Of a stretch of DNA of 64,000 bases, positions 1 through 64,000 are shown piece by piece. Source of the stretch: Gibbula magus (lineage: Eukaryota; Mollusca; Gastropoda; Trochida; Trochidae). The stretch spans positions 54,092,035 through 54,156,034 of the forward strand of contig OW388300.1 of the NCBI GenBank assembly GCA_936450465.1, given 5' to 3'. Position 1 is the stretch's first letter; every line of letters starts with the position of its first letter. Position numbers and translations under genes: made by a program. The notes under the pieces are model-generated. The model was not told the DNA's origin. It saw only the letters and a list, made by a program, of their open reading frames with translations, and ran no database searches.

Positions 1-3000
1 TTTTGGCCTCATATATCTTTGCATATACGATGTGAGGTTACACATTATATGAAATATGTGAATGGTAGAATGTTTCTGCAGATGTTTATTTCTACTGGTG
101 ACGTCATACTGGCATAATTGAAGAGACTTCGTTTTGTTAAAAATAGCGTGTCGAAGCTGTTCATAATCTCAGTACATGCCATGTGGTTAGGAAGGACATT
201 TAACTCACCATGTGAATACACAACGGTCCAAAATCAATTGTACCGAATATATCCTCAGCTCTCCGCTCCGCGAGCGATACATTGTTACAGCGAAAAGCTA
301 TCTAAGAAGACAAGTGGGAAACTCTGCAGAATAAAAGCCCATGAAGCTCACTTTTTCAGGTAATTCATCTGCATCATCAACTCGTCCATTTGACTTTATC
401 AGCCATGTTAGAAATGCGTCAATGGGAAAATCGATAACTAACAAGAGATTACAACGGGGCCGTATTTATAAAGAGTCTTAGAATTTTCAAAGAAAAAACT
501 TTTAAATCCCAGTTACACAATCGGCTAAACGTCACTATTAAGATTCATTTATAAACATTTTAGACCAATTACTCTTTTAAGAATCCTTGGATCTTTCCTG
601 TAACAATATATGTGGTTTCAAACTTGATAATTATCAATAATAAAAGGGGATCTTAGTTTGTACATTTGATACCGACGCTACCTAAAATATGGGCGTGGCA
701 GGGAGTTTCCCGAAACCTTTAAACGATTTCTTCTCCGTAACTAGTTGGCACGGGAATAACATCTTTATTGCATGTAGATTCAAGTTTGTTCTAACTTGAC
801 CCCTCTCCCCGGCAAATCATGCAAATGTATGTTTAACCCTCGCTCTCGCTCAGGCAATACAAAAATTCCCCCTCGTTTCGTGCAAGTCATGTGACACACT
901 TCCTCTGGTAATAATCTTCATATAGTTTCCGTTGTACAACAATGTAATGATGTGATATTGTTTTTTGCATTCGATGGAATTATATGACACATTTTTCAGT
1001 GAAGATCCGGAAGGAAGTCTAAGAACACACGGACGAGGAGTATATTTAATATGTCTTAGTTTATTAGTGAGTAATCCTACTGCTACGCATGGAGAGATTT
1101 ACAACACAGACGCACATAGAAAGGGATCAGTTGGTCCACGAGAGAGTAATAAAATCGTATCTTTACAGCTTACAACATCACACTACATAGTCCTCCAATG
1201 GAGTTTAAATGAGATTATTATCATTGGTTACCACGACAACGTTGAACTTGTAATCGATCCATTATTCTTAAAGTCATCCTGTTGTTAGTTGTATATAATT
1301 TTTTATTTTGTAAATGCACTTAGATCGCTGTAGTTTGTAATAGCATAGGCAATTGAAGAGAAACTTACAATAATGAGGTCATGTTTGAACGAAGGACAGT
1401 AGTTTATTGCATTGTGTTTATTGCCAGTGTCAGAGTAAAAACATGCTCATTATTGCCTGGAGTGGTGTTACATGTTTCAATTTCGAATCTGCTTTATTGC
1501 CTTTTATGCTTGACATCATTTCATGATATGCAAAGAGTGGTCGTACATAACGCCAAACTTCCTTTATTAGAAGTGCCAACAGCTGTTGAAATATGTCTCA
1601 ACATCCACAGTTTAAATTCAATGTTGCTAATATTTAATTTATATAACTTGTTCGTATCGATGGATATAGTTACGAATTAAGGTGGCTCTATATTTTAATA
1701 CCCAAGACACAAATTTTCAAATGCTGACATATTTACATAATCGGCACTGATGTTGTTGTTGTTATTGTTGGTATTTGCATCCAGTGAGTTTCTTTGTTAT
1801 TTTCACAACTGACCACTGCAGTAGTTTCATGTTTAACAATTTCTATTTCAGCAATTGGCATACCTGTACAGTCTAAGACTTGTCCGTTACCAGAAGAATG
1901 TTTTGAAATGATGATTTTATGTGACCAAAATGGACACGAGTAATGAGTAATAGATTTAAAGAAGCTATTATTCACAACACGTTATCACATGTGATTAACA
2001 CACAGACTAAACGATACATAAAAAATCATATATATAAATGTGTATGATTTTGTCCTCTTGCTTAATGTCATTTAGGCTTGTGGCCTTTTAGTATGGAATA
2101 AGGTTGACTGACTGAGCACATATGTCCTTGTTACTGCCTCTATTGACCACTGGAAGGTTCATGTTTCGCGATAACTTGTTCATTGTTTGACATGTTTGTA
2201 CATATATTTGTACTATATTTTTGTTGAAATCTACAAATACGTGAAACGATTCAGATCTAAATGAAAATATCATCATTAGAATTTGTTGTAAACAGCTCGC
2301 ATTTTTAAAGATAAAAGATATGTTGATTATTTTATTGGTTATTTTTTTTGGTTTATTTTCTTTAGAAATTTGGGATGCAGGATATTAACTACGCAAGACA
2401 TAGTGATATTGGGCAATATTGTATAGTGTTTGTTTTCAATCGATGGATGCGAGGCATCCGAGAGTTTTTCCTGACTATCAGGATCCACAACATTACCATA
2501 TCCTCGGTATTATGGTTTATCTATATTATCAACCGTTTTTAAGTGTAATAAAGGCTTTGTTATCGCGTTATATTGGGGATCCCTGGTAAATAAGTCGTTC
2601 ATAAAATCCTTGTTTGGAACCTGAAATCCCTGTTTACAGCCATTATATATATATTAGTCGCTTTTGTACCGTAGAATCTCAGATGCCTCGTTGAAGCAGT
2701 AGACTAAAGCGTTAGCTCACGTACCTCAGGTGTTAGTGGGTACGAGTTCGAGACGAATTTTCTTCAAAACATTTGCTATTCATATTCTGTCACATATTTG
2801 AGAATGTTTTCAAAATTAGTCCAATATAGTTTCTTCAGATCGTTACTTTCAAGCCGTCATCTTAGCCAATATACAAGCGTTTACAATCATTGTAATTCTT
2901 CCTAACAGGGTTTACAATTGTGTGTGTAAGCCCTCCTGGAAGGACTTAAAATGTTGTAAGTCCCTCGTATCTGATGAAACGGTTAGAAAGGTCGTTTCAA

Positions 3001-4409
3001 GTATCACGTTATATGGCTAGTAGGTTGATGAAACGAGTTAGATCATGAGCTATTTAGAGATTAATCAATGAATTACTCGTGATTACGGGAATTATGCACG
3101 AGTCGAAATGATGTTCAAAGTCGCGAACCTTGGGGAATAGTAAACATCGACTTTCACATTTTTTGGGTGTCGTTGACTGCACATAATTCATTATTCAACA
3201 TAATTTCAATTCGTTGCAAGTTGGTTTAATAATTATAAACATCAATAATTTATTCTGAGGGAGGGAATTCATAGGGATTACTGATGTTGAATGCATTTAC
3301 AGAAATAGGTTTATATCTCAAATACATGAAATCCGTATCTCTTGTGTTAAGACAGTGTTATTGATGAAACCTTGAAATTGTGTAATGCAGGTATAAAATC
3401 AATTCAATTTGGGACATCTGTTGAACTTAGCCAATATCTTTACCTAAATATGTATTAAATTTCTAACATGCAAATAAGCTACCAGAAAAGAACTTGTTAT
3501 TCTAGATTATGTGTATTTGTGTTGAGCAGATGAATTCATAAGATAAGATAAAAGCATATCTCCCCTAGTATTTTGTTCCTATACAGTGAATCAATTCAAA
3601 CAGACAGCTGTCTTTGATAAATATTGTAATGATTTTCCCATGAGCTCACTCTATTGAATGATATTCTACCACTAGCATTCTGTAAGACTATACGTGTCAA
3701 GTAACATGATCTTCTGTGGAATCAGGAGAGTCTCCACGTGTTTCCTTTATTCAGTGTTCAGTGGACAGCATAAAGTGTGGACCATAGTCACCATATTGTA
3801 GCACTAGCATATACCTTAGTACCATGTATTAACGTGAGCTTATTGCTATCTCAGCTGTAAGGTATCTTCGAAATTAAAAGTTTGGTGTTGTATGTACTTA
3901 TGTATTTACTTCACCAGGTCTACTGTACTGTAGATCTAATCCATAACATGCACCATCATCACCAACATGCAACGTAAGATTCGTATTCCCTACATAAAAA
4001 AAATAACTTTATTGATACTACAGCAATATATACAAACATGAAACCACCACACAATGAATGTAAACTAATCTGAATAAATATGAATTCCTCAAAGCACACA
4101 GAGGAATGGAACGACGATAACCTTCTGCAGCAAGAAGTATGTGATGGACATTGTCACACAGACACCAACAGGTTAGCTTGCTATACTAAACATAAGAGTT
4201 GAAATGCAGGTTCTTGAATGAATTAATGTTCTATTTTAGACTAAACTGAAGTAACTAATATAAAATATTATACTAGTGTATTCTTCCAGCTATGTACACT
4301 AAAATATAGACTGCCACACCTATAATACAACGTTACTTCCTCAGAGATTTTCAAACTGAACGGTGTACAATATTTACTTTGTCACTGTGTTTGACAAGTC
4401 TGCATCCTT
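1..4409. other. Gene-poor AT-rich intergenic DNA
   Basis: No ORF here has a recognisable domain, and the short ORFs have the AT-driven composition expected of chance. A short stretch near 700-760 (motif atgggcgtggcaggg followed by a T/A-rich tail) resembles one near 46,370 inside a transposase intron, so it is probably a dispersed repeat. The motif ccctcgctctcgctc near 838 recurs inverted near 24,905 and 51,550. Confidence 0.5.
2693..2761 (+). repeat. Possible tRNA-derived SINE fragment
   Basis: A stretch starting near TAGACTAAAGCG (A-box-like) is followed at tRNA-like spacing by GAGTTCGAGAC (B-box-like). It does not fold into a clean cloverleaf and no acceptor stem pairs, so a functional tRNA gene is unlikely. 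A degenerate SINE head is the best reading, with modest confidence. Confidence 0.3.
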
Positions 4410-4916
4410 CCTGTTCAACATGTTTGTCCTTCTGCTATCTAACCTGTCACGACCATCCTTCCTGTTCAACATGTTTGTCCTTCTGCTATCTAACCTGTCA
4501 CTACCATCCTTCCTGTTCAACATGTTTGTCCTGCTATCTAACCTGTCACTACCATCCTTCCTGTTCAACATGTTTGTCCTTCTGCTATCTAACCTGTCAC
4601 TACCATCCTTCCTGTTCAACATGTTTGTCCTTCTGCTATCTAACCTGTCACTACCATCCTTCCTGTTCAACATGTTTGTCCTTCTGCTATCTAACCTGTC
4701 ACTACCATCCTTCCTGTTCAACATGTTTGTCCTTCTGCTATCTAACCTGTCACTACCATCCTTCCTGTTCAACATGTTTGTCCTTCTGCTATCTAACCTG
4801 TCACTGCCATCCTTCCTGTTCAACATGTTTGTTCTTCTGCTATCAAACCTGTCACTACCATCCTTCCTGTTCAACATGTTTGTACTTCTGCTATCTAACC
4901 TGTCACTACCATCCTT
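4410..4916. repeat. 51-bp minisatellite, 10 units
   Basis: Ten head-to-tail units start at 4410, 4461, 4512, 4560, 4611, 4662, 4713, 4764, 4815 and 4866. Nine are 51 bp; the third is 48 bp, having lost one codon-length TTC. Because 51 is divisible by 3, any frame without a stop in one unit stays open through the array. This gives two long plus-strand frames (17-residue repeat FLFNMFVLLLSNLSLPS, or a Cys-rich one) and one minus-strand frame (repeat MLNRKDGSDRLDSRRTN). Substitutions such as CGACC/CTACC/CTGCC show units of different age. The frames are a by-product of the period, not evidence of a gene. Confidence 0.95.
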
Positions 4917-5169
4917 CCTCCCCGATCACCAGCTTCTTGCTAACTGTGTTAGAGCTAGTTTGGCTTAAAGGCAATGAAGCACATTTTTCATTGTTTATAT
5001 GTTCAAAGTTTTCATTGAAGATCAAATGTCATGCAGTTTAACTTTACATAAGAGTGTAAAACAGACCATTACACGACCAAATTATCATTGGCCGCACTTA
5101 ACTGAAAGATATCCATTTATAGAATATTCCCAGATGTGCACATATGCTATTATGTATGGTTAATACACA
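4917..5169. other. Spacer between minisatellite and transposon
   Basis: Non-coding AT-rich sequence in which I see no gene or repeat. It ends in the left ATCAA target-site copy of the adjacent element. Confidence 0.5.
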
Positions 5170-5174
5170 ATCAA

Positions 5175-8100
5175 CAGTCAGGGACATGTCGGCTTTCCGT
5201 CTCGTTACAATGGGACGGTATGCCGTCTAAAAAATATTGCCTTATAAAGATGGCACGCCGTCTATAAAACGTATTATACGATATCCCGTCTTGATGATTC
5301 AGGGGAGAGTTCATTGTGTCAAATGTTAAACAATTAAGACGGCATGCCATCTTCATATTTCTCAAGACGGCATGCTGTCCCATATTTAAAAATATAACAG
5401 CATGGCTGTATTGAGCTAACATGGGAATTACCGACTGAGACCGAGGTGTTCCAGTTAGAGCCCTCGCGCACGTGAATCACGAGGCCGAGGTGTTCATGTT
5501 TCACGTGCTCGATGGTCCGTCTAACTTGCACGAAATCTCAACACTACATCAAACCACAAACAGAATTGACAACATTTTAGTTTTATTTTCAGTTCTCGTT
5601 TGTTTGACATATTAGGGTAAAAGAGACGTGTCCTTGTCAGAAAAAAGTGTCTATATTAAGCAGCTCACAGAAAGCATGAACTAATCGTAATGCACGTGGA
5701 AATGTACAAGTTGGTACTGTCAATGTCAATATCGTCAGCTTAAAATTTAAAAAAAAAAACACAATACAACATATTGTGTTTATGCACTTCCATTTAAAGT
5801 TACTGCAGCGCGTTTATTTGCATACATTTTTGCTCGATTGTGTCATTTTTTTAAATTTGTTTATTTTAATTTTTTTATTTATTAAAGTTTATACAATATA
5901 TTACGTTTAGAGGGTAAAAAATCTCATTACCCGAGCCAATAAGCCGTATCAGTAGAAACATGTTTATCCGTTATGGTTTAAATTGGTGCGATCTGAAAAG
6001 CGACAGTTTTGTGGAAGTCTTCAGTGTGAGTAGTAGTTTGCTTGGTTTCATGCAATTTGGAGAGGTTGACAGCAAGATAGTAAGCCATTCCATCATGCCA
6101 TATTCTAACTCCACTCTGAGTGTTAAAGAACCATTGAGTATGTTAGTGTTTTAACTACAACATTATGTTTATGTGTATCAATCGCTAGGTAAATCTACAC
6201 AACTATGACACATAATTTTCATATCACAACAATCCGATGAAATTTGGTTTTAAAGAAAAAGTAAGCCTTAGATTAACGCGCGTCAATATAATCTAACGTC
6301 ATATTAACAACTTTTCCTTTTCTGTATAAAAATAGTACCACCTATCAACATTTTCGAGGCGTGTTGGCTTATCAATTTTACAAGTCGCCACAATGTCAAC
6401 CCATATGAAGCTCGTTTTTCTCAAGTGTTTTCAACTGAATGTGACAATTGTTATATTATCATGTTTCAAAAGATCCTGTTAATATACAAATTATTGACAT
6501 TTTACCTGTTAAATGTATTTTATTGTGATTATACCAGCAAACTATGACAGATATAGTATCTGTAAAAACTACATAATTGAAATAAATGGTAAATAAATAA
6601 ACGCCAAAAACGTATATTTATATTTTTTTAAATACTCATAAAATGTCTCTTGTATTTGTTTGTTTATTTTTATGTTTATTTGGGAGTAAACCACAATGTT
6701 TCGCGCTTGAAAATAATAGACTTGATCTATATGTAAACTGGAAACGTATCACGAAAACGAAAAAGGTAAATTTGCGAAAAACTAAGAGTATATATTTCAA
6801 TACGAAAAAACGAAATGTCTGGTAACATACGCAATGGCTCTTATAGGTATAGCTTAATTAGTCAGAATGCTTTAACTACTTTCGAGCAGGCAATTTAGTG
6901 TGAACACCTTAAAATGACAGGGCCGGAAAACATTCGTTATAGCTATAGAATTCTGTAATTGTTTCAGGGGTCTTATTTAGCCATTGGTTACACTGTTTAT
7001 GTTTCTTTTCGCGAGAGCAATGGATTTTTAGTTAGAACGGCGTGCTATTGTTCCTTTAAAGTGACAAAAATAAGACTACTATGCAAACTTATAACCATTT
7101 TGGTCAAATGAAATCTAAGAAATCTAATCAATTGCTCAATAAATTGCATAGAAATGTCATTCTCATGTCATCTGGTTGTAGTGTTAGTTCACTCGACCAG
7201 AAACCACCAGGTTGCAGATTTGATCCCACAGTTCCTCGAACGTATTTTACATCGAAATATGTAATATTTTTGTCTGTGGAAATCGAGTTATTACATAGCA
7301 ACAGTGATCTTTGAGTTTGAATTATGTTGTTTGAAAATAGCCTGCATCATTAGCGTTTTGATAGTCCAGCCGTTCAATAGTGACAGTGTAAGAGATGTTT
7401 CTATATGTGTTGACAGGATTAAATTCACCATTGATGATGCTGATACCTTTCTATTATGTGTAATACATGCCTTCAGTGGTATCGATAATTAACATATATA
7501 GTTAAAGACATTAACACACTCTCATGGATGCCATGTTGTTTTACAACACTCGTGCCAGTAAAATTATGTTTCACTTGCTCTTCCGAGGGACAAGATAATT
7601 TTACAGCCTTTCGTGTTGTAAAAACATTATGACATCACCCACTTGGATATGAATCTCTATTTATTTGATTGTGGAGAACTTGTTTCACCATACCATAACA
7701 CAAGGTTAAGATAATTTATAATTACTAAAACTAAAATACCATAAAGACTTATAGCTGTTTGCTGACATACTGTCCAAACATATTTGGCTCTATAACTGAT
7801 CAGACCTTAGATAAAACAATATATGAGGTTGAAACCATACCTTTTCTAAATCGACAATTTATAACCCCTATTTGCCAAGACGACTGTACACATATTTTGG
7901 GGCTACAATTTATAATCCCCATCTGCAAAGCTGTCGACGAAGAAGACGACACATGTTGATTTTTTTACCTGTTGTCCTTGGTTGAGATCACAGATTCCAA
8001 TGGGAAAAAAGTCCTAACACACGATAAGACAATAGTTTTAGACGGCAAGCCATCTTTATAAGACAATAGTTTTAGACGACATGCCATCATTATACGACAA

Positions 8101-8688
8101 TATTTTATTTTTGTAAAGAGACGGAAAGCCGTCATTTATTCATAAAAAGATATTTATAATTTAAATTTCAAATAATGATGTCTCCCTTCTGAAAATAAAG
8201 ACGGCATGCCGTCCAAATTATTTAAAGATGGCATGCCGTCCAGAATTATGTTTTTATTAGACGGCATGCCGTCTGATATTACAAAATATGCCAAAAATTT
8301 GCCCATTTACTAAAAGAAATGATTCTCTTAATAAAAGAAATGATAAACATGATTTTGCATATCCCTATGGTGTAATATGTTATCTTTGAGTATGCACTCT
8401 TTGAGTTAAATCCTAGGCACAGATATTGAGATATATCGATAAAATCACTACCACTCCTCACTCTGCCTTTCAATGTTTTCGCAATTTTCTCTGGTTTGAA
8501 AGAGAGTATCCATCTTTTTGTAGTTCAGATCATCAGAGGGAAGGGGGCATTTATTGTTTCCAAAATATTATGGCTTTGTCTGATCCTGTGTTTTCTATAT
8601 GATTGAATGAATGGGTAAGCTATCTTATAGTGTTTTAGACGGCATGCCGTCTAAAATCAAGGACGGAAAGCCGACGTGTCCCTGACTG
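5175..8688. mobile_element. Non-autonomous DNA transposon with 27-bp TIRs and ATCAA TSD
   Basis: The left end (5175-5201) begins CAGTCAGGGACATGTCGG. The right end (8662-8688), read in reverse, begins CAGTCAGGGACACGTCGG; the 27-bp ends differ at one base. Both are flanked directly by ATCAA (5170-5174 and 8689-8693), a 5-bp target-site duplication. Subterminal regions carry at least ten versions of the palindrome AGACGGCATGCCGTCT, near 5213, 5249, 5337, 5366, 8039, 8075, 8119, 8199, 8226, 8259 and 8637. The 3.5-kb interior has only short ORFs (up to about 75 codons), none resembling a transposase. The superfamily is not assigned: a 5-bp duplication with CAGT ends does not settle it. It is probably mobilised by a related autonomous element elsewhere. 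Confidence 0.88.
7539..7624. repeat. Imperfect hairpin inside the 3.5-kb transposon
   Basis: TTTTACAACACTCGTGCC-type sequence at 7539-7567 is repeated in inverted orientation at 7595-7624, giving arms of about 28 bp with a few mismatches. Its style (cactcgtg core) resembles the hairpin elements at 14.65 and 34.3 kb, but I cannot prove common descent. Confidence 0.55.
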
Positions 8689-8693
8689 ATCAA

Positions 8694-11600
8694 GATGAAA
8701 CATGTTGCAAACCCTTACATTTCCTAACAACATACAAATACCAAAGTATTATTAAACAACATCTCATATTCAATGAGTTAACCAAAGTAAGACAAACCAC
8801 TCAACGTTTAATAAAAATGATAAGTGTTTTGTGCTTTTCAGAAACCAGACGTTATTTCAACACTTCATTCAACGGATACACTTGAAGTCTGCTATTATTG
8901 GTTTTAGATAGGCTTTAAGGAGACACCAAGAGAGATGTCGGGTTACTGGCCTGTTCTATTAACATGATCACATCTGACTCTTTAATTGCCTGAGAAAGTC
9001 AATTTAGGGTCAGAAATTGTTATTGAATGGGCAATGTGATAGCTGCTTTGTCACTTTAATAACCAAATGGAAGTAACTTGACTTGAAACACCTATCGTGC
9101 AATGTTATTAGTTGGGTTTAAATGATAATAAAATATCCAGAATCATTGGCCTTATGCATTTCTGGGAGACGCTGTGTCGTGTCTGTAGACATCATGCCAC
9201 TTACAGCCATTTATCATCACGAATGAATACCAGCAGTGGGTCGCACATGTCCAGTTGTGTGATAAATTAAAGACTAACGAGAACAATGAACTTAATTAGT
9301 CTTGCAAACGATATTTATTTATGACTTCAAGACAAAGTTTATTGATCTATTGTTTTCACCTGGAGTATTGCTGATTTATCATTATTTGTTTAACTTTTCC
9401 TAGTTTCCTGAAGTACCGCCTTAATCGATTTTAATGAAACTTACAGAGATTGTAAAATTCATCAATATCTGATTTTAGATTATAGGGATTTTTCATTATT
9501 GTTTTCATTAAGGTCCAGTTCGATGCTATTATTATGATTATATGCAACTGAAGCACTGACCAATACATGGTGTTGTTTACCTCTTTTACTTATTTCATAA
9601 TGACCCTTTAAAGTGACTTTTTCATATTACCTATTTCAGGGGGACATTACAAAAAAAGGTCGGACTTATAATTACATAATGTATTTTCAGGACTGCTTTA
9701 CATTGAAACTAACTATAGGATTCAATAATGAAATCGGTCGCTAACAGCAAAAGTCAGTTGAGATGAAGGACGACAGAAAACAAGAAAAGCCTTTAAAAAG
9801 GCATGGTTGGAGGCATCTTGTTAAGGCTAAAATATATTATAAAAAGGATATGTATGTCATATGAACATATAGCAAAGTGAAGCCTGCATTATGGTCATTT
9901 TGGGGGGTAAAAGCTTTGATTTATAATCACACAATTAGTTATTCAATTCAAAAGTCGCAAATAAAAGAATTTTACCTCTATCATTTAAGTTGTGTATATG
10001 CTTTTCAATTTACATACATTATTTATTCATAAATAAAATAAAATTATATATAATCTATCATTTGAAAATGAAAGTGAACATTCAACTTCGCAACTCCCGG
10101 GTGCTTTTGCTCCAATTTTGAAGTAGGCCTATATTATGAAATTGATCAAAACGTTGTTGACAGTTGTGTCATTGTTAGATTCCAGCAATAAGAATATGTA
10201 GGCCTATTTTCCCTGAAACACGCAGTCAATCATTTGTTAAACATTTGCAAATTTAAAGTGTACCAATTCGATTGATTATGAAGCATATTCTGTTTATCTG
10301 TGGAAGGAAGGCATATGGACCTTTTTTAATACAAGGATAATGGCCCGGTATCCTCATGCTTGATGCTATCAGTTTGGACATAAATATGGTTCTATCCAAT
10401 ATGTGCTTATACATGTACAAGCTTCACTATCATTAATTCAATAACAGTACATTGAGTAGGCCTACCATTATGCAAGTCTGATTGGCATTGAAAATATTGA
10501 TAACTGAGTGGAAGGTTGGTGTGTTGATTGACAACCACTATTATCGTTTAGTATATGCTTGCTCCGCGCGTATAACATTTAGCTTGTAAAGTTTCTTGGA
10601 TTTTCCGAAACTGCAGTGCGAAATTATGCACTTGAATTGGTACATGTCTGCTCATGGAGGTGTAAAATGGCTTTGAATTGAAAAATCTTATGTTTACTAA
10701 CATTCAGACTCAGAATAACACAACGGTCGTTTCTATTTTAGATGTTTAGACAACATCTCTTTTCGCAGTAAAAGGGGATAATTATTTCGGATAACCCACA
10801 TGGTCACGTGGTTACAAATTTGTTACAGCCGTGTTCGTTGGTCATATGCTTTTTCCAAAGTATGAAGAGGCCAAGCATGATTGGTCGAAAGTTTATTTTG
10901 AATATTCCAACAGTAATATAGCGTGAAATCCAACTGCGTATCAGGTTGGAGGCGGTTTGCGTCCCAACCAATAAGAGTTCCGATGATTAATATGGGGGAA
11001 ATGTCAAGAGAGACTTGAAATAGATTCGAAATGTGCACAATACACATACACAGATGTTAAAGTTGGCGAATTCGTTTGTCACTTGATTCTGTTACTTTAT
11101 AGATTTACTTTATGTTATTTTTCCGTATTCAGAAGGGTATTTTCTTTTTTCTTTATTAAGAAAGTAATATAAACAAATGTTTGATAGCTCATTTTGAAGC
11201 GGATAAACTCATTATGTAAGAGAGTTTTAAGGTTAACATGAAGCTCTAGGTCAAGCATTAATCTTGAAGATCTAACTATTGAAGTGTCATTTATATTTAT
11301 ATTTACATTTACATTTACATTAAATTGTAGATAGATTATCAGTGCTAGTATTTCTCACATTAATACGCTCTGTGTGTCTTGGAGATACAATTTCCAGTAC
11401 ACCAAAGCTTTAACATTCGCTTTGTACAATTTATTATCACTATATATGGAATTAGCTATAGCCTCCCCCGTAACCCCACATACATCTGGTTGTTGAATGC
11501 ATTTATAAACTCATTGGATTACTTTAATCTATTTGGACAGCCATCCCTAATGCTAATGTCTCAATCTCTGTATTTGTATGTATATAGTAAGTTAATTCAG

Positions 11601-12284
11601 CCCCTGAGATTACAGCACACGGGCAGGATGACATCTGATCGTTACACTAATGTGCATCATCTACAGCTGATTCTGGGATCATTTTATTTCAGCTTAACAA
11701 CTTATTAGTAATGAATTGAAAATGAAAATAAAACACATCTGAAAATCGTATTATGTGTGTTTATTTCAATAGGTGTGATGTTGTGCATTGTAAAATTTAA
11801 AAAAAAACTCAGCCGTATTGAATGTTCCCACCGACATTTGAAACTGACATTTACATGTCTATGAGTGTTTAACATTCTGCCATTCCAGTGGTTAAAGGTT
11901 ACATAGGTACATGATGTGATATGTGAGATAAACAGGGCTGGAGCGGAGTAATAAAATCCCAATGAAGAAACAGTCGTAAAATGTCATAAGATGGAGCCTC
12001 GTGTTACGTATTGCCCAAAGAGTATATGTTTGAATTAACATGCTTCTTTGATTCATTACGAAACACTGTATGATTTAGCACTATGTTGACACTTGCGAGA
12101 CAGATACAAGTTCTACTATTAGTATGCTGTAAATCTTTCTCCAGAATACACTGTTGTTTTTTGTCTGATGAAATATTTCTCCAGATCACACTTCTACTTT
12201 TGATTGTTGCTGACAGCATTATGAACTTATTTCCCCAGAGCACTATGTAGCTCCTGTATTATGTAACGCATGCATTGCCCCATA
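8694..12284. other. Intergenic DNA, no gene recognised
   Basis: About 3.6 kb of AT-rich sequence. ORFs at 10823-11047 (minus), 11379-11708 (plus) and 11705-12243 (minus) have no recognisable domain or splice-supported continuation. A short run of ATTTAC repeats lies near 11,290-11,320. Confidence 0.5.
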
Positions 12285-13006
12285 GCTGTCAACCCCTGAG
12301 GGATGCAATGAGTGAGAAGCTGGGGTCCAGGGGGCGCAGCCCCCGGTCAGGTCCAGGGCGAAGCCTTGGTGGGGGGTGCAGGGGGGCGATGCCCCCCCCC
12401 CCCCCACATTTTTTAAAATGTTTTTTAGCTTAATAAGGGGATGATTTTTAACTCAAAAGATAAGTCAATGACCATCATTGAACATTAACAAAATAACTAA
12501 AATTATCATATTATTCAACAGGTGTGAAGCAATATTACCTCAAACATTAAATATAAAACACAACATTTCTTAAGCACATTCAACTTTATTTCAATCTTAA
12601 CTAAATATTCACTGTATGGACAGTTATCCTGTTAATTGAAACTATTTTTAAATTTAATTATATGACAAATCTGTCAATCAAGCATTATGAGGCATCACTC
12701 AATGTCATTTTGTCATTGTAACGGACCAATTAAATGTACCCTAACAACATTGAAAGCAGAAGCCTAAAATCCGGAAAATATCACTGATACGATAATTAAT
12801 TTCTAGTAAATTTCGTTTAAAAAAATATTTAATTCAAGTGGTCAGAAATGCGTGAGTATTTATGGGCAATGCGTGAGTGCATGAGATTGAGGTAAAATGC
12901 GTGCTGCTAGTGCTTGTTGTCACGTAGGTGGAAGACGAAAACGTGATGCATGGTAACGTTGAGTAGGCCTGCCGGGCATTTACTCATGGTAAAAATCGTT
13001 GACACC
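12285..13006. mobile_element. Possible short DNA element with GCTGTCAAC / GTTGACACC ends
   Basis: The left end GCTGTCAAC (12285-12293) and right end GTTGACACC (12998-13006) are near-complementary. Inside lie a GC-rich palindrome (ggggcgcagcccc, near 12,330), runs of G and C, and near the right end repeated ATGCGTGAG motifs. The pattern is MITE-like, but the ends are short and no target duplication is clear. The right end overlaps the next foldback element. Confidence 0.4.
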
Positions 13007-13072
13007 CCCTAATAGTTACAGGAATGAAATGTTATATAAACAACGTTTCAATTTTTTTTATTTTTTTTGGCT

Positions 13073-13108
<36 letters not shown>

Positions 13109-13640
13109 GACATGTAATTACATGATGTTTTTTTGTTAATAGGGTCCTTGAGCATTTAATATTTCTCCACTTGTCCTTGTACACTTGCAAATGAAATTTA
13201 GTCAAAAGAGTGCATTCCTTGTGTCTGAAGACATTAACATGATTAACTATAACATATTTGCCATGTATATATTGTGTGCGAAGAAGACTCCATGAACGAT
13301 TTTGGGTATATTTGAATTCAGTAGAATTTTTGTTCAAATGCAACTTTCACTTACTCATTATAACCGAATTAAGAATACTCAAACAATGTAACAATGTAAC
13401 AATGTTCCAATGCCAAGACCTCAAGACACAAGGAATGAACTCTTTTGACTAAATATCATTGTTCTGATATTTCCTTTTCTTTGGTATTTTAAAGTACAAA
13501 TGGAGAAATAGCAAATGGTCAAGGACACTATTCACAAAAAGACATCCAGTAGTTACATGTTTTACCAAAAAAATAATAGAAACTGATACGTTACGTTGTT
13601 TATATAACATTTAATTCCTAAACGTTTAGGGGGTGTCAAC
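12998..13640. mobile_element. Foldback element with arms of about 240 bp
   Basis: It begins GTTGACACCCCCTAA (12998-13012) and ends with the exact inverse TTAGGGGGTGTCAAC (13626-13640). The inverted similarity runs inward: ATGTTATATAAACAACGT occurs in both arms, and the stretch near 13,195-13,230 (tttagtcaaaagag...) pairs with about 13,410-13,455. The ends have no protein, which fits a foldback MITE. A 35-base G run near the left arm has no counterpart in the right arm. Confidence 0.75.
13073..13107 (+). repeat. Homopolymer run of 35 G
   Basis: An uninterrupted G run immediately after TTTTTTTTGGCT inside the left arm of the foldback element. The true length is uncertain because long homopolymers are error-prone in assembly. 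Confidence 0.9.
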
Positions 13641-14048
13641 CATTTTTAATATATTATGGTAATTAGGGGGTCCCCTGTTTAACTGATAATAGCTAGAGTT
13701 TGACTGCTCAGTGTCCATCATCGAACTATATATTTTGCAAGTGAGCAACGTCGCTACCAATGTAGGATCTGATATATAGGTAATTATTGGAGTTACTTTG
13801 TCAGATATATAAACGTTCATTTGAACAAGTGTCTGTAGGGAAATACCGTCATCTTCCATGTAATAATATTTTTATTAGCAAAGTTGATATCTAATATTCT
13901 ATTATAAAACAAAATGATTTCATTACACAATTTGATGTAATTATCACATATTGCCTCTGCAGGTTCATATATGGTTTACTTCACTGGTAACTCAATAATT
14001 ATTGATAATCAATATTATATGCGTATTATATGACACATAACCTTCACT

Positions 14049-14050
<2 letters not shown>

Positions 14051-14125
<75 letters not shown>
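14051..14125. repeat. (AT)n dinucleotide repeat, about 37 units
   Basis: Uninterrupted alternating AT over about 75 bases. Confidence 0.95.
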
Positions 14126-14135
<10 letters not shown>

Positions 14136-14650
14136 TCATGTAATGTAAGTTGAAACATGTAGGAGGAAATCGGCGTTAGTTATTCTTTTAACTACCACTT
14201 GAAAAAAAAATCTATATATATATATAATTTATTTTATATTCCACATTCTATTGGTTGTTGTATACTTAATACACACTTCACACAATACACATTTAATGAT
14301 TAAACTGATTGATGTAATAAGTACATCATACAGAATTCATTTTATTTCTTGATTCTACTAAGTACATCATACACAATCCAATTGTTGTATTGATTGTAAT
14401 AACACTATCATACAAAAGTCATTTTATATTCATGATAATAACGATAATATTAATTATTATAATCAGTACATCATGCAGAAAATAACCTAAAATGTCACTG
14501 TGACAAATTTGACATAAAAAGACAGTGGTCTGACGTAATATCGTGTGACGTCATACTGTTACTGTGCAGACGGGTGTTCCTAGCGACCTTGTAGTGGCGA
14601 CATAGGACAACATAATATTAAAAATAGAATATCTGTCAATTCCTGATAAA

Positions 14651-14763
14651 TACCATGTTTATCTCATCTCGTGATGTAGAACAATTATATATCGTCACTC
14701 GTGGCAGCGCAACTCATTAAAAATATAAACTTTTCTACCTGACTCGATGAGATAAACATGGTA
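14651..14763. mobile_element. Hairpin MITE
   Basis: TACCATGTTTATCTCATC at the left end is repeated exactly inverted at 14746-14763 (18 bp). The interior contains ACTCGTGGCAGCGC. The element at 34.3 kb shares the TACCATGTNTATCTCATCGAGT end and a GTGGCGCAG centre, so the two belong to one family. Confidence 0.65.
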
Positions 14764-15326
14764 TTAGTCAAGAAAAGACAGATATCGTCTTTATGTCCAT
14801 GGTTCTATTGTTTACCTTAACATACATTTAGGGTACAAACTTTAGGTCAAAACAAACGGAAATAGATGTATTGATAATATTTGTTTTTATCATTTTCTTG
14901 ACAAAAACAACCTATGGTTATAAGCAAAGCCATGTATATATGTTATTATCACCATGTTCAAAGTGGCTCTATAACAAGATGAAAAGTCTGCGTTGTTTCA
15001 TGTACGTCCTAGTGAAAATGTTGACATGGTTACATTGGAATTTCGTTTGAGAATAACTTTGCATTTTGGGCTAGCTACCTTGTATATATCTAAAAATACA
15101 CAAACTTATTTTCAACCTTAATTTCATATTCCGTGTGATACATATACATACATGTAGATATCAGTTTTCTGGGAACCCAAAAATAAAAAATAAAAAATAT
15201 CTATTATAATAGAATAGGCCGAATTTGAATATATGATTCTCAATTTTCATTCCAAATCATTATTATCAATCACGCAGCTAATTATTAAAATGTACGAGAA
15301 ATAAAGTAATCAAGGACGCCGTTTGA

Positions 15327-15543
15327 TTGGGCTGTTACCCAACGCTTCTCTGTGACGCCCTGCCTACCTCCACACAACACGACTGCATATACACACCAAC
15401 ACGAATAGACGGGCTGCGTCTCTACAGACTCCCAGTCGCTGGTTCAGTGTACAGAGAGCTGGGTGGAGACAGGACGCGTGTTGCGTCTTCATCTACACAT
15501 ACAGACAGGAATTTACATATATATGCAGCAGTTCTAGCTCCAG
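15327..15543 (+). other. Possible non-coding 5' exon of the downstream GPCR gene
   Basis: This stretch is clearly GC-richer than its surroundings and ends in a strong splice donor, CAG|GTAGGT (GT at 15544). A good acceptor, cctctattccag, lies near 17,361, just upstream of the GPCR start on the same strand. A 5' UTR exon spliced to the receptor exon is therefore plausible. It is inference only; the exon start is not defined. Confidence 0.3.
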
Positions 15544-15557
15544 GTAGGTCTCACTGA

Positions 15558-16839
15558 TCCACACATCGATTTGTTCAGGAGAAATACACCGCGAAGTTGG
15601 TAAGGATATCACACTCTATATCAGCTTCATAACTTGTTCAGTTTCCACTCATTATCATTGCTTTAAAACTGATACATCAAACCAATAAATGTTAGTTATC
15701 ACCTAATCGTTACAACAATATAATGTAATATAATTATAATAATAATAATATAATCACCTTGAAAGTATTCTGATTGTCTGCTATTAAATATAGAGAAGAT
15801 GAGATAGTCGACTTTATATGGAGTCGAAATTTCAAATATCCGAGAGTAGATCATTTCTGCTTAAAATTTTGAAATTTAGATAAACTTGGTATTCAATGAG
15901 GAATAATCAAATTCTTTATTTCATTTGCAAATCAATTCAATGTTTTGTAAATGACATTTGCATCGCCTTGCTTGAACAAGTTCGTTTAATAATGTCATCA
16001 TATTGTTAAAGTATGTCAAATATTTGAAATTGTTAATTCACTTAGCAGAGTAAAAAATAAATTAACCCGGTGATTTTTTGCCTCTTATTAATCAAATCAC
16101 TGCCGTATTTGACCCTTGACATATCATTACGTTTATATAATACCGTGACAATTGTAATAAAAATGTCTACTCCTACTTGTAAGTTTTGAGAGAGAAAATC
16201 GTTCTGCCACAAGGCACATTTTCTCAAAAGCATAGTTACTGCACTCAAAGCATGCTAATAAACCATATTCTAATTGAAATATATGTCAATCTGTGTTCCA
16301 TGCTCTTGCCTCTTCTTCTCTTAGGGTTAAAATCTTGCCTAGAACTAGAGAATCATGACTGGTTGCATTTGAAGTTAGTTGTGCAATCAGCGACGCCGTT
16401 GAAAAGGTTACATTTGCAAATGACATGTCAAATTGCCACTTAAACAAATAACAACAGAAACGTAGGAAAAAAACGTTATCTTTTTTAATGTGTTTTCTCG
16501 ATGTACGCTTTTTTTAATTTGTGAAACCCTTTGACCAAAACATGCTGGTAAAAAAATAAAACCAAATCAGACACATACAAATGAATATACACTTTCGAAG
16601 GACTTAGGCTAAGTAGATAGAACCTTTACTGTCAAATACTAACGTCTTTGAAGTATCTCGGTGAGTATAGTCGATGTAAAATGACATGTCACTTGATACA
16701 AAGCAGAGCTATGATAAGTGGTACCCTTTCTCGTCGCTAGCTGTTTAGCTAGAACGAGACAAATGGCCGTAATGAAACAAAAAGGTTACGATTGAAAATA
16801 TGAAGGGAGTTATCTATGTGTGCCTGTGTCCCTGACATA
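15558..16839. other. Non-coding interval, possible intron
   Basis: AT-rich sequence with a short AAT/ATA-rich simple repeat near 15,722-15,760 and no recognisable exon. It would be intronic if the 15.3-15.5 kb exon belongs to the GPCR. Confidence 0.4.
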
Positions 16840-16940
16840 CCTCGTACTGTGCTGTGCCCCTGGGCAAGGCACATCATCCATATTGCACTCAGTCCACCAA
16901 GCTGTTCAAATGGGCACCTGAACATAGACAGTAGGGACGG
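16840..16940 (+). repeat. SINE-like dispersed repeat fragment
   Basis: The core GCCCCTGGGCAAGGCAC, followed by a pyrimidine-rich spacer, CAGTCCACC, AGCTG and AAATGGGCACCTG, matches a motif order I recognise from widespread invertebrate interspersed repeats. It is locally GC-rich compared with its flanks. The family name is not certain. Confidence 0.45.
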
Positions 16941-17385
16941 AAATTATGGTTGCAAGGAGCACTTAATAGCGGCACCGAAAGTACAAATCCTTCAGGGTAA
17001 AAATTTACCGTCTTTGCGCAATGTATGCACTGGGCGGTAGACGATGAAATGTACACACTTTATAAACCTTCTGACTAGAATGTTAATATCCTATGATAAT
17101 TCACTATCACATATCAATACATATAATCCGTTTGATCCGTGAATTTCTGCTTGTACAAATTTCAAATGACAGACTGGAAGTTTAATGTTTACACATTACC
17201 TTATATATTGCTTGAAATAAACCTTCAAAATCAAAATCTGACTGTGACTGAAATGTCAGCTGATAATGTCAAAGCAAACATGCACAAGAGTAATATAACA
17301 TATGTTTATTATGAGGACGACCCTAGTTACATTAAACTAATCTTTAGTTTCCTCTATTCCAGAGTTCAAGATCTACGGAATTGCT

Positions 17386-18477
17386 ATGTCGACCTTGGAC
17401 CTGATGGATGTCAGTACAACTGAACCAGATCCACACGATCTGGTCGGTTCCCCCTCCAACAACTCCTCGTGCAGTCAGTGTGAAATCCTCAACTCTCTCT
17501 CCTCTTTCCTGACCCAGTACAACATCTGGATCGTCTTCGCCTTTGGTTTTCCAGGAAACCTAATCAGCTTCTGTGTCATTGTCCGCATGTCCCGCCAGAA
17601 GCTCTCATCGTCTTTGTTGTATGTGGCATTGCTAGCAGTGGTTGATAATGTTGCCATCATAATGAAGATTCTTTTTGTTCAGTTCACGAATAAAAATTTA
17701 GTGATGGACCCAGTTAGATGCAAGTTTCTTATCTTCTGTGGTCTGACCTTGGTAGCTTACGCAAACTGGATACTGATTGTGATGTCTGCTGAACGCTACA
17801 CTGCAGTTGGATTTCCCCTGAAGGTCGGTCTCATCTGGTCCCTGAGGAGAACTGTTGCCATCATTGTGATCGTGTTCCTGTTCCTCTGTGTTGTGCATCT
17901 ACATCTTTTCTTCAGTATCGACGGCGAGGACCGGTCCTGTTGGCCAAAGCCAGAGTTTCTGCCATTTTTCCATCCTTGGTGGTACTTCATCAGTTCGTCC
18001 ATCTTCTCTTTCATCCCCGCCTTCAGCATCATCGTCTTCAACATCCTCATCATCAGACTCATGCGCAGGTCAACAGTCAAACGCAAATCATTGTTGTCGT
18101 CTAGTGTTAAATCCGGCATTAAAGAATCTAGGCAGCAGGAACGACAAGTGACTGTCATGCTTGTCACCCTCGCTGTCGTCTTCACAACGCTAACTATCCC
18201 ACGATGCGTCTATGTGATATCCATGAACGTCTGGAAGCCTCAAGACGATTTTGGAAGTGCACAAAAGAACTTTATTGATGCCTTTACAAACAGCCTTGCT
18301 GACTTTAACCACGCTGTCAACTTTTATCTCTACTTTGTTGCAATCACCAAATTTAGAAACTATATCATGCATTGCTGTAGGTGTTTCAAATCACTCACAC
18401 ATGTGGATTCACGAAGTGGGAGCACACAAATAAGCGAACTCTCCCTGAAACGTCTCTCTAAGAGGATCATGGAATAG
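17386..18477 (+). CDS. Rhodopsin-class GPCR, orphan lophotrochozoan type
   Basis: A 363-residue intronless receptor with seven membrane segments at about residues 45-67, 75-100, 112-135, 154-176, 197-225, 255-280 and 296-320. The N-terminal tail has overlapping N-glycosylation sites at N25/N26. Class A landmarks: GN at 57-58, D87 in TM2, C112 and C185 for the extracellular disulphide, E136-R137-Y138 in place of DRY, P211 in TM5, P272 in TM6, and N312-F-Y-L-Y316 in place of NPxxY. Cysteines 330, 331 and 333 may be palmitoylated. The TM4 tryptophan and TM6 toggle tryptophan are absent. It should sit in the plasma membrane and signal through a G protein; the ligand is unknown (peptide or chemosensory are both possible). 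M1 follows a splice-acceptor-like ccag at about 17,361; M7 could also be the start. Confidence 0.9.
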   Translation: MSTLDLMDVSTTEPDPHDLVGSPSNNSSCSQCEILNSLSSFLTQYNIWIVFAFGFPGNLISFCVIVRMSRQKLSSSLLYVALLAVVDNVAIIMKILFVQFTNKNLVMDPVRCKFLIFCGLTLVAYANWILIVMSAERYTAVGFPLKVGLIWSLRRTVAIIVIVFLFLCVVHLHLFFSIDGEDRSCWPKPEFLPFFHPWWYFISSSIFSFIPAFSIIVFNILIIRLMRRSTVKRKSLLSSSVKSGIKESRQQERQVTVMLVTLAVVFTTLTIPRCVYVISMNVWKPQDDFGSAQKNFIDAFTNSLADFNHAVNFYLYFVAITKFRNYIMHCCRCFKSLTHVDSRSGSTQISELSLKRLSKRIME

Positions 18478-21400
18478 TTAGCATCCCTAGAAACACATAT
18501 ATTTTGTGAACTATTTTTAATGAACATTTATGTCAATAAGTTGGTTGCATCTCAAATAGTTGCAAGGAAACACAAGCTGATTGTTACTTAACAACATTCT
18601 TCTTGAACCCGATTTGTTTTAAAATGAATGTTTAAATTGGCAATGAACGAAATGTATTGTATATATATATTGCTGCCAACAGTACGCTGGGGTGTAATGT
18701 AAAATGTAGAAAATGTAGAAAAAAAACATGCAGAAATATCCAACCCTCAATATACAAAATGTGAGCGTATTTCATTTATTTAACACACCCGTTATTAGTT
18801 GTTAAAGGTGATGTTCAACATGTTTATGCACTCGTGGTGAAAATGGGTTTCAGATAATGCTAATTGACAATGAATGCACCGCCTTATTACTGTGCCTGTA
18901 CAACTGACTGTTGTAATAACAATGATATGATACTGAAGATAGCTTATGTGTATTGTGTCTTCTTAAAGTCGATTAAAATATAGAAAATATTTGATCAGTA
19001 TTATTTTAGTTGGCGCAATCACTATTTTAAAATAGCTATGTTGAAGAAGACAAACACCAAAAACGGACGACAAAGAATTCAATTTCCGACATGAATATTT
19101 ATAAAATTAATGCAATTACAGGACACATTGTCAATGTAACGGGGCAACAGTATTAAACAAATTGACTTATGCCAGTTGGAATATTAACAGGGATTGTTCA
19201 ATTATTTACAACAATATACATACTGGAAAACAGTTTTGACCTTTTATCTTGTTTTATAAAACGTAATTTTCATGACCGGTAACAGCAATTGTAACATGAA
19301 TCCAGTGTCTCCTTGATTCTGATTTGTTGATTTCCCTATGATGAATGGCAATGAATACCCCCAAATTATCTTGGGTGAATCACCGCGAATTTATACATCA
19401 TGTTCACTAGTTTAGGCCCAACTCGAGATATAATTTTCCATTTCTCTTGATAGATGTGCCTTACACAAACTTGACAGGTGTAATTGTTGTTTTCTTACTT
19501 GTCTAGTGCCGTATAGGCAACACATTTCTCTCAAATATGAATTAATTTCTAGTAACTAAAATAATTTCAACTTGTTAATCCAAGTTCGACGTCTTCTTCT
19601 ATGCGGCAGTTTTTATTGAATGCAGTTACCATAGTATGACATCATAGTGATCAACCATTTTGATGTCACAATATTAGCGTCATTGTCACAATGGTCTAGG
19701 GCAAGTTTAAGATGTTTCTTCCTAGGGGTTTTACTGTGTTTGTTTATGTCGTAGATTTATAGGATATAAAACGAGCTTCCCATTTCATATCAAGTTTATG
19801 TCCCGAGTGAAATAATTTTGCTTTTTTTCGAGCCTTGGCGAAATACAAACCAAAAATAAACCCAATACCAAAAGAAACTTACACCCATCTTCTTTTCTTA
19901 ATAAATCACATAATAGGCAACGATTGGATTTGGGTTTTTAAGTATTGTAATAATTATTCAATTTTACATTACATGTATGAATATTTTCATTTCAAAAGTT
20001 TATTTAAATAAAAAGTTTGGACGCATCAACATACGAGGGGTATCAAAATGTGTTTGATCAATTCGTCTGTGATTCGGTGGTGGTCTCGTACTCGGTGGTC
20101 TTTGCTAATGGGTAATATCAACGGACTTTTAACATCAGAAACTGTTTCAGTAGTGCGTTAGTCGCTTAACATGTGTGTCTTGTCAGAATTAAAAGTTTAA
20201 TTTTTAAATGTTTTTAAAATTTCATTTTTTGTAAAAAAATTAAAAATTTTCTGAAAAAAATATTTGACTGATGACAATACGCTATTTCTTTTCAGTTTTA
20301 GTGTACGATGTCCAAAACTTGAAATATTTGTAATTGAAAAACATACATATGATAAAATCAACTGAGATGTAAAGTTTCTTTTGGTATTGGGTTTATTTCA
20401 CGAGGGAAACGGGGGGACGAGGAAAAGGGGAACGAGTTATTTATCCTATTTAGTACCAACTTGTTTTTCATACAATGTATTGTGTTTTAAAATATATTTG
20501 TGTTGTCTCTATGAAGAAACGGAACTGTGGATTAATATCAACCCTTCCACAGCATCTAAATCCATAATATTGCGACGTTAAATATTCCCACATTTAAAAT
20601 CAAACAATTTTATAATTCGTGATGGTCGGTATGGCGAAACCAGTTGCACTAGCCATTCTGCAGTAAGCGTACGTAATATAACATCTCCCTGCTCGAGGAC
20701 AGGAGATGAGAGTTATCCGTCCTTTGAAAAACGTCATGTCATGGCCGCCGCCATGTTTCTTGTCTTCAGAATGTGTAAACAAGCTAAAACAACCGCATTA
20801 AATGTAACTTTCAGATTAACATCGCTGTTGAAATGGCTTTCCTTTCCATTATTTTTGTCTTGTGAGTATAAAGTCAGTGTACACCGTTAAAACACGTTGT
20901 TTTCACCGAGAGACTGAGCGTTTCATTGCAATGTCATTCCCAATGGTAATAGTGAGAGCAGAACCTCTTGCTGCCTTCTCATCTTTGTGCTTATAAGTTC
21001 TGCTCTAGTCATGCTGTTTTGTTAATTATTCATTAAGATCAATCTTTGTGGTGAATTTAATTTTATTAATTAACTGAAGAATGAAATAAATATTAATTAT
21101 TGTGTAAGTGTTGTCATAAAATACTTGTAATTTCATCAATGAATTCACGTTCGTTTTATGAATGTATAAAGTAGTTCAGGCAGTATCAAAGGTCATCGTT
21201 AGCCAATCAAATTACTTAAAGGTTTTATGACACATATGTGTCACAACAGTTTGCTATAAAACCCCTTTTACGAAGTACCACGTGGGTAATAGAAATGTTT
21301 ATTGCCACCTAAAAGGATACGTGAATATTGTTAGTGACCATAGTTGATAGTTGAAACTGTTTGGGGTTACCTGTAAATGGTTGCTAATGTACATATTACA

Positions 21401-22104
21401 CCGAGTATTCACATTTGTTTTGACCTGCCCACACTTCTTTAAAAAAATGGAACAGTCGCAAAGTCCTTTCCACTCAGAGATATTTACGCCAAAAGATAGT
21501 TTGCTTCAAAATGTCTGATAACTAATGGTCATGTTACAATATTGATAAATACTTCCGGGATTTCCGGGATTCATTGTTATTCATTGTTATTCAACACCCG
21601 CACTTAAGTTAAAACCGATGACGTTAAGAGAAGATATTGGCAAGTATCACTTGTCACAGAACATGTGTGATGGTACAGATTCACTAAACCTCACATAAGA
21701 TACCGGGTTCAACGAATAGAGCACACACACATCAACAAATCACGTAACACATTTCAATAAATTTTTAATTCTGAAAGAATTATGGCATCACTGTTACCCG
21801 TTTGAACTTTATGACACCCAGAAATTGACCATCCAGTGGCATTCTATGATCAGCAAGGGAGAAATGGTCTTGTTTATAGTAGTTTTCATCCAGTGACATG
21901 TTAGCAAGGGTGAAATCGTGTTGTATTTCGCTCAAACACGAGCTGAATCGAGTGAAACAAGGCAATCTTGTAGCAAGATAAGTTATGTTGATGATTAAAT
22001 TGACATTCTATTTCTTATGGAAAGTCATTATTCACTCACATTAGAAAGTATGTTTCTAATCAAACTACAAGAAACGCTGAATCAAATTATTTCTTGTTTT
22101 GCTT
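18478..22104. other. Intergenic DNA, no gene recognised
   Basis: AT-rich. No clear polyadenylation signal close to the GPCR stop; ATTAAA near 18,972 is the nearest weak candidate. A GC-richer patch at 20,630-20,770, containing a YY1-like AAACATGGCGGC on the minus strand, might be a promoter, but no attached exon is visible. Confidence 0.4.
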
Positions 22105-25100
22105 TATCCATATGCCATTTGCAATAGCCATAACATACCTGAACACACTGCATGCTGAATATAATATAATGTCTTCTCGGTCAATAGAACACTAAGTAGA
22201 TCGGCTGACCAATATGAACAAAAACATCCATTCAGGTAGATTATTGCTTTGTATGAATAAAGCAAACTAATGAATAATTAAATTAACAACCAGAATAGTG
22301 AAGCATTGTAATTCACGTTATGCGACATTTAAATGTTTACCTATGTGTCAACTTACGACAGTGTTGTTAATCATACTATACCATTTCACAACAAAATATC
22401 ACGCGAGGTTAATAAAGTTTGAAATCAGTAGCTTCAAATGTCAGTCCCTTCCTGGACTTGTCCTCTGACAGTAGCAGATTAGATACACATTCACTCAGTA
22501 ATCTAGCTTAACGTGTCATTTCGTTACAATACCGGTTATATTTCTAATTACAGACTAACATGCTCAAAATTGAGACTTATTATAGTTAACCTTTTAATAG
22601 TGACAGCACAAAACAGCCAAAGTTAACTGACATCCCATTGCTGGGAGTGTGTCGGTGTTGCTGGCACGATGAACCTTCTTAATTGTGAAACTAATTGTTC
22701 TGTCATTCTATGTCACATCATCAAATTTTCTGATGAGTTTTGACTATGTGTAATGACACTCACGGGGGTATGCCAGTAAGAAACATTATTGAAATGACAA
22801 GAGCTGTGATAGTAACTGAGTCAGGGCTGTAAAACTTGCCACATATGTATACAGCCTAACGCATTAAACTTAATCCATGTTGCTAGCTGTGGTGTTTCAT
22901 GACCTTTCAACAGAAACTATCCTTGGGAAAGAGAACAGTTTTACGCAGATTGTATATACGCACCTGTTTAGGTCTGTATTGAGTATTCACCTTTCAACGT
23001 TTCATAACAGATTGACTAACTAACTAACGTCCAGTTTTCAAAATTATAATTTTCTATAGAAGTATATTCTTTCTGAAAATGGTTCTTGAATTATCATAGG
23101 ATATCTGTCTTACAGAAAATCATGCTTATTTTATCGAGTGAGATATAAAGGTTGGTTGCTGTGGTAGTTGGTTTAACTGACGAAGTTATTTGAACCTGGG
23201 ATTTGTCAAGAAAGAAGGATTCTCTATTCTCTATTTCTATGAGGTTTTTATCAAATGTTCGCATGTTTTGTTTTGATGTTGAGTCACTACCAGCCACATC
23301 ACCATGGGTGCCAGAGTATTCTATGCAGGATGACTGCTTCTGCAATGTTAGGAGAGTCTTTCAGTACATGTGTGAAAAAACGTGTTTGTTACCGGAAGCA
23401 GTCAACCCTGACTTTCAATTAACTCAGAGCACCCCTGTGGTGACTTAGCTTACAGTGTGGATAAGAAGTTAACATACTCACAGCTTCTTGCATGGGTAAT
23501 CAAACCTTAATTTACCGTGAAATGTTCACTTAGTGCAAGGACATTCTCTGGTTAACATACTAATCAATATAAACTGAACAATAGCAACATTCTGACGACA
23601 TAAAATGCTACCTAGAACACTTATTACGCCACTGGTATTATTTTGTTTTGTACAGTTTTAAGCAAAACATATACTTGATCATGACCTCTATAAATGTAGC
23701 TTTCTTCTTGAATTAAAAAATACAGTTTATGTTAAGTGGAAATTTGTGTTAAATTCCTTTGAATAAAAGGTGTCAGGTATCAAGTACTGTTGTATAGCTA
23801 CATTTAATAAACGTGTCAAACGTTCGACTACTCCTACGTATTGATAGTAGCATTAACATGATTCAAATATGTATCCGATCTCTTCTACTTAATGGTAAAA
23901 TATATATCTTGAAGGTCAAAATAATACATAAACCATGACAAATCATACAGATAAATTATTTAACCTCAGGTAAACTTAAGAATGAAACATAATTGACCAT
24001 TTATTTCGAATTTGGCCAGGGCTCCTTCTTTTCATCACAGTTAAGTTTCTGGAATAAAGAGATAACATAGATATAAGGCGATCATGTTCATGAGTGGAGT
24101 TGTTTATGGGTTTGAGTAATTGGGATGTTAATGAGGTTGTTGGTGGAGAAACCCTACAGTTGATAAAAACAAACTCCGACATGGTTTATTCAGAGTTGCT
24201 GATAATTGTGTTTTCTACCAGTTTTATTCCCATATGCCATCTGCGCTTATGCCTTTATTTGCACATTACAAACGTACATTTGTATTTACAGTTAAGAGTA
24301 CTAAAGTATCATAGATTCACTATTTGGTTGGTCTATGATCTGACCACAAAAGGACATTAATTCAATACACGGTGCAAGTAGCTCCTGGCTACTATTCAGA
24401 AGAACAAAACTTTAAAATTTACTCTATTATACTGCACATACGTTATCAAATGAAGTATCTGAACAGTATATGGGTTCACCTCTAACATTGACCCAGTCTC
24501 AATATGCAATCATGGCACACTACAATAACAAACTTTAATGAGAGGTGATTTGTCAGCTGTGTGCGGTTTCCGGTGGCTGCCTAAGAGAGATAAACTTGTT
24601 TATGTTGGGGTGTGTATTTAGTGTTAACCTAAATCTGCTGATAAAGTATTTTGACTGGTGAATGTAACGAAGAAAGGAGAGTGTCTATCAATCAGGATCA
24701 CATAAACATATATACATTTTGTATTACTGCAGTAAAAACTATTTTGTTGTAATGACATTATTTAAATTTGGTTTACATTTTAAGAAAGGTGTAAATAAGT
24801 GTTGGCATTAATTGTAAATGTGCAAAAAAAAGCAAGTTTATTTGATTGATTTATTACCACAACTTTCAATGAATTCAAAAATCCAGTTCTGTTATTTCCC
24901 GAGCGAGAGCGAGGGTTATAGATAACTTTGCATGAGTTTCGTAAATGACATATGGCACACTTTCGAGTGCAATAGTTTATTTCTTACCCATTTTATTCCA
25001 TGTGATTGGTCAGGAAACGGCCCACATCTCTTTGGACGGCAAGCTACAGTTGCGTCACGAACAATCGTTTTATGACGTCACAAACGACGAAATAAGGGAA

Positions 25101-27375
25101 CTCACGGTGAAACAATGGTTGCTAGGCAAACATGATATGTGCTTGTATCAATAATATTAACTTGATTATTTTCAATCATATGGGTAATAAGCATATTACA
25201 TTGTACACGTTATCAGTCCTAATAAGTAAGCTTTGAATGAGTAAGCTTACTGATTGAATGAGTAAGCTTAATAGCTGAATTAATAATTTTACAAATATTA
25301 GTTTTGTAAGATTACTTTTTCGGATGATCCAGTTAGCTTACACATCATTAAGTAATGTTACTACTGTACATGTAGTTCAGTTGATTTATAAATGTATATA
25401 TTTGGTGTCGACATACAAGAACAACCAGCTAGGCACAAGAACCCATCACAAATTTACGAACCTTTACTTGAGAAGCCTACTTATAATTACAACTTTGTAC
25501 TCGATAATCTACTGCCAAGTCCAAAAGTGGCACCATGTTACATAAGCATTCATGTTCCTCGGGCGGTGGAGAGAGCAGATTCTCTTCTATATACTTGTGT
25601 ATGTCTAAATGTGTTCTATTCTTAGATGTATCATTATCATTTCACTTGTTCCGTTTTGTGGATTGTTGTTGCTGCTGTGCCTGTGCTGTAATTACGCTAT
25701 GGGAACTAGATTCAGTTGCTGTCGACACGGATGCAGAGCTTACGAAAACATATTTTAAACAGAGAATATTATATAAATGTCTGTGCTTAACTATTTAATC
25801 TACATCAATGAAGACAATCAGAGGATAAACAAGCGGATACATATACTCTGACTACAACACGTTTATGTTTTTCTTTTCTCGTTATTTGTGATAACAATTT
25901 TACAGCCTCTTGACTTCCTAAGGTTGACGGCATGAATGCTGATAATAAAAACAACATGGATAGATTAATGATGATCCTTATCTTTTGTATTTGAACTTTA
26001 TTAAAATATAATTAATAGACTTGTCTTGAAATTGGTATACAAGGTTGAAACAGTTAAAGTTGAACTTTCAAAGCTATGCGATAAAATAGTCCCAACAATG
26101 ATTGTTCTCAGTAAACGTCCAAGCATGACGTTATATTGTTTAACCTACAGTTGTGTGTTCATTAGACTATGATACCTCATAGGACACGGTCTATTCAAAA
26201 GGCAGCATATAACTTTATTTGCAAAGCCTGAACTCATCAAATATATCTTAATGTTGGTCAGATGCAGGACAACATTCTGAAGTCTCTGAAGCAGTATATA
26301 GGTCCTGCCTCCTCTAACATTGATCTAGTCTCAATGCGCAATCATGGCACACCACATTAAAAATAAATAATTTGAGGTGTTTAATATGTAAACCGTATGT
26401 ATGTCATCTATGTGTGATTTCCGGTGGCTGCGTGAGAGAGATAAACTTGTTTATGTGGGGCGTGTGTTAAGTGTTAAACCTACATCTCTGAAGACACTCA
26501 GGGGATAAAGAAGTGGATGTGAATACATGTTTTCTTGTTATTTGTACTAACATTTATTCCGCATCTTGACTTCTTGGCCTGGTTTATGTTTCATTCTAAA
26601 ACAGCCACAAAATGTGTTGGATAACTAGTTCCTAACTCAACTGGGAAACTCCCTGTAAGCTGTTCTGCTGTTGTATGTAAAGATTATCAGAAACGTCAGT
26701 AACTGTATCATGTTACTGCTATAATCAGGATCAGGTAATAAAACATTCTGACTCCTAACCATTAAGTTTAGATAATGCTGTACTCCTTTCAAGATATTCA
26801 ACCTGATGTTCACCTTTCACCAAACTGTCAATTACAGTCAGTTAATCCATCATGTTGCAAAACTCAAATAGGTTAACAATTTATTATCTTTCACCAATCC
26901 ATTTTTTTAACTTCTCAACTCAGGAAGGGCGTCAGGTTTGAAATATTTAAATAAAGAAATATATAAGTTATATTGATATATTTTCTGAATAGGATCACAC
27001 AACATCCATTTTACTTTTTGTTATGTATGAGCAAATATTCAAACATGCAACCCTTCATGAGACTATAAAGGGCTGTTAGAAACAAAATGAATGTTTGTCA
27101 GTGAAAAGTCTTCGCTAGATTGGTAAATGTGAAGCACACGTGGTAAGCATGGGACGCGTGATGAGAGCACTAGAATATACAGAGTATGTTCTGTCAATTG
27201 CATGGAATTACAGGGAGGATTAGTAATAATGTTATTATTTACCACGTTAAGTAAACTGACATACAATATAGCTCGGTATATTGTTCTATCAAAAATGTAC
27301 GGAAAGCAGTATACACTGTAGTATTATAACACTTACAAATAACCCAACACGTTTCTGTAATGTCTCTCACTTACA
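22105..27375. repeat. Older duplicated block, copy X1
   Basis: It aligns in the same orientation with about 36,115-41,345 at an offset near 14.0 kb, interrupted by many indels. Anchors: 'ccatttgca(a/g)tagccataacatacc' near 22,110 and 36,125; 'gatgagttttgactatgtg' near 22,730 and 36,700; 'tcctaactcaactgggaaac' near 26,630 and 40,710. Divergence is clearly greater than between the recent tandem copies. The recent duplication starts inside this block, at about 23,966. Confidence 0.8.
25224..25280. repeat. AGTAAGCTTA microrepeats, copy 1
   Basis: Three AGTAAGCTT motifs spaced about 20 bases apart, the later two preceded by GAATG. The same cluster is at 51,868-51,924, and an expanded, diverged version is in the older paralogue near 40,048-40,180. 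Confidence 0.75.
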
Positions 27376-27837
27376 CTTGCACTTGTTCAATGAGTTCAGA
27401 TTTATCTCAGTAGAATGTATAAAGGAAAATCCCTTAAATGACATCAGATTCAATGGCACTGATTGGATTGTAGGATTGTCTTTATATGAATATTATTTAT
27501 TGTATGTCATGTTGAAGATGAAATATTCTTTAGCGATTGGTATCATATATATGTGCTGAAAGATAGTTTTGTCTTAGAAGGACTTAACATACTTGATGTA
27601 ATGGATAACACTGAATACGAGGGCGGGCTAACAAAGAGAGGCCTTTGCCCTAGGGACGACCAGAGGACGCGTTGGAATGAGGTTGTTATCTATTTTATAT
27701 ATGGAAACAAACTAACGTGAGTGTAGTTGTCTAAAGGTATACTGCAGTTGGTTCAAGTAAAATAAAGCGCTCATAAAATATCATGGAAGTTCTCCGACGG
27801 CAGAATACTGATACAATCAACCCTTCTCAGTCACCAA

Positions 27838-27910
27838 TCCTTCGTAGTCTAGTGGTAAAGCCTTGGACTACAAAGCGAAGGGTTCCGGGTTCGAATCCCG
27901 CATTGTCTGC
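27838..27910 (+). repeat. tRNA-derived SINE head, copy 1
   Basis: A perfect A box, TAGTCTAGTGG (27845-27855), and a perfect B box, GGTTCGAATCC (27888-27898), are separated by 32 bases, as in a tRNA gene. The T stem has four pairs (CGGG/CCCG), but the putative acceptor halves (tccttcg and attgtct) do not pair and the anticodon stem is poor. This points to a tRNA-derived SINE or tRNA pseudogene rather than a working tRNA. An internal RNA polymerase III promoter could still be active. Confidence 0.7.
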
Positions 27911-27994
27911 TATGGAAATTTTAAACTTGGCAATTGTTTTTACCTTATTAAATAGGACTTAAAATTTCTTGGGTACAAAGAATTGTACTTTGGG

Positions 27995-28065
27995 CCTTAT
28001 ACTGGACAATACCCTGTTGGAAGGTTATTATTCCGCCCTCCCAGCGGGTATTATCCAGTATAAGG
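27995..28065. repeat. 20-bp inverted repeat, copy 1
   Basis: CCTTATACTGGACAATACCC (27995-28014) pairs with GGGTATTATCCAGTATAAGG (28046-28065) across a 31-base loop. One position is an A/C mismatch as DNA (copy 2 has T there and is perfect). It lies about 85 bases after the tRNA-like head and may be part of the same SINE body. Confidence 0.85.
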
Positions 28066-29196
28066 ATTTCTCAATAGGAATTGTAGTTACTTTCGGAGGG
28101 AAATTCTCCCGGAAAAACAACTGCATTCAAAACTGTTAAATGGGCGTTGAGGTATATAAGGCTCTTCAAAGCATGAGACATTTCTGTAGGTCGTACAACT
28201 TGAATGTTAATACCCTTCCTCTCCATAGGCCTTTAGAAGACATGTACAAAAGAATTTAAGTTTTATCATGGCTTACATTTCAACACTGTCTATTGTTGAA
28301 TAGCTATTATAGGTATAAGCGCACGCATCTTCATGGGAGGTTATTATATACGAAGATATTGTTGAATTATTTGTTCATAAATTATATTCTGGTTGTCAAA
28401 ACACTTCTGAATTATTTTGAGGACTCAGTAAGAGAACCATAGCCATCATTTCACATTATATGTGGGTAGCCTAACGTGATATGCGAAATATTAGTTCTCA
28501 GAAGGGTATATAATTTATACAGTTTGCAGAATGTCATTTGGTAGATATTTAAAAATGATATGTCAAAATAATATCATACAAAATGTGTTCAATTTATAAT
28601 TTAATGACTTTCAATTGCAGTTATAGTTGAAGATCCGAATCGCTGGGTATAGATTTTGACCGGACTGACCTTTCAGGACACCTTCATTTCGGCCTTTCAA
28701 AAACATTATGTCAAGAGAAACCGATATAGATTTAGAGAAAACAAGCATAAATCCTTAAAGGTTAGATGAAATGACATATGGATTCTTTGAGAAGGGGTTT
28801 CAATTTGACAATTGCTCGATTTTAAATTTCTGAAATCGACTTATCAATTACTTATATACGGCTTTTTAAAAAAGTGCCTAATTAAGCCACGGCGACCAGA
28901 ATGAAAGTGGGCGGGCTGTTGTCACTGAAGCGTATCGTGCTGTGACGTATGTGGAGGAGTCTCACTATGGTCGCTAATCTTAATTTGACGCATGTTCCCA
29001 AATTTTAAAATGCTCATATAAAACAGACAACTTAATCAAAACAACCCAAATTTTCGATAAACGGATTACTTAACTATTGAACTAGCGATTTCATATGGTT
29101 ACAACGCCTGGGGCCTGCTGAATTGGAGTGCATTCTGTGCTTATGTATAGTATGTTTGTAGCAATTAACCGCGAAACTGCTGTCATATCACTTTCC

Positions 29197-29352
29197 ATGG
29201 AGTGTTTGTCTTAAAGTTCCGTCATTTCAAGTGACGTGGCCGATGCCTTGCCTTACCTGTATGAACCAAATGACAGTTCAAGTGACATTGACACAAGAGA
29301 AGAAGACTCTCGCGAGAATCGGGGCGAAGAGAGATTAAGTAGCACCAATTGA
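29197..29352 (+). pseudogene. Orphan first exon resembling a ballast-domain (P2X7-tail-like) gene, copy 1, broken
   Basis: From ATG 29197 the frame reads into TAA at 29212-29214. After this stop the same frame encodes an acidic Ser/Asp-rich stretch with the motif LPYLYEP, then a Glu/Arg-rich end in RLSSTN. This resembles exon 1 of the intact gene at 50742-50510 (VPYRYEP, then an acidic Ser/Asp region, then NNIAW with the exon ending on TG of the Trp codon). Here the matching point is AAT TG followed by ATCAAA, so the GT donor is absent. No later exons with the cysteine motifs are seen downstream. A GGGCGGG box and TGACGTA lie 250-290 bases upstream. The assignment is inferred from motif order. 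Confidence 0.45.
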
Positions 29353-30321
29353 TCAAATTATGTTCCATAATCGGCAGGTTTATTTTGTTTTGTATGTATT
29401 AATAAATAAAGTAAAATATTAGGTATAATTTCATACATGGCTGTTCAAATAAGCGAGACAACATTGATGTAATGCAATGCAAACCATTTTCACTTCACTT
29501 TCATGAATAAATACATGAACTGGATTGGTCAACAAGCTCAATGAAATTTACATGAACATTGCTCCATTGTACACGCAAACATATACATTATGATAACACA
29601 GATTGATATAGACAACGAACATTATCGAAGGAAAGAATTATGTTACCAGTAGCATCTTAATGCACATCTCGTAAATGAAAACGAAATGGTTTAATAAAAA
29701 TTGTCACTTCAGCACACCAACACACAATTCTCAGTTTAGCGTACCATATATGTAGATGTTTCTTCCAGATCAAAGGGGGAAGTGTTGTTACATTAAATTA
29801 GTTTACTCAATTAAGAAGCTGAGTATGTGAGAAGGAAGGAGTGTAATTATGTTTGTACAGATAACAAGTTTACCGGACTGATTCAATTATATAACAAATG
29901 GCATGTCGGTGACCGGCGTGTCATATATGTTTATTGTCAAACGTCCTGTCTTGGTGACACACAATACACTTAACTCGACATTCAGTCTATTTGTTTTTCT
30001 ATCTTGCCATTTGCGAAAAGACTTTCTGCTGAAAGAGGGTTAGTATTTGACCATCTTCTGTTTCCAAGTACTGTCATTGATGGATTTATTGGTTTACAAT
30101 TTCTGTCTTGAGTGGGAATTTGATATTAATATTGTCCGTTTTCTTACATTAATTGACACTCTGGCTGAAATGTCAATTTAATACGATGTTAATTTGATTT
30201 GATTCACCACACATTTTATTTAAAACATTATTTTATTATCTATTAGATTCTGAATGTTTTAATGTGTTAATAAGTGAGAACTAAATAGTAAAATGTAACA
30301 TTGGGATGCAGTGTTTTCGTA

Positions 30322-30709
30322 GGTGGATTCGTAGACATATTATTATCGTTGATAACCAACTTCCTTTGGTGTTTTAAAATATGTGGTGAGTTGCTTTGAT
30401 TGTTGTAATTTACTGTTAGTAAATAAGGTTTTCGGTAGATTAACGACGTTAAAAAATCAGGATGTTGTGATGTGCTTTGATTGTCGATGGCTTACCGTTG
30501 GGCCTACTTCGCCGGAGTCTGCTAATCTCACGTTTGTTGTTTTATTTTAAACACAAGCATTCTCCAAAAAAATAACATCAACAACGACTATCTGATTTCG
30601 TTGTCTTAACTATACTTCGTTCATATTGTCATATCTTGATTTCATTTTGTCATCTTATATCTCATTATCATTGATTTATCCTATGTCTACGAACGTCTAC
30701 GAATCCACC
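30322..30709. mobile_element. Candidate MITE with 15-bp TIRs
   Basis: GGTGGATTCGTAGAC (30322-30336) and its exact complement GTCTACGAATCCACC (30695-30709) enclose 388 bp of non-coding DNA. In copy 2 the left end is altered (atggattattatgg) and the right end is intact. No clear target duplication is visible. Confidence 0.5.
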
Positions 30710-33700
30710 GCAAAGCGTAGATATAACATATTAACTGACCGATTCCCCAGTGTTTGCCATTGTAAATAGTAAGCGAATGTTCACATCCCGTCCCTTCACG
30801 TACGTCAGTTCCGGTATCTTCCAACTCTCTAAGCCCAGCCCCAATTTTGGTTTTTGTTCGCCGGTGAAAAGCAGAAGATGTGTTCGGCAAAGTTTAAGTC
30901 TCTGTAGTTTAATTTAGGAACAACATATGGATTTTTGTGGGGTCTCGTTTTTCACAAAATAGTCTAATGAACCAATTGCAGTTAAGAATTCAAGAGAAAA
31001 CAATATATTTCGGCCTTCCTTTAATATCAAATGTCAATAAGTGAATACAATATAATAAGTCCATGTGAAAATGTCATGCGAAAGATAATTAATGTCTACA
31101 AACCACATCTTTTAGTAAACATGAAGGGGCACAGAAGAAGTAGGAGACAATCACTTTAACAAGTAGTTTCAAGTCAGTCTTCATATGTTCTTTAAATCTC
31201 AAGCACAGAACATGTTATCTAGATAGTTGTTTGTTGTAGTTGGTAATTATTCACTGCATATGTTACTAGATGAGGGTAACATGATGCAAAGTTAAGCTTA
31301 AGGAAGGTAAATAAAGATGTTTACAAATTACAATATACATGTTACTGTGTAGGAACCTATAACACAGACAAAGACCTGTGTTTAAAACGGTTTCTATGTA
31401 AGGTACACCTCTTTTGAGACGCCCCTCGTCCTGTATAAACGTAGATCGCCAGGTTTAGGAAATTACACTGGAATTGTCTTTTGTCACGCCGATACATTAG
31501 CCTTTTGGACTATTTGCCTATTAGCGTGGTCATTGGCCTACTGGGGTTTGTGTCAGACACATAAGTGGAGCATTACTGTTCACGTTTTTCAACCTGATTG
31601 TTACAGTGTTATAAGTGTGTGCTTACTCTCAAGTTACTGTACTGTACTTTATATATAATATTTCTTTAGATAATTTAAGATCATTTCTTAAAAATCTATA
31701 CATCATGCATATATATAGAAATACTGATGGTCGAAAGTTGATCCATTTAAATTATATCATTGAACACATATTCAGTAAATCTTTGTATCATATATGTTTA
31801 AAATTTAAGGTCAGCATATTAAAACAAAAAAATGCGATGTTTCACATTTTGTAAAACCTTCTATTTTATGTGTTTGCTAACTTCCTAGTTCTGTATGTTA
31901 CTTTGTTGCTACTCCATTTATCTAAAGGAACCATTGCTCTATAGGGGATAGAGTTTTTACCAATGTTTTACAGACATTTTAATTACGATATCGAGTTCCT
32001 ATGATTGCACATGAGGCGGTAGTATACATTAGGGCACATTAGGATTCAGTATTTTAGTATCTGGAAAAATCTTAACTCATAGGTCGGTACCGTACACCAA
32101 CACTCAGCTTATTGTAATCTATGATCTAAAGACCCTCCTTCACGTATTTGTTGGAGTCTCGTCAGGTACTTCCTTGAATATTAATTATGTTTTAAATATA
32201 CTACGTTCCACTCTTGTGAATGAAAGCATCAAATCTTACACAGTAATTCTAACAAGGTTTGCAAAGCCCTGTCGGTTCAGTTCAGTTTATGAGAAGAAAA
32301 AAACCTTAAGAGTAAAAGTGATAGTTATGACAAGTTGTTATAATATACATAAAAAGGATACTTTCATCCCTTTCTTCACAAAATGTTTTAATTTCTCTGA
32401 ATATAATTCGGTGGAGACACTTTTTTTGTATATTTCAATGTGTCTCAGGATCTGTCGATACCTCTGATGGTTTGTGAAGTTATCTCTTCGTAGTCGAACG
32501 CTAACAAAACATTCACTTTTCTTAAGATATAGCTTACAGATGTGCCAGTAAACCTTATGGGATCGTGTTCTTCCTTAGAAAATTTAACTATGTGAAACCC
32601 CATCTCATCATGTATGTACCTGCTTACGGCTAGAGACCACGAATGTTAGTGATCTGTTTAATATTTCAATGTAGTCAAACAGTAACAAAACATTACATTT
32701 TCTAAAGTAATTTCTGTCAAAATGACACTCGATCTCATCAATTTGTTAAGGTCTCATGACTACAGATCAAGGACGCATAGTGTTAATTATTGATTCGTTT
32801 TGTGATATATTTGATTTTTTACATGATAAAAGCAGAGCGTATCGGGGACATTACAAACATACCATTGATATATCCTGGGTGCTAAATGAAAAAACATATT
32901 TTAATGAGAAACGTTATTTTAATGGATTTATTAAAATACTTACATAGTTAAATTAATTATTGACTTACAGAGTTACATTAATTATTGAGTTAATATGAGA
33001 AGAAGTAAACGATGCTGTGATTTATTGTTGCATGTTGAGTTTTGTTTCAATTCTCCTTCAAAACAGCTTGAAACTGATCATGAGAGAGTGGCAATGAGAA
33101 TAAGCAAACACATAATTTACCTTCTCATGGGAAATGTAGTGGATCTTTCTTTAGTTTGATGTTTATTCGGATTAATGTGGCATTAAAGTGGTTCGAATGT
33201 TGTTAATTATTGTTTATTGTATACAAAGCTAATATATCAATTTCTTGTGTGTTTCGCCTTGACACAGGTCATATAACTGCAGGCTTCAAGATCGATGAAC
33301 ATTAATAAACATAAAATTGACAATGTTTATGACATTATTTCACGATAGAAATCAATTCCTGTGTAGAATATAAATCCTCTCTGACAACTGCTCTTATAAA
33401 TCTTTCGACACAAAAATTAAGTCCCCATTCTTCTACTGATGTTCACCTCATAATCAGCATAATTGGAATTCAACAACTGGCAAGCACAGGGCAAAGTCGA
33501 ATGAACATTCGTCAAGCTTCGGCAATTTTTACCAGTTGAACTTTACTTTTCAAACTGTTTATAATCCAATTAACAAACACGTAGGAATTCTTTCTTAATT
33601 CTAACAGTAATAGATGTTTTGTGGTAAGGTAATTTAACACAAACAGTTACAAATAGTGACAATCACAACAAAATGTATTATTTTTTTGCAATAGGTTATT

Positions 33701-34289
33701 ATTTTTCAATCCATCTTCTGCAATGTATTATCATTATTGTAATGAGTGTGTCCAAACAAATATCAAATTCCTTTAAGCAGAATGTGTCTACCTCTTTTAT
33801 TCCACATTAGGCCGGAGAAAGTTCAGGGTCTAGTTGCTGGAAGCAGGTCACTATGATACTAAGGGCATCCAGTGTTCTGACAGCGTGATCAATCTTGGGA
33901 TATTGTTCATTGATTTTTAATCTAAATATGGCAATCCATAATTATGTTAGTCGATATATCAATTAACAACCAAACTCAGTGGAAATTAGTTAATGCTAGA
34001 TGTACATTTCATTTATAGTCTTGTCATTTTATACACAGAAGTGACGCAGGTATAATGTAGCAACAGTTAGCACACAGTCGACTTGGTCGATATAATCTGA
34101 TGGTGACTGACACACTGAAGGAGAAGCAGTCGTATCATTGAAGCATAGGAATGTACACAGGAATTCATCTTATAAGTTGATTTAAAACATCATTTGATTT
34201 GATTATCAGTGGAAGAGAATGGCATAATGAAAAATTACTATCATGATATGGTGAAATATGTTCAATCTTAGAATATATAGAGGATATTT

Positions 34290-34400
34290 GACATTTCTCG
34301 TCGAATACCATGTATATCTCATCGAGTGAAGTAGAAAAGCATATTTTCACGAGTGGCGCAGCCACGAGTGTAAATATACTATTTCTACTTCACGAGAAAA
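34290..34400. mobile_element. Hairpin MITE present only in copy 1
   Basis: The sequence around TACCATGTATATCTCATCGAG and AAGTAGAAAAGCATATTTTC is followed by the near-complement, with arms of about 37 bp meeting at GAGTGGCGCAGCCACGAGTG. Copy 2 runs straight through near 61,045 (cttataatatagtttgctatttc) without it, so it inserted after the duplication or was lost from copy 2. Boundaries are approximate; the indel is about 120 bp. Same family as 14,651-14,763. Confidence 0.7.
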
Positions 34401-36114
34401 TATAATAAACTTTGCTATTTCATTCGAGAAGTTTGAATGTAAATTTACATCGGAGATGACACTTGACATTGACTTGACTAATTGACAGTTTTATTGTGGA
34501 ATATACAAAAAAGGGAGGATTTGAAATTTTACTATCAAAGACAATCTGTTTTCTTATGTTTTCTTTCGACAGTTATAGAGGGCATATTTTAAAGATGCTT
34601 CATAGATTAACGTATATATTGTTCATTATTGTTAACTTAGATTTCGACTTACAGGGAAACAAAACTCATTTCACAGTTCTCAGTTCTTGTGAGTATTTGG
34701 TATAAATTCCTCTCTCTGTCACTTGCAACATTACAATGAACTAAACGCAATTCACATGAATAGATAAAACAAAATGTTGTGCTTCTAAAAAACTAGTTTG
34801 TTTTTAGTTCAGTGATCTGATGAGTCTATTTATTTTCACACATATTGTCAGTTTGTTTCTCAACACACGTCGCAATTCCGATCTTGTAGTGTAAACTTCT
34901 CACTTCTGAATCTTCAAGTATTTAATATCATACAAGAATCAATTCTTATAAGTTACTCTTCAAATGCTGATTTTTAAAACATGCGTTTCAAGAATTCAAC
35001 CAAAAGCTGTCTGTTATTCACATCACTAGCGATATTTAAGTAGGTTATCATACGCATCATAACTTAGTTTCCTGGAGATCTGGGATTGGCAATGCTATTT
35101 TTAATGTCTATCTGATGCATATCTAGATTATTATTGATTATATGAAGCATGGTCGGTAGTAAAAGGCCAGAATGCTATTGGTTGTACCATACAGTGTCTG
35201 TGATTACGCCAACGTCAATTGCTGGCACTGATAAACTATGACGTAATATATTGATCACTGTTGGATATCTTCATGTGATTTAGAGGTTTTATCACTTGCT
35301 CTTCTTAACTGCTCATACATTTTGTCCATTTGATTTTACTTTTAATAAAGTTGTACGTTTGCAGGTTATCAGATGAATGACTACAGACTTTAGAAGATCC
35401 CTTCGTGACGTCATCCTCCAGAGAAATGAAAGCTACAGAATTACATGAATCTCGTTGTTTGCTTAAACATGAAAATATACCCTCTCATCTCATCACTCTC
35501 CCCTTAAAGTGTGGATATTATTACAAACTAACATATTGTACTTAAAAAGCATGTGGTTCATGTGTTTGAAGGCTTATTGATTGCTGTGGAAGTTCAATTC
35601 ATTCTAACAATAAACAATTGTAAATCAATTTGTAATATGATAATTAAGATATTTATACCCGCTGTACTCCACATACATATGCCCAGAGCGCACACACGTT
35701 ATAACCCTGCTGTATAACATCGATTTGTTTGGCTCTCAACATACTTGGTGTATGCAACCTAGCTGACAATTGAGGAACTTTCTATATTATGTAAGGTTTT
35801 CATTAGAGTATTGAAGCTCTGAATGTGTAAAGAGCCAGTTATTTTTATCTGTAAATTATGTGAAGTTCCTGATTATCTGCACCATTTACAACATAGATAG
35901 ATTTCCTAGACATGGGTCCATGATGGGCCTTTTTTCAAAAACATTATACATTTTAAAAGGCTACAAACTATCACTCCTGTTACATGACACCAATTAAACC
36001 ATTTCTATTGATAAAACATGCAGAAACTTCAATAAATACCTCCGCCTTTGTAACAAATCCAACCAAAACCGGATACTGAAATGTGCAATTGATGTTATCT
36101 TTGGTTTTGTTATT

Positions 36115-39100
36115 ACCATATACCATTTGCAGTAGCCATAACATACCTGACCACACTGCATACTCCATACTAAATTAGTTAATAATGTAAATACTCTTCT
36201 CGGTCAGTAGAATACTACGTAGAGCGGCTGACCAGTATGAACAAAAACATCCAATCAGTTAGATTATTGATTTCTTTGAATGAAGCAAACTTATGAATAA
36301 TTAAATTAACAAACATAATAGCGAAGCATTGTTATCCTAGCTATGTGACATTTAAATGTTTACCTATGTGTCTACTTACGACAGCGTTGCTGACCATACT
36401 ATACCATTTCACAAGTTTGAAATCATTAGCTTCAAATGTCAGTCCCTGGCTGGACTTGTCCTCTGACGGTAGCAGATTAAATACACATTCACTCAGTAAT
36501 ATAGCTTAATGTGTCATTTTGTTACAATACCGGTTTTATTTCTAATTACAGACCAACATGCTCAAAATTGAGCCTTATTACAGATAGCTTTGTAATGGTG
36601 ACAGCACAAAACAGGCAAAGTTAACTGACTTCCCATTGCTGGGAGTGTGTAGGTGTTGCTGGTACCTTAAACCAGATCTACATTAAACTAATTGTCTTTC
36701 TGATGAGTTTTGACTATGTGTAATGATACTTCAATCTCACGGGGGTATGTCAGTAAGAAACATAATGGAAATGACGGGAGACGTGATAGTAACAGAGTCA
36801 GGGCTGTAAAACTTGCCACACGTGTATACAGCCTTACTATTAAACTTAATCCATGTTGCTGGCTGTGTTGTTTCATGATCTCTTATTGGAACTAAGAGAA
36901 GAACTAAAAAGAACAGTATTATGCAGATTGAATGATTCGCACCTGTTTAGGTCTGTAATGAGTTTTGAGATATTATAACAGAGTAAATAATGTAATTCGT
37001 CACTGACTTACGTCCAGTTTTCAAAATTATTTTTTTCTATAGAAGTTATACATTCTTTCTGAAAATGCTTGTTTTATCGAGTCAGATATTAAGGTTGGTT
37101 GTTGTGGTAGTTGCTCTTGCGGATTCCCTATTCTTTGTTGCCAGGACGTTTTTATCAAATGTTTCAATGTTTGTTTTGATGTTGAGTCACTACCAGCCAC
37201 ATCAACATGGGTGCCCGAGTATTGTTTGCGTGATGACTGCTTCTGCAATGTTAGGTGAGTCCCTTCAGTATATGTGTTAAACACGTGTTTGTTACCGGAA
37301 GCAGCCAAGCTCAACTTTCTATTAACTCAGAGCACCCGTGTGGTGACTTAGCTTACAGTGTGATTATGGAGTTAACATACCCACAGCTACTTGCATGGGC
37401 AATTAAAACTTAATTTACCTTGAAATGTTCACCAAGTGCAAATGAATATAACTGAACAATAGTAACATTCTGACGACATAAAATGCTACCTAGAACACTT
37501 ATTACGCCATTGCTATTATTTTGTTTTGTACATTATTAAGCAAAATATATACTTTATCATGACCTCTATAAATGTAACTTTCTTCTTGAATTAAACAATA
37601 CAGTTCATGTTAAGTGGAAGTTTGTGTTAAATTCCTTTGATTAAAAGGTGTCAGGTATCAATTACTGTTTTAAAGCTACATGTAATAAACGTGTCAAACG
37701 TTCGACTACTCCTACGTATTGATAGTAACATGAACATTATTCAAATATGTATCCGATTATCACATATAAATTATTTAACCTCTGGTAAACTTAAGAATGA
37801 AACATAATTGAAAGCTTATTTCGAAATGGGCCAGGGTTCCTTCCTCTTATCACAGTTAAGTTTTCTGGAATAAAGAGATAACATAGATATAAGGCGATCA
37901 TGTTCTTGAGTGGAGTTGTTTATGGGTTTGAATGATCGGGATGTTAATGAGGTTGTACATTTGACTGCTACAACTTCAGATATAATTTATTCTGAGTTAC
38001 TGATAATTGTGTTTTCTACCAGTTATTTTACCTTTATTCCCATATGCCACATATGCACATTACAAACGTGCTTTTGTATTTAAAGTTTAGAATACTAACG
38101 TATTATAGCTTATACTATTTGGTTGATCTATAATCTGACCACAAAAGAACATTAATTCAACACACGGTGCAAATAGATATTGGCGCCTATTCAGAAGAAC
38201 AAAACATTTTAAATTTTTCTCCATTATACATGTACATAACTTCAAATACGTCATTAATTAAATGAACAATTGCCCACAGTATTCTTTGAACATCATGGTA
38301 GTTGTATACTCTGTATATCGAGTGATACAATACACACAATAGTTCTTTTTATTGTTGATTTGACAAGTTTATTTGACTTTGATAGAATTGTGGACCACTA
38401 AAGTCATGAGGAGATGAATAAAGACTTGACAACCTGTATCAGTGTCACATTTACCGTATTATAACTTATTACTGAATAAGTATAATGTATCCGAAATATT
38501 TTTAAAAATATTTTAGCGATATACTGTCAGTTTACAACTGAAATCATCAAAGTTTCCCCGTCAAACCTTTGAAAATGTAAAGGCACAGAAAAGTTAAGGA
38601 TATACAGCAAGTCTTGAATCAGATAATGATCAAAAGTGGCTAGTTATGACTTGTGATGGAATCAAATCACAAGATTGCAACAATAAAGAACTAACTTACT
38701 AAAGATAGACTCTCACCTGAGAAAGTATATTGCCTTTTTATCTTCTTTCACTTTCTGCTAACGGCAGCATCAACTGCCTTTCCCTATTCAAGCAAGTCGT
38801 TTAAAAGTCGTTAAAAATCGACGCTCCACCATTGGCCTCTCCTTCTTCCCTCATTAATTATAGCTTTTGCCTTTCACACCTAATTAACTTTAATTACGTC
38901 TGCCTTTCCAATAAATCCAATTGGCATTCCTCGTTTCACCAATTTGTATTACTTATATCCACTATGACCACTATTTCAATAAAACATACATGCGTTCGTT
39001 TATTGAGCAATCAAGTATTAACTTCCCTCATGTTTGTATTGCAAAACTTCATTGTAGAACATTCCGTTGCATTTTTAATCTCTCTGATTGAGTTTCCTCA

Positions 39101-41345
39101 TCCTTATTTTCTTTGCATATAAAGGTATCCCATACCCCATTTTGCTATCTCCTACCTTCCACCTGGGAGTAAGCATATCCTCCGACACGTCGTGTATTTA
39201 CAGATTAAAGAAGTTGTTATCTAGAAAATCTGCCTGTTTTTTGCCTTTCAAATACTTTAGTTTTATGTTCATTAGATTATGTTCAAGTCACATGGCTTGT
39301 GTTGTCCAGTAAGAAGTAAGCATATCACTGAAATGGCATAGTCAAGCTTATCAAGCATTAATACTTTTTGTATGTTTATATAACTGTTATATTCGTATAA
39401 GGCGAGGATAATGTCAATAACATATATCTTAATTTTATGGAAATTAATACTGAATGAAAGATGCAGAACAATAGTTTGGAGTCTCTGAAACAGCGTTTGT
39501 GTATCACCTCCAACATTGACCCAGTCTTGACGTGCAATCATGGCACACTACAATAACAAACTTTAATGTGAGGTGATATGTCAGCTGTGGTTTCCGGTGG
39601 CGGCGTGAAAGAGATAAACTTGTTTATGCTGGGCTCTGTATTTAGTGTTTAACTTAGATCTGCTGATATAAGATTTTGACTGATGAATGTAAACGGATAA
39701 AGGAAATTGTCTGTTTATCAGGATCACATAAACCTATTATATATATAACATAATTAGTGCAGTCAAAACTATGTTTTTGTAATCAAATATTAAAATTTGG
39801 TTTATATTTAAAGGATCGTGTAAATAAGTGTTGCCAAAATAAATGTGCAACAAAGAACAGGTGTATTTGATGATTACATTACCACAGATTTCAATGAATT
39901 TAAAAAGTCGGCTTCTCACAAACAATTACAGGTATATTACCCGCATTATCAGTCTTATGAAATACATATGACAATGAGGAAATCCCTGGAATAAACTGTA
40001 TAATGTACGAATATATGGGGCTGCCAAACGGGACTTTAATCGGTATTTAGTAAGCTTACTAATTCAGGCAAATAATGAGTAAGCTTTTATTAAGAATCAG
40101 TAAGCTTATTGCTTGAATGTGTACGCTTGCTAGCTGAATAAGCAAGTTTACTAATTCAGCCGATTGAGTAATCTTACAAATTCATTCTTTTAAAATATAT
40201 ACTATGGGAACTAGATTCAGTTGCTATTGGCACGGATTCAGAGCTTATGTTAACGTTGTTTAAACAGAGGATATTATATAAATGTCTATGTTAAAAATAA
40301 ATTTAATCTTCACCTCTGAAGACAATCAGAGATAAAGAAGCGGATACAAATACTCTGACGGATCAGGGAGATCTACAACATGTTCCTGTTTTTCTTTTCC
40401 CGTTATCTGTAATAGCATTATACAAGCTCCAGACTTCCTAAGGTTGACGGAATGAATGCTGAAAGACCTGGTTTAGTTTTCATTCCAAAATAGCCACAAA
40501 ATATTGTACTAGTTAAAAACTGATACTTGAACAAACATACAAATTATAACTTGTCTGTCAAGTTATATCTTTGACAAAACAATAACGCGTACACAACCTA
40601 TATAATTCAATGTCTCTGCAAATACATATCTATATTCCAAAATGTTGTTATAAATCCATCTTTTTTGTACATAATTGGAAAAAAAGGTTACCCAAGTTGG
40701 ATAACTGGTTCCTAACTCAACTGGGAAACTCCTTGTTAGCTGTTCTGCTGTTGTATGTAAAGATTATCAGACACGTCAGTAACTGTATCATGTTACTGCT
40801 ATAATCAGGATCAAGTAATAAAACATTCTGACTCCCAACCATTAAGTTGAGATAATGCTGCACTCATTTCAAGATGTTCCTCGTGAACTTTTCTGTGACT
40901 TCTCAACTAGGGAAAAGCATAAGGTTTGGAAGATTTGATTAAATTTCCAGAATCATATAAATTTAGTTCATTTATTTTACTTTGAAATGTATGAGCCATG
41001 CTTCGAACATGCAATCCCTTCATTTCTAAACTCAGCAGCTTTATTCATTAGCCTATAAAGTACCGTGAGAAACAGTATGAAGGAATGAAAATGAATGAAT
41101 GAATGTGAAAAGACGGATTAAGTGGGAAGCGCAATGAGAGCACATGCAATGCATGGTATTGACTGTTAATCGGATGGAATTTCAGGTAAGATTTAGGATA
41201 GTAATATTGTTATTGTTTATCATGGAAACTAACCGGACATACAATGCATCTCGGTATATCTATATCACAATCGTAAGTACAGCAATATACTAGTATGATA
41301 CTTCAAAATAATCTTACAATTTTCTGTAATGTCTATCACTTACAA
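36115..41345. repeat. Older duplicated block, copy X2
   Basis: The diverged paralogue of block X1 (22,105-27,375), same orientation. At 38,090-38,110 it has an unoccupied version (gaatactaacgtattatag) of the site holding the large transposon in the recent copy 2. It holds no recognised gene. The AGTAAGCTT cluster is expanded here, near 40,048-40,180. Confidence 0.75.
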
Positions 41346-41530
41346 TTGTAACATTTCCAGAGTCATCCCAGTTACTAGCATCAACTGTTATCATAATAGG
41401 AACGCATTTGCTGGGCGAGTATGAAAATGCACGTGTACTAAGTATTTTGTATAGGGAAGGAATTGAATGTTTTACTTATCTTGTTCCAAAATAACTGGGA
41501 AAATCGCACCAATTAGTAAAGGTGTTTTAA

Positions 41531-41869
41531 AGGGGCAGTAGCACGTTTTTTTCTCCCAAATAAGTTGATGAAATGAATTTGAAAAATAATTTCACCAATA
41601 GTAAAACATCCTTCTCTCTTCGGAAAATAAACATGTTTCGGTATAGCCATGGGAATCATTTTTGTAATACAAAATAATAAATTGTGTTCACAATAAAATG
41701 GCCGCCATGCAATTTTTGCTATATACGCAGCATAGTTTTTACCACTACAAAAAATTGGTTTGTAAAATAAGATGTTTTACACTCTAAAGTTAATTTAAAT
41801 GACATAACCTATCATTATAAATGGGAAATTTGAAAAAATAAATTTTGCAAAAAACGTGCTACAGCCCCT
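41531..41869. mobile_element. TTAA-flanked MITE, 339 bp
   Basis: It starts AGGGGCAGTAGCACGTTTTT and ends in the complement of AGGGGCTGTAGCACGTTTTT; the ends differ at one base over about 21 bp. TTAA flanks both sides (41527-41530 and 41870-41873). It has no coding capacity. The TTAA target and AGGG terminus match the large transposon that starts 590 bases later, whose TIR begins AGGGAGTAGG; both contain AGTAG after the first bases. A non-autonomous Kolobok-type (or other TTAA-specific) element is the likely identity. Confidence 0.85.
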
Positions 41870-42591
41870 TTAAAGTCTTAACAAATATTGAGTCTTTTAT
41901 GTCAAGCTCAAAGCATTGTTGTTGACTAGCAAGAAATGTTTATGACTACTCAAGGATTTGAAAATAAATTCTTTGTTGTTTATGTAATATATTTATCAAT
42001 TGATTCTATATTGAAATAGCTTGGATTTTCTTAACATTTCCTTTGCACGTTCGTTATCATAGTGACCGTGCCGTTGACAAGCTCGCAGTCTAGAATTGTT
42101 CCTATTGTATTCTGCATCTGCATCAGGTAAACTTAAGAATGAAACATAATTGACCATTTATTTCGAATTGGGCCAGGGCTCCTTCTTTTTATCACAGTAA
42201 AGTTTCTGGAATAAAGAGATAACATAGATATAAGGCGATCATGTTCTTGAGTGGAGTTGTTTATGGGTTTGAATGATCGGGATGTTTATGAGGTTTTCGG
42301 TGAAGAAACCCTACATTTGATAACAACAAACTCAGACATGGTTTATTCAGAGATGCTGATAATTGTGTTTTCTACCAGTTTTAATCCCATATGCCATCTG
42401 CGCTTATGCCTTTGTTTGCACATTACAAACGTACATTTGTATTTACAGGTTAGAGTACTTAAAGGGAGTAGGAAAAGTAACGTATTTCGGACATTCAAAG
42501 TGTTATTTGAAGTGTAAACTGACATATAAAGCCAAAAAGTTTGACCTAACCACACTGAATATTGATTTTGTGGCTTCTAAACTTTATGACC

Positions 42592-42635
42592 TATAAAAAC
42601 GGTCACGAGAATTGACCTTTGACCTAGTGACGTCA
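42592..42635 (+). promoter_or_regulatory. Putative promoter of the THAP transposase gene
   Basis: TATAAAA at 42592-42598 lies about 105 bases upstream of the start codon. A perfect CRE palindrome TGACGTCA is at 42628-42635, followed by CGTCA. The positions fit a compact promoter at the left end of the transposon. No experimental support. Confidence 0.45.
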
Positions 42636-42701
42636 CGTCAGGAACGCATTTCGTCTTTCCCGCTAGATTGCGTCACTGAAAGTGTACAATTTGAGTGCGA
42701 A

Positions 42702-45700
42702 ATGCCGCGTAGATGTGTGGTCGGTGGTTGTAGCAACACTTCACATGGCAATATTATGCTACATGTTTGGCCAAGGGATGTTGCTATTGCATCAAATTGG
42801 ACGAAATTCGTACAAAGAACGCGAGTCGACTGGAAATCAGGTCCCAGCAAGTACAGCTACATTTGCTCAGCTCACTTCACAGCAGACGGCTATATCCAAC
42901 CAAATTATGTTGCCGCAACATTGGGATATAAACCCAAACTGAAGACTGATGCATATCCAACGGTATTGCCACCTAAATGTGATCAGAAGGACAGTGCTTC
43001 CATCGGATCTACAGACACCAGTCGAGCGGGCGTCGAGGTTAAAGTGACCCAGCGCTCTGCTTTTCGGAAGAGGGAATTTTCACGGGTGAGTTAAATTGTG
43101 AATTTTAATGAAATAGTATCTATATACACACTTTGCACCATGTATCCACTCTGTAGATGTTACGTTAGTCTTTTTCAGACGTATTGATTTAAGAATCACA
43201 AACAAAACAAAACGTGCTTTTGATTTTTCATTCCGTTCGGTTTTCGATCAGCTCTCGAGTTACCTGTTTTCGTGGGTTACCTATTTTCGTGATACATAAT
43301 GAATGTACGTTATTTCTCCCTAACTGCTCACTGTAACATGCGTTCTGCCTTTATCCAAGCAGCAAATCATTTTTTTTATCAATCAGCTCAACAACATGCT
43401 TCAGTAATGAAAATTTATTGTAATTTCAAGCTGATCACATAAATGCACTTTTGGGACAAACTTTATTGTTGATTTAAAAAAAGAATTCACAAATTCAGTT
43501 TCTCAATGGTGATTTTCAGTAAGCTGACATAACACTTATTCTCAATCAACAGAGAATTCCTGATATATTTTTATATTTTTGGTTGATAAAACAATCTTAA
43601 ATCTGTGTATAAACCTACCTTTATGTCAACAAAATCAAATAATGACGTGGTCTCTTATTAAAAGTTCTACAGTTCAATTTTATAAAATTAATAGTGAGTT
43701 TCACTAATTCTCTGTTTATTTATTTTGCTACAGATGCTACAGACAACAGGAAACAATTCTGATGAAGATACTGCCAAGCATATCAAAGTTGGGATTGATG
43801 GCCTTGAAAACATAATCAGTTCACATGAAAATTCAACTACAACCACCCAAACAGATGAAGGTCAGGATAGCACCTTTCTGTCTGATAAAAAGGTTCAAGT
43901 AAACCTGAAGCCAAAAAGAAGGAGTAAAGGTTTGTGAAATTCAACATATTATAATTCATCATCATGATTTTAATTCAAATTGTCAAATTACAAAATACTA
44001 ATAAATAACTTTATAATCAAATTAAAAAAATCTAGTTCTGTGAACAGCAGTTCTCACTGTACTACAGTAGACATACACAGTGTCAGTTCATCTCAATTTT
44101 ACTGTCAAACATTATGTATTTCATGAAAAATATTAATTTTAATTCCCAGCACATTTTATTTCTAAACATTCATGATTATTGAAAATGTAAATTTCGTTAT
44201 TACAGGTGTGTCCACTCTCAGTGTCCATACTGTCGATGCAGAGATACAGTGTGATCTGATAGCAGCTCCGCCACTGCAGCTTTTTTCGACAGAGGATCAT
44301 CAGCCGGTACAGCCTCCAGATGATGAGATCGTTGATGAACATAATGCCGATGATGAAAACATGTCAACATTTGATCCACGTGACTGTATAGATGAACTGT
44401 CATCTAATGCTTCAGTTTGCACGTAAGTTGAAAACCTATATGCATTTAATTTCTGCTTTCACTCAAAATTTTCTCACTGAAATTGCATCATCGTCACTTA
44501 ATGCCAAATATATGACAATTATTTGGGGGTTTATTTTAATGAAAATTTACAGCCTCATTCATAACACAGGGGTTTCATTAATTTATAAGATAACAGGGTG
44601 ATAAATTTGTACAGGCAGAAAAAGCAGGCTGTTAAGCAGTGTGTTAAGATTGAAATATAATAAATTTGACTTTTTATAGCCGGGTAATTACATTAATACA
44701 GGAGCAAAACCCATAGTAACAATTGACTATAAGTGATTCACCAATTTTGTTTTGGTTAATTTAGTGGGTTTTATTTTGATTATACAGAGATTTTGATCAA
44801 TTTGAAAGAAGTCGTCCAGCCCACCATCAGGATGTGTATCTTGTATATGAAGACAGTTTGCTGGAGCTCTTCTCAGTGTGTCCAGACTGTAAGAGTGAAT
44901 GTGCTGCAGGAGTGGATCTGGTTATAGGCAGCCTTGTGAGAGTCAAACAGCATTGTTTGTCTTGTAACTTCAAGAGGTCCTGGGACAGTCAGCCATTCAT
45001 AAACAACACCCCTGCTGGAAATGTGATGCTTTCTTCGGCTATGTTATTTTCAGGTAGGTTTGTAGAACTTTTGATAGATAACAAATTAATTGAGCTACGT
45101 AACTTTTTTTCAAAATTCCAATGTCTGAGTATGTGTAGTTATTTCCATTATCGTCACTCACAGTGTGTAATTAGAGTATGGGGAAGTCAGGGTTTCTCCT
45201 TTCAGACCATAACCAATAAAATGTTGATATTCATAAATTAAATTTTCTACACGCATTACATTTATTAGACATAGTACAATTTAATTATATTGTCCTATTT
45301 TTCTCACAGGTGCATGCATAGCAAAGACTCTAAGAATTTTCAGCCACCTTGGAGCTGCGACAATAAGTTACAAGACCTTCACCAACCACCAGCGTTACTT
45401 CCTTATTCCTGCCATTGAATCACTTTGGAAATCAAGCCAGTCATCCCTTATAGAGGAGTTGAAAGCAAGTGATGTACCTCTGGCTGTTGCAGCTGATGGC
45501 AGAGCTGACAGTCCTGGACACAGTGCTAAATTTGGATCTTACAGTCTGCTAGAAACTCAGCACAATAGGATTCTCCACATGGAATTGGTAACGGTAAGTC
45601 ATAACAAGTATTCACCAGAGTCACATTCTTTTCAAAGATCTAGTCATTCAGACTAGTACATTTCTGAAAGTTCTACACCCATGCTAGCCAATTACATGTA

Positions 45701-48172
45701 TGATTATGTCGTCTGTAATTTCAACTTGTATTGTTCTTTACATTTTAGTAATCAACTTATTGTTCTTTACATTTTAGTAATCAAGGTTATTTACTTGGAT
45801 CAATGGGTTATTGCATTTTGTAACACTGATTCATAAATGATCATTGTCTTCAAAAAAAGACTCAAATTACTGCTGGTACATGTATTACCATGTGATTTGT
45901 AAATGATGGTTTGTTTGTCTAATAGGTCACAGAGGTCAACAACAGCAATCAAATGGAGAAAGAAGGGTTGCTCAGATCCCTCCGGTTTCTTAACTCACAA
46001 GGTGTAACAGTACGTTATATTGTGACTGACCGACATGTATCGATCCGAAAGTTCCTCAGAGAGAATCGACCCGACATCACACACTTTCTTGATGTTTGGC
46101 ATGTTGCGAAAGGTAAGCCACTACACATCACCTAATGTTTCCTCATTTTAGCTCTTCAGGCTTGAAAGACCAGATGGGTTTATGGCATGGGCAGTTGTCT
46201 GTCGTCCATTGATGTTCATTTGGTTCTCACCCCACTCACATGAGAATAACAAAGCATTATTAATGAAACCTTTAAGCTAAGACTTCTATAAAACAGTTGA
46301 CATTAGAAGCTGTTAATTTCAGAAACTGATAAACGTATTACGTATGTTTTGTCCAGATCCCCCACAAATATGGGCGTGGCAGGGGTCCACCCTAAAATCT
46401 TTTAACAACTTCTCTATAAGACCCACTAATGGTGTGATTTGTGAATTTCATTACCATACTATTGACTTCTACATTTGTCTTATATACTGGTAATAAACTA
46501 AGTAATATTATGTTACAGGTCTTGGTAAGAAAATTGACCAGCTTGGGAGACAAAAAGGGATGGAGCTGGTGAAGCAGTGGAAGAAGTCCATAACACACCA
46601 CCTGTACTGGTGCGCCTCCTCCACTCCTGAAGCAAATCAAGATCTCATTCTAGCCAAATGGGAGTCTATCGTTGGACATTTACAAGGACAACACTGCCAT
46701 TCTAATTCACTCTTCCCAGCATGTTTACATGGACCATTGGCTGGAGCAGAAAGGAAAAAGAAATGGTTTAAACCAAGTAAGAAAAAGTTTTATATTTTAA
46801 TATGCATCATTAAACCTACTGTAATATTAAGGAAATAATGACATTTTACTAAATGTATAAATATCTTCCTCAATCAAGAAATGGAATTCTAAGATAAATG
46901 TCCATAGTGTGATGGAGCAACTCTAACCCATGTTCTCACTGTTCACACTAAAACGCCTGCTCGATCGGTGCTAAGTTTTCACCTTTTAATGTAACATTGA
47001 ACAGTATGAACTTCATTTATTGATTGAAAATTTAAAAACATATAAACTGTATGAAAAACTTGCTACTTTCCTTTTAAGGCATAACAAAAATAATGAATGA
47101 TGGAAATAAAGGAATGATATTGTAACATATTGAATTCTTTTTCAATTTCCTATTTTCCAAGACACACCAGAATGTGAGAAGTTGATGATGATCCTGGAAG
47201 GCACCCGAGTCAAGAAGGATGTTGCAATGCTCTCACCAAACACTCAGACTTCACACCTTGAAGCCTACCATGCTGTTGTCAATCACTTTGCACCCAAGTT
47301 GACAAGTTTTTCAGCTGAAGGAATGAAGGCAAGGTTAGTATTTTTGCATGGTTTGAAATTGTCTTCCCAATTCCACACTGGCAACTCAGGACAGTTTGAA
47401 TCAGTCATCAAGGATTTGTTGACAAATATTCTAACCAACTTTCAAAAGTCATATAAACAATCGATCAAATACAAATATTTCATGTTGATAATCAATTAAT
47501 AGCTATTGAGGCTTTATCAATTGCTGATATGGTTGGTAAGCTTTGTATCTATGTTGTTGTTGATTTTAAGTATCTTTTTCTTCCTATTATATATAGGTTG
47601 CGACTAGCCTCCCTTCACTTCAATGAGAACAGTTCAAGAGAGCAGGCCACAAGTGCTGATGGACAACAGCAGTACTCTCTTGAATTTAAGAAGTTCAACC
47701 ATGGAGAAGCCACACTGAAGAAAGTTCTTGTTTCATGCACATACAGTAAGTTATTTAATCATGAGTACAAACTGGCTGAATGTATGGTTAAAAACACTTA
47801 TAAGGCTTATGTATTTAAATTTTAGGTTGACATTTTCAAGAATTAATTCTCATGGGTTAACATTGTTAACAAGTTACATCACATTTCAACTTTGAGGGGA
47901 TTTTGCCCTTGGGAAGAAGACAAATGGATTTTAGGTTGTGACCTTATGTATATGTGGCCTTTATGTATATATTATTATTTATATTTAGTACAGAAATAAT
48001 ATCTGTTTCAGGTTATGTTGAGACCTTGAAGGATATTGTTGTGGGGCTAGTTGAAAATGGACAAAAGTGTTGTGTGAAGAAAGATGGACCCTCAACAATA
48101 GCTTCTACACTAAAGCAAGGACAAGTCAGTAAAAATGAATGCATCCAGCTGCACCAGTCAAGATATGCATGA
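42702..48172 (+). CDS. THAP-domain DDE transposase, Kolobok type, 10 exons, 629 aa
   Basis: Exons: 42702-43085, 43734-43929, 44206-44422, 44788-45053, 45310-45593, 45926-46112, 46519-46776, 47162-47333, 47597-47745, 48012-48172 (stop TGA). Every intron is GT-AG and the joined frame is 1,890 nt without a stop. Residues 1-89 form a THAP zinc finger: C5, C10, P24, W33, C55-x2-H58-F59 and AYPTVL at 84-89 in place of AVPTIF. Residues about 95-160 are an acidic linker. A zinc ribbon follows (C169/C172, C194/C197, W203). The RNase H-like core has D289 in ADGRADSPGHSAKFGSY, D356 in VTDRH, FLDVWH at 375-380, and E503 in TSHLEAYH, which I take as the DDE triad by family resemblance. It should bind the TIRs and cut at TTAA in the nucleus. 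The start was chosen because MPxxC opens the THAP fold. No broken exon seen. AATAAA at 48357 may end the mRNA. Confidence 0.9.
45731..45786. repeat. Tandem duplication of about 29 bp in a transposase intron
   Basis: The phrase ttgttctttacattttagta is repeated head to tail, separated by atcaactta, in intron 5. It creates a second 'ttttag' acceptor-like site, but the true acceptor (ctaatag) is at 45925. Confidence 0.8.
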
Positions 48173-48181
48173 AGAATACCT

Positions 48182-48362
48182 TTTATTGTGTATGATGTAA
48201 GTGTTTCCTAGTTTTAGACTTGAACCACTGACCCTAGAGGGCAAGTGTACTTTACAATTTGTCCTGTTGCGCTAATGATAGCTCCTTGGGATACACTATC
48301 ATGAGAACTTGTAACATTTAAATGTAATGGTACACCTTTGCTCTCAACAAACAGTAAATAAA
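48182..48362. promoter_or_regulatory. Overlapping convergent polyadenylation signals
   Basis: AATAAA on the plus strand (48357-48362) is 185 bases after the transposase stop. AATAAA on the minus strand (48187-48182) is about 206 bases after the ballast-gene stop at 48393. If both are used, the two mRNAs overlap tail to tail by roughly 150-200 bases. Confidence 0.5.
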
Positions 48363-48392
48363 AACAGAATAGCCCTGATGCAAATTTCATTT

Positions 48393-49770
48393 TTAATTAT
48401 ATTTAAATCCTTCATATTCCTCGGTTGGGGATGGAAAGTGTTTCCTGATCTTGGAGACGATGCAAGAAGGGATAACCCTCCTAACATCTCTCCCCAGCCA
48501 CCCGTAGCACCATCTGACCACTTGTCTGTAGGCAATGTGTCGATATTTCCTAAAAAGAAGAAATGGAGTCTTTTGTAATTGATAATCTTTTCTTTTCATG
48601 TTGCAGGTGAAGATGAACTACCTCCTGGACATAATTATAAACATCCTGATTCATTCATGTGGATTCAAAAGATGTACATGTAGTAGTAATTCACATTTTA
48701 TGAAAGTAATATGCTAATTTATAAATTTTATGATTAATGAATTTCTAATTGTCCTCCTTTTAGTATGTACAATGTGAGAAACATCCCTTTGTTTGAGAAT
48801 TTTGCCCAAGTTAAAATGAGATGTTATTTATATAAATCATCACAAAAGAGGGTTATGTAAAAGTGGCCAATATTGGATTTTTCTTAAGATATATATTATT
48901 AACTTTAAATAAACATTGTACATAAACATGTTTTATCTAGTATTCTACCATATCTTTAAAATGTGTTAACAAGTTCTTTATGTATATATGATTAATTATT
49001 ATCATCTGCTTACTCCATCAAAATATCTGTATAAATATTGTCAAGAAATAAATATTTCCTATCAAGATTTCAATTCTTATATTTGCCTCACTTGAATATT
49101 TTCAATGTAATTTTAGTTACCGTATTCGACATATTCCTAGTGCTTATAAATTTGTAAACAAAAACAAAAACTTGAAACAATGAGTTATATCATTTAAGGT
49201 GTACTGTAGTAAAATCTCTTGCCATTCCCAAAACAAATTAGATCAAGTATACAAATTTTGAAAGCCTTAAAAAGGGGCGCTTATTGTTTAAGTCAAAATC
49301 ATGATTATAAGGACTAGGGAATGGGCATTAATTATGTCGAATATGGTAAATATGAGATTGTCTTACTGGTCTGGTCGTTTGGCGGAGTCGTCTGTGTTGT
49401 ACTGCTGTCTGAACTGGAAGTAAGCTGTGTCCAACACATCAGTGTTGAGGCAGACAGCATGACAACTGGGATGGAGTGTGAGACAGGGAACAGGAGGGTC
49501 CACAGCTGAGCACTTGTCCCGATACTGGGGCACCTCCTGACAACACAAGCTCTCGCGTGCAGTGGGCATACCCTCACATAGGCCACACTGACACCTGAAA
49601 ACAAAATGTGTTATGTAGACTCATACAACTTCTCCACATTGAAAAATCACAAACACACATTATATTTTAACACATGCATATTTCGATCCCATAAATAGGC
49701 CTGTGTAAACTTTATCTGTGGAAATATGTTTATTGTCAATTAGAAAAGTAGCAGAAAGTAAAACTGCCCC

Positions 49771-49815
<45 letters not shown>

Positions 49816-50742
49816 GCCAATTTTATCCAGGTAATTCAAGTTGTCTTAATATAATCACCAAAATGAAATCATCTAAAGCTAAAACAATGTTATCTCAAAA
49901 GATCTTATGATGTATGATACAGTATGTACAGTAAGAATGTCAAATTTTGGTTTTGTTATTCTTACTTTGAAAAGAAATAAATTAAGTTGCTGAAAGCCGT
50001 CAGCACTAATAAAACCATCAAGGGCTTTTCCAATTACATATTTCTAATTTACGACTATCAAACTATTAAATAACAAAAATAAACAAATAATCAAGAATAT
50101 GAAAACGAAATCATGTTGGTCAATGAACCGATGTAGCATGCCATGTACCTGTTTACTGTACGCCAGTGTACGGTAAACATTGCATATTTCGCAATGAAAA
50201 CTAAGATTCATCAAACAAATAATGAAAAAGAAGACGTTATTTATTATATACCAAAAATAGATAGTCCTACATGTATATGCTAAACTAAAAGAATTGTTAG
50301 AAATTTCGATCTGCTTACGATCAAGCGTCAAGGGACGTAACTCTAAATTGACGTTATGATTTTGTTTTGTAAAAACTAAAAGTCGCTATTTGTATACTTT
50401 CCCAAACATATAAAGTGGGTTAAATAACTACATACTATATACAGTTAATTAGTTATGACAGAAATGAAAAAGAATGACAAGAACGTCATTCCTTTGAAAT
50501 TTAACTAACCATGCGATGTTGTTGGCTCGGCCATTGTCCTCGTCCGACTCTGTATCATCGCCGTCAGAACTTGCCGATGTTGACCCCCTTTCTGGCTCAT
50601 ACCTGTATGGTACATAGTGTTGAGCGCTACCCGTCGTCAAGTTTGCTCTTTCCGACTCATCTTGATTGCCAGATGAGTCTGAAAGCCACGGAGAACCGTC
50701 GCTGTCATCGCTCATATCGAATGTAATCTTCGTTGACGTCAT
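48393..50742 (-). CDS. Stand-alone P2X7 C-terminal ('ballast') domain protein, 3 exons, 205 aa
   Basis: Minus-strand exons: 50742-50510, 49594-49367 and 48549-48393 (stop TAA). Both introns are GT-AG, both splits are phase 2, and the joined frame is 618 nt. Residues 1-77 are acidic and Ser/Asp-rich, with VPYRYEP at 44-50. Residues 78-205 match the zinc-coordinating cysteine domain best known from the cytoplasmic tail of the P2X7 channel: W78-C79-Q-C81-x2-C84, C95-C96, C115-x3-H119, C126, then AYRQVVRW at 160-167, LGRDVRRVIPSC183 and a C-terminal FPSPTEEYEGFKY. There are no membrane segments and no channel domain, so it is a soluble stand-alone version. It lies wholly inside the transposon, convergent with the transposase gene. 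M10 could also be the start. Its role in the element is unknown; regulation of transposition or of the host response are only possibilities. Confidence 0.88.
49772..49809 (+). repeat. Homopolymer run of 38 C
   Basis: Uninterrupted C run in intron 1 of the ballast-domain gene (G run on its sense strand). Exact length is uncertain for assembly reasons. Confidence 0.9.
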
Positions 50743-50795
50743 GTTTGTGTTCCCTCTGCTACGTCACATTGTCACGTGACGTCGAATTTGACCTT
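50734..50795 (-). promoter_or_regulatory. Putative promoter of the ballast-domain gene
   Basis: TGACGTCA (50734-50741) overlaps the start codon. Upstream on the minus strand are TACGTCACATTG-type (near 50,760) and GACGTCACGTGAC (near 50,780) motifs, that is CRE and E-box cores. This mirrors the CRE at the other end of the element and forms part of an imperfect subterminal inverted repeat. Confidence 0.45.
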
Positions 50796-51867
50796 TTTCT
50801 AGGTCAGTAGTTTTAGCAATGTTTGGGGGCATGTATCTTTTTAATGCATACTCCAAAAAAATATTTTGGCAATGGAATTGAATAATATTAGGTATATTAG
50901 TATGCTGGTACCGATAAATAGTCGGATTTTAGGTTAATTTCCTACTCCCTTTAAGTATAATAGATTCACTATTTGGTTGGTCTACGATCTGATCATAAAA
51001 TGACATTAATTCAATACACGGTGCAAGTAGCTTCTGGCTTCTATTCAGAAGAACAAAACTTTTTACAGGTATACTCTATTATACTTCACATACGTTATCA
51101 AATGAAGTATCTGAACAGTATGTGGGTCTCACCTCTAACATTGACCCAGTCTCAATATGCAATCATGGCACACTACAATAACAAACTTTAATGAGAGGTG
51201 ATTTGTCAGCTGTGTGTGGTTTCCGGTGGCTGCCTAAGAGAGATAAACTTGTTTATGTTGGGGTGTGTATTTAGTGTTAACCTAAATCTGCTGATAAAGG
51301 ATTTTGACTGGTGAATGTAACGAAGAAAGGAGAGTGTCTATCAATCAGGATCACATAAACATATATAAATTTTGTATTACTGCAGTAAAAACTATTTTTT
51401 TGTATTGACATTATTGAAATATGGTTTACATTTTAAGAAAGGTGTAAATAAGTGTTGGCATTAATTGTATATGTGCAAAAAAAGCAAGTTCATTTGATTG
51501 ATTTATTACCACAAATTTCAATGAATTCAAAAATCCACTTCTGTTATATCCCGAGCGAGAGCGAGGGTTATAGATAACTTTGCATGAGTTTCGTAAATGA
51601 CATATGGCACACTTTCGAGTGCAATATTACCCATTTTATTCCATGTGATTGGTCAGGAAACGGCCCACATCTCTTTGGACGGCAAGCTAGAGTGGCGTAA
51701 CGAACAATCGTTTTATGACGTCACAAACGACGAAATAAGGGAACTCACGGTGAAACAATGGTTGCTAGGCAAACATGATATGTGCTTGTATCAATAATAT
51801 TAACTTGATTATTTTCAATCATATGGGTAATAAGCATATTACATTGTACACGTTATCAGTCCTAATA

Positions 51868-51924
51868 AGTAAGCTTTGAATGAGTAAGCTTACTGATTGA
51901 ATGAGTAAGCTTAATAGCTGAATT
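51868..51924. repeat. AGTAAGCTTA microrepeats, copy 2
   Basis: Duplicate of the cluster at 25,224-25,280, identical over the motif region as far as I can see. Confidence 0.75.
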
Positions 51925-54476
51925 AATAATTTTACAAATATTAGTTTTGTAAGATTACTTTTTCGGATGATCCAGTTAGCTTACACATCATTAAGTAATG
52001 TTACTACTGTACATGTAGTTCAGTTGATTTATAAATGTATATATTTGATGTCGACATACAAGAACAAACAGCTAGGCACAAGAACCCATCACAAATTTAC
52101 GAACCTTTACTTGAGAAGCCTACTTATAATTACAACTTTGTACTCGATAATCTACTGCCAAGTCCAAAAGTGGCACCATGTTACATAAGCATTCATGTTC
52201 CTCGGGCGGTGGAGAGGGCAGATTCTCTTCTATATACTTGTGTATGTCTAAATGTGTTCTATTCTTAGATGTATCATTAACATTTCACTTGTTCCGTTTT
52301 GTGGATTGTTGTTGCTGCTGTGCCTGTGTGATTACCTATGGGAACTAGATTCAGTTGCTTTGGACACGGATGCAGAGCTTACAAAACATATTTTAAACAT
52401 TGAATATCATATAAATGTCTGTGCTTAACTATTTAATCGTCATCAATGAAGACAAACCGAGGATAAACATGCGGATTCATATACTCTGACTACAACACGT
52501 TTATGTTTTTCTTTTCTCGCTATTTGTGATAACAATTTTACAGCCTCTTGACTTCCTAAGGTTGACGGCATGAATGCTGATAATAAAAACAACAAGGATA
52601 GATTAATGATGATCCTTATCTTTTGTATTTGAACTTTATTAAAATATAATTAATAGACTTGTCTTGAAATTGGTATACAAGGTTGAAACAGTTAAAGTTG
52701 AACTTTCAAAGCTATGCGATTGAATAGTCCCAACAATGATTGTTCTCAGTAAACGTCCAAGCATGACGTTATATAGTTAAACCTACAGTTGTGTGCTCAT
52801 TAGACTATGATACCTCATATGACACGGTATATTCAATAGGCAGCATATAACTTTATTTGCAAAGCCTGAACTCATCAAATATATCTTAATGTTGGTCAGA
52901 TGCAGGACAACATTCTGAAGTCTCTGAAGCAGTGTATAGGTCTTGCCTCCTCTAACATTGATCTAGTCTCAATGCGCAATCATGGCACACCACATTAAAA
53001 ATAAATAATTTGAGGTGTTTAATATGTAAACCGTATGTATGTCATCTATGTGTGATTTCCGGTGGCTGCGTGAGAGAGATAAACTTGTTTATGTGGGGCG
53101 TGTGTTCAGTGTTAAACCTACATCTCTGAAGACACTCAGGGGATAAAGAAGTGGATGTGAATACATGTTTTCTTGTTATTTGTACTAACATTTATTCCGC
53201 ATCTTGACTTCTTGGCCTGGTTTATGTTTCATTCTAAAACAGCCACAAAATGTGTTGGATAACTAGATCCTTACTCAACTGGGAAACTCCCTGTTAGCTG
53301 TTCTGCTGTTGTATGTAAAGATTATCAGAAACGTCAGTAACTGTATCATGTTACTGCTATAATCAGGATCAGGTAATAAAACATTCTGACTCCTAACCAT
53401 TAAGTTGAGATAATGCTGTACTCCTTTCAAGATATTCAACCTGATGTTCACCTTTCACCAAACTGTCAATTACAGTCAGTTAATCCATCATGTTGCAAAA
53501 CTCAAATAGGTTAACAATTTATTATCTTTCACCAATCCACTTTTTTTTACTTCTCAACTCAGGAAGGGCGTCAGGTTTGAAATATTTAAATAAAGAAATA
53601 TATAAGTTATATTGATATATTTTCTGAATAGGATCATACAACATCCATTTTACTTTTTGTTATGTATGAGCAAATATTCAAACATGCAACCCTTCATGAG
53701 ACTATAAAGGGCTGTTAGAAACAAAATGAATGTTTGTCAGTGAAAAGTCTTCGCTAGATTGATAAATGTGAAGCGCACGTGGTAAGCATGGGACGCGTGA
53801 TAAGAGCACTAGAATATACAGAGTATGTTCTGTCAATTGCATGGAATTACAGGGAGGATTAGTAATAATGTTATTATTTACCGCGTTAACTAAACTGACA
53901 TACAATATAGCTCGGTATATTGTTCTATCAAAAATGTATGGAAAGCAGTATACACTGTAGTATTATAACACTTACAAATAACCTAACACGTTTCTGTAAT
54001 GTCTCTCACTTACACTTGCACTTGTTCAATGAGTTCAGATTTATCTCAGTAGAATGTATAAAGGAAAATCCCTTAAATGACATCAGATTCAATGGCACTG
54101 ATTGGATTGTAGGATTGTCTTTATATGAACATTATTTATTGTATGTCATGTTGAAGATGAAATATTCTTTAGCGATTGGTGTCATATATATGTGCTGAAA
54201 GATAGTTTTGTCTTAGAAGGACTTAACATACTTGATGTAATGGATAACACTGAATACGAGGGCGGGCTAACAAAGAGAGGCCTTTGCCCTAGGGACGACC
54301 AGAGGACGCGTTGGAATGAGGTTGTTATCTATTTTATATATGGAAACAAACTAACGTGAGTGTAGTTGTCTAAAGGTATACTGCAGTTGGTTCAAGTAAA
54401 ATAAAGCGCTCATAAAATATCATGGAAGTTCTCCGACGGCAGAATACTGATACAATCAACCCTTCTCAGTCACCAA

Positions 54477-54549
54477 TCCTTCGTAGTCTAGTGGTAAAGC
54501 CTTGGACTACAAAGCGAAGGGTTCCGGGTTCGAATCCCGCATTGTCTGC
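54477..54549 (+). repeat. tRNA-derived SINE head, copy 2
   Basis: Identical A box (54484-54494) and B box (54527-54537) to copy 1, with the same unpaired acceptor halves. It is present by the tandem duplication, not by independent insertion. Confidence 0.7.
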
Positions 54550-54633
54550 TATGTAAATTTTAAACTTGGCAATTGTTTTTACCTTATTAAATAGGACTTA
54601 CACTTTCTTGGGTACAAAGAATTGTACTTTGGG

Positions 54634-54704
54634 CCTTATACTGGATAATACCCTGTTGGAAGGTTATTATTCCGCCCTCCCAGCGGGTATTATCCAGTAT
54701 AAGG
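54634..54704. repeat. Perfect 20-bp inverted repeat, copy 2
   Basis: CCTTATACTGGATAATACCC (54634-54653) is the exact complement of GGGTATTATCCAGTATAAGG (54685-54704), with a 31-base loop. Copy 1 differs at one base of the left arm. Confidence 0.9.
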
Positions 54705-55835
54705 ATTTCTCAATAGGAATTGTAGTTACTTTCGGAGGGAAATTCTCCCGGAAAAACAACTGCATTCAAAACTGTTAAATGGGCGTTGAGGTATATAAGG
54801 CTCTTTAAAGCATGAGACATTTCTGTAGGTCGTACAACTTGAATGTTAATACCCTTCCTCTCCATAGACCTTTAGAAGACATGTACAAAAGAATTTAAGT
54901 TTTATCATGGCTTACATTTCAACACTGTCTATTGTTGAATAGCTATTATAGGTATAAGCGCACGCATCTTCATGGGAGGTTATTATATACGAAGATATTG
55001 TTGAATTGTTTGTTCATAAATTATATTCTGGTTGTCAAAACACTTCTGAATTATTTTGAGGACTCAATAAGAGAACCATAGCCATCATTTCACATTATAT
55101 GTGGGTAGCCTAACGTGATATGCGAAATATTAGTTCTCAGAAGGGTATATAATTTATACAGTTTGCAGAATGTCATTTGGTAGATATTTAAAAATGATAT
55201 GTCAAAATAATATCATACAAAATGTGTTCAATTTATAATTTAATGACTTTAAATTGCAGTTATAGTTGAAGATCCGAATCGCTGGGTATAGATTTTGACC
55301 GGACTGACCTTTCAGGACACCTTCATTTCGGCCTTTCAAAAACATTATGTCAAGAGAAACCGATATAGATTTAGAGAAAACAAGCTTAAATCCTTAAAGG
55401 TTAGATGAAATGACATATGGATTCTTTGAGAAGGGGTTTCAAATTGACAATTGCTCGATTTTAAATTTCTGAAATCGACCAATCAATTACTTATATACGG
55501 CTTTATAAAAAAGTGCCTAATTAAGCCCCGGCGACCAGAATGAAAGTGGGCGGGCTGTTGTCACTGAAGCGTATCGTGCTGTGACGTATGTGGAGGAGTC
55601 TCACTATGGTCGCTAATCTTAATATGACGCATGTTCCCAAATTTTAAAATGCTCATATAAGACAGACAACTTAATCAAAACAACCCAAATTTTCGATAAA
55701 CGGATTACTTAACTATTTAACTAGCGATTTCATATGGTTACAACGACTGGGGCCTGCTGAATTGGAGTGCATTCTGTGCTTATGTATAGTATGTTTGTAG
55801 CAATTAACCGCGAAACTGCTGTCATATCACTTTCC

Positions 55836-55990
55836 ATGGAGTGTTTGTCTTCAAGTTCCGTCATTTCAAGTGACGTGGCCGATGCCTTGCCTTACCTGTA
55901 TGAACCAAATGACAGTTCAAGTGACATTGACACAAGAGAAGAAGACTCTCGCGAGAATCGGGGCGAAGAGAGATTAAGTAGCACCAATTG
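55836..55990 (+). pseudogene. Orphan first exon resembling a ballast-domain gene, copy 2, open
   Basis: From ATG 55836 the frame runs 51 codons to TGA at 55989 without the stop found in copy 1 (TCA here where copy 1 has TAA). It encodes an acidic Ser/Asp stretch with LPYLYEP and ends RLSSTN then TG|ATCAAA, the place where the homologous exon in the transposon ends TG|GTTAGT within a Trp codon. The donor is therefore missing in both copies. No partner exons are seen before the window ends. A fragment of an older ballast gene is the best reading; a chance acidic ORF is the alternative. Confidence 0.45.
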
Positions 55991-55991
55991 A

Positions 55992-58900
55992 TCAAATTAT
56001 GTTCCATAATCGGCAGGTTAATTTTGTTTTGTATGTATTAATAAATAAAGTAAAATATTAGGTATAATTTCATAAACACTTAACGATTGGCTGTTCAAAT
56101 AAGCGAGACAACATTGATGTAATGCAATGCAAACCATTTTCACTTCACTTTCATGAATAAATACATGAACTGGATTGGTCAACAAGCTCAATGAAATTAA
56201 CATGAACATTGCTCCATTGTACACGCAAACATATACATTATGATAACACAGATTGATATAGACAACGAACATTATCGAAGGAAAGAATTATGTTATCAGT
56301 AGCATCTTAATGCACATCTCGTAAATGAAAACGAAATGGTTTAATACAAATTGTCACTTCAGCACACCAACACACAATTCTCAGTTTAGCGTACCATATA
56401 TGTAGATGTTTCTTCCAGATCAAAGGGGAGAAGTGTTGTTAATTAGTTTACTCAATTAAGAAGCTGAGTATGTGAGAAGGAAGGAGTGTAATTATGTTTG
56501 TACATATAACAAGTTTACTGGACTGATTCAAGTATATAACAAATGGCATGTCGGTGACCAGCGTGTCATATATGTTTATTGTCAAACGTCCTGTCTTGGT
56601 GACACACAATACACTTAACTCGACATTCAGTCTATATTTTTTTCTATCTTGCTATTTGCGAAAAGACTTTCTTCTGAAAGAGGGTTAGTATTTGACCATG
56701 TTCTGTTTCCAAGTACTGTCATTGATTGATTTATTGGTTTACAATTTCTGTCTTTAGTGGGAATTTGATATTCATATTGTCCGTTTTCTTACATTAATTG
56801 ACACTCTTGCTGAAATGTCAATTTAATACGATGTTAATTTGATTTGATTCACCACACATTTTATTTAAAACATTATTTTATTATCTATTAGATTCTGAAT
56901 GTTTTAATGTGTTAATAAGTGATAACTAAATAGTAAAATGTAACATTGGGATGCAGTGTTTTCGTAGATGGATTATTATGGACATATTATTATCGTTGAT
57001 AACCAACTTCCTTTGGTGTTTTAAAATATGTGGTGAGTTGCTTTGATTGTTATAATTTACTGTTAGTAAATAAGGTTGTCGGTAGATTAACGACGTTAAA
57101 AAATCAGGATGTTGTGATGTGCTTTGATTGTCGATGGCTTACCGTAGGGCCTACTTCGCCAGAGTCTGCTAATCTCACGTTTGTTGTTTTATTTTAAACA
57201 CAAGCATTCTCAAAAAAAATAACATCAACAACGACTATCTGATTTCGTTGTCTTAACTATACTTCGTTCATATTGTCATATCTTGATTTCATTTTGTCAT
57301 CTTATATCTCATTTTCATTGATTTATCCTATGTCTACGAACGTCTACGAATCCACCGTCTTATATTTGATATATATAACGATATTTTGGGACGTTTGTAA
57401 AGTGAAACCTGATAACTAATATTACTCGAACAGTTTACAGCAGAACAGCGATGTGGCATTATTGCAAAGCGTAGATATAACATATTAACTGACCGATTCC
57501 CCAGTGTTTGCCATTGTAAATAGTAAGCGAATGTTCACATCCCGTCCCTTCACGTACGCCAGTTCCGGTATCTTCCAACTCTCTAAGCCCCGCCCCAATT
57601 TTGGTTTGTTGTTCGCTGGTGAAAAGCAGAAGATGTGTTCGGCAAAGTTTAAGTCTCTGTAGTTTAATATAGGAACAACATATTGATTTTTGGGGGATAT
57701 CGTTTTTCACAAAATAGTCTAATGAACCAATTGCAGTTAAGAATTCAATAGAAAACAATATATTTCGGCCTTCCTTTAATATCAAATGTCAATAAGTGAA
57801 TACAATATAATAAGTCCATGTGAAAATGTCATGCGAAAGATAATTAATGTCTACAAACCACATCTTTTAGTAAACATGAAGGGGCACAGAAGAAGTAGGA
57901 GACAATCACTTTAACAAGTAGTTTCAAGTCAGTCTTCATATGTTCTTTAAATCTCAAGCACAGAACATATTATCTAGATAGTTGTTTGTTGTAGTTGGTA
58001 ATTATTCACTGCATATGTTACTAGATGAGGGTAACATGATGAAAAGTTAAGCTTAAGGAAGGTGAATAAAGATGTTTACAAATTACAATATACATGTTAC
58101 TGTGTAGGAACCTATAACACAGACAAAGACCTGTGTTTAAAACGGTTTCTATGTAAGGTACACCTCTTTTGAGACGCCCCTCGTCCTGTATAAACGTCGA
58201 TTGCCAGGTTTAGGAAATTACCCTGGAATTTTCCTTAGTCACATTGTACATTAGCCTTTTGGACTATTTGCCTATTAGCGTGGTCATTGGCCTACTGGGG
58301 TTTGTGTCAGACACATAAGTGGAGCATTACTGTTCACGTTTTTCAACCTGATTGTTACAGTGTTATAAGTGTGTGCTTACTCTCAAGTTACTGTACTGTA
58401 CTTTATATATAATATTTCTTTAGATAAATTAAGATCAGTTCTTAAAAATCTATACATCATGCATATATATAGAAATACTGATGGTCGAAAGTTGATCCAT
58501 TTAAATTATATCATTGAACACATATTCAGTAAATCTTTGTATCATATATGTTTAAAATTTAAGGTCAGCATATTAAAACAAAAAAATGCGATGTTTCACA
58601 TTTTGTAAAACCTTCTATTTTATGTGTTTGCTAACTTCCTAGTTCTGTATGTTACTTTGTTGCTACTCCATTTATCTAAAGGAACCATTGCTCTATAGGG
58701 GATAGAGTTTTTACCAATGTTTTACATACATTTTAATTACGATATCGAGTTCCACTGATTGCACATGAGGCGGTAGTATACATTAGGGCACATTAGGATT
58801 CAGTATTTAAAGTACCTGGAAGAATCCTAGCTCATAGGTCGGTACCGTACACCAACACACAGCTTATTGTAATCTATGATCTAAAGACCCTCCTTCACGT

Positions 58901-61900
58901 ATTTGTTGGAGTCTCGTCAGGTACTTCCTTGAATATTAATTATGTTTTAAATATACTACGTTCCACTCTTGTGAATGAAAGCATCAAATCTTACACAGTA
59001 ATTCTAACAAGGTTTGCAAAGCCCTGTCGGTATTCAGTTTATGAGAAGAAAACAACCTTAAGAGTAAAAGTGATAGTTATGACAAGTTGTTATAATATAC
59101 ATCAAAAGGATACTTTCATCCCTTTCTTCACAAAACGTTTTAATTTCTCTGAATATAATTCGGTGGAGACACTTTTTTTTATATTTCAATGTGTCTCAGG
59201 ATCTGTCGATACCTCTGATGGTTTGTGAAGTTATCTCTTCGTAGTCAAACACTAACATAACATTCACTTTTCTTAAGATATAGCTTACAGATGTGCCAGT
59301 AAACCATATGGGATGTGTTCTTCTTTAGAAAATTTAACTAGGTGAAACCCCATCTCATCATTTATGTACCTGCTTACGGCTAGAGACCACGAATGTTAGT
59401 GATCTGTTTAATATTTCAATGTAGTCAAACAGTAACAAAACATTACATTTTCTAAAGAAATTTCTGTCAAAATGACACTCGATCTCATCAATTTGTTAAG
59501 GTCTCATGACTACAGATCAAGGACCCATAGTGTTAATTATTGATTCGTTTTGTGATATATTTGATTTTTTACATGATAAAAACAGAGCGTATCGGGGACA
59601 TTATAAACATACCATTGATATATCCTTGTGCTAAATGAAAAAACATATTTTAATGAGAAACGTTATTTTAATGGATTAATTAACATACTTACATAGTTAC
59701 ATTAATTATTGACTTACAGAGTTACATTAATTATTGAGTTAATATGAGAAGAAGTAAACGATGCTTTGATTTATTGTTGCATGTTGAGTTTTGTTTCAAT
59801 TCTCCTTCAAAACAGCTTGAAACTGATCATGAGAGAGTGGCAATGAGAATAAGCAAACACATAATTTACCTTCTCATGGGAAATGTAGTGGATCTTTCTT
59901 TAGTTTGATGTTTATTCGGATTAATGTGGCACTAAAGTGGTTCGAATGTTGTTAATTATTGTTTATTGTATACAAAAGCTAATATATCAATTTCTTGTGT
60001 GTTTCGCCTTGACACAGGTCATATAACTGCAGGCTTCAAGATCGATGAACATTAATAAACATAAAATTGACAATGTTTATGACATTATTTCACGATAGAA
60101 ATCAATTCCTGTGTAGAATATAAATCCTCTCTGACAACTGCTCTTATAAATCTTTCGACACAAAAATTAAATCCCCAATCTTCTACTGATGTTCACCTCA
60201 TAATCAACATACTTGGAATTCAACAACTGGCAAGCACAGGGCAAAGTCGAATGAACATTCGTCAAGCTTCGGCAATTTTTACCAGTTGAACTTTACTTTT
60301 CAAACTGTTTATAATCCAATTAACAAACACGTAAGGAATTCTTTCTTAATTCTAACAGTAATAGATGTTTTGTGGTAAGGTAATTTAACACAAACAGTTA
60401 CAAATAGTGATAATCACAACAAAATGTATTATTTCTTTGCAATAGGTTATTAATTTTCAATCCATCTTCTGCAATGTATTATCATTAATGTAATGAGTGT
60501 GTCCAAACAAATATCAAATTCCTTTAAGCAGAATGTGTCTACCTCTTTTATTCCACATTAGGCCGGAGAAGGCTCAGGGTCTAGTTGCTGGAAGCAGGTC
60601 ACTATGATACTTAGGGCATCCAGTGTTCTGACAGCGTGATCAATCTTGGGATATTGTTCATTGATTTTTAATCTAAATATGGCAATCCATAATTATGTTA
60701 GTCGATATATCAATTAACAACGAAACTCAGTGGAAATTTGTTAATGCTAGATGTACATTTCATTTATAGTCTTGTCATTTTATACACAGAAGTGACGCAG
60801 GTATAATGTAGCAACAGTTAGCACACAATCGACTTGGTCGATATAATCTGATGGTGACTGACACACTGAAGGAGAAGCAGTCGTATCATTAAAACATAGG
60901 AATGTACACAGGAATTCATCTTATAAGTTGATTTAAAACATCCAATTTCCTTTGGAAAAAACAAGTCATTTGATTATCAGTGGAAGAGAATGGCATAATG
61001 AAAAATTACTATCATGATATGGTGAAATGTGTTCAATCTTATAATATAGTTTGCTATTTCATTCGAGAAGTTAAAATGTACATCGGAGATGACACTTGAC
61101 ATTGACTTGACTAATTGACAGTTTTATTGTGGAATATACAAAAAAGGGAGGATTTGAATTTTTACTATCAAAGACAATCTGTTTTCTTATGTTTTCTTTC
61201 GACAGTTATAGAGGGCATATTTTAAAGATGCTTCATAGATTAACGTATATATTGTTCATTATTATTAACTTAGATTTCGACTTACAGGGAAACAAAACTC
61301 ATTTCACAGTTCTCAGTTCTTGTGAGTATTTGGTATAAATTCATCTCTCTGTCACTTCCAACATTAAAATGAACTAAACGTAATTCACATGAATAGATAA
61401 AACAAAATGTTGTGCTTCTAAAAAACTAGTTTGTTTTTAGTTCAGTGATCTGATGAGTCTATTTATTTTCACACATATTGTCAGTTTGTTTCTCAACACA
61501 CGTCACAATTCCGATCTTGTAGTGTAAACTTCTCACTTCTGAATCTTCAAGTATTTAATATCATACAAGAATCAATTCTTATCAGTTACTCTTCAAATGC
61601 TGATTTTTAAAACATGCGTTTCAAGAATTCAATCAAAAGCTGTCTGTTATTGACATCACTGGCGATATTTAAGTAGGTTATCATACGCATCATAACTTAG
61701 TTTCCTGGAGATCTGGGATTGAAAATGCTATTTTTAATGTCTATCTGATGCATATCTAGATTATTATTGATTATATGAAGCATGGTCTGCATTAAAAGGC
61801 CAGAATACTATTGGTTGAACCAAACAGCGTCTGTGATTATGCCAACGTCAATTGCTGGCACTGATAAACTATGACGTAATATATTGATCACTGTTGTATA

Positions 61901-63727
61901 CCTTCATGTGATTTAGAGGTTTATCACTTGCTCTTCTTAACTGCTTATACATTTTGTCCATTTGATTTTACTTTTCATAAAGTTGTACGTTTGAAGGTTA
62001 TCAGATGAATGACTACAGACTTTAGAAGATCCCTTCGTGACGTCATCCTCCAGAGAAATGAAAGCTACAGAATTACATGAATCTCGTTGTTTGCTTAAAC
62101 ATGGAAATATACCCTGTCATCACTCTCCCCTTTAAGTGTGGATATTATTACAAACTAACATATTGTACTTAAAAAGCATGTGGTTCATGTATTTAAAGGC
62201 TTACTGATTGTTGTGGAAGTTCAATTCATTCTAACAATAAACAATTGTAAATCAATTTGTAATATGATAATTAAGATATTTATACCCGCTGTACTCCACA
62301 TAAATATGCCCAGAGCGCACACACGTTATAACCCTGCTGTATAACATCGATTTGTTTCGCTCTCAACATACTTGGTGTATGCAACCTAGCTGACAATTGA
62401 GGAACTTTCTACATAGGGTAAGGTTTTCATTAGAGTATTGAAGCTCTGAATGTGTAAAGAGCCAGTTGTTTTTATCTGTGAATTATGTGAAGTTCCTGAT
62501 TATCTGCACCATTTACAACATAGATAGATTTCCTAGACATGGGTCCATGATGGGCCTTTTTTCAAAAACAGTTTACATTTTAAAAGGCTACAAACTATCA
62601 CTCCTGTTACATGACACCAATTAAACCATTTCTATTGATAAAACATGCAGAAACTTCAATAAATACCTCCGCCTTTGTAACAAATCCAACCAAAACCGGA
62701 TACTGAAATGTGCAATTGATGTTATCTTTGGTTTTGTTATTACCATATACCATTTGCAGTAGCCATAACATACCTGACCACACTGCATACTCCATACTAA
62801 ATTAGTTAATAATGTAAATACTCTTCTCGGTCAGTAGAATACTACGTAGAGCGGCTGACCAGTATGAACAAAAACATCCAATCAGTTAGATTATTGATTT
62901 CTTTGAATGAAGCAAACTTATGAATAATTAAATTAACAAACATAATAGCGAAGCATTGTTATCCTAGCTATGTGACATTTAAATGGTTACCTATGTGTCT
63001 ACTTACGACAGCGTTGCTGACCATACTATACCATTTCACAAGTTTGAAATCATTAGCTTCAAATGTCAGTCCCTGGCTGGACTTGTCCTCTGACGGTAGC
63101 AGATTAAATACACATTCACTCAGTAATATAGCTTAACGTGTCATTTTGTTACAATACCGGTTTTATTTCTAATTACAGACCAACATGTTCAACATTGAGC
63201 CTTATTACAGCTAGCTTTGTAATGGTGACAGCACAAAACAGGCAAAGTTAACTGACTTCCCATTGCTGGGAGTGTGTAGGTGTTGCTGGTACCTTAAACC
63301 ATATCTACATTAAACTAATTGATTTTTCTGATGAGTTTTGACTATGTGTAATGACACCTCAATCTCACGGGGTATGTCAGTAAGAAACATAATGGAAATG
63401 ACGGGAGACGTGATAGTAACTGAGTCAGGGCTGTAAAACTTGCCACATATGTATACAGCCTAACGCATTAAACTTAATCCATGTTGCTGGCTGTGGTGTT
63501 TCATGACCTTTCAACAGAAACTACCCTTGGGAAAGAGAACAGTATTATGCAGATTGAATGATTCGCACCTGTTTAGGTCTGTAATGAGTTTTGAGATTTT
63601 ATAACAGAGTAAACAATGTAATTCGTCACTGACTTACGTCCAGTTTTCTATAGAAAGTATACATTCTTTCTGAAAATGCTTATTTTATCGAGTCAGATAT
63701 TAAGGCTGGTTGTTGTGGTAGTTGCTC
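55992..63727. other. Middle of duplicated unit, copy 2: no gene recognised
   Basis: Collinear with about 29,353-37,110. ORFs here (for example 58369-58608, 58929-59228, 61129-61338 and 62607-62795 minus) recur in copy 1 with mixed substitutions and frameshifts and show no recognisable domain. Confidence 0.5.
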
Positions 63728-64000
63728 TCCCTGATGCGGGCGTCACACATTGCCGGAGCTAACATCCCGGACATCATACAAATGTCAATAATTTCCAATT
63801 TTGTCGACTTCGGCTCTAAATCGGGATGTCCGTGTGACCGTCGTGTGTCATCGTATGACCATCTTGGGGGTTTCTTGGGGTCCGGGAACAACTTCGTGTG
63901 TGAGCTAATATTTGTTGGCATGTCAAAAAATTGGCCGATGGTCACACGAACATATCCCTTCGTGTACCTTTCGTGTAGACATCGGGTCCATCGCATGGTC
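63728..64000. mobile_element. Unrelated insertion at the window end, probable transposon edge
   Basis: Homology to 37,110 stops abruptly after gtggtagttgctct. The new sequence, starting near TGATGCGGGCGTCACACATT, is GC-richer than its surroundings and rich in CGTGTG / CACACG motifs. It has a minus-strand ORF (63700-63996) without a recognisable domain. The other boundary is outside the window, so its class is unknown. Confidence 0.45.

Follow-up and report, generated by a model that had tools for sequence, protein, structure and literature searches.

Organization of the element

The window analysed here, a 64-kb stretch (64,000 nucleotides) of the genome of the gastropod Gibbula magus, contains an 8.5-kb element at positions 42459-50954, with two convergent spliced genes inside. 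One is a predicted transposase gene; the other is predicted to encode KolX, a small protein with the ballast domain of the P2X7 tail. From left to right, the features of the element are as follows.

42459-42462, no strand: left target-site duplication TTAA (from the sequence)
42463-42475, + strand: left terminal inverted repeat, AGGGAGTAGGAAA, 13 bp (from repeat search and end comparison)
42702-48172, + strand: predicted transposase gene, 10 exons, 757 aa (gene model)
42702-43085, 43734-43929, 44206-44422, 44788-45053, 45310-45593, + strand: transposase exons 1-5
45926-46112, 46519-46776, 47162-47333, 47597-47745, 48012-48172, + strand: transposase exons 6-10
48393-50742, - strand: predicted KolX/ballast gene, 3 exons (50742-50510, 49594-49367, 48549-48393), 205 aa (gene model)
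50938-50950, - strand: right terminal inverted repeat, reverse complement of AGGGAGTAGGAAA, 13 bp (from repeat search and end comparison)
50951-50954, no strand: right target-site duplication TTAA (from the sequence)

The terminal inverted repeats are perfect over 13 bp, and the identity between the two ends stops past TTAA plus these 13 bp. In the region 42000-51400, searched with 12-base seeds, the element ends were the sole inverted repeat of at least 20 nt (20 nt, 100% identity), and there were two direct repeats of at least 20 nt, of 27 and 24 nt. The 13-bp inverted repeats with TTAA on both sides, which had been described in an earlier sequence-only reading of this DNA, were thus recovered by both repeat search and end comparison. 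The 64-kb window has exactly two occurrences of AGGGAGTAGG, one at each element end, against 0.02 expected. A search of the window for diverged copies of the ends, with up to three mismatches, returned 6 matches against 4.19 expected, and those with zero mismatches were the two true ends only; no second copy of the element was detected in the window at E <= 1e-5. The pre-insertion target, reconstructed from 42456-42462 and 50951-50957, would be TACTTAAGTA, a 10-bp palindrome centred on TTAA.

Elsewhere in the window, a single open frame at 17389-18477 (+ strand) encodes a rhodopsin-type GPCR (Pfam 7tm_1, E 1e-19), and a 51-bp minisatellite at 4403-4919 (10.2 copies, 97% matches) is open in three frames over both strands.

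The predicted transposase

All nine introns of the transposase model are GT-AG. When GT and AG sites at most 8 bases from those read by eye were tried, 12 combinations were open, yielding proteins of 704-757 aa; the 757-aa model was chosen as the closest to the eye-read splice sites and is also the longest. The earlier claim of two genes with in-frame splicing holds in that both are open with GT-AG introns and the ballast protein has the expected 205 aa, whereas the 629-aa transposase was not reproduced.

Residues 5-88 of the predicted transposase form a THAP domain (Pfam PF05485, E 2.3e-13), as in Kolobok transposases. Over the DDE core, Pfam produced sub-threshold matches only, to ISL3 and MULE transposases, and PF20700, found in many of the relatives, was not reported by Pfam for the 757-aa protein. 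A protein search with residues 300-757 yielded 230 relatives among 7996 scored candidates, and the 120 of these that were listed were aligned; the top identity among them is 48%. Across these 120 of the 230 relatives, D417 is kept in 120, D484 in 118 and E631 in 116; in the DVWH motif at 505-508, D505 is kept in 117 and H508 in 115; and H565, H570, C580 and H582 are kept in 119, 120, 119 and 120, respectively. From this conservation, D417/D484/E631 are identified as the putative catalytic triad, DVWH as the DxxH signature, and H565/H570/C580/H582 as the H2CH finger, all of which are described for Kolobok in passages of PMC9587614 and PMC6004289. With the roles assigned in this way, the order of the motifs is that of Kolobok transposases: the C/DxxH motif lies between the second D and the E of the DDD/E core, and the H2CH zinc finger between DxxH and the E.

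KolX and its ballast domain

Both introns of the KolX gene model are GT-AG; the first contains a 43-base tract made up almost entirely of C (49767-49809). The predicted protein matches Pfam P2RX7_C (PF20478) at E 9.8e-20 and, in the PDB, mouse P2X7 (9e3q) at 7e-08, in agreement with the earlier recognition of a P2X7-tail gene between the element ends. Each of the two products thus has a Pfam match of the kind anticipated from the sequence, THAP (2.3e-13) in one and P2RX7_C in the other.

Relatives of KolX were collected by a first protein search, which retained 3 of 49 candidates, and a search with the alignment as query, which retained 30 of 4396. The top identities are 44% over 79% of the query (P0131) and 53% over 36% (P0145, a 99-aa fragment). 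Cysteines were compared across the 20 ballast relatives of at least 150 aa, drawn from 29 besides P0003 (143 aa): C79, C95, C96 and C115 are kept in all 20, C81 and C84 in 19, and C183 in each of the 16 that extend to that part of the protein. The second protein of the element accordingly has the seven ballast cysteines of KolX. R157, H158 and R189 align with R546, H547 and R578 of the P2X7 GDP site; R574 and K583 of P2X7 are not kept, with V185 and S194 at the aligned positions. H158 is common to only one of 17 relatives, and Rump et al. (PMC7016195) reported that H547 is absent from their invertebrate set. The N-terminal part of KolX is acidic.

When viral contigs were scanned with the ballast alignment, 38 pattern matches came up, none of them a relative. 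The Ixodes ricinus protein P0147 (363 aa) combines a THAP domain with a weak ballast match (4.1e-4, under the Pfam cut-off); PMC7016195 notes a comparable THAP-ballast protein in Ixodes scapularis.

In Branchiostoma floridae, LOC118415275 is a full-length THAP transposase (P0044, 764 aa) and LOC118415276 is a ballast protein (P0002, 207 aa). The LOC numbers are consecutive, and the longest contig has 29,550,017 bases in both records; these labels, from which we infer adjacency, indicate the same transposase-ballast pair in amphioxus. The amphioxus proteins, known from protein records alone, are 40% (transposase) and 37% (KolX) identical to those of Gibbula. When the 30 ballast proteins were compared by eye, through their labels, with the 120 of 230 transposases that were listed, B. 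floridae was the only match.

Structure prediction was carried out on P0002 (207 aa), the amphioxus relative of the window KolX. The mean pLDDT of this model is 65.3, with 10 of the 11 ten-residue blocks in 91-200 at 77 or above and 83 of the 207 residues below 50. All 13 PDB matches of the model at E <= 0.001 are P2X7, and the matches are modest (TM 0.40-0.43 of the query, rmsd 3.8 to 12.3).

A quick transposase tree, with SH-aLRT support only, was built for 31 rows picked from the 120 listed relatives, all of them database proteins rather than Repbase Kolobok references. The window transposase pairs with a Nymphon protein (99), and the two fall in a group of four with proteins from Montipora and Knipowitschia (90, drawn open); the amphioxus transposase linked to KolX is placed elsewhere, not as a near neighbour. 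Because linkage to KolX is known for only one row other than the window transposase, the tree speaks neither for nor against a single KolX-bearing lineage.

The ballast gene had been called cargo in the sequence-only reading. It does lie within the element, but the word does not fit in the sense of a passenger, given the pair indicated in amphioxus and the published status of KolX as the accessory protein of this lineage. A host gene trapped by chance between the ends of a single copy would agree with the one copy visible in the window and with the two genes being separate units on opposite strands. Against this stand the consecutive LOC numbers of the amphioxus pair and the account in PMC9587614 (Kojima and Bao 2022), in the passages on Kol0, that these Kolobok families encode two proteins, a transposase and KolX, so that we consider a chance passenger very unlikely.

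Insertion site and integrity of the assembly

Two stretches elsewhere in the window correspond to the flanks of the element without the element itself.

24302-24305, no strand: first empty site, TAAA; the paralogous stretch around it shares ~95% identity with the joined flanks
37781-38229, + strand: second empty paralogous stretch, site TAAC, 80.5% identical and more diverged

The joined flanks align with 23966-25816 at 95.7% identity over 1855 columns; in a tighter comparison of 1350 columns, the identity is 95.4%, with 4 gap openings, and the alignment is free of gaps for 40 columns on either side of the junction. The empty paralogue shows that an insertion event occurred at this locus. The sequence-only reading was right about empty paralogous sites in the window, although they read TAAA and TAAC. 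TTAA flanks the element at both ends, as expected of the 4-bp duplication of Kolobok, and because the two empty sites differ from it in sequence, TTAA is an inferred target rather than one observed in them. In the case of TAAA at 24302-24305, a single substitution after duplication would account for the difference.

The surrounding sequence is a tandem segmental duplication of ~13 kb, aligned in three pieces between 24304-37117 and 50953-63728 at 95.7-97.5% identity, and parts of the duplicated block recur as more diverged copies between 36095 and 40879. Reading through the block (23000-37900) in six frames produced no Pfam match (E <= 0.001 in two frames, E <= 0.01 in four), so no host gene is named in it.

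Flanking paralogous 13-kb blocks are a hard-to-assemble kind of sequence, and the structure might be taken for an assembly artefact, or else for two neighbouring host genes lying between chance repeats. However, the junctions coincide exactly with TTAA and the inverted ends, and AGGGAGTAGG is confined to the two element ends within the window. An assembly join is unlikely because the ~95% identical stretch that lacks the element aligns to the joined flanks without a gap at the junction. Altogether, we regard this explanation as extremely improbable.

Classification of the element

We conclude, with a probability of about 0.93, that the locus at 42459-50954 is a Kolobok DNA transposon of the Kol0 type with a KolX gene, complete in structure and probably autonomous. 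The THAP domain (2.3e-13), together with the conserved DDE, DxxH and H2CH residues, bears out the initial impression of a TTAA element of the Kolobok type with a THAP domain and a DDE core. The element ends read AG...CT and so follow the 5'-RR...YY-3' pattern of Kolobok. The TTAA target is also used by piggyBac, but the THAP domain, the DxxH and H2CH motifs, the AG...CT (RR...YY) ends and the full set of seven zinc cysteines in the ballast protein leave a negligible probability that this is a piggyBac or other TTAA element instead of a Kolobok. The ends also match AGGRR, the end motif given in PMC6004289. The Kolobok type is apparently Kol0, the lineage with KolX as its second protein. The two predicted proteins, scanned with Pfam to E 0.1, had no match to the helicase, exonuclease or His-Me nuclease of KolobokH, D, E and P.

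The transposase-ballast pairing, which the sequence-only reading took to be possibly uncatalogued, is real and has been in print since 2022 as the KolX of Kol0 (Kojima and Bao, PMC9587614, in its Kol0 passages); the Gibbula element is a further family of this published kind. By sequence identity, it is a distinct Kolobok family, with a top identity of 48% for the transposase among the matches listed and 44% or 53% for the ballast protein. As described in the relevant parts of PMC9587614, KolX has the ballast fold of P2X7, with a similarity to human P2X7 over residues 476-595 that extends to the seven cysteines, and P2X7 originated when a P2X4-like gene became fused to KolX. The suggestion that transposition offered a route for capture of the domain by a channel therefore matches an origin already proposed by those authors. 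The ballast domain was surveyed across animals, including oyster and limpet, in PMC7016195, the excerpts of which do not mention a transposon link. In a full-text search, we know of no paper beyond PMC9587614 that connects Kolobok or KolX with P2X7; PMC9319628 contains Kolobok and P2X7 once each.

Proposed mechanism and implications

As inferred from the superfamily, the THAP-DDE transposase would bind the short inverted ends and excise the element, which would then be inserted at TTAA by cut-and-paste. Cut-and-paste into TTAA is the behaviour of the Kolobok superfamily, and we propose it here because the superfamily behaves in this way and the empty site fits. The convergent second gene would yield KolX, a small protein whose N-terminal part is acidic and which carries a dinuclear-zinc ballast domain; most likely it assists the transposase complex or takes part in the regulation of transposition. 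Following Kojima and Bao, the ballast domain would be native to Kol0 elements and subsequently captured by P2X7, not taken from P2X7.

An unlikely further possibility is that KolX supplies, as a separate protein, a guanine-nucleotide function that would be the counterpart of the one built into the P element transposase. The idea arises because the P element THAP-DDE transposase requires GTP for pairing and positioning its ends (PMC7776569, in part), and the P2X7 ballast binds GDP/GTP, according to passages of PMC7016195 and PMC9859053; a statement in PMC7776569 that the P element is unique in its use of GTP counts against it. If Kol0 transposases relied on KolX for nucleotide-dependent assembly, then P2X7 would have kept its nucleotide site as a relic of transposition. 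The abstract of PMC9859053 describes a ballast domain with GTP/GDP and zinc sites. The Gibbula element, apparently intact, belongs to the element type thought to be the source of the P2X7 ballast domain and, because both genes are open, could serve as material to study the role of KolX.

Comparison with known systems

KolobokP, as outlined in PMC9587614, resembles the Gibbula element in having two genes, with the accessory one on the complementary strand. It differs in two respects: it carries a His-Me nuclease, for which the two predicted proteins of the Gibbula element gave no Pfam match up to E 0.1, and it has long terminal direct repeats (~450 or 660 bp), which were not found in the window element; the longest direct repeat in 42000-51400 is 27 nt.

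With the cytoplasmic ballast of P2X7 (PDB 6u9v, 8tr5 and 9e3q), KolX appears to share the zinc-coordinating cysteines, and three residues of the GDP site, R546, H547 and R578, have apparent counterparts in it. Unlike P2X7, KolX has no channel part and carries an acidic N-terminus in its place.

The THAP domain reported for a Kolobok transposase in the pertinent passage of PMC6004289 is likewise present in the window transposase. The closest correspondence is with the Kol0 lineage of the Kolobok-1_XT type, with which, going by the description in PMC9587614, the element has in common TTAA, the RR...YY ends, a DDE transposase with DxxH and a zinc finger, and KolX.
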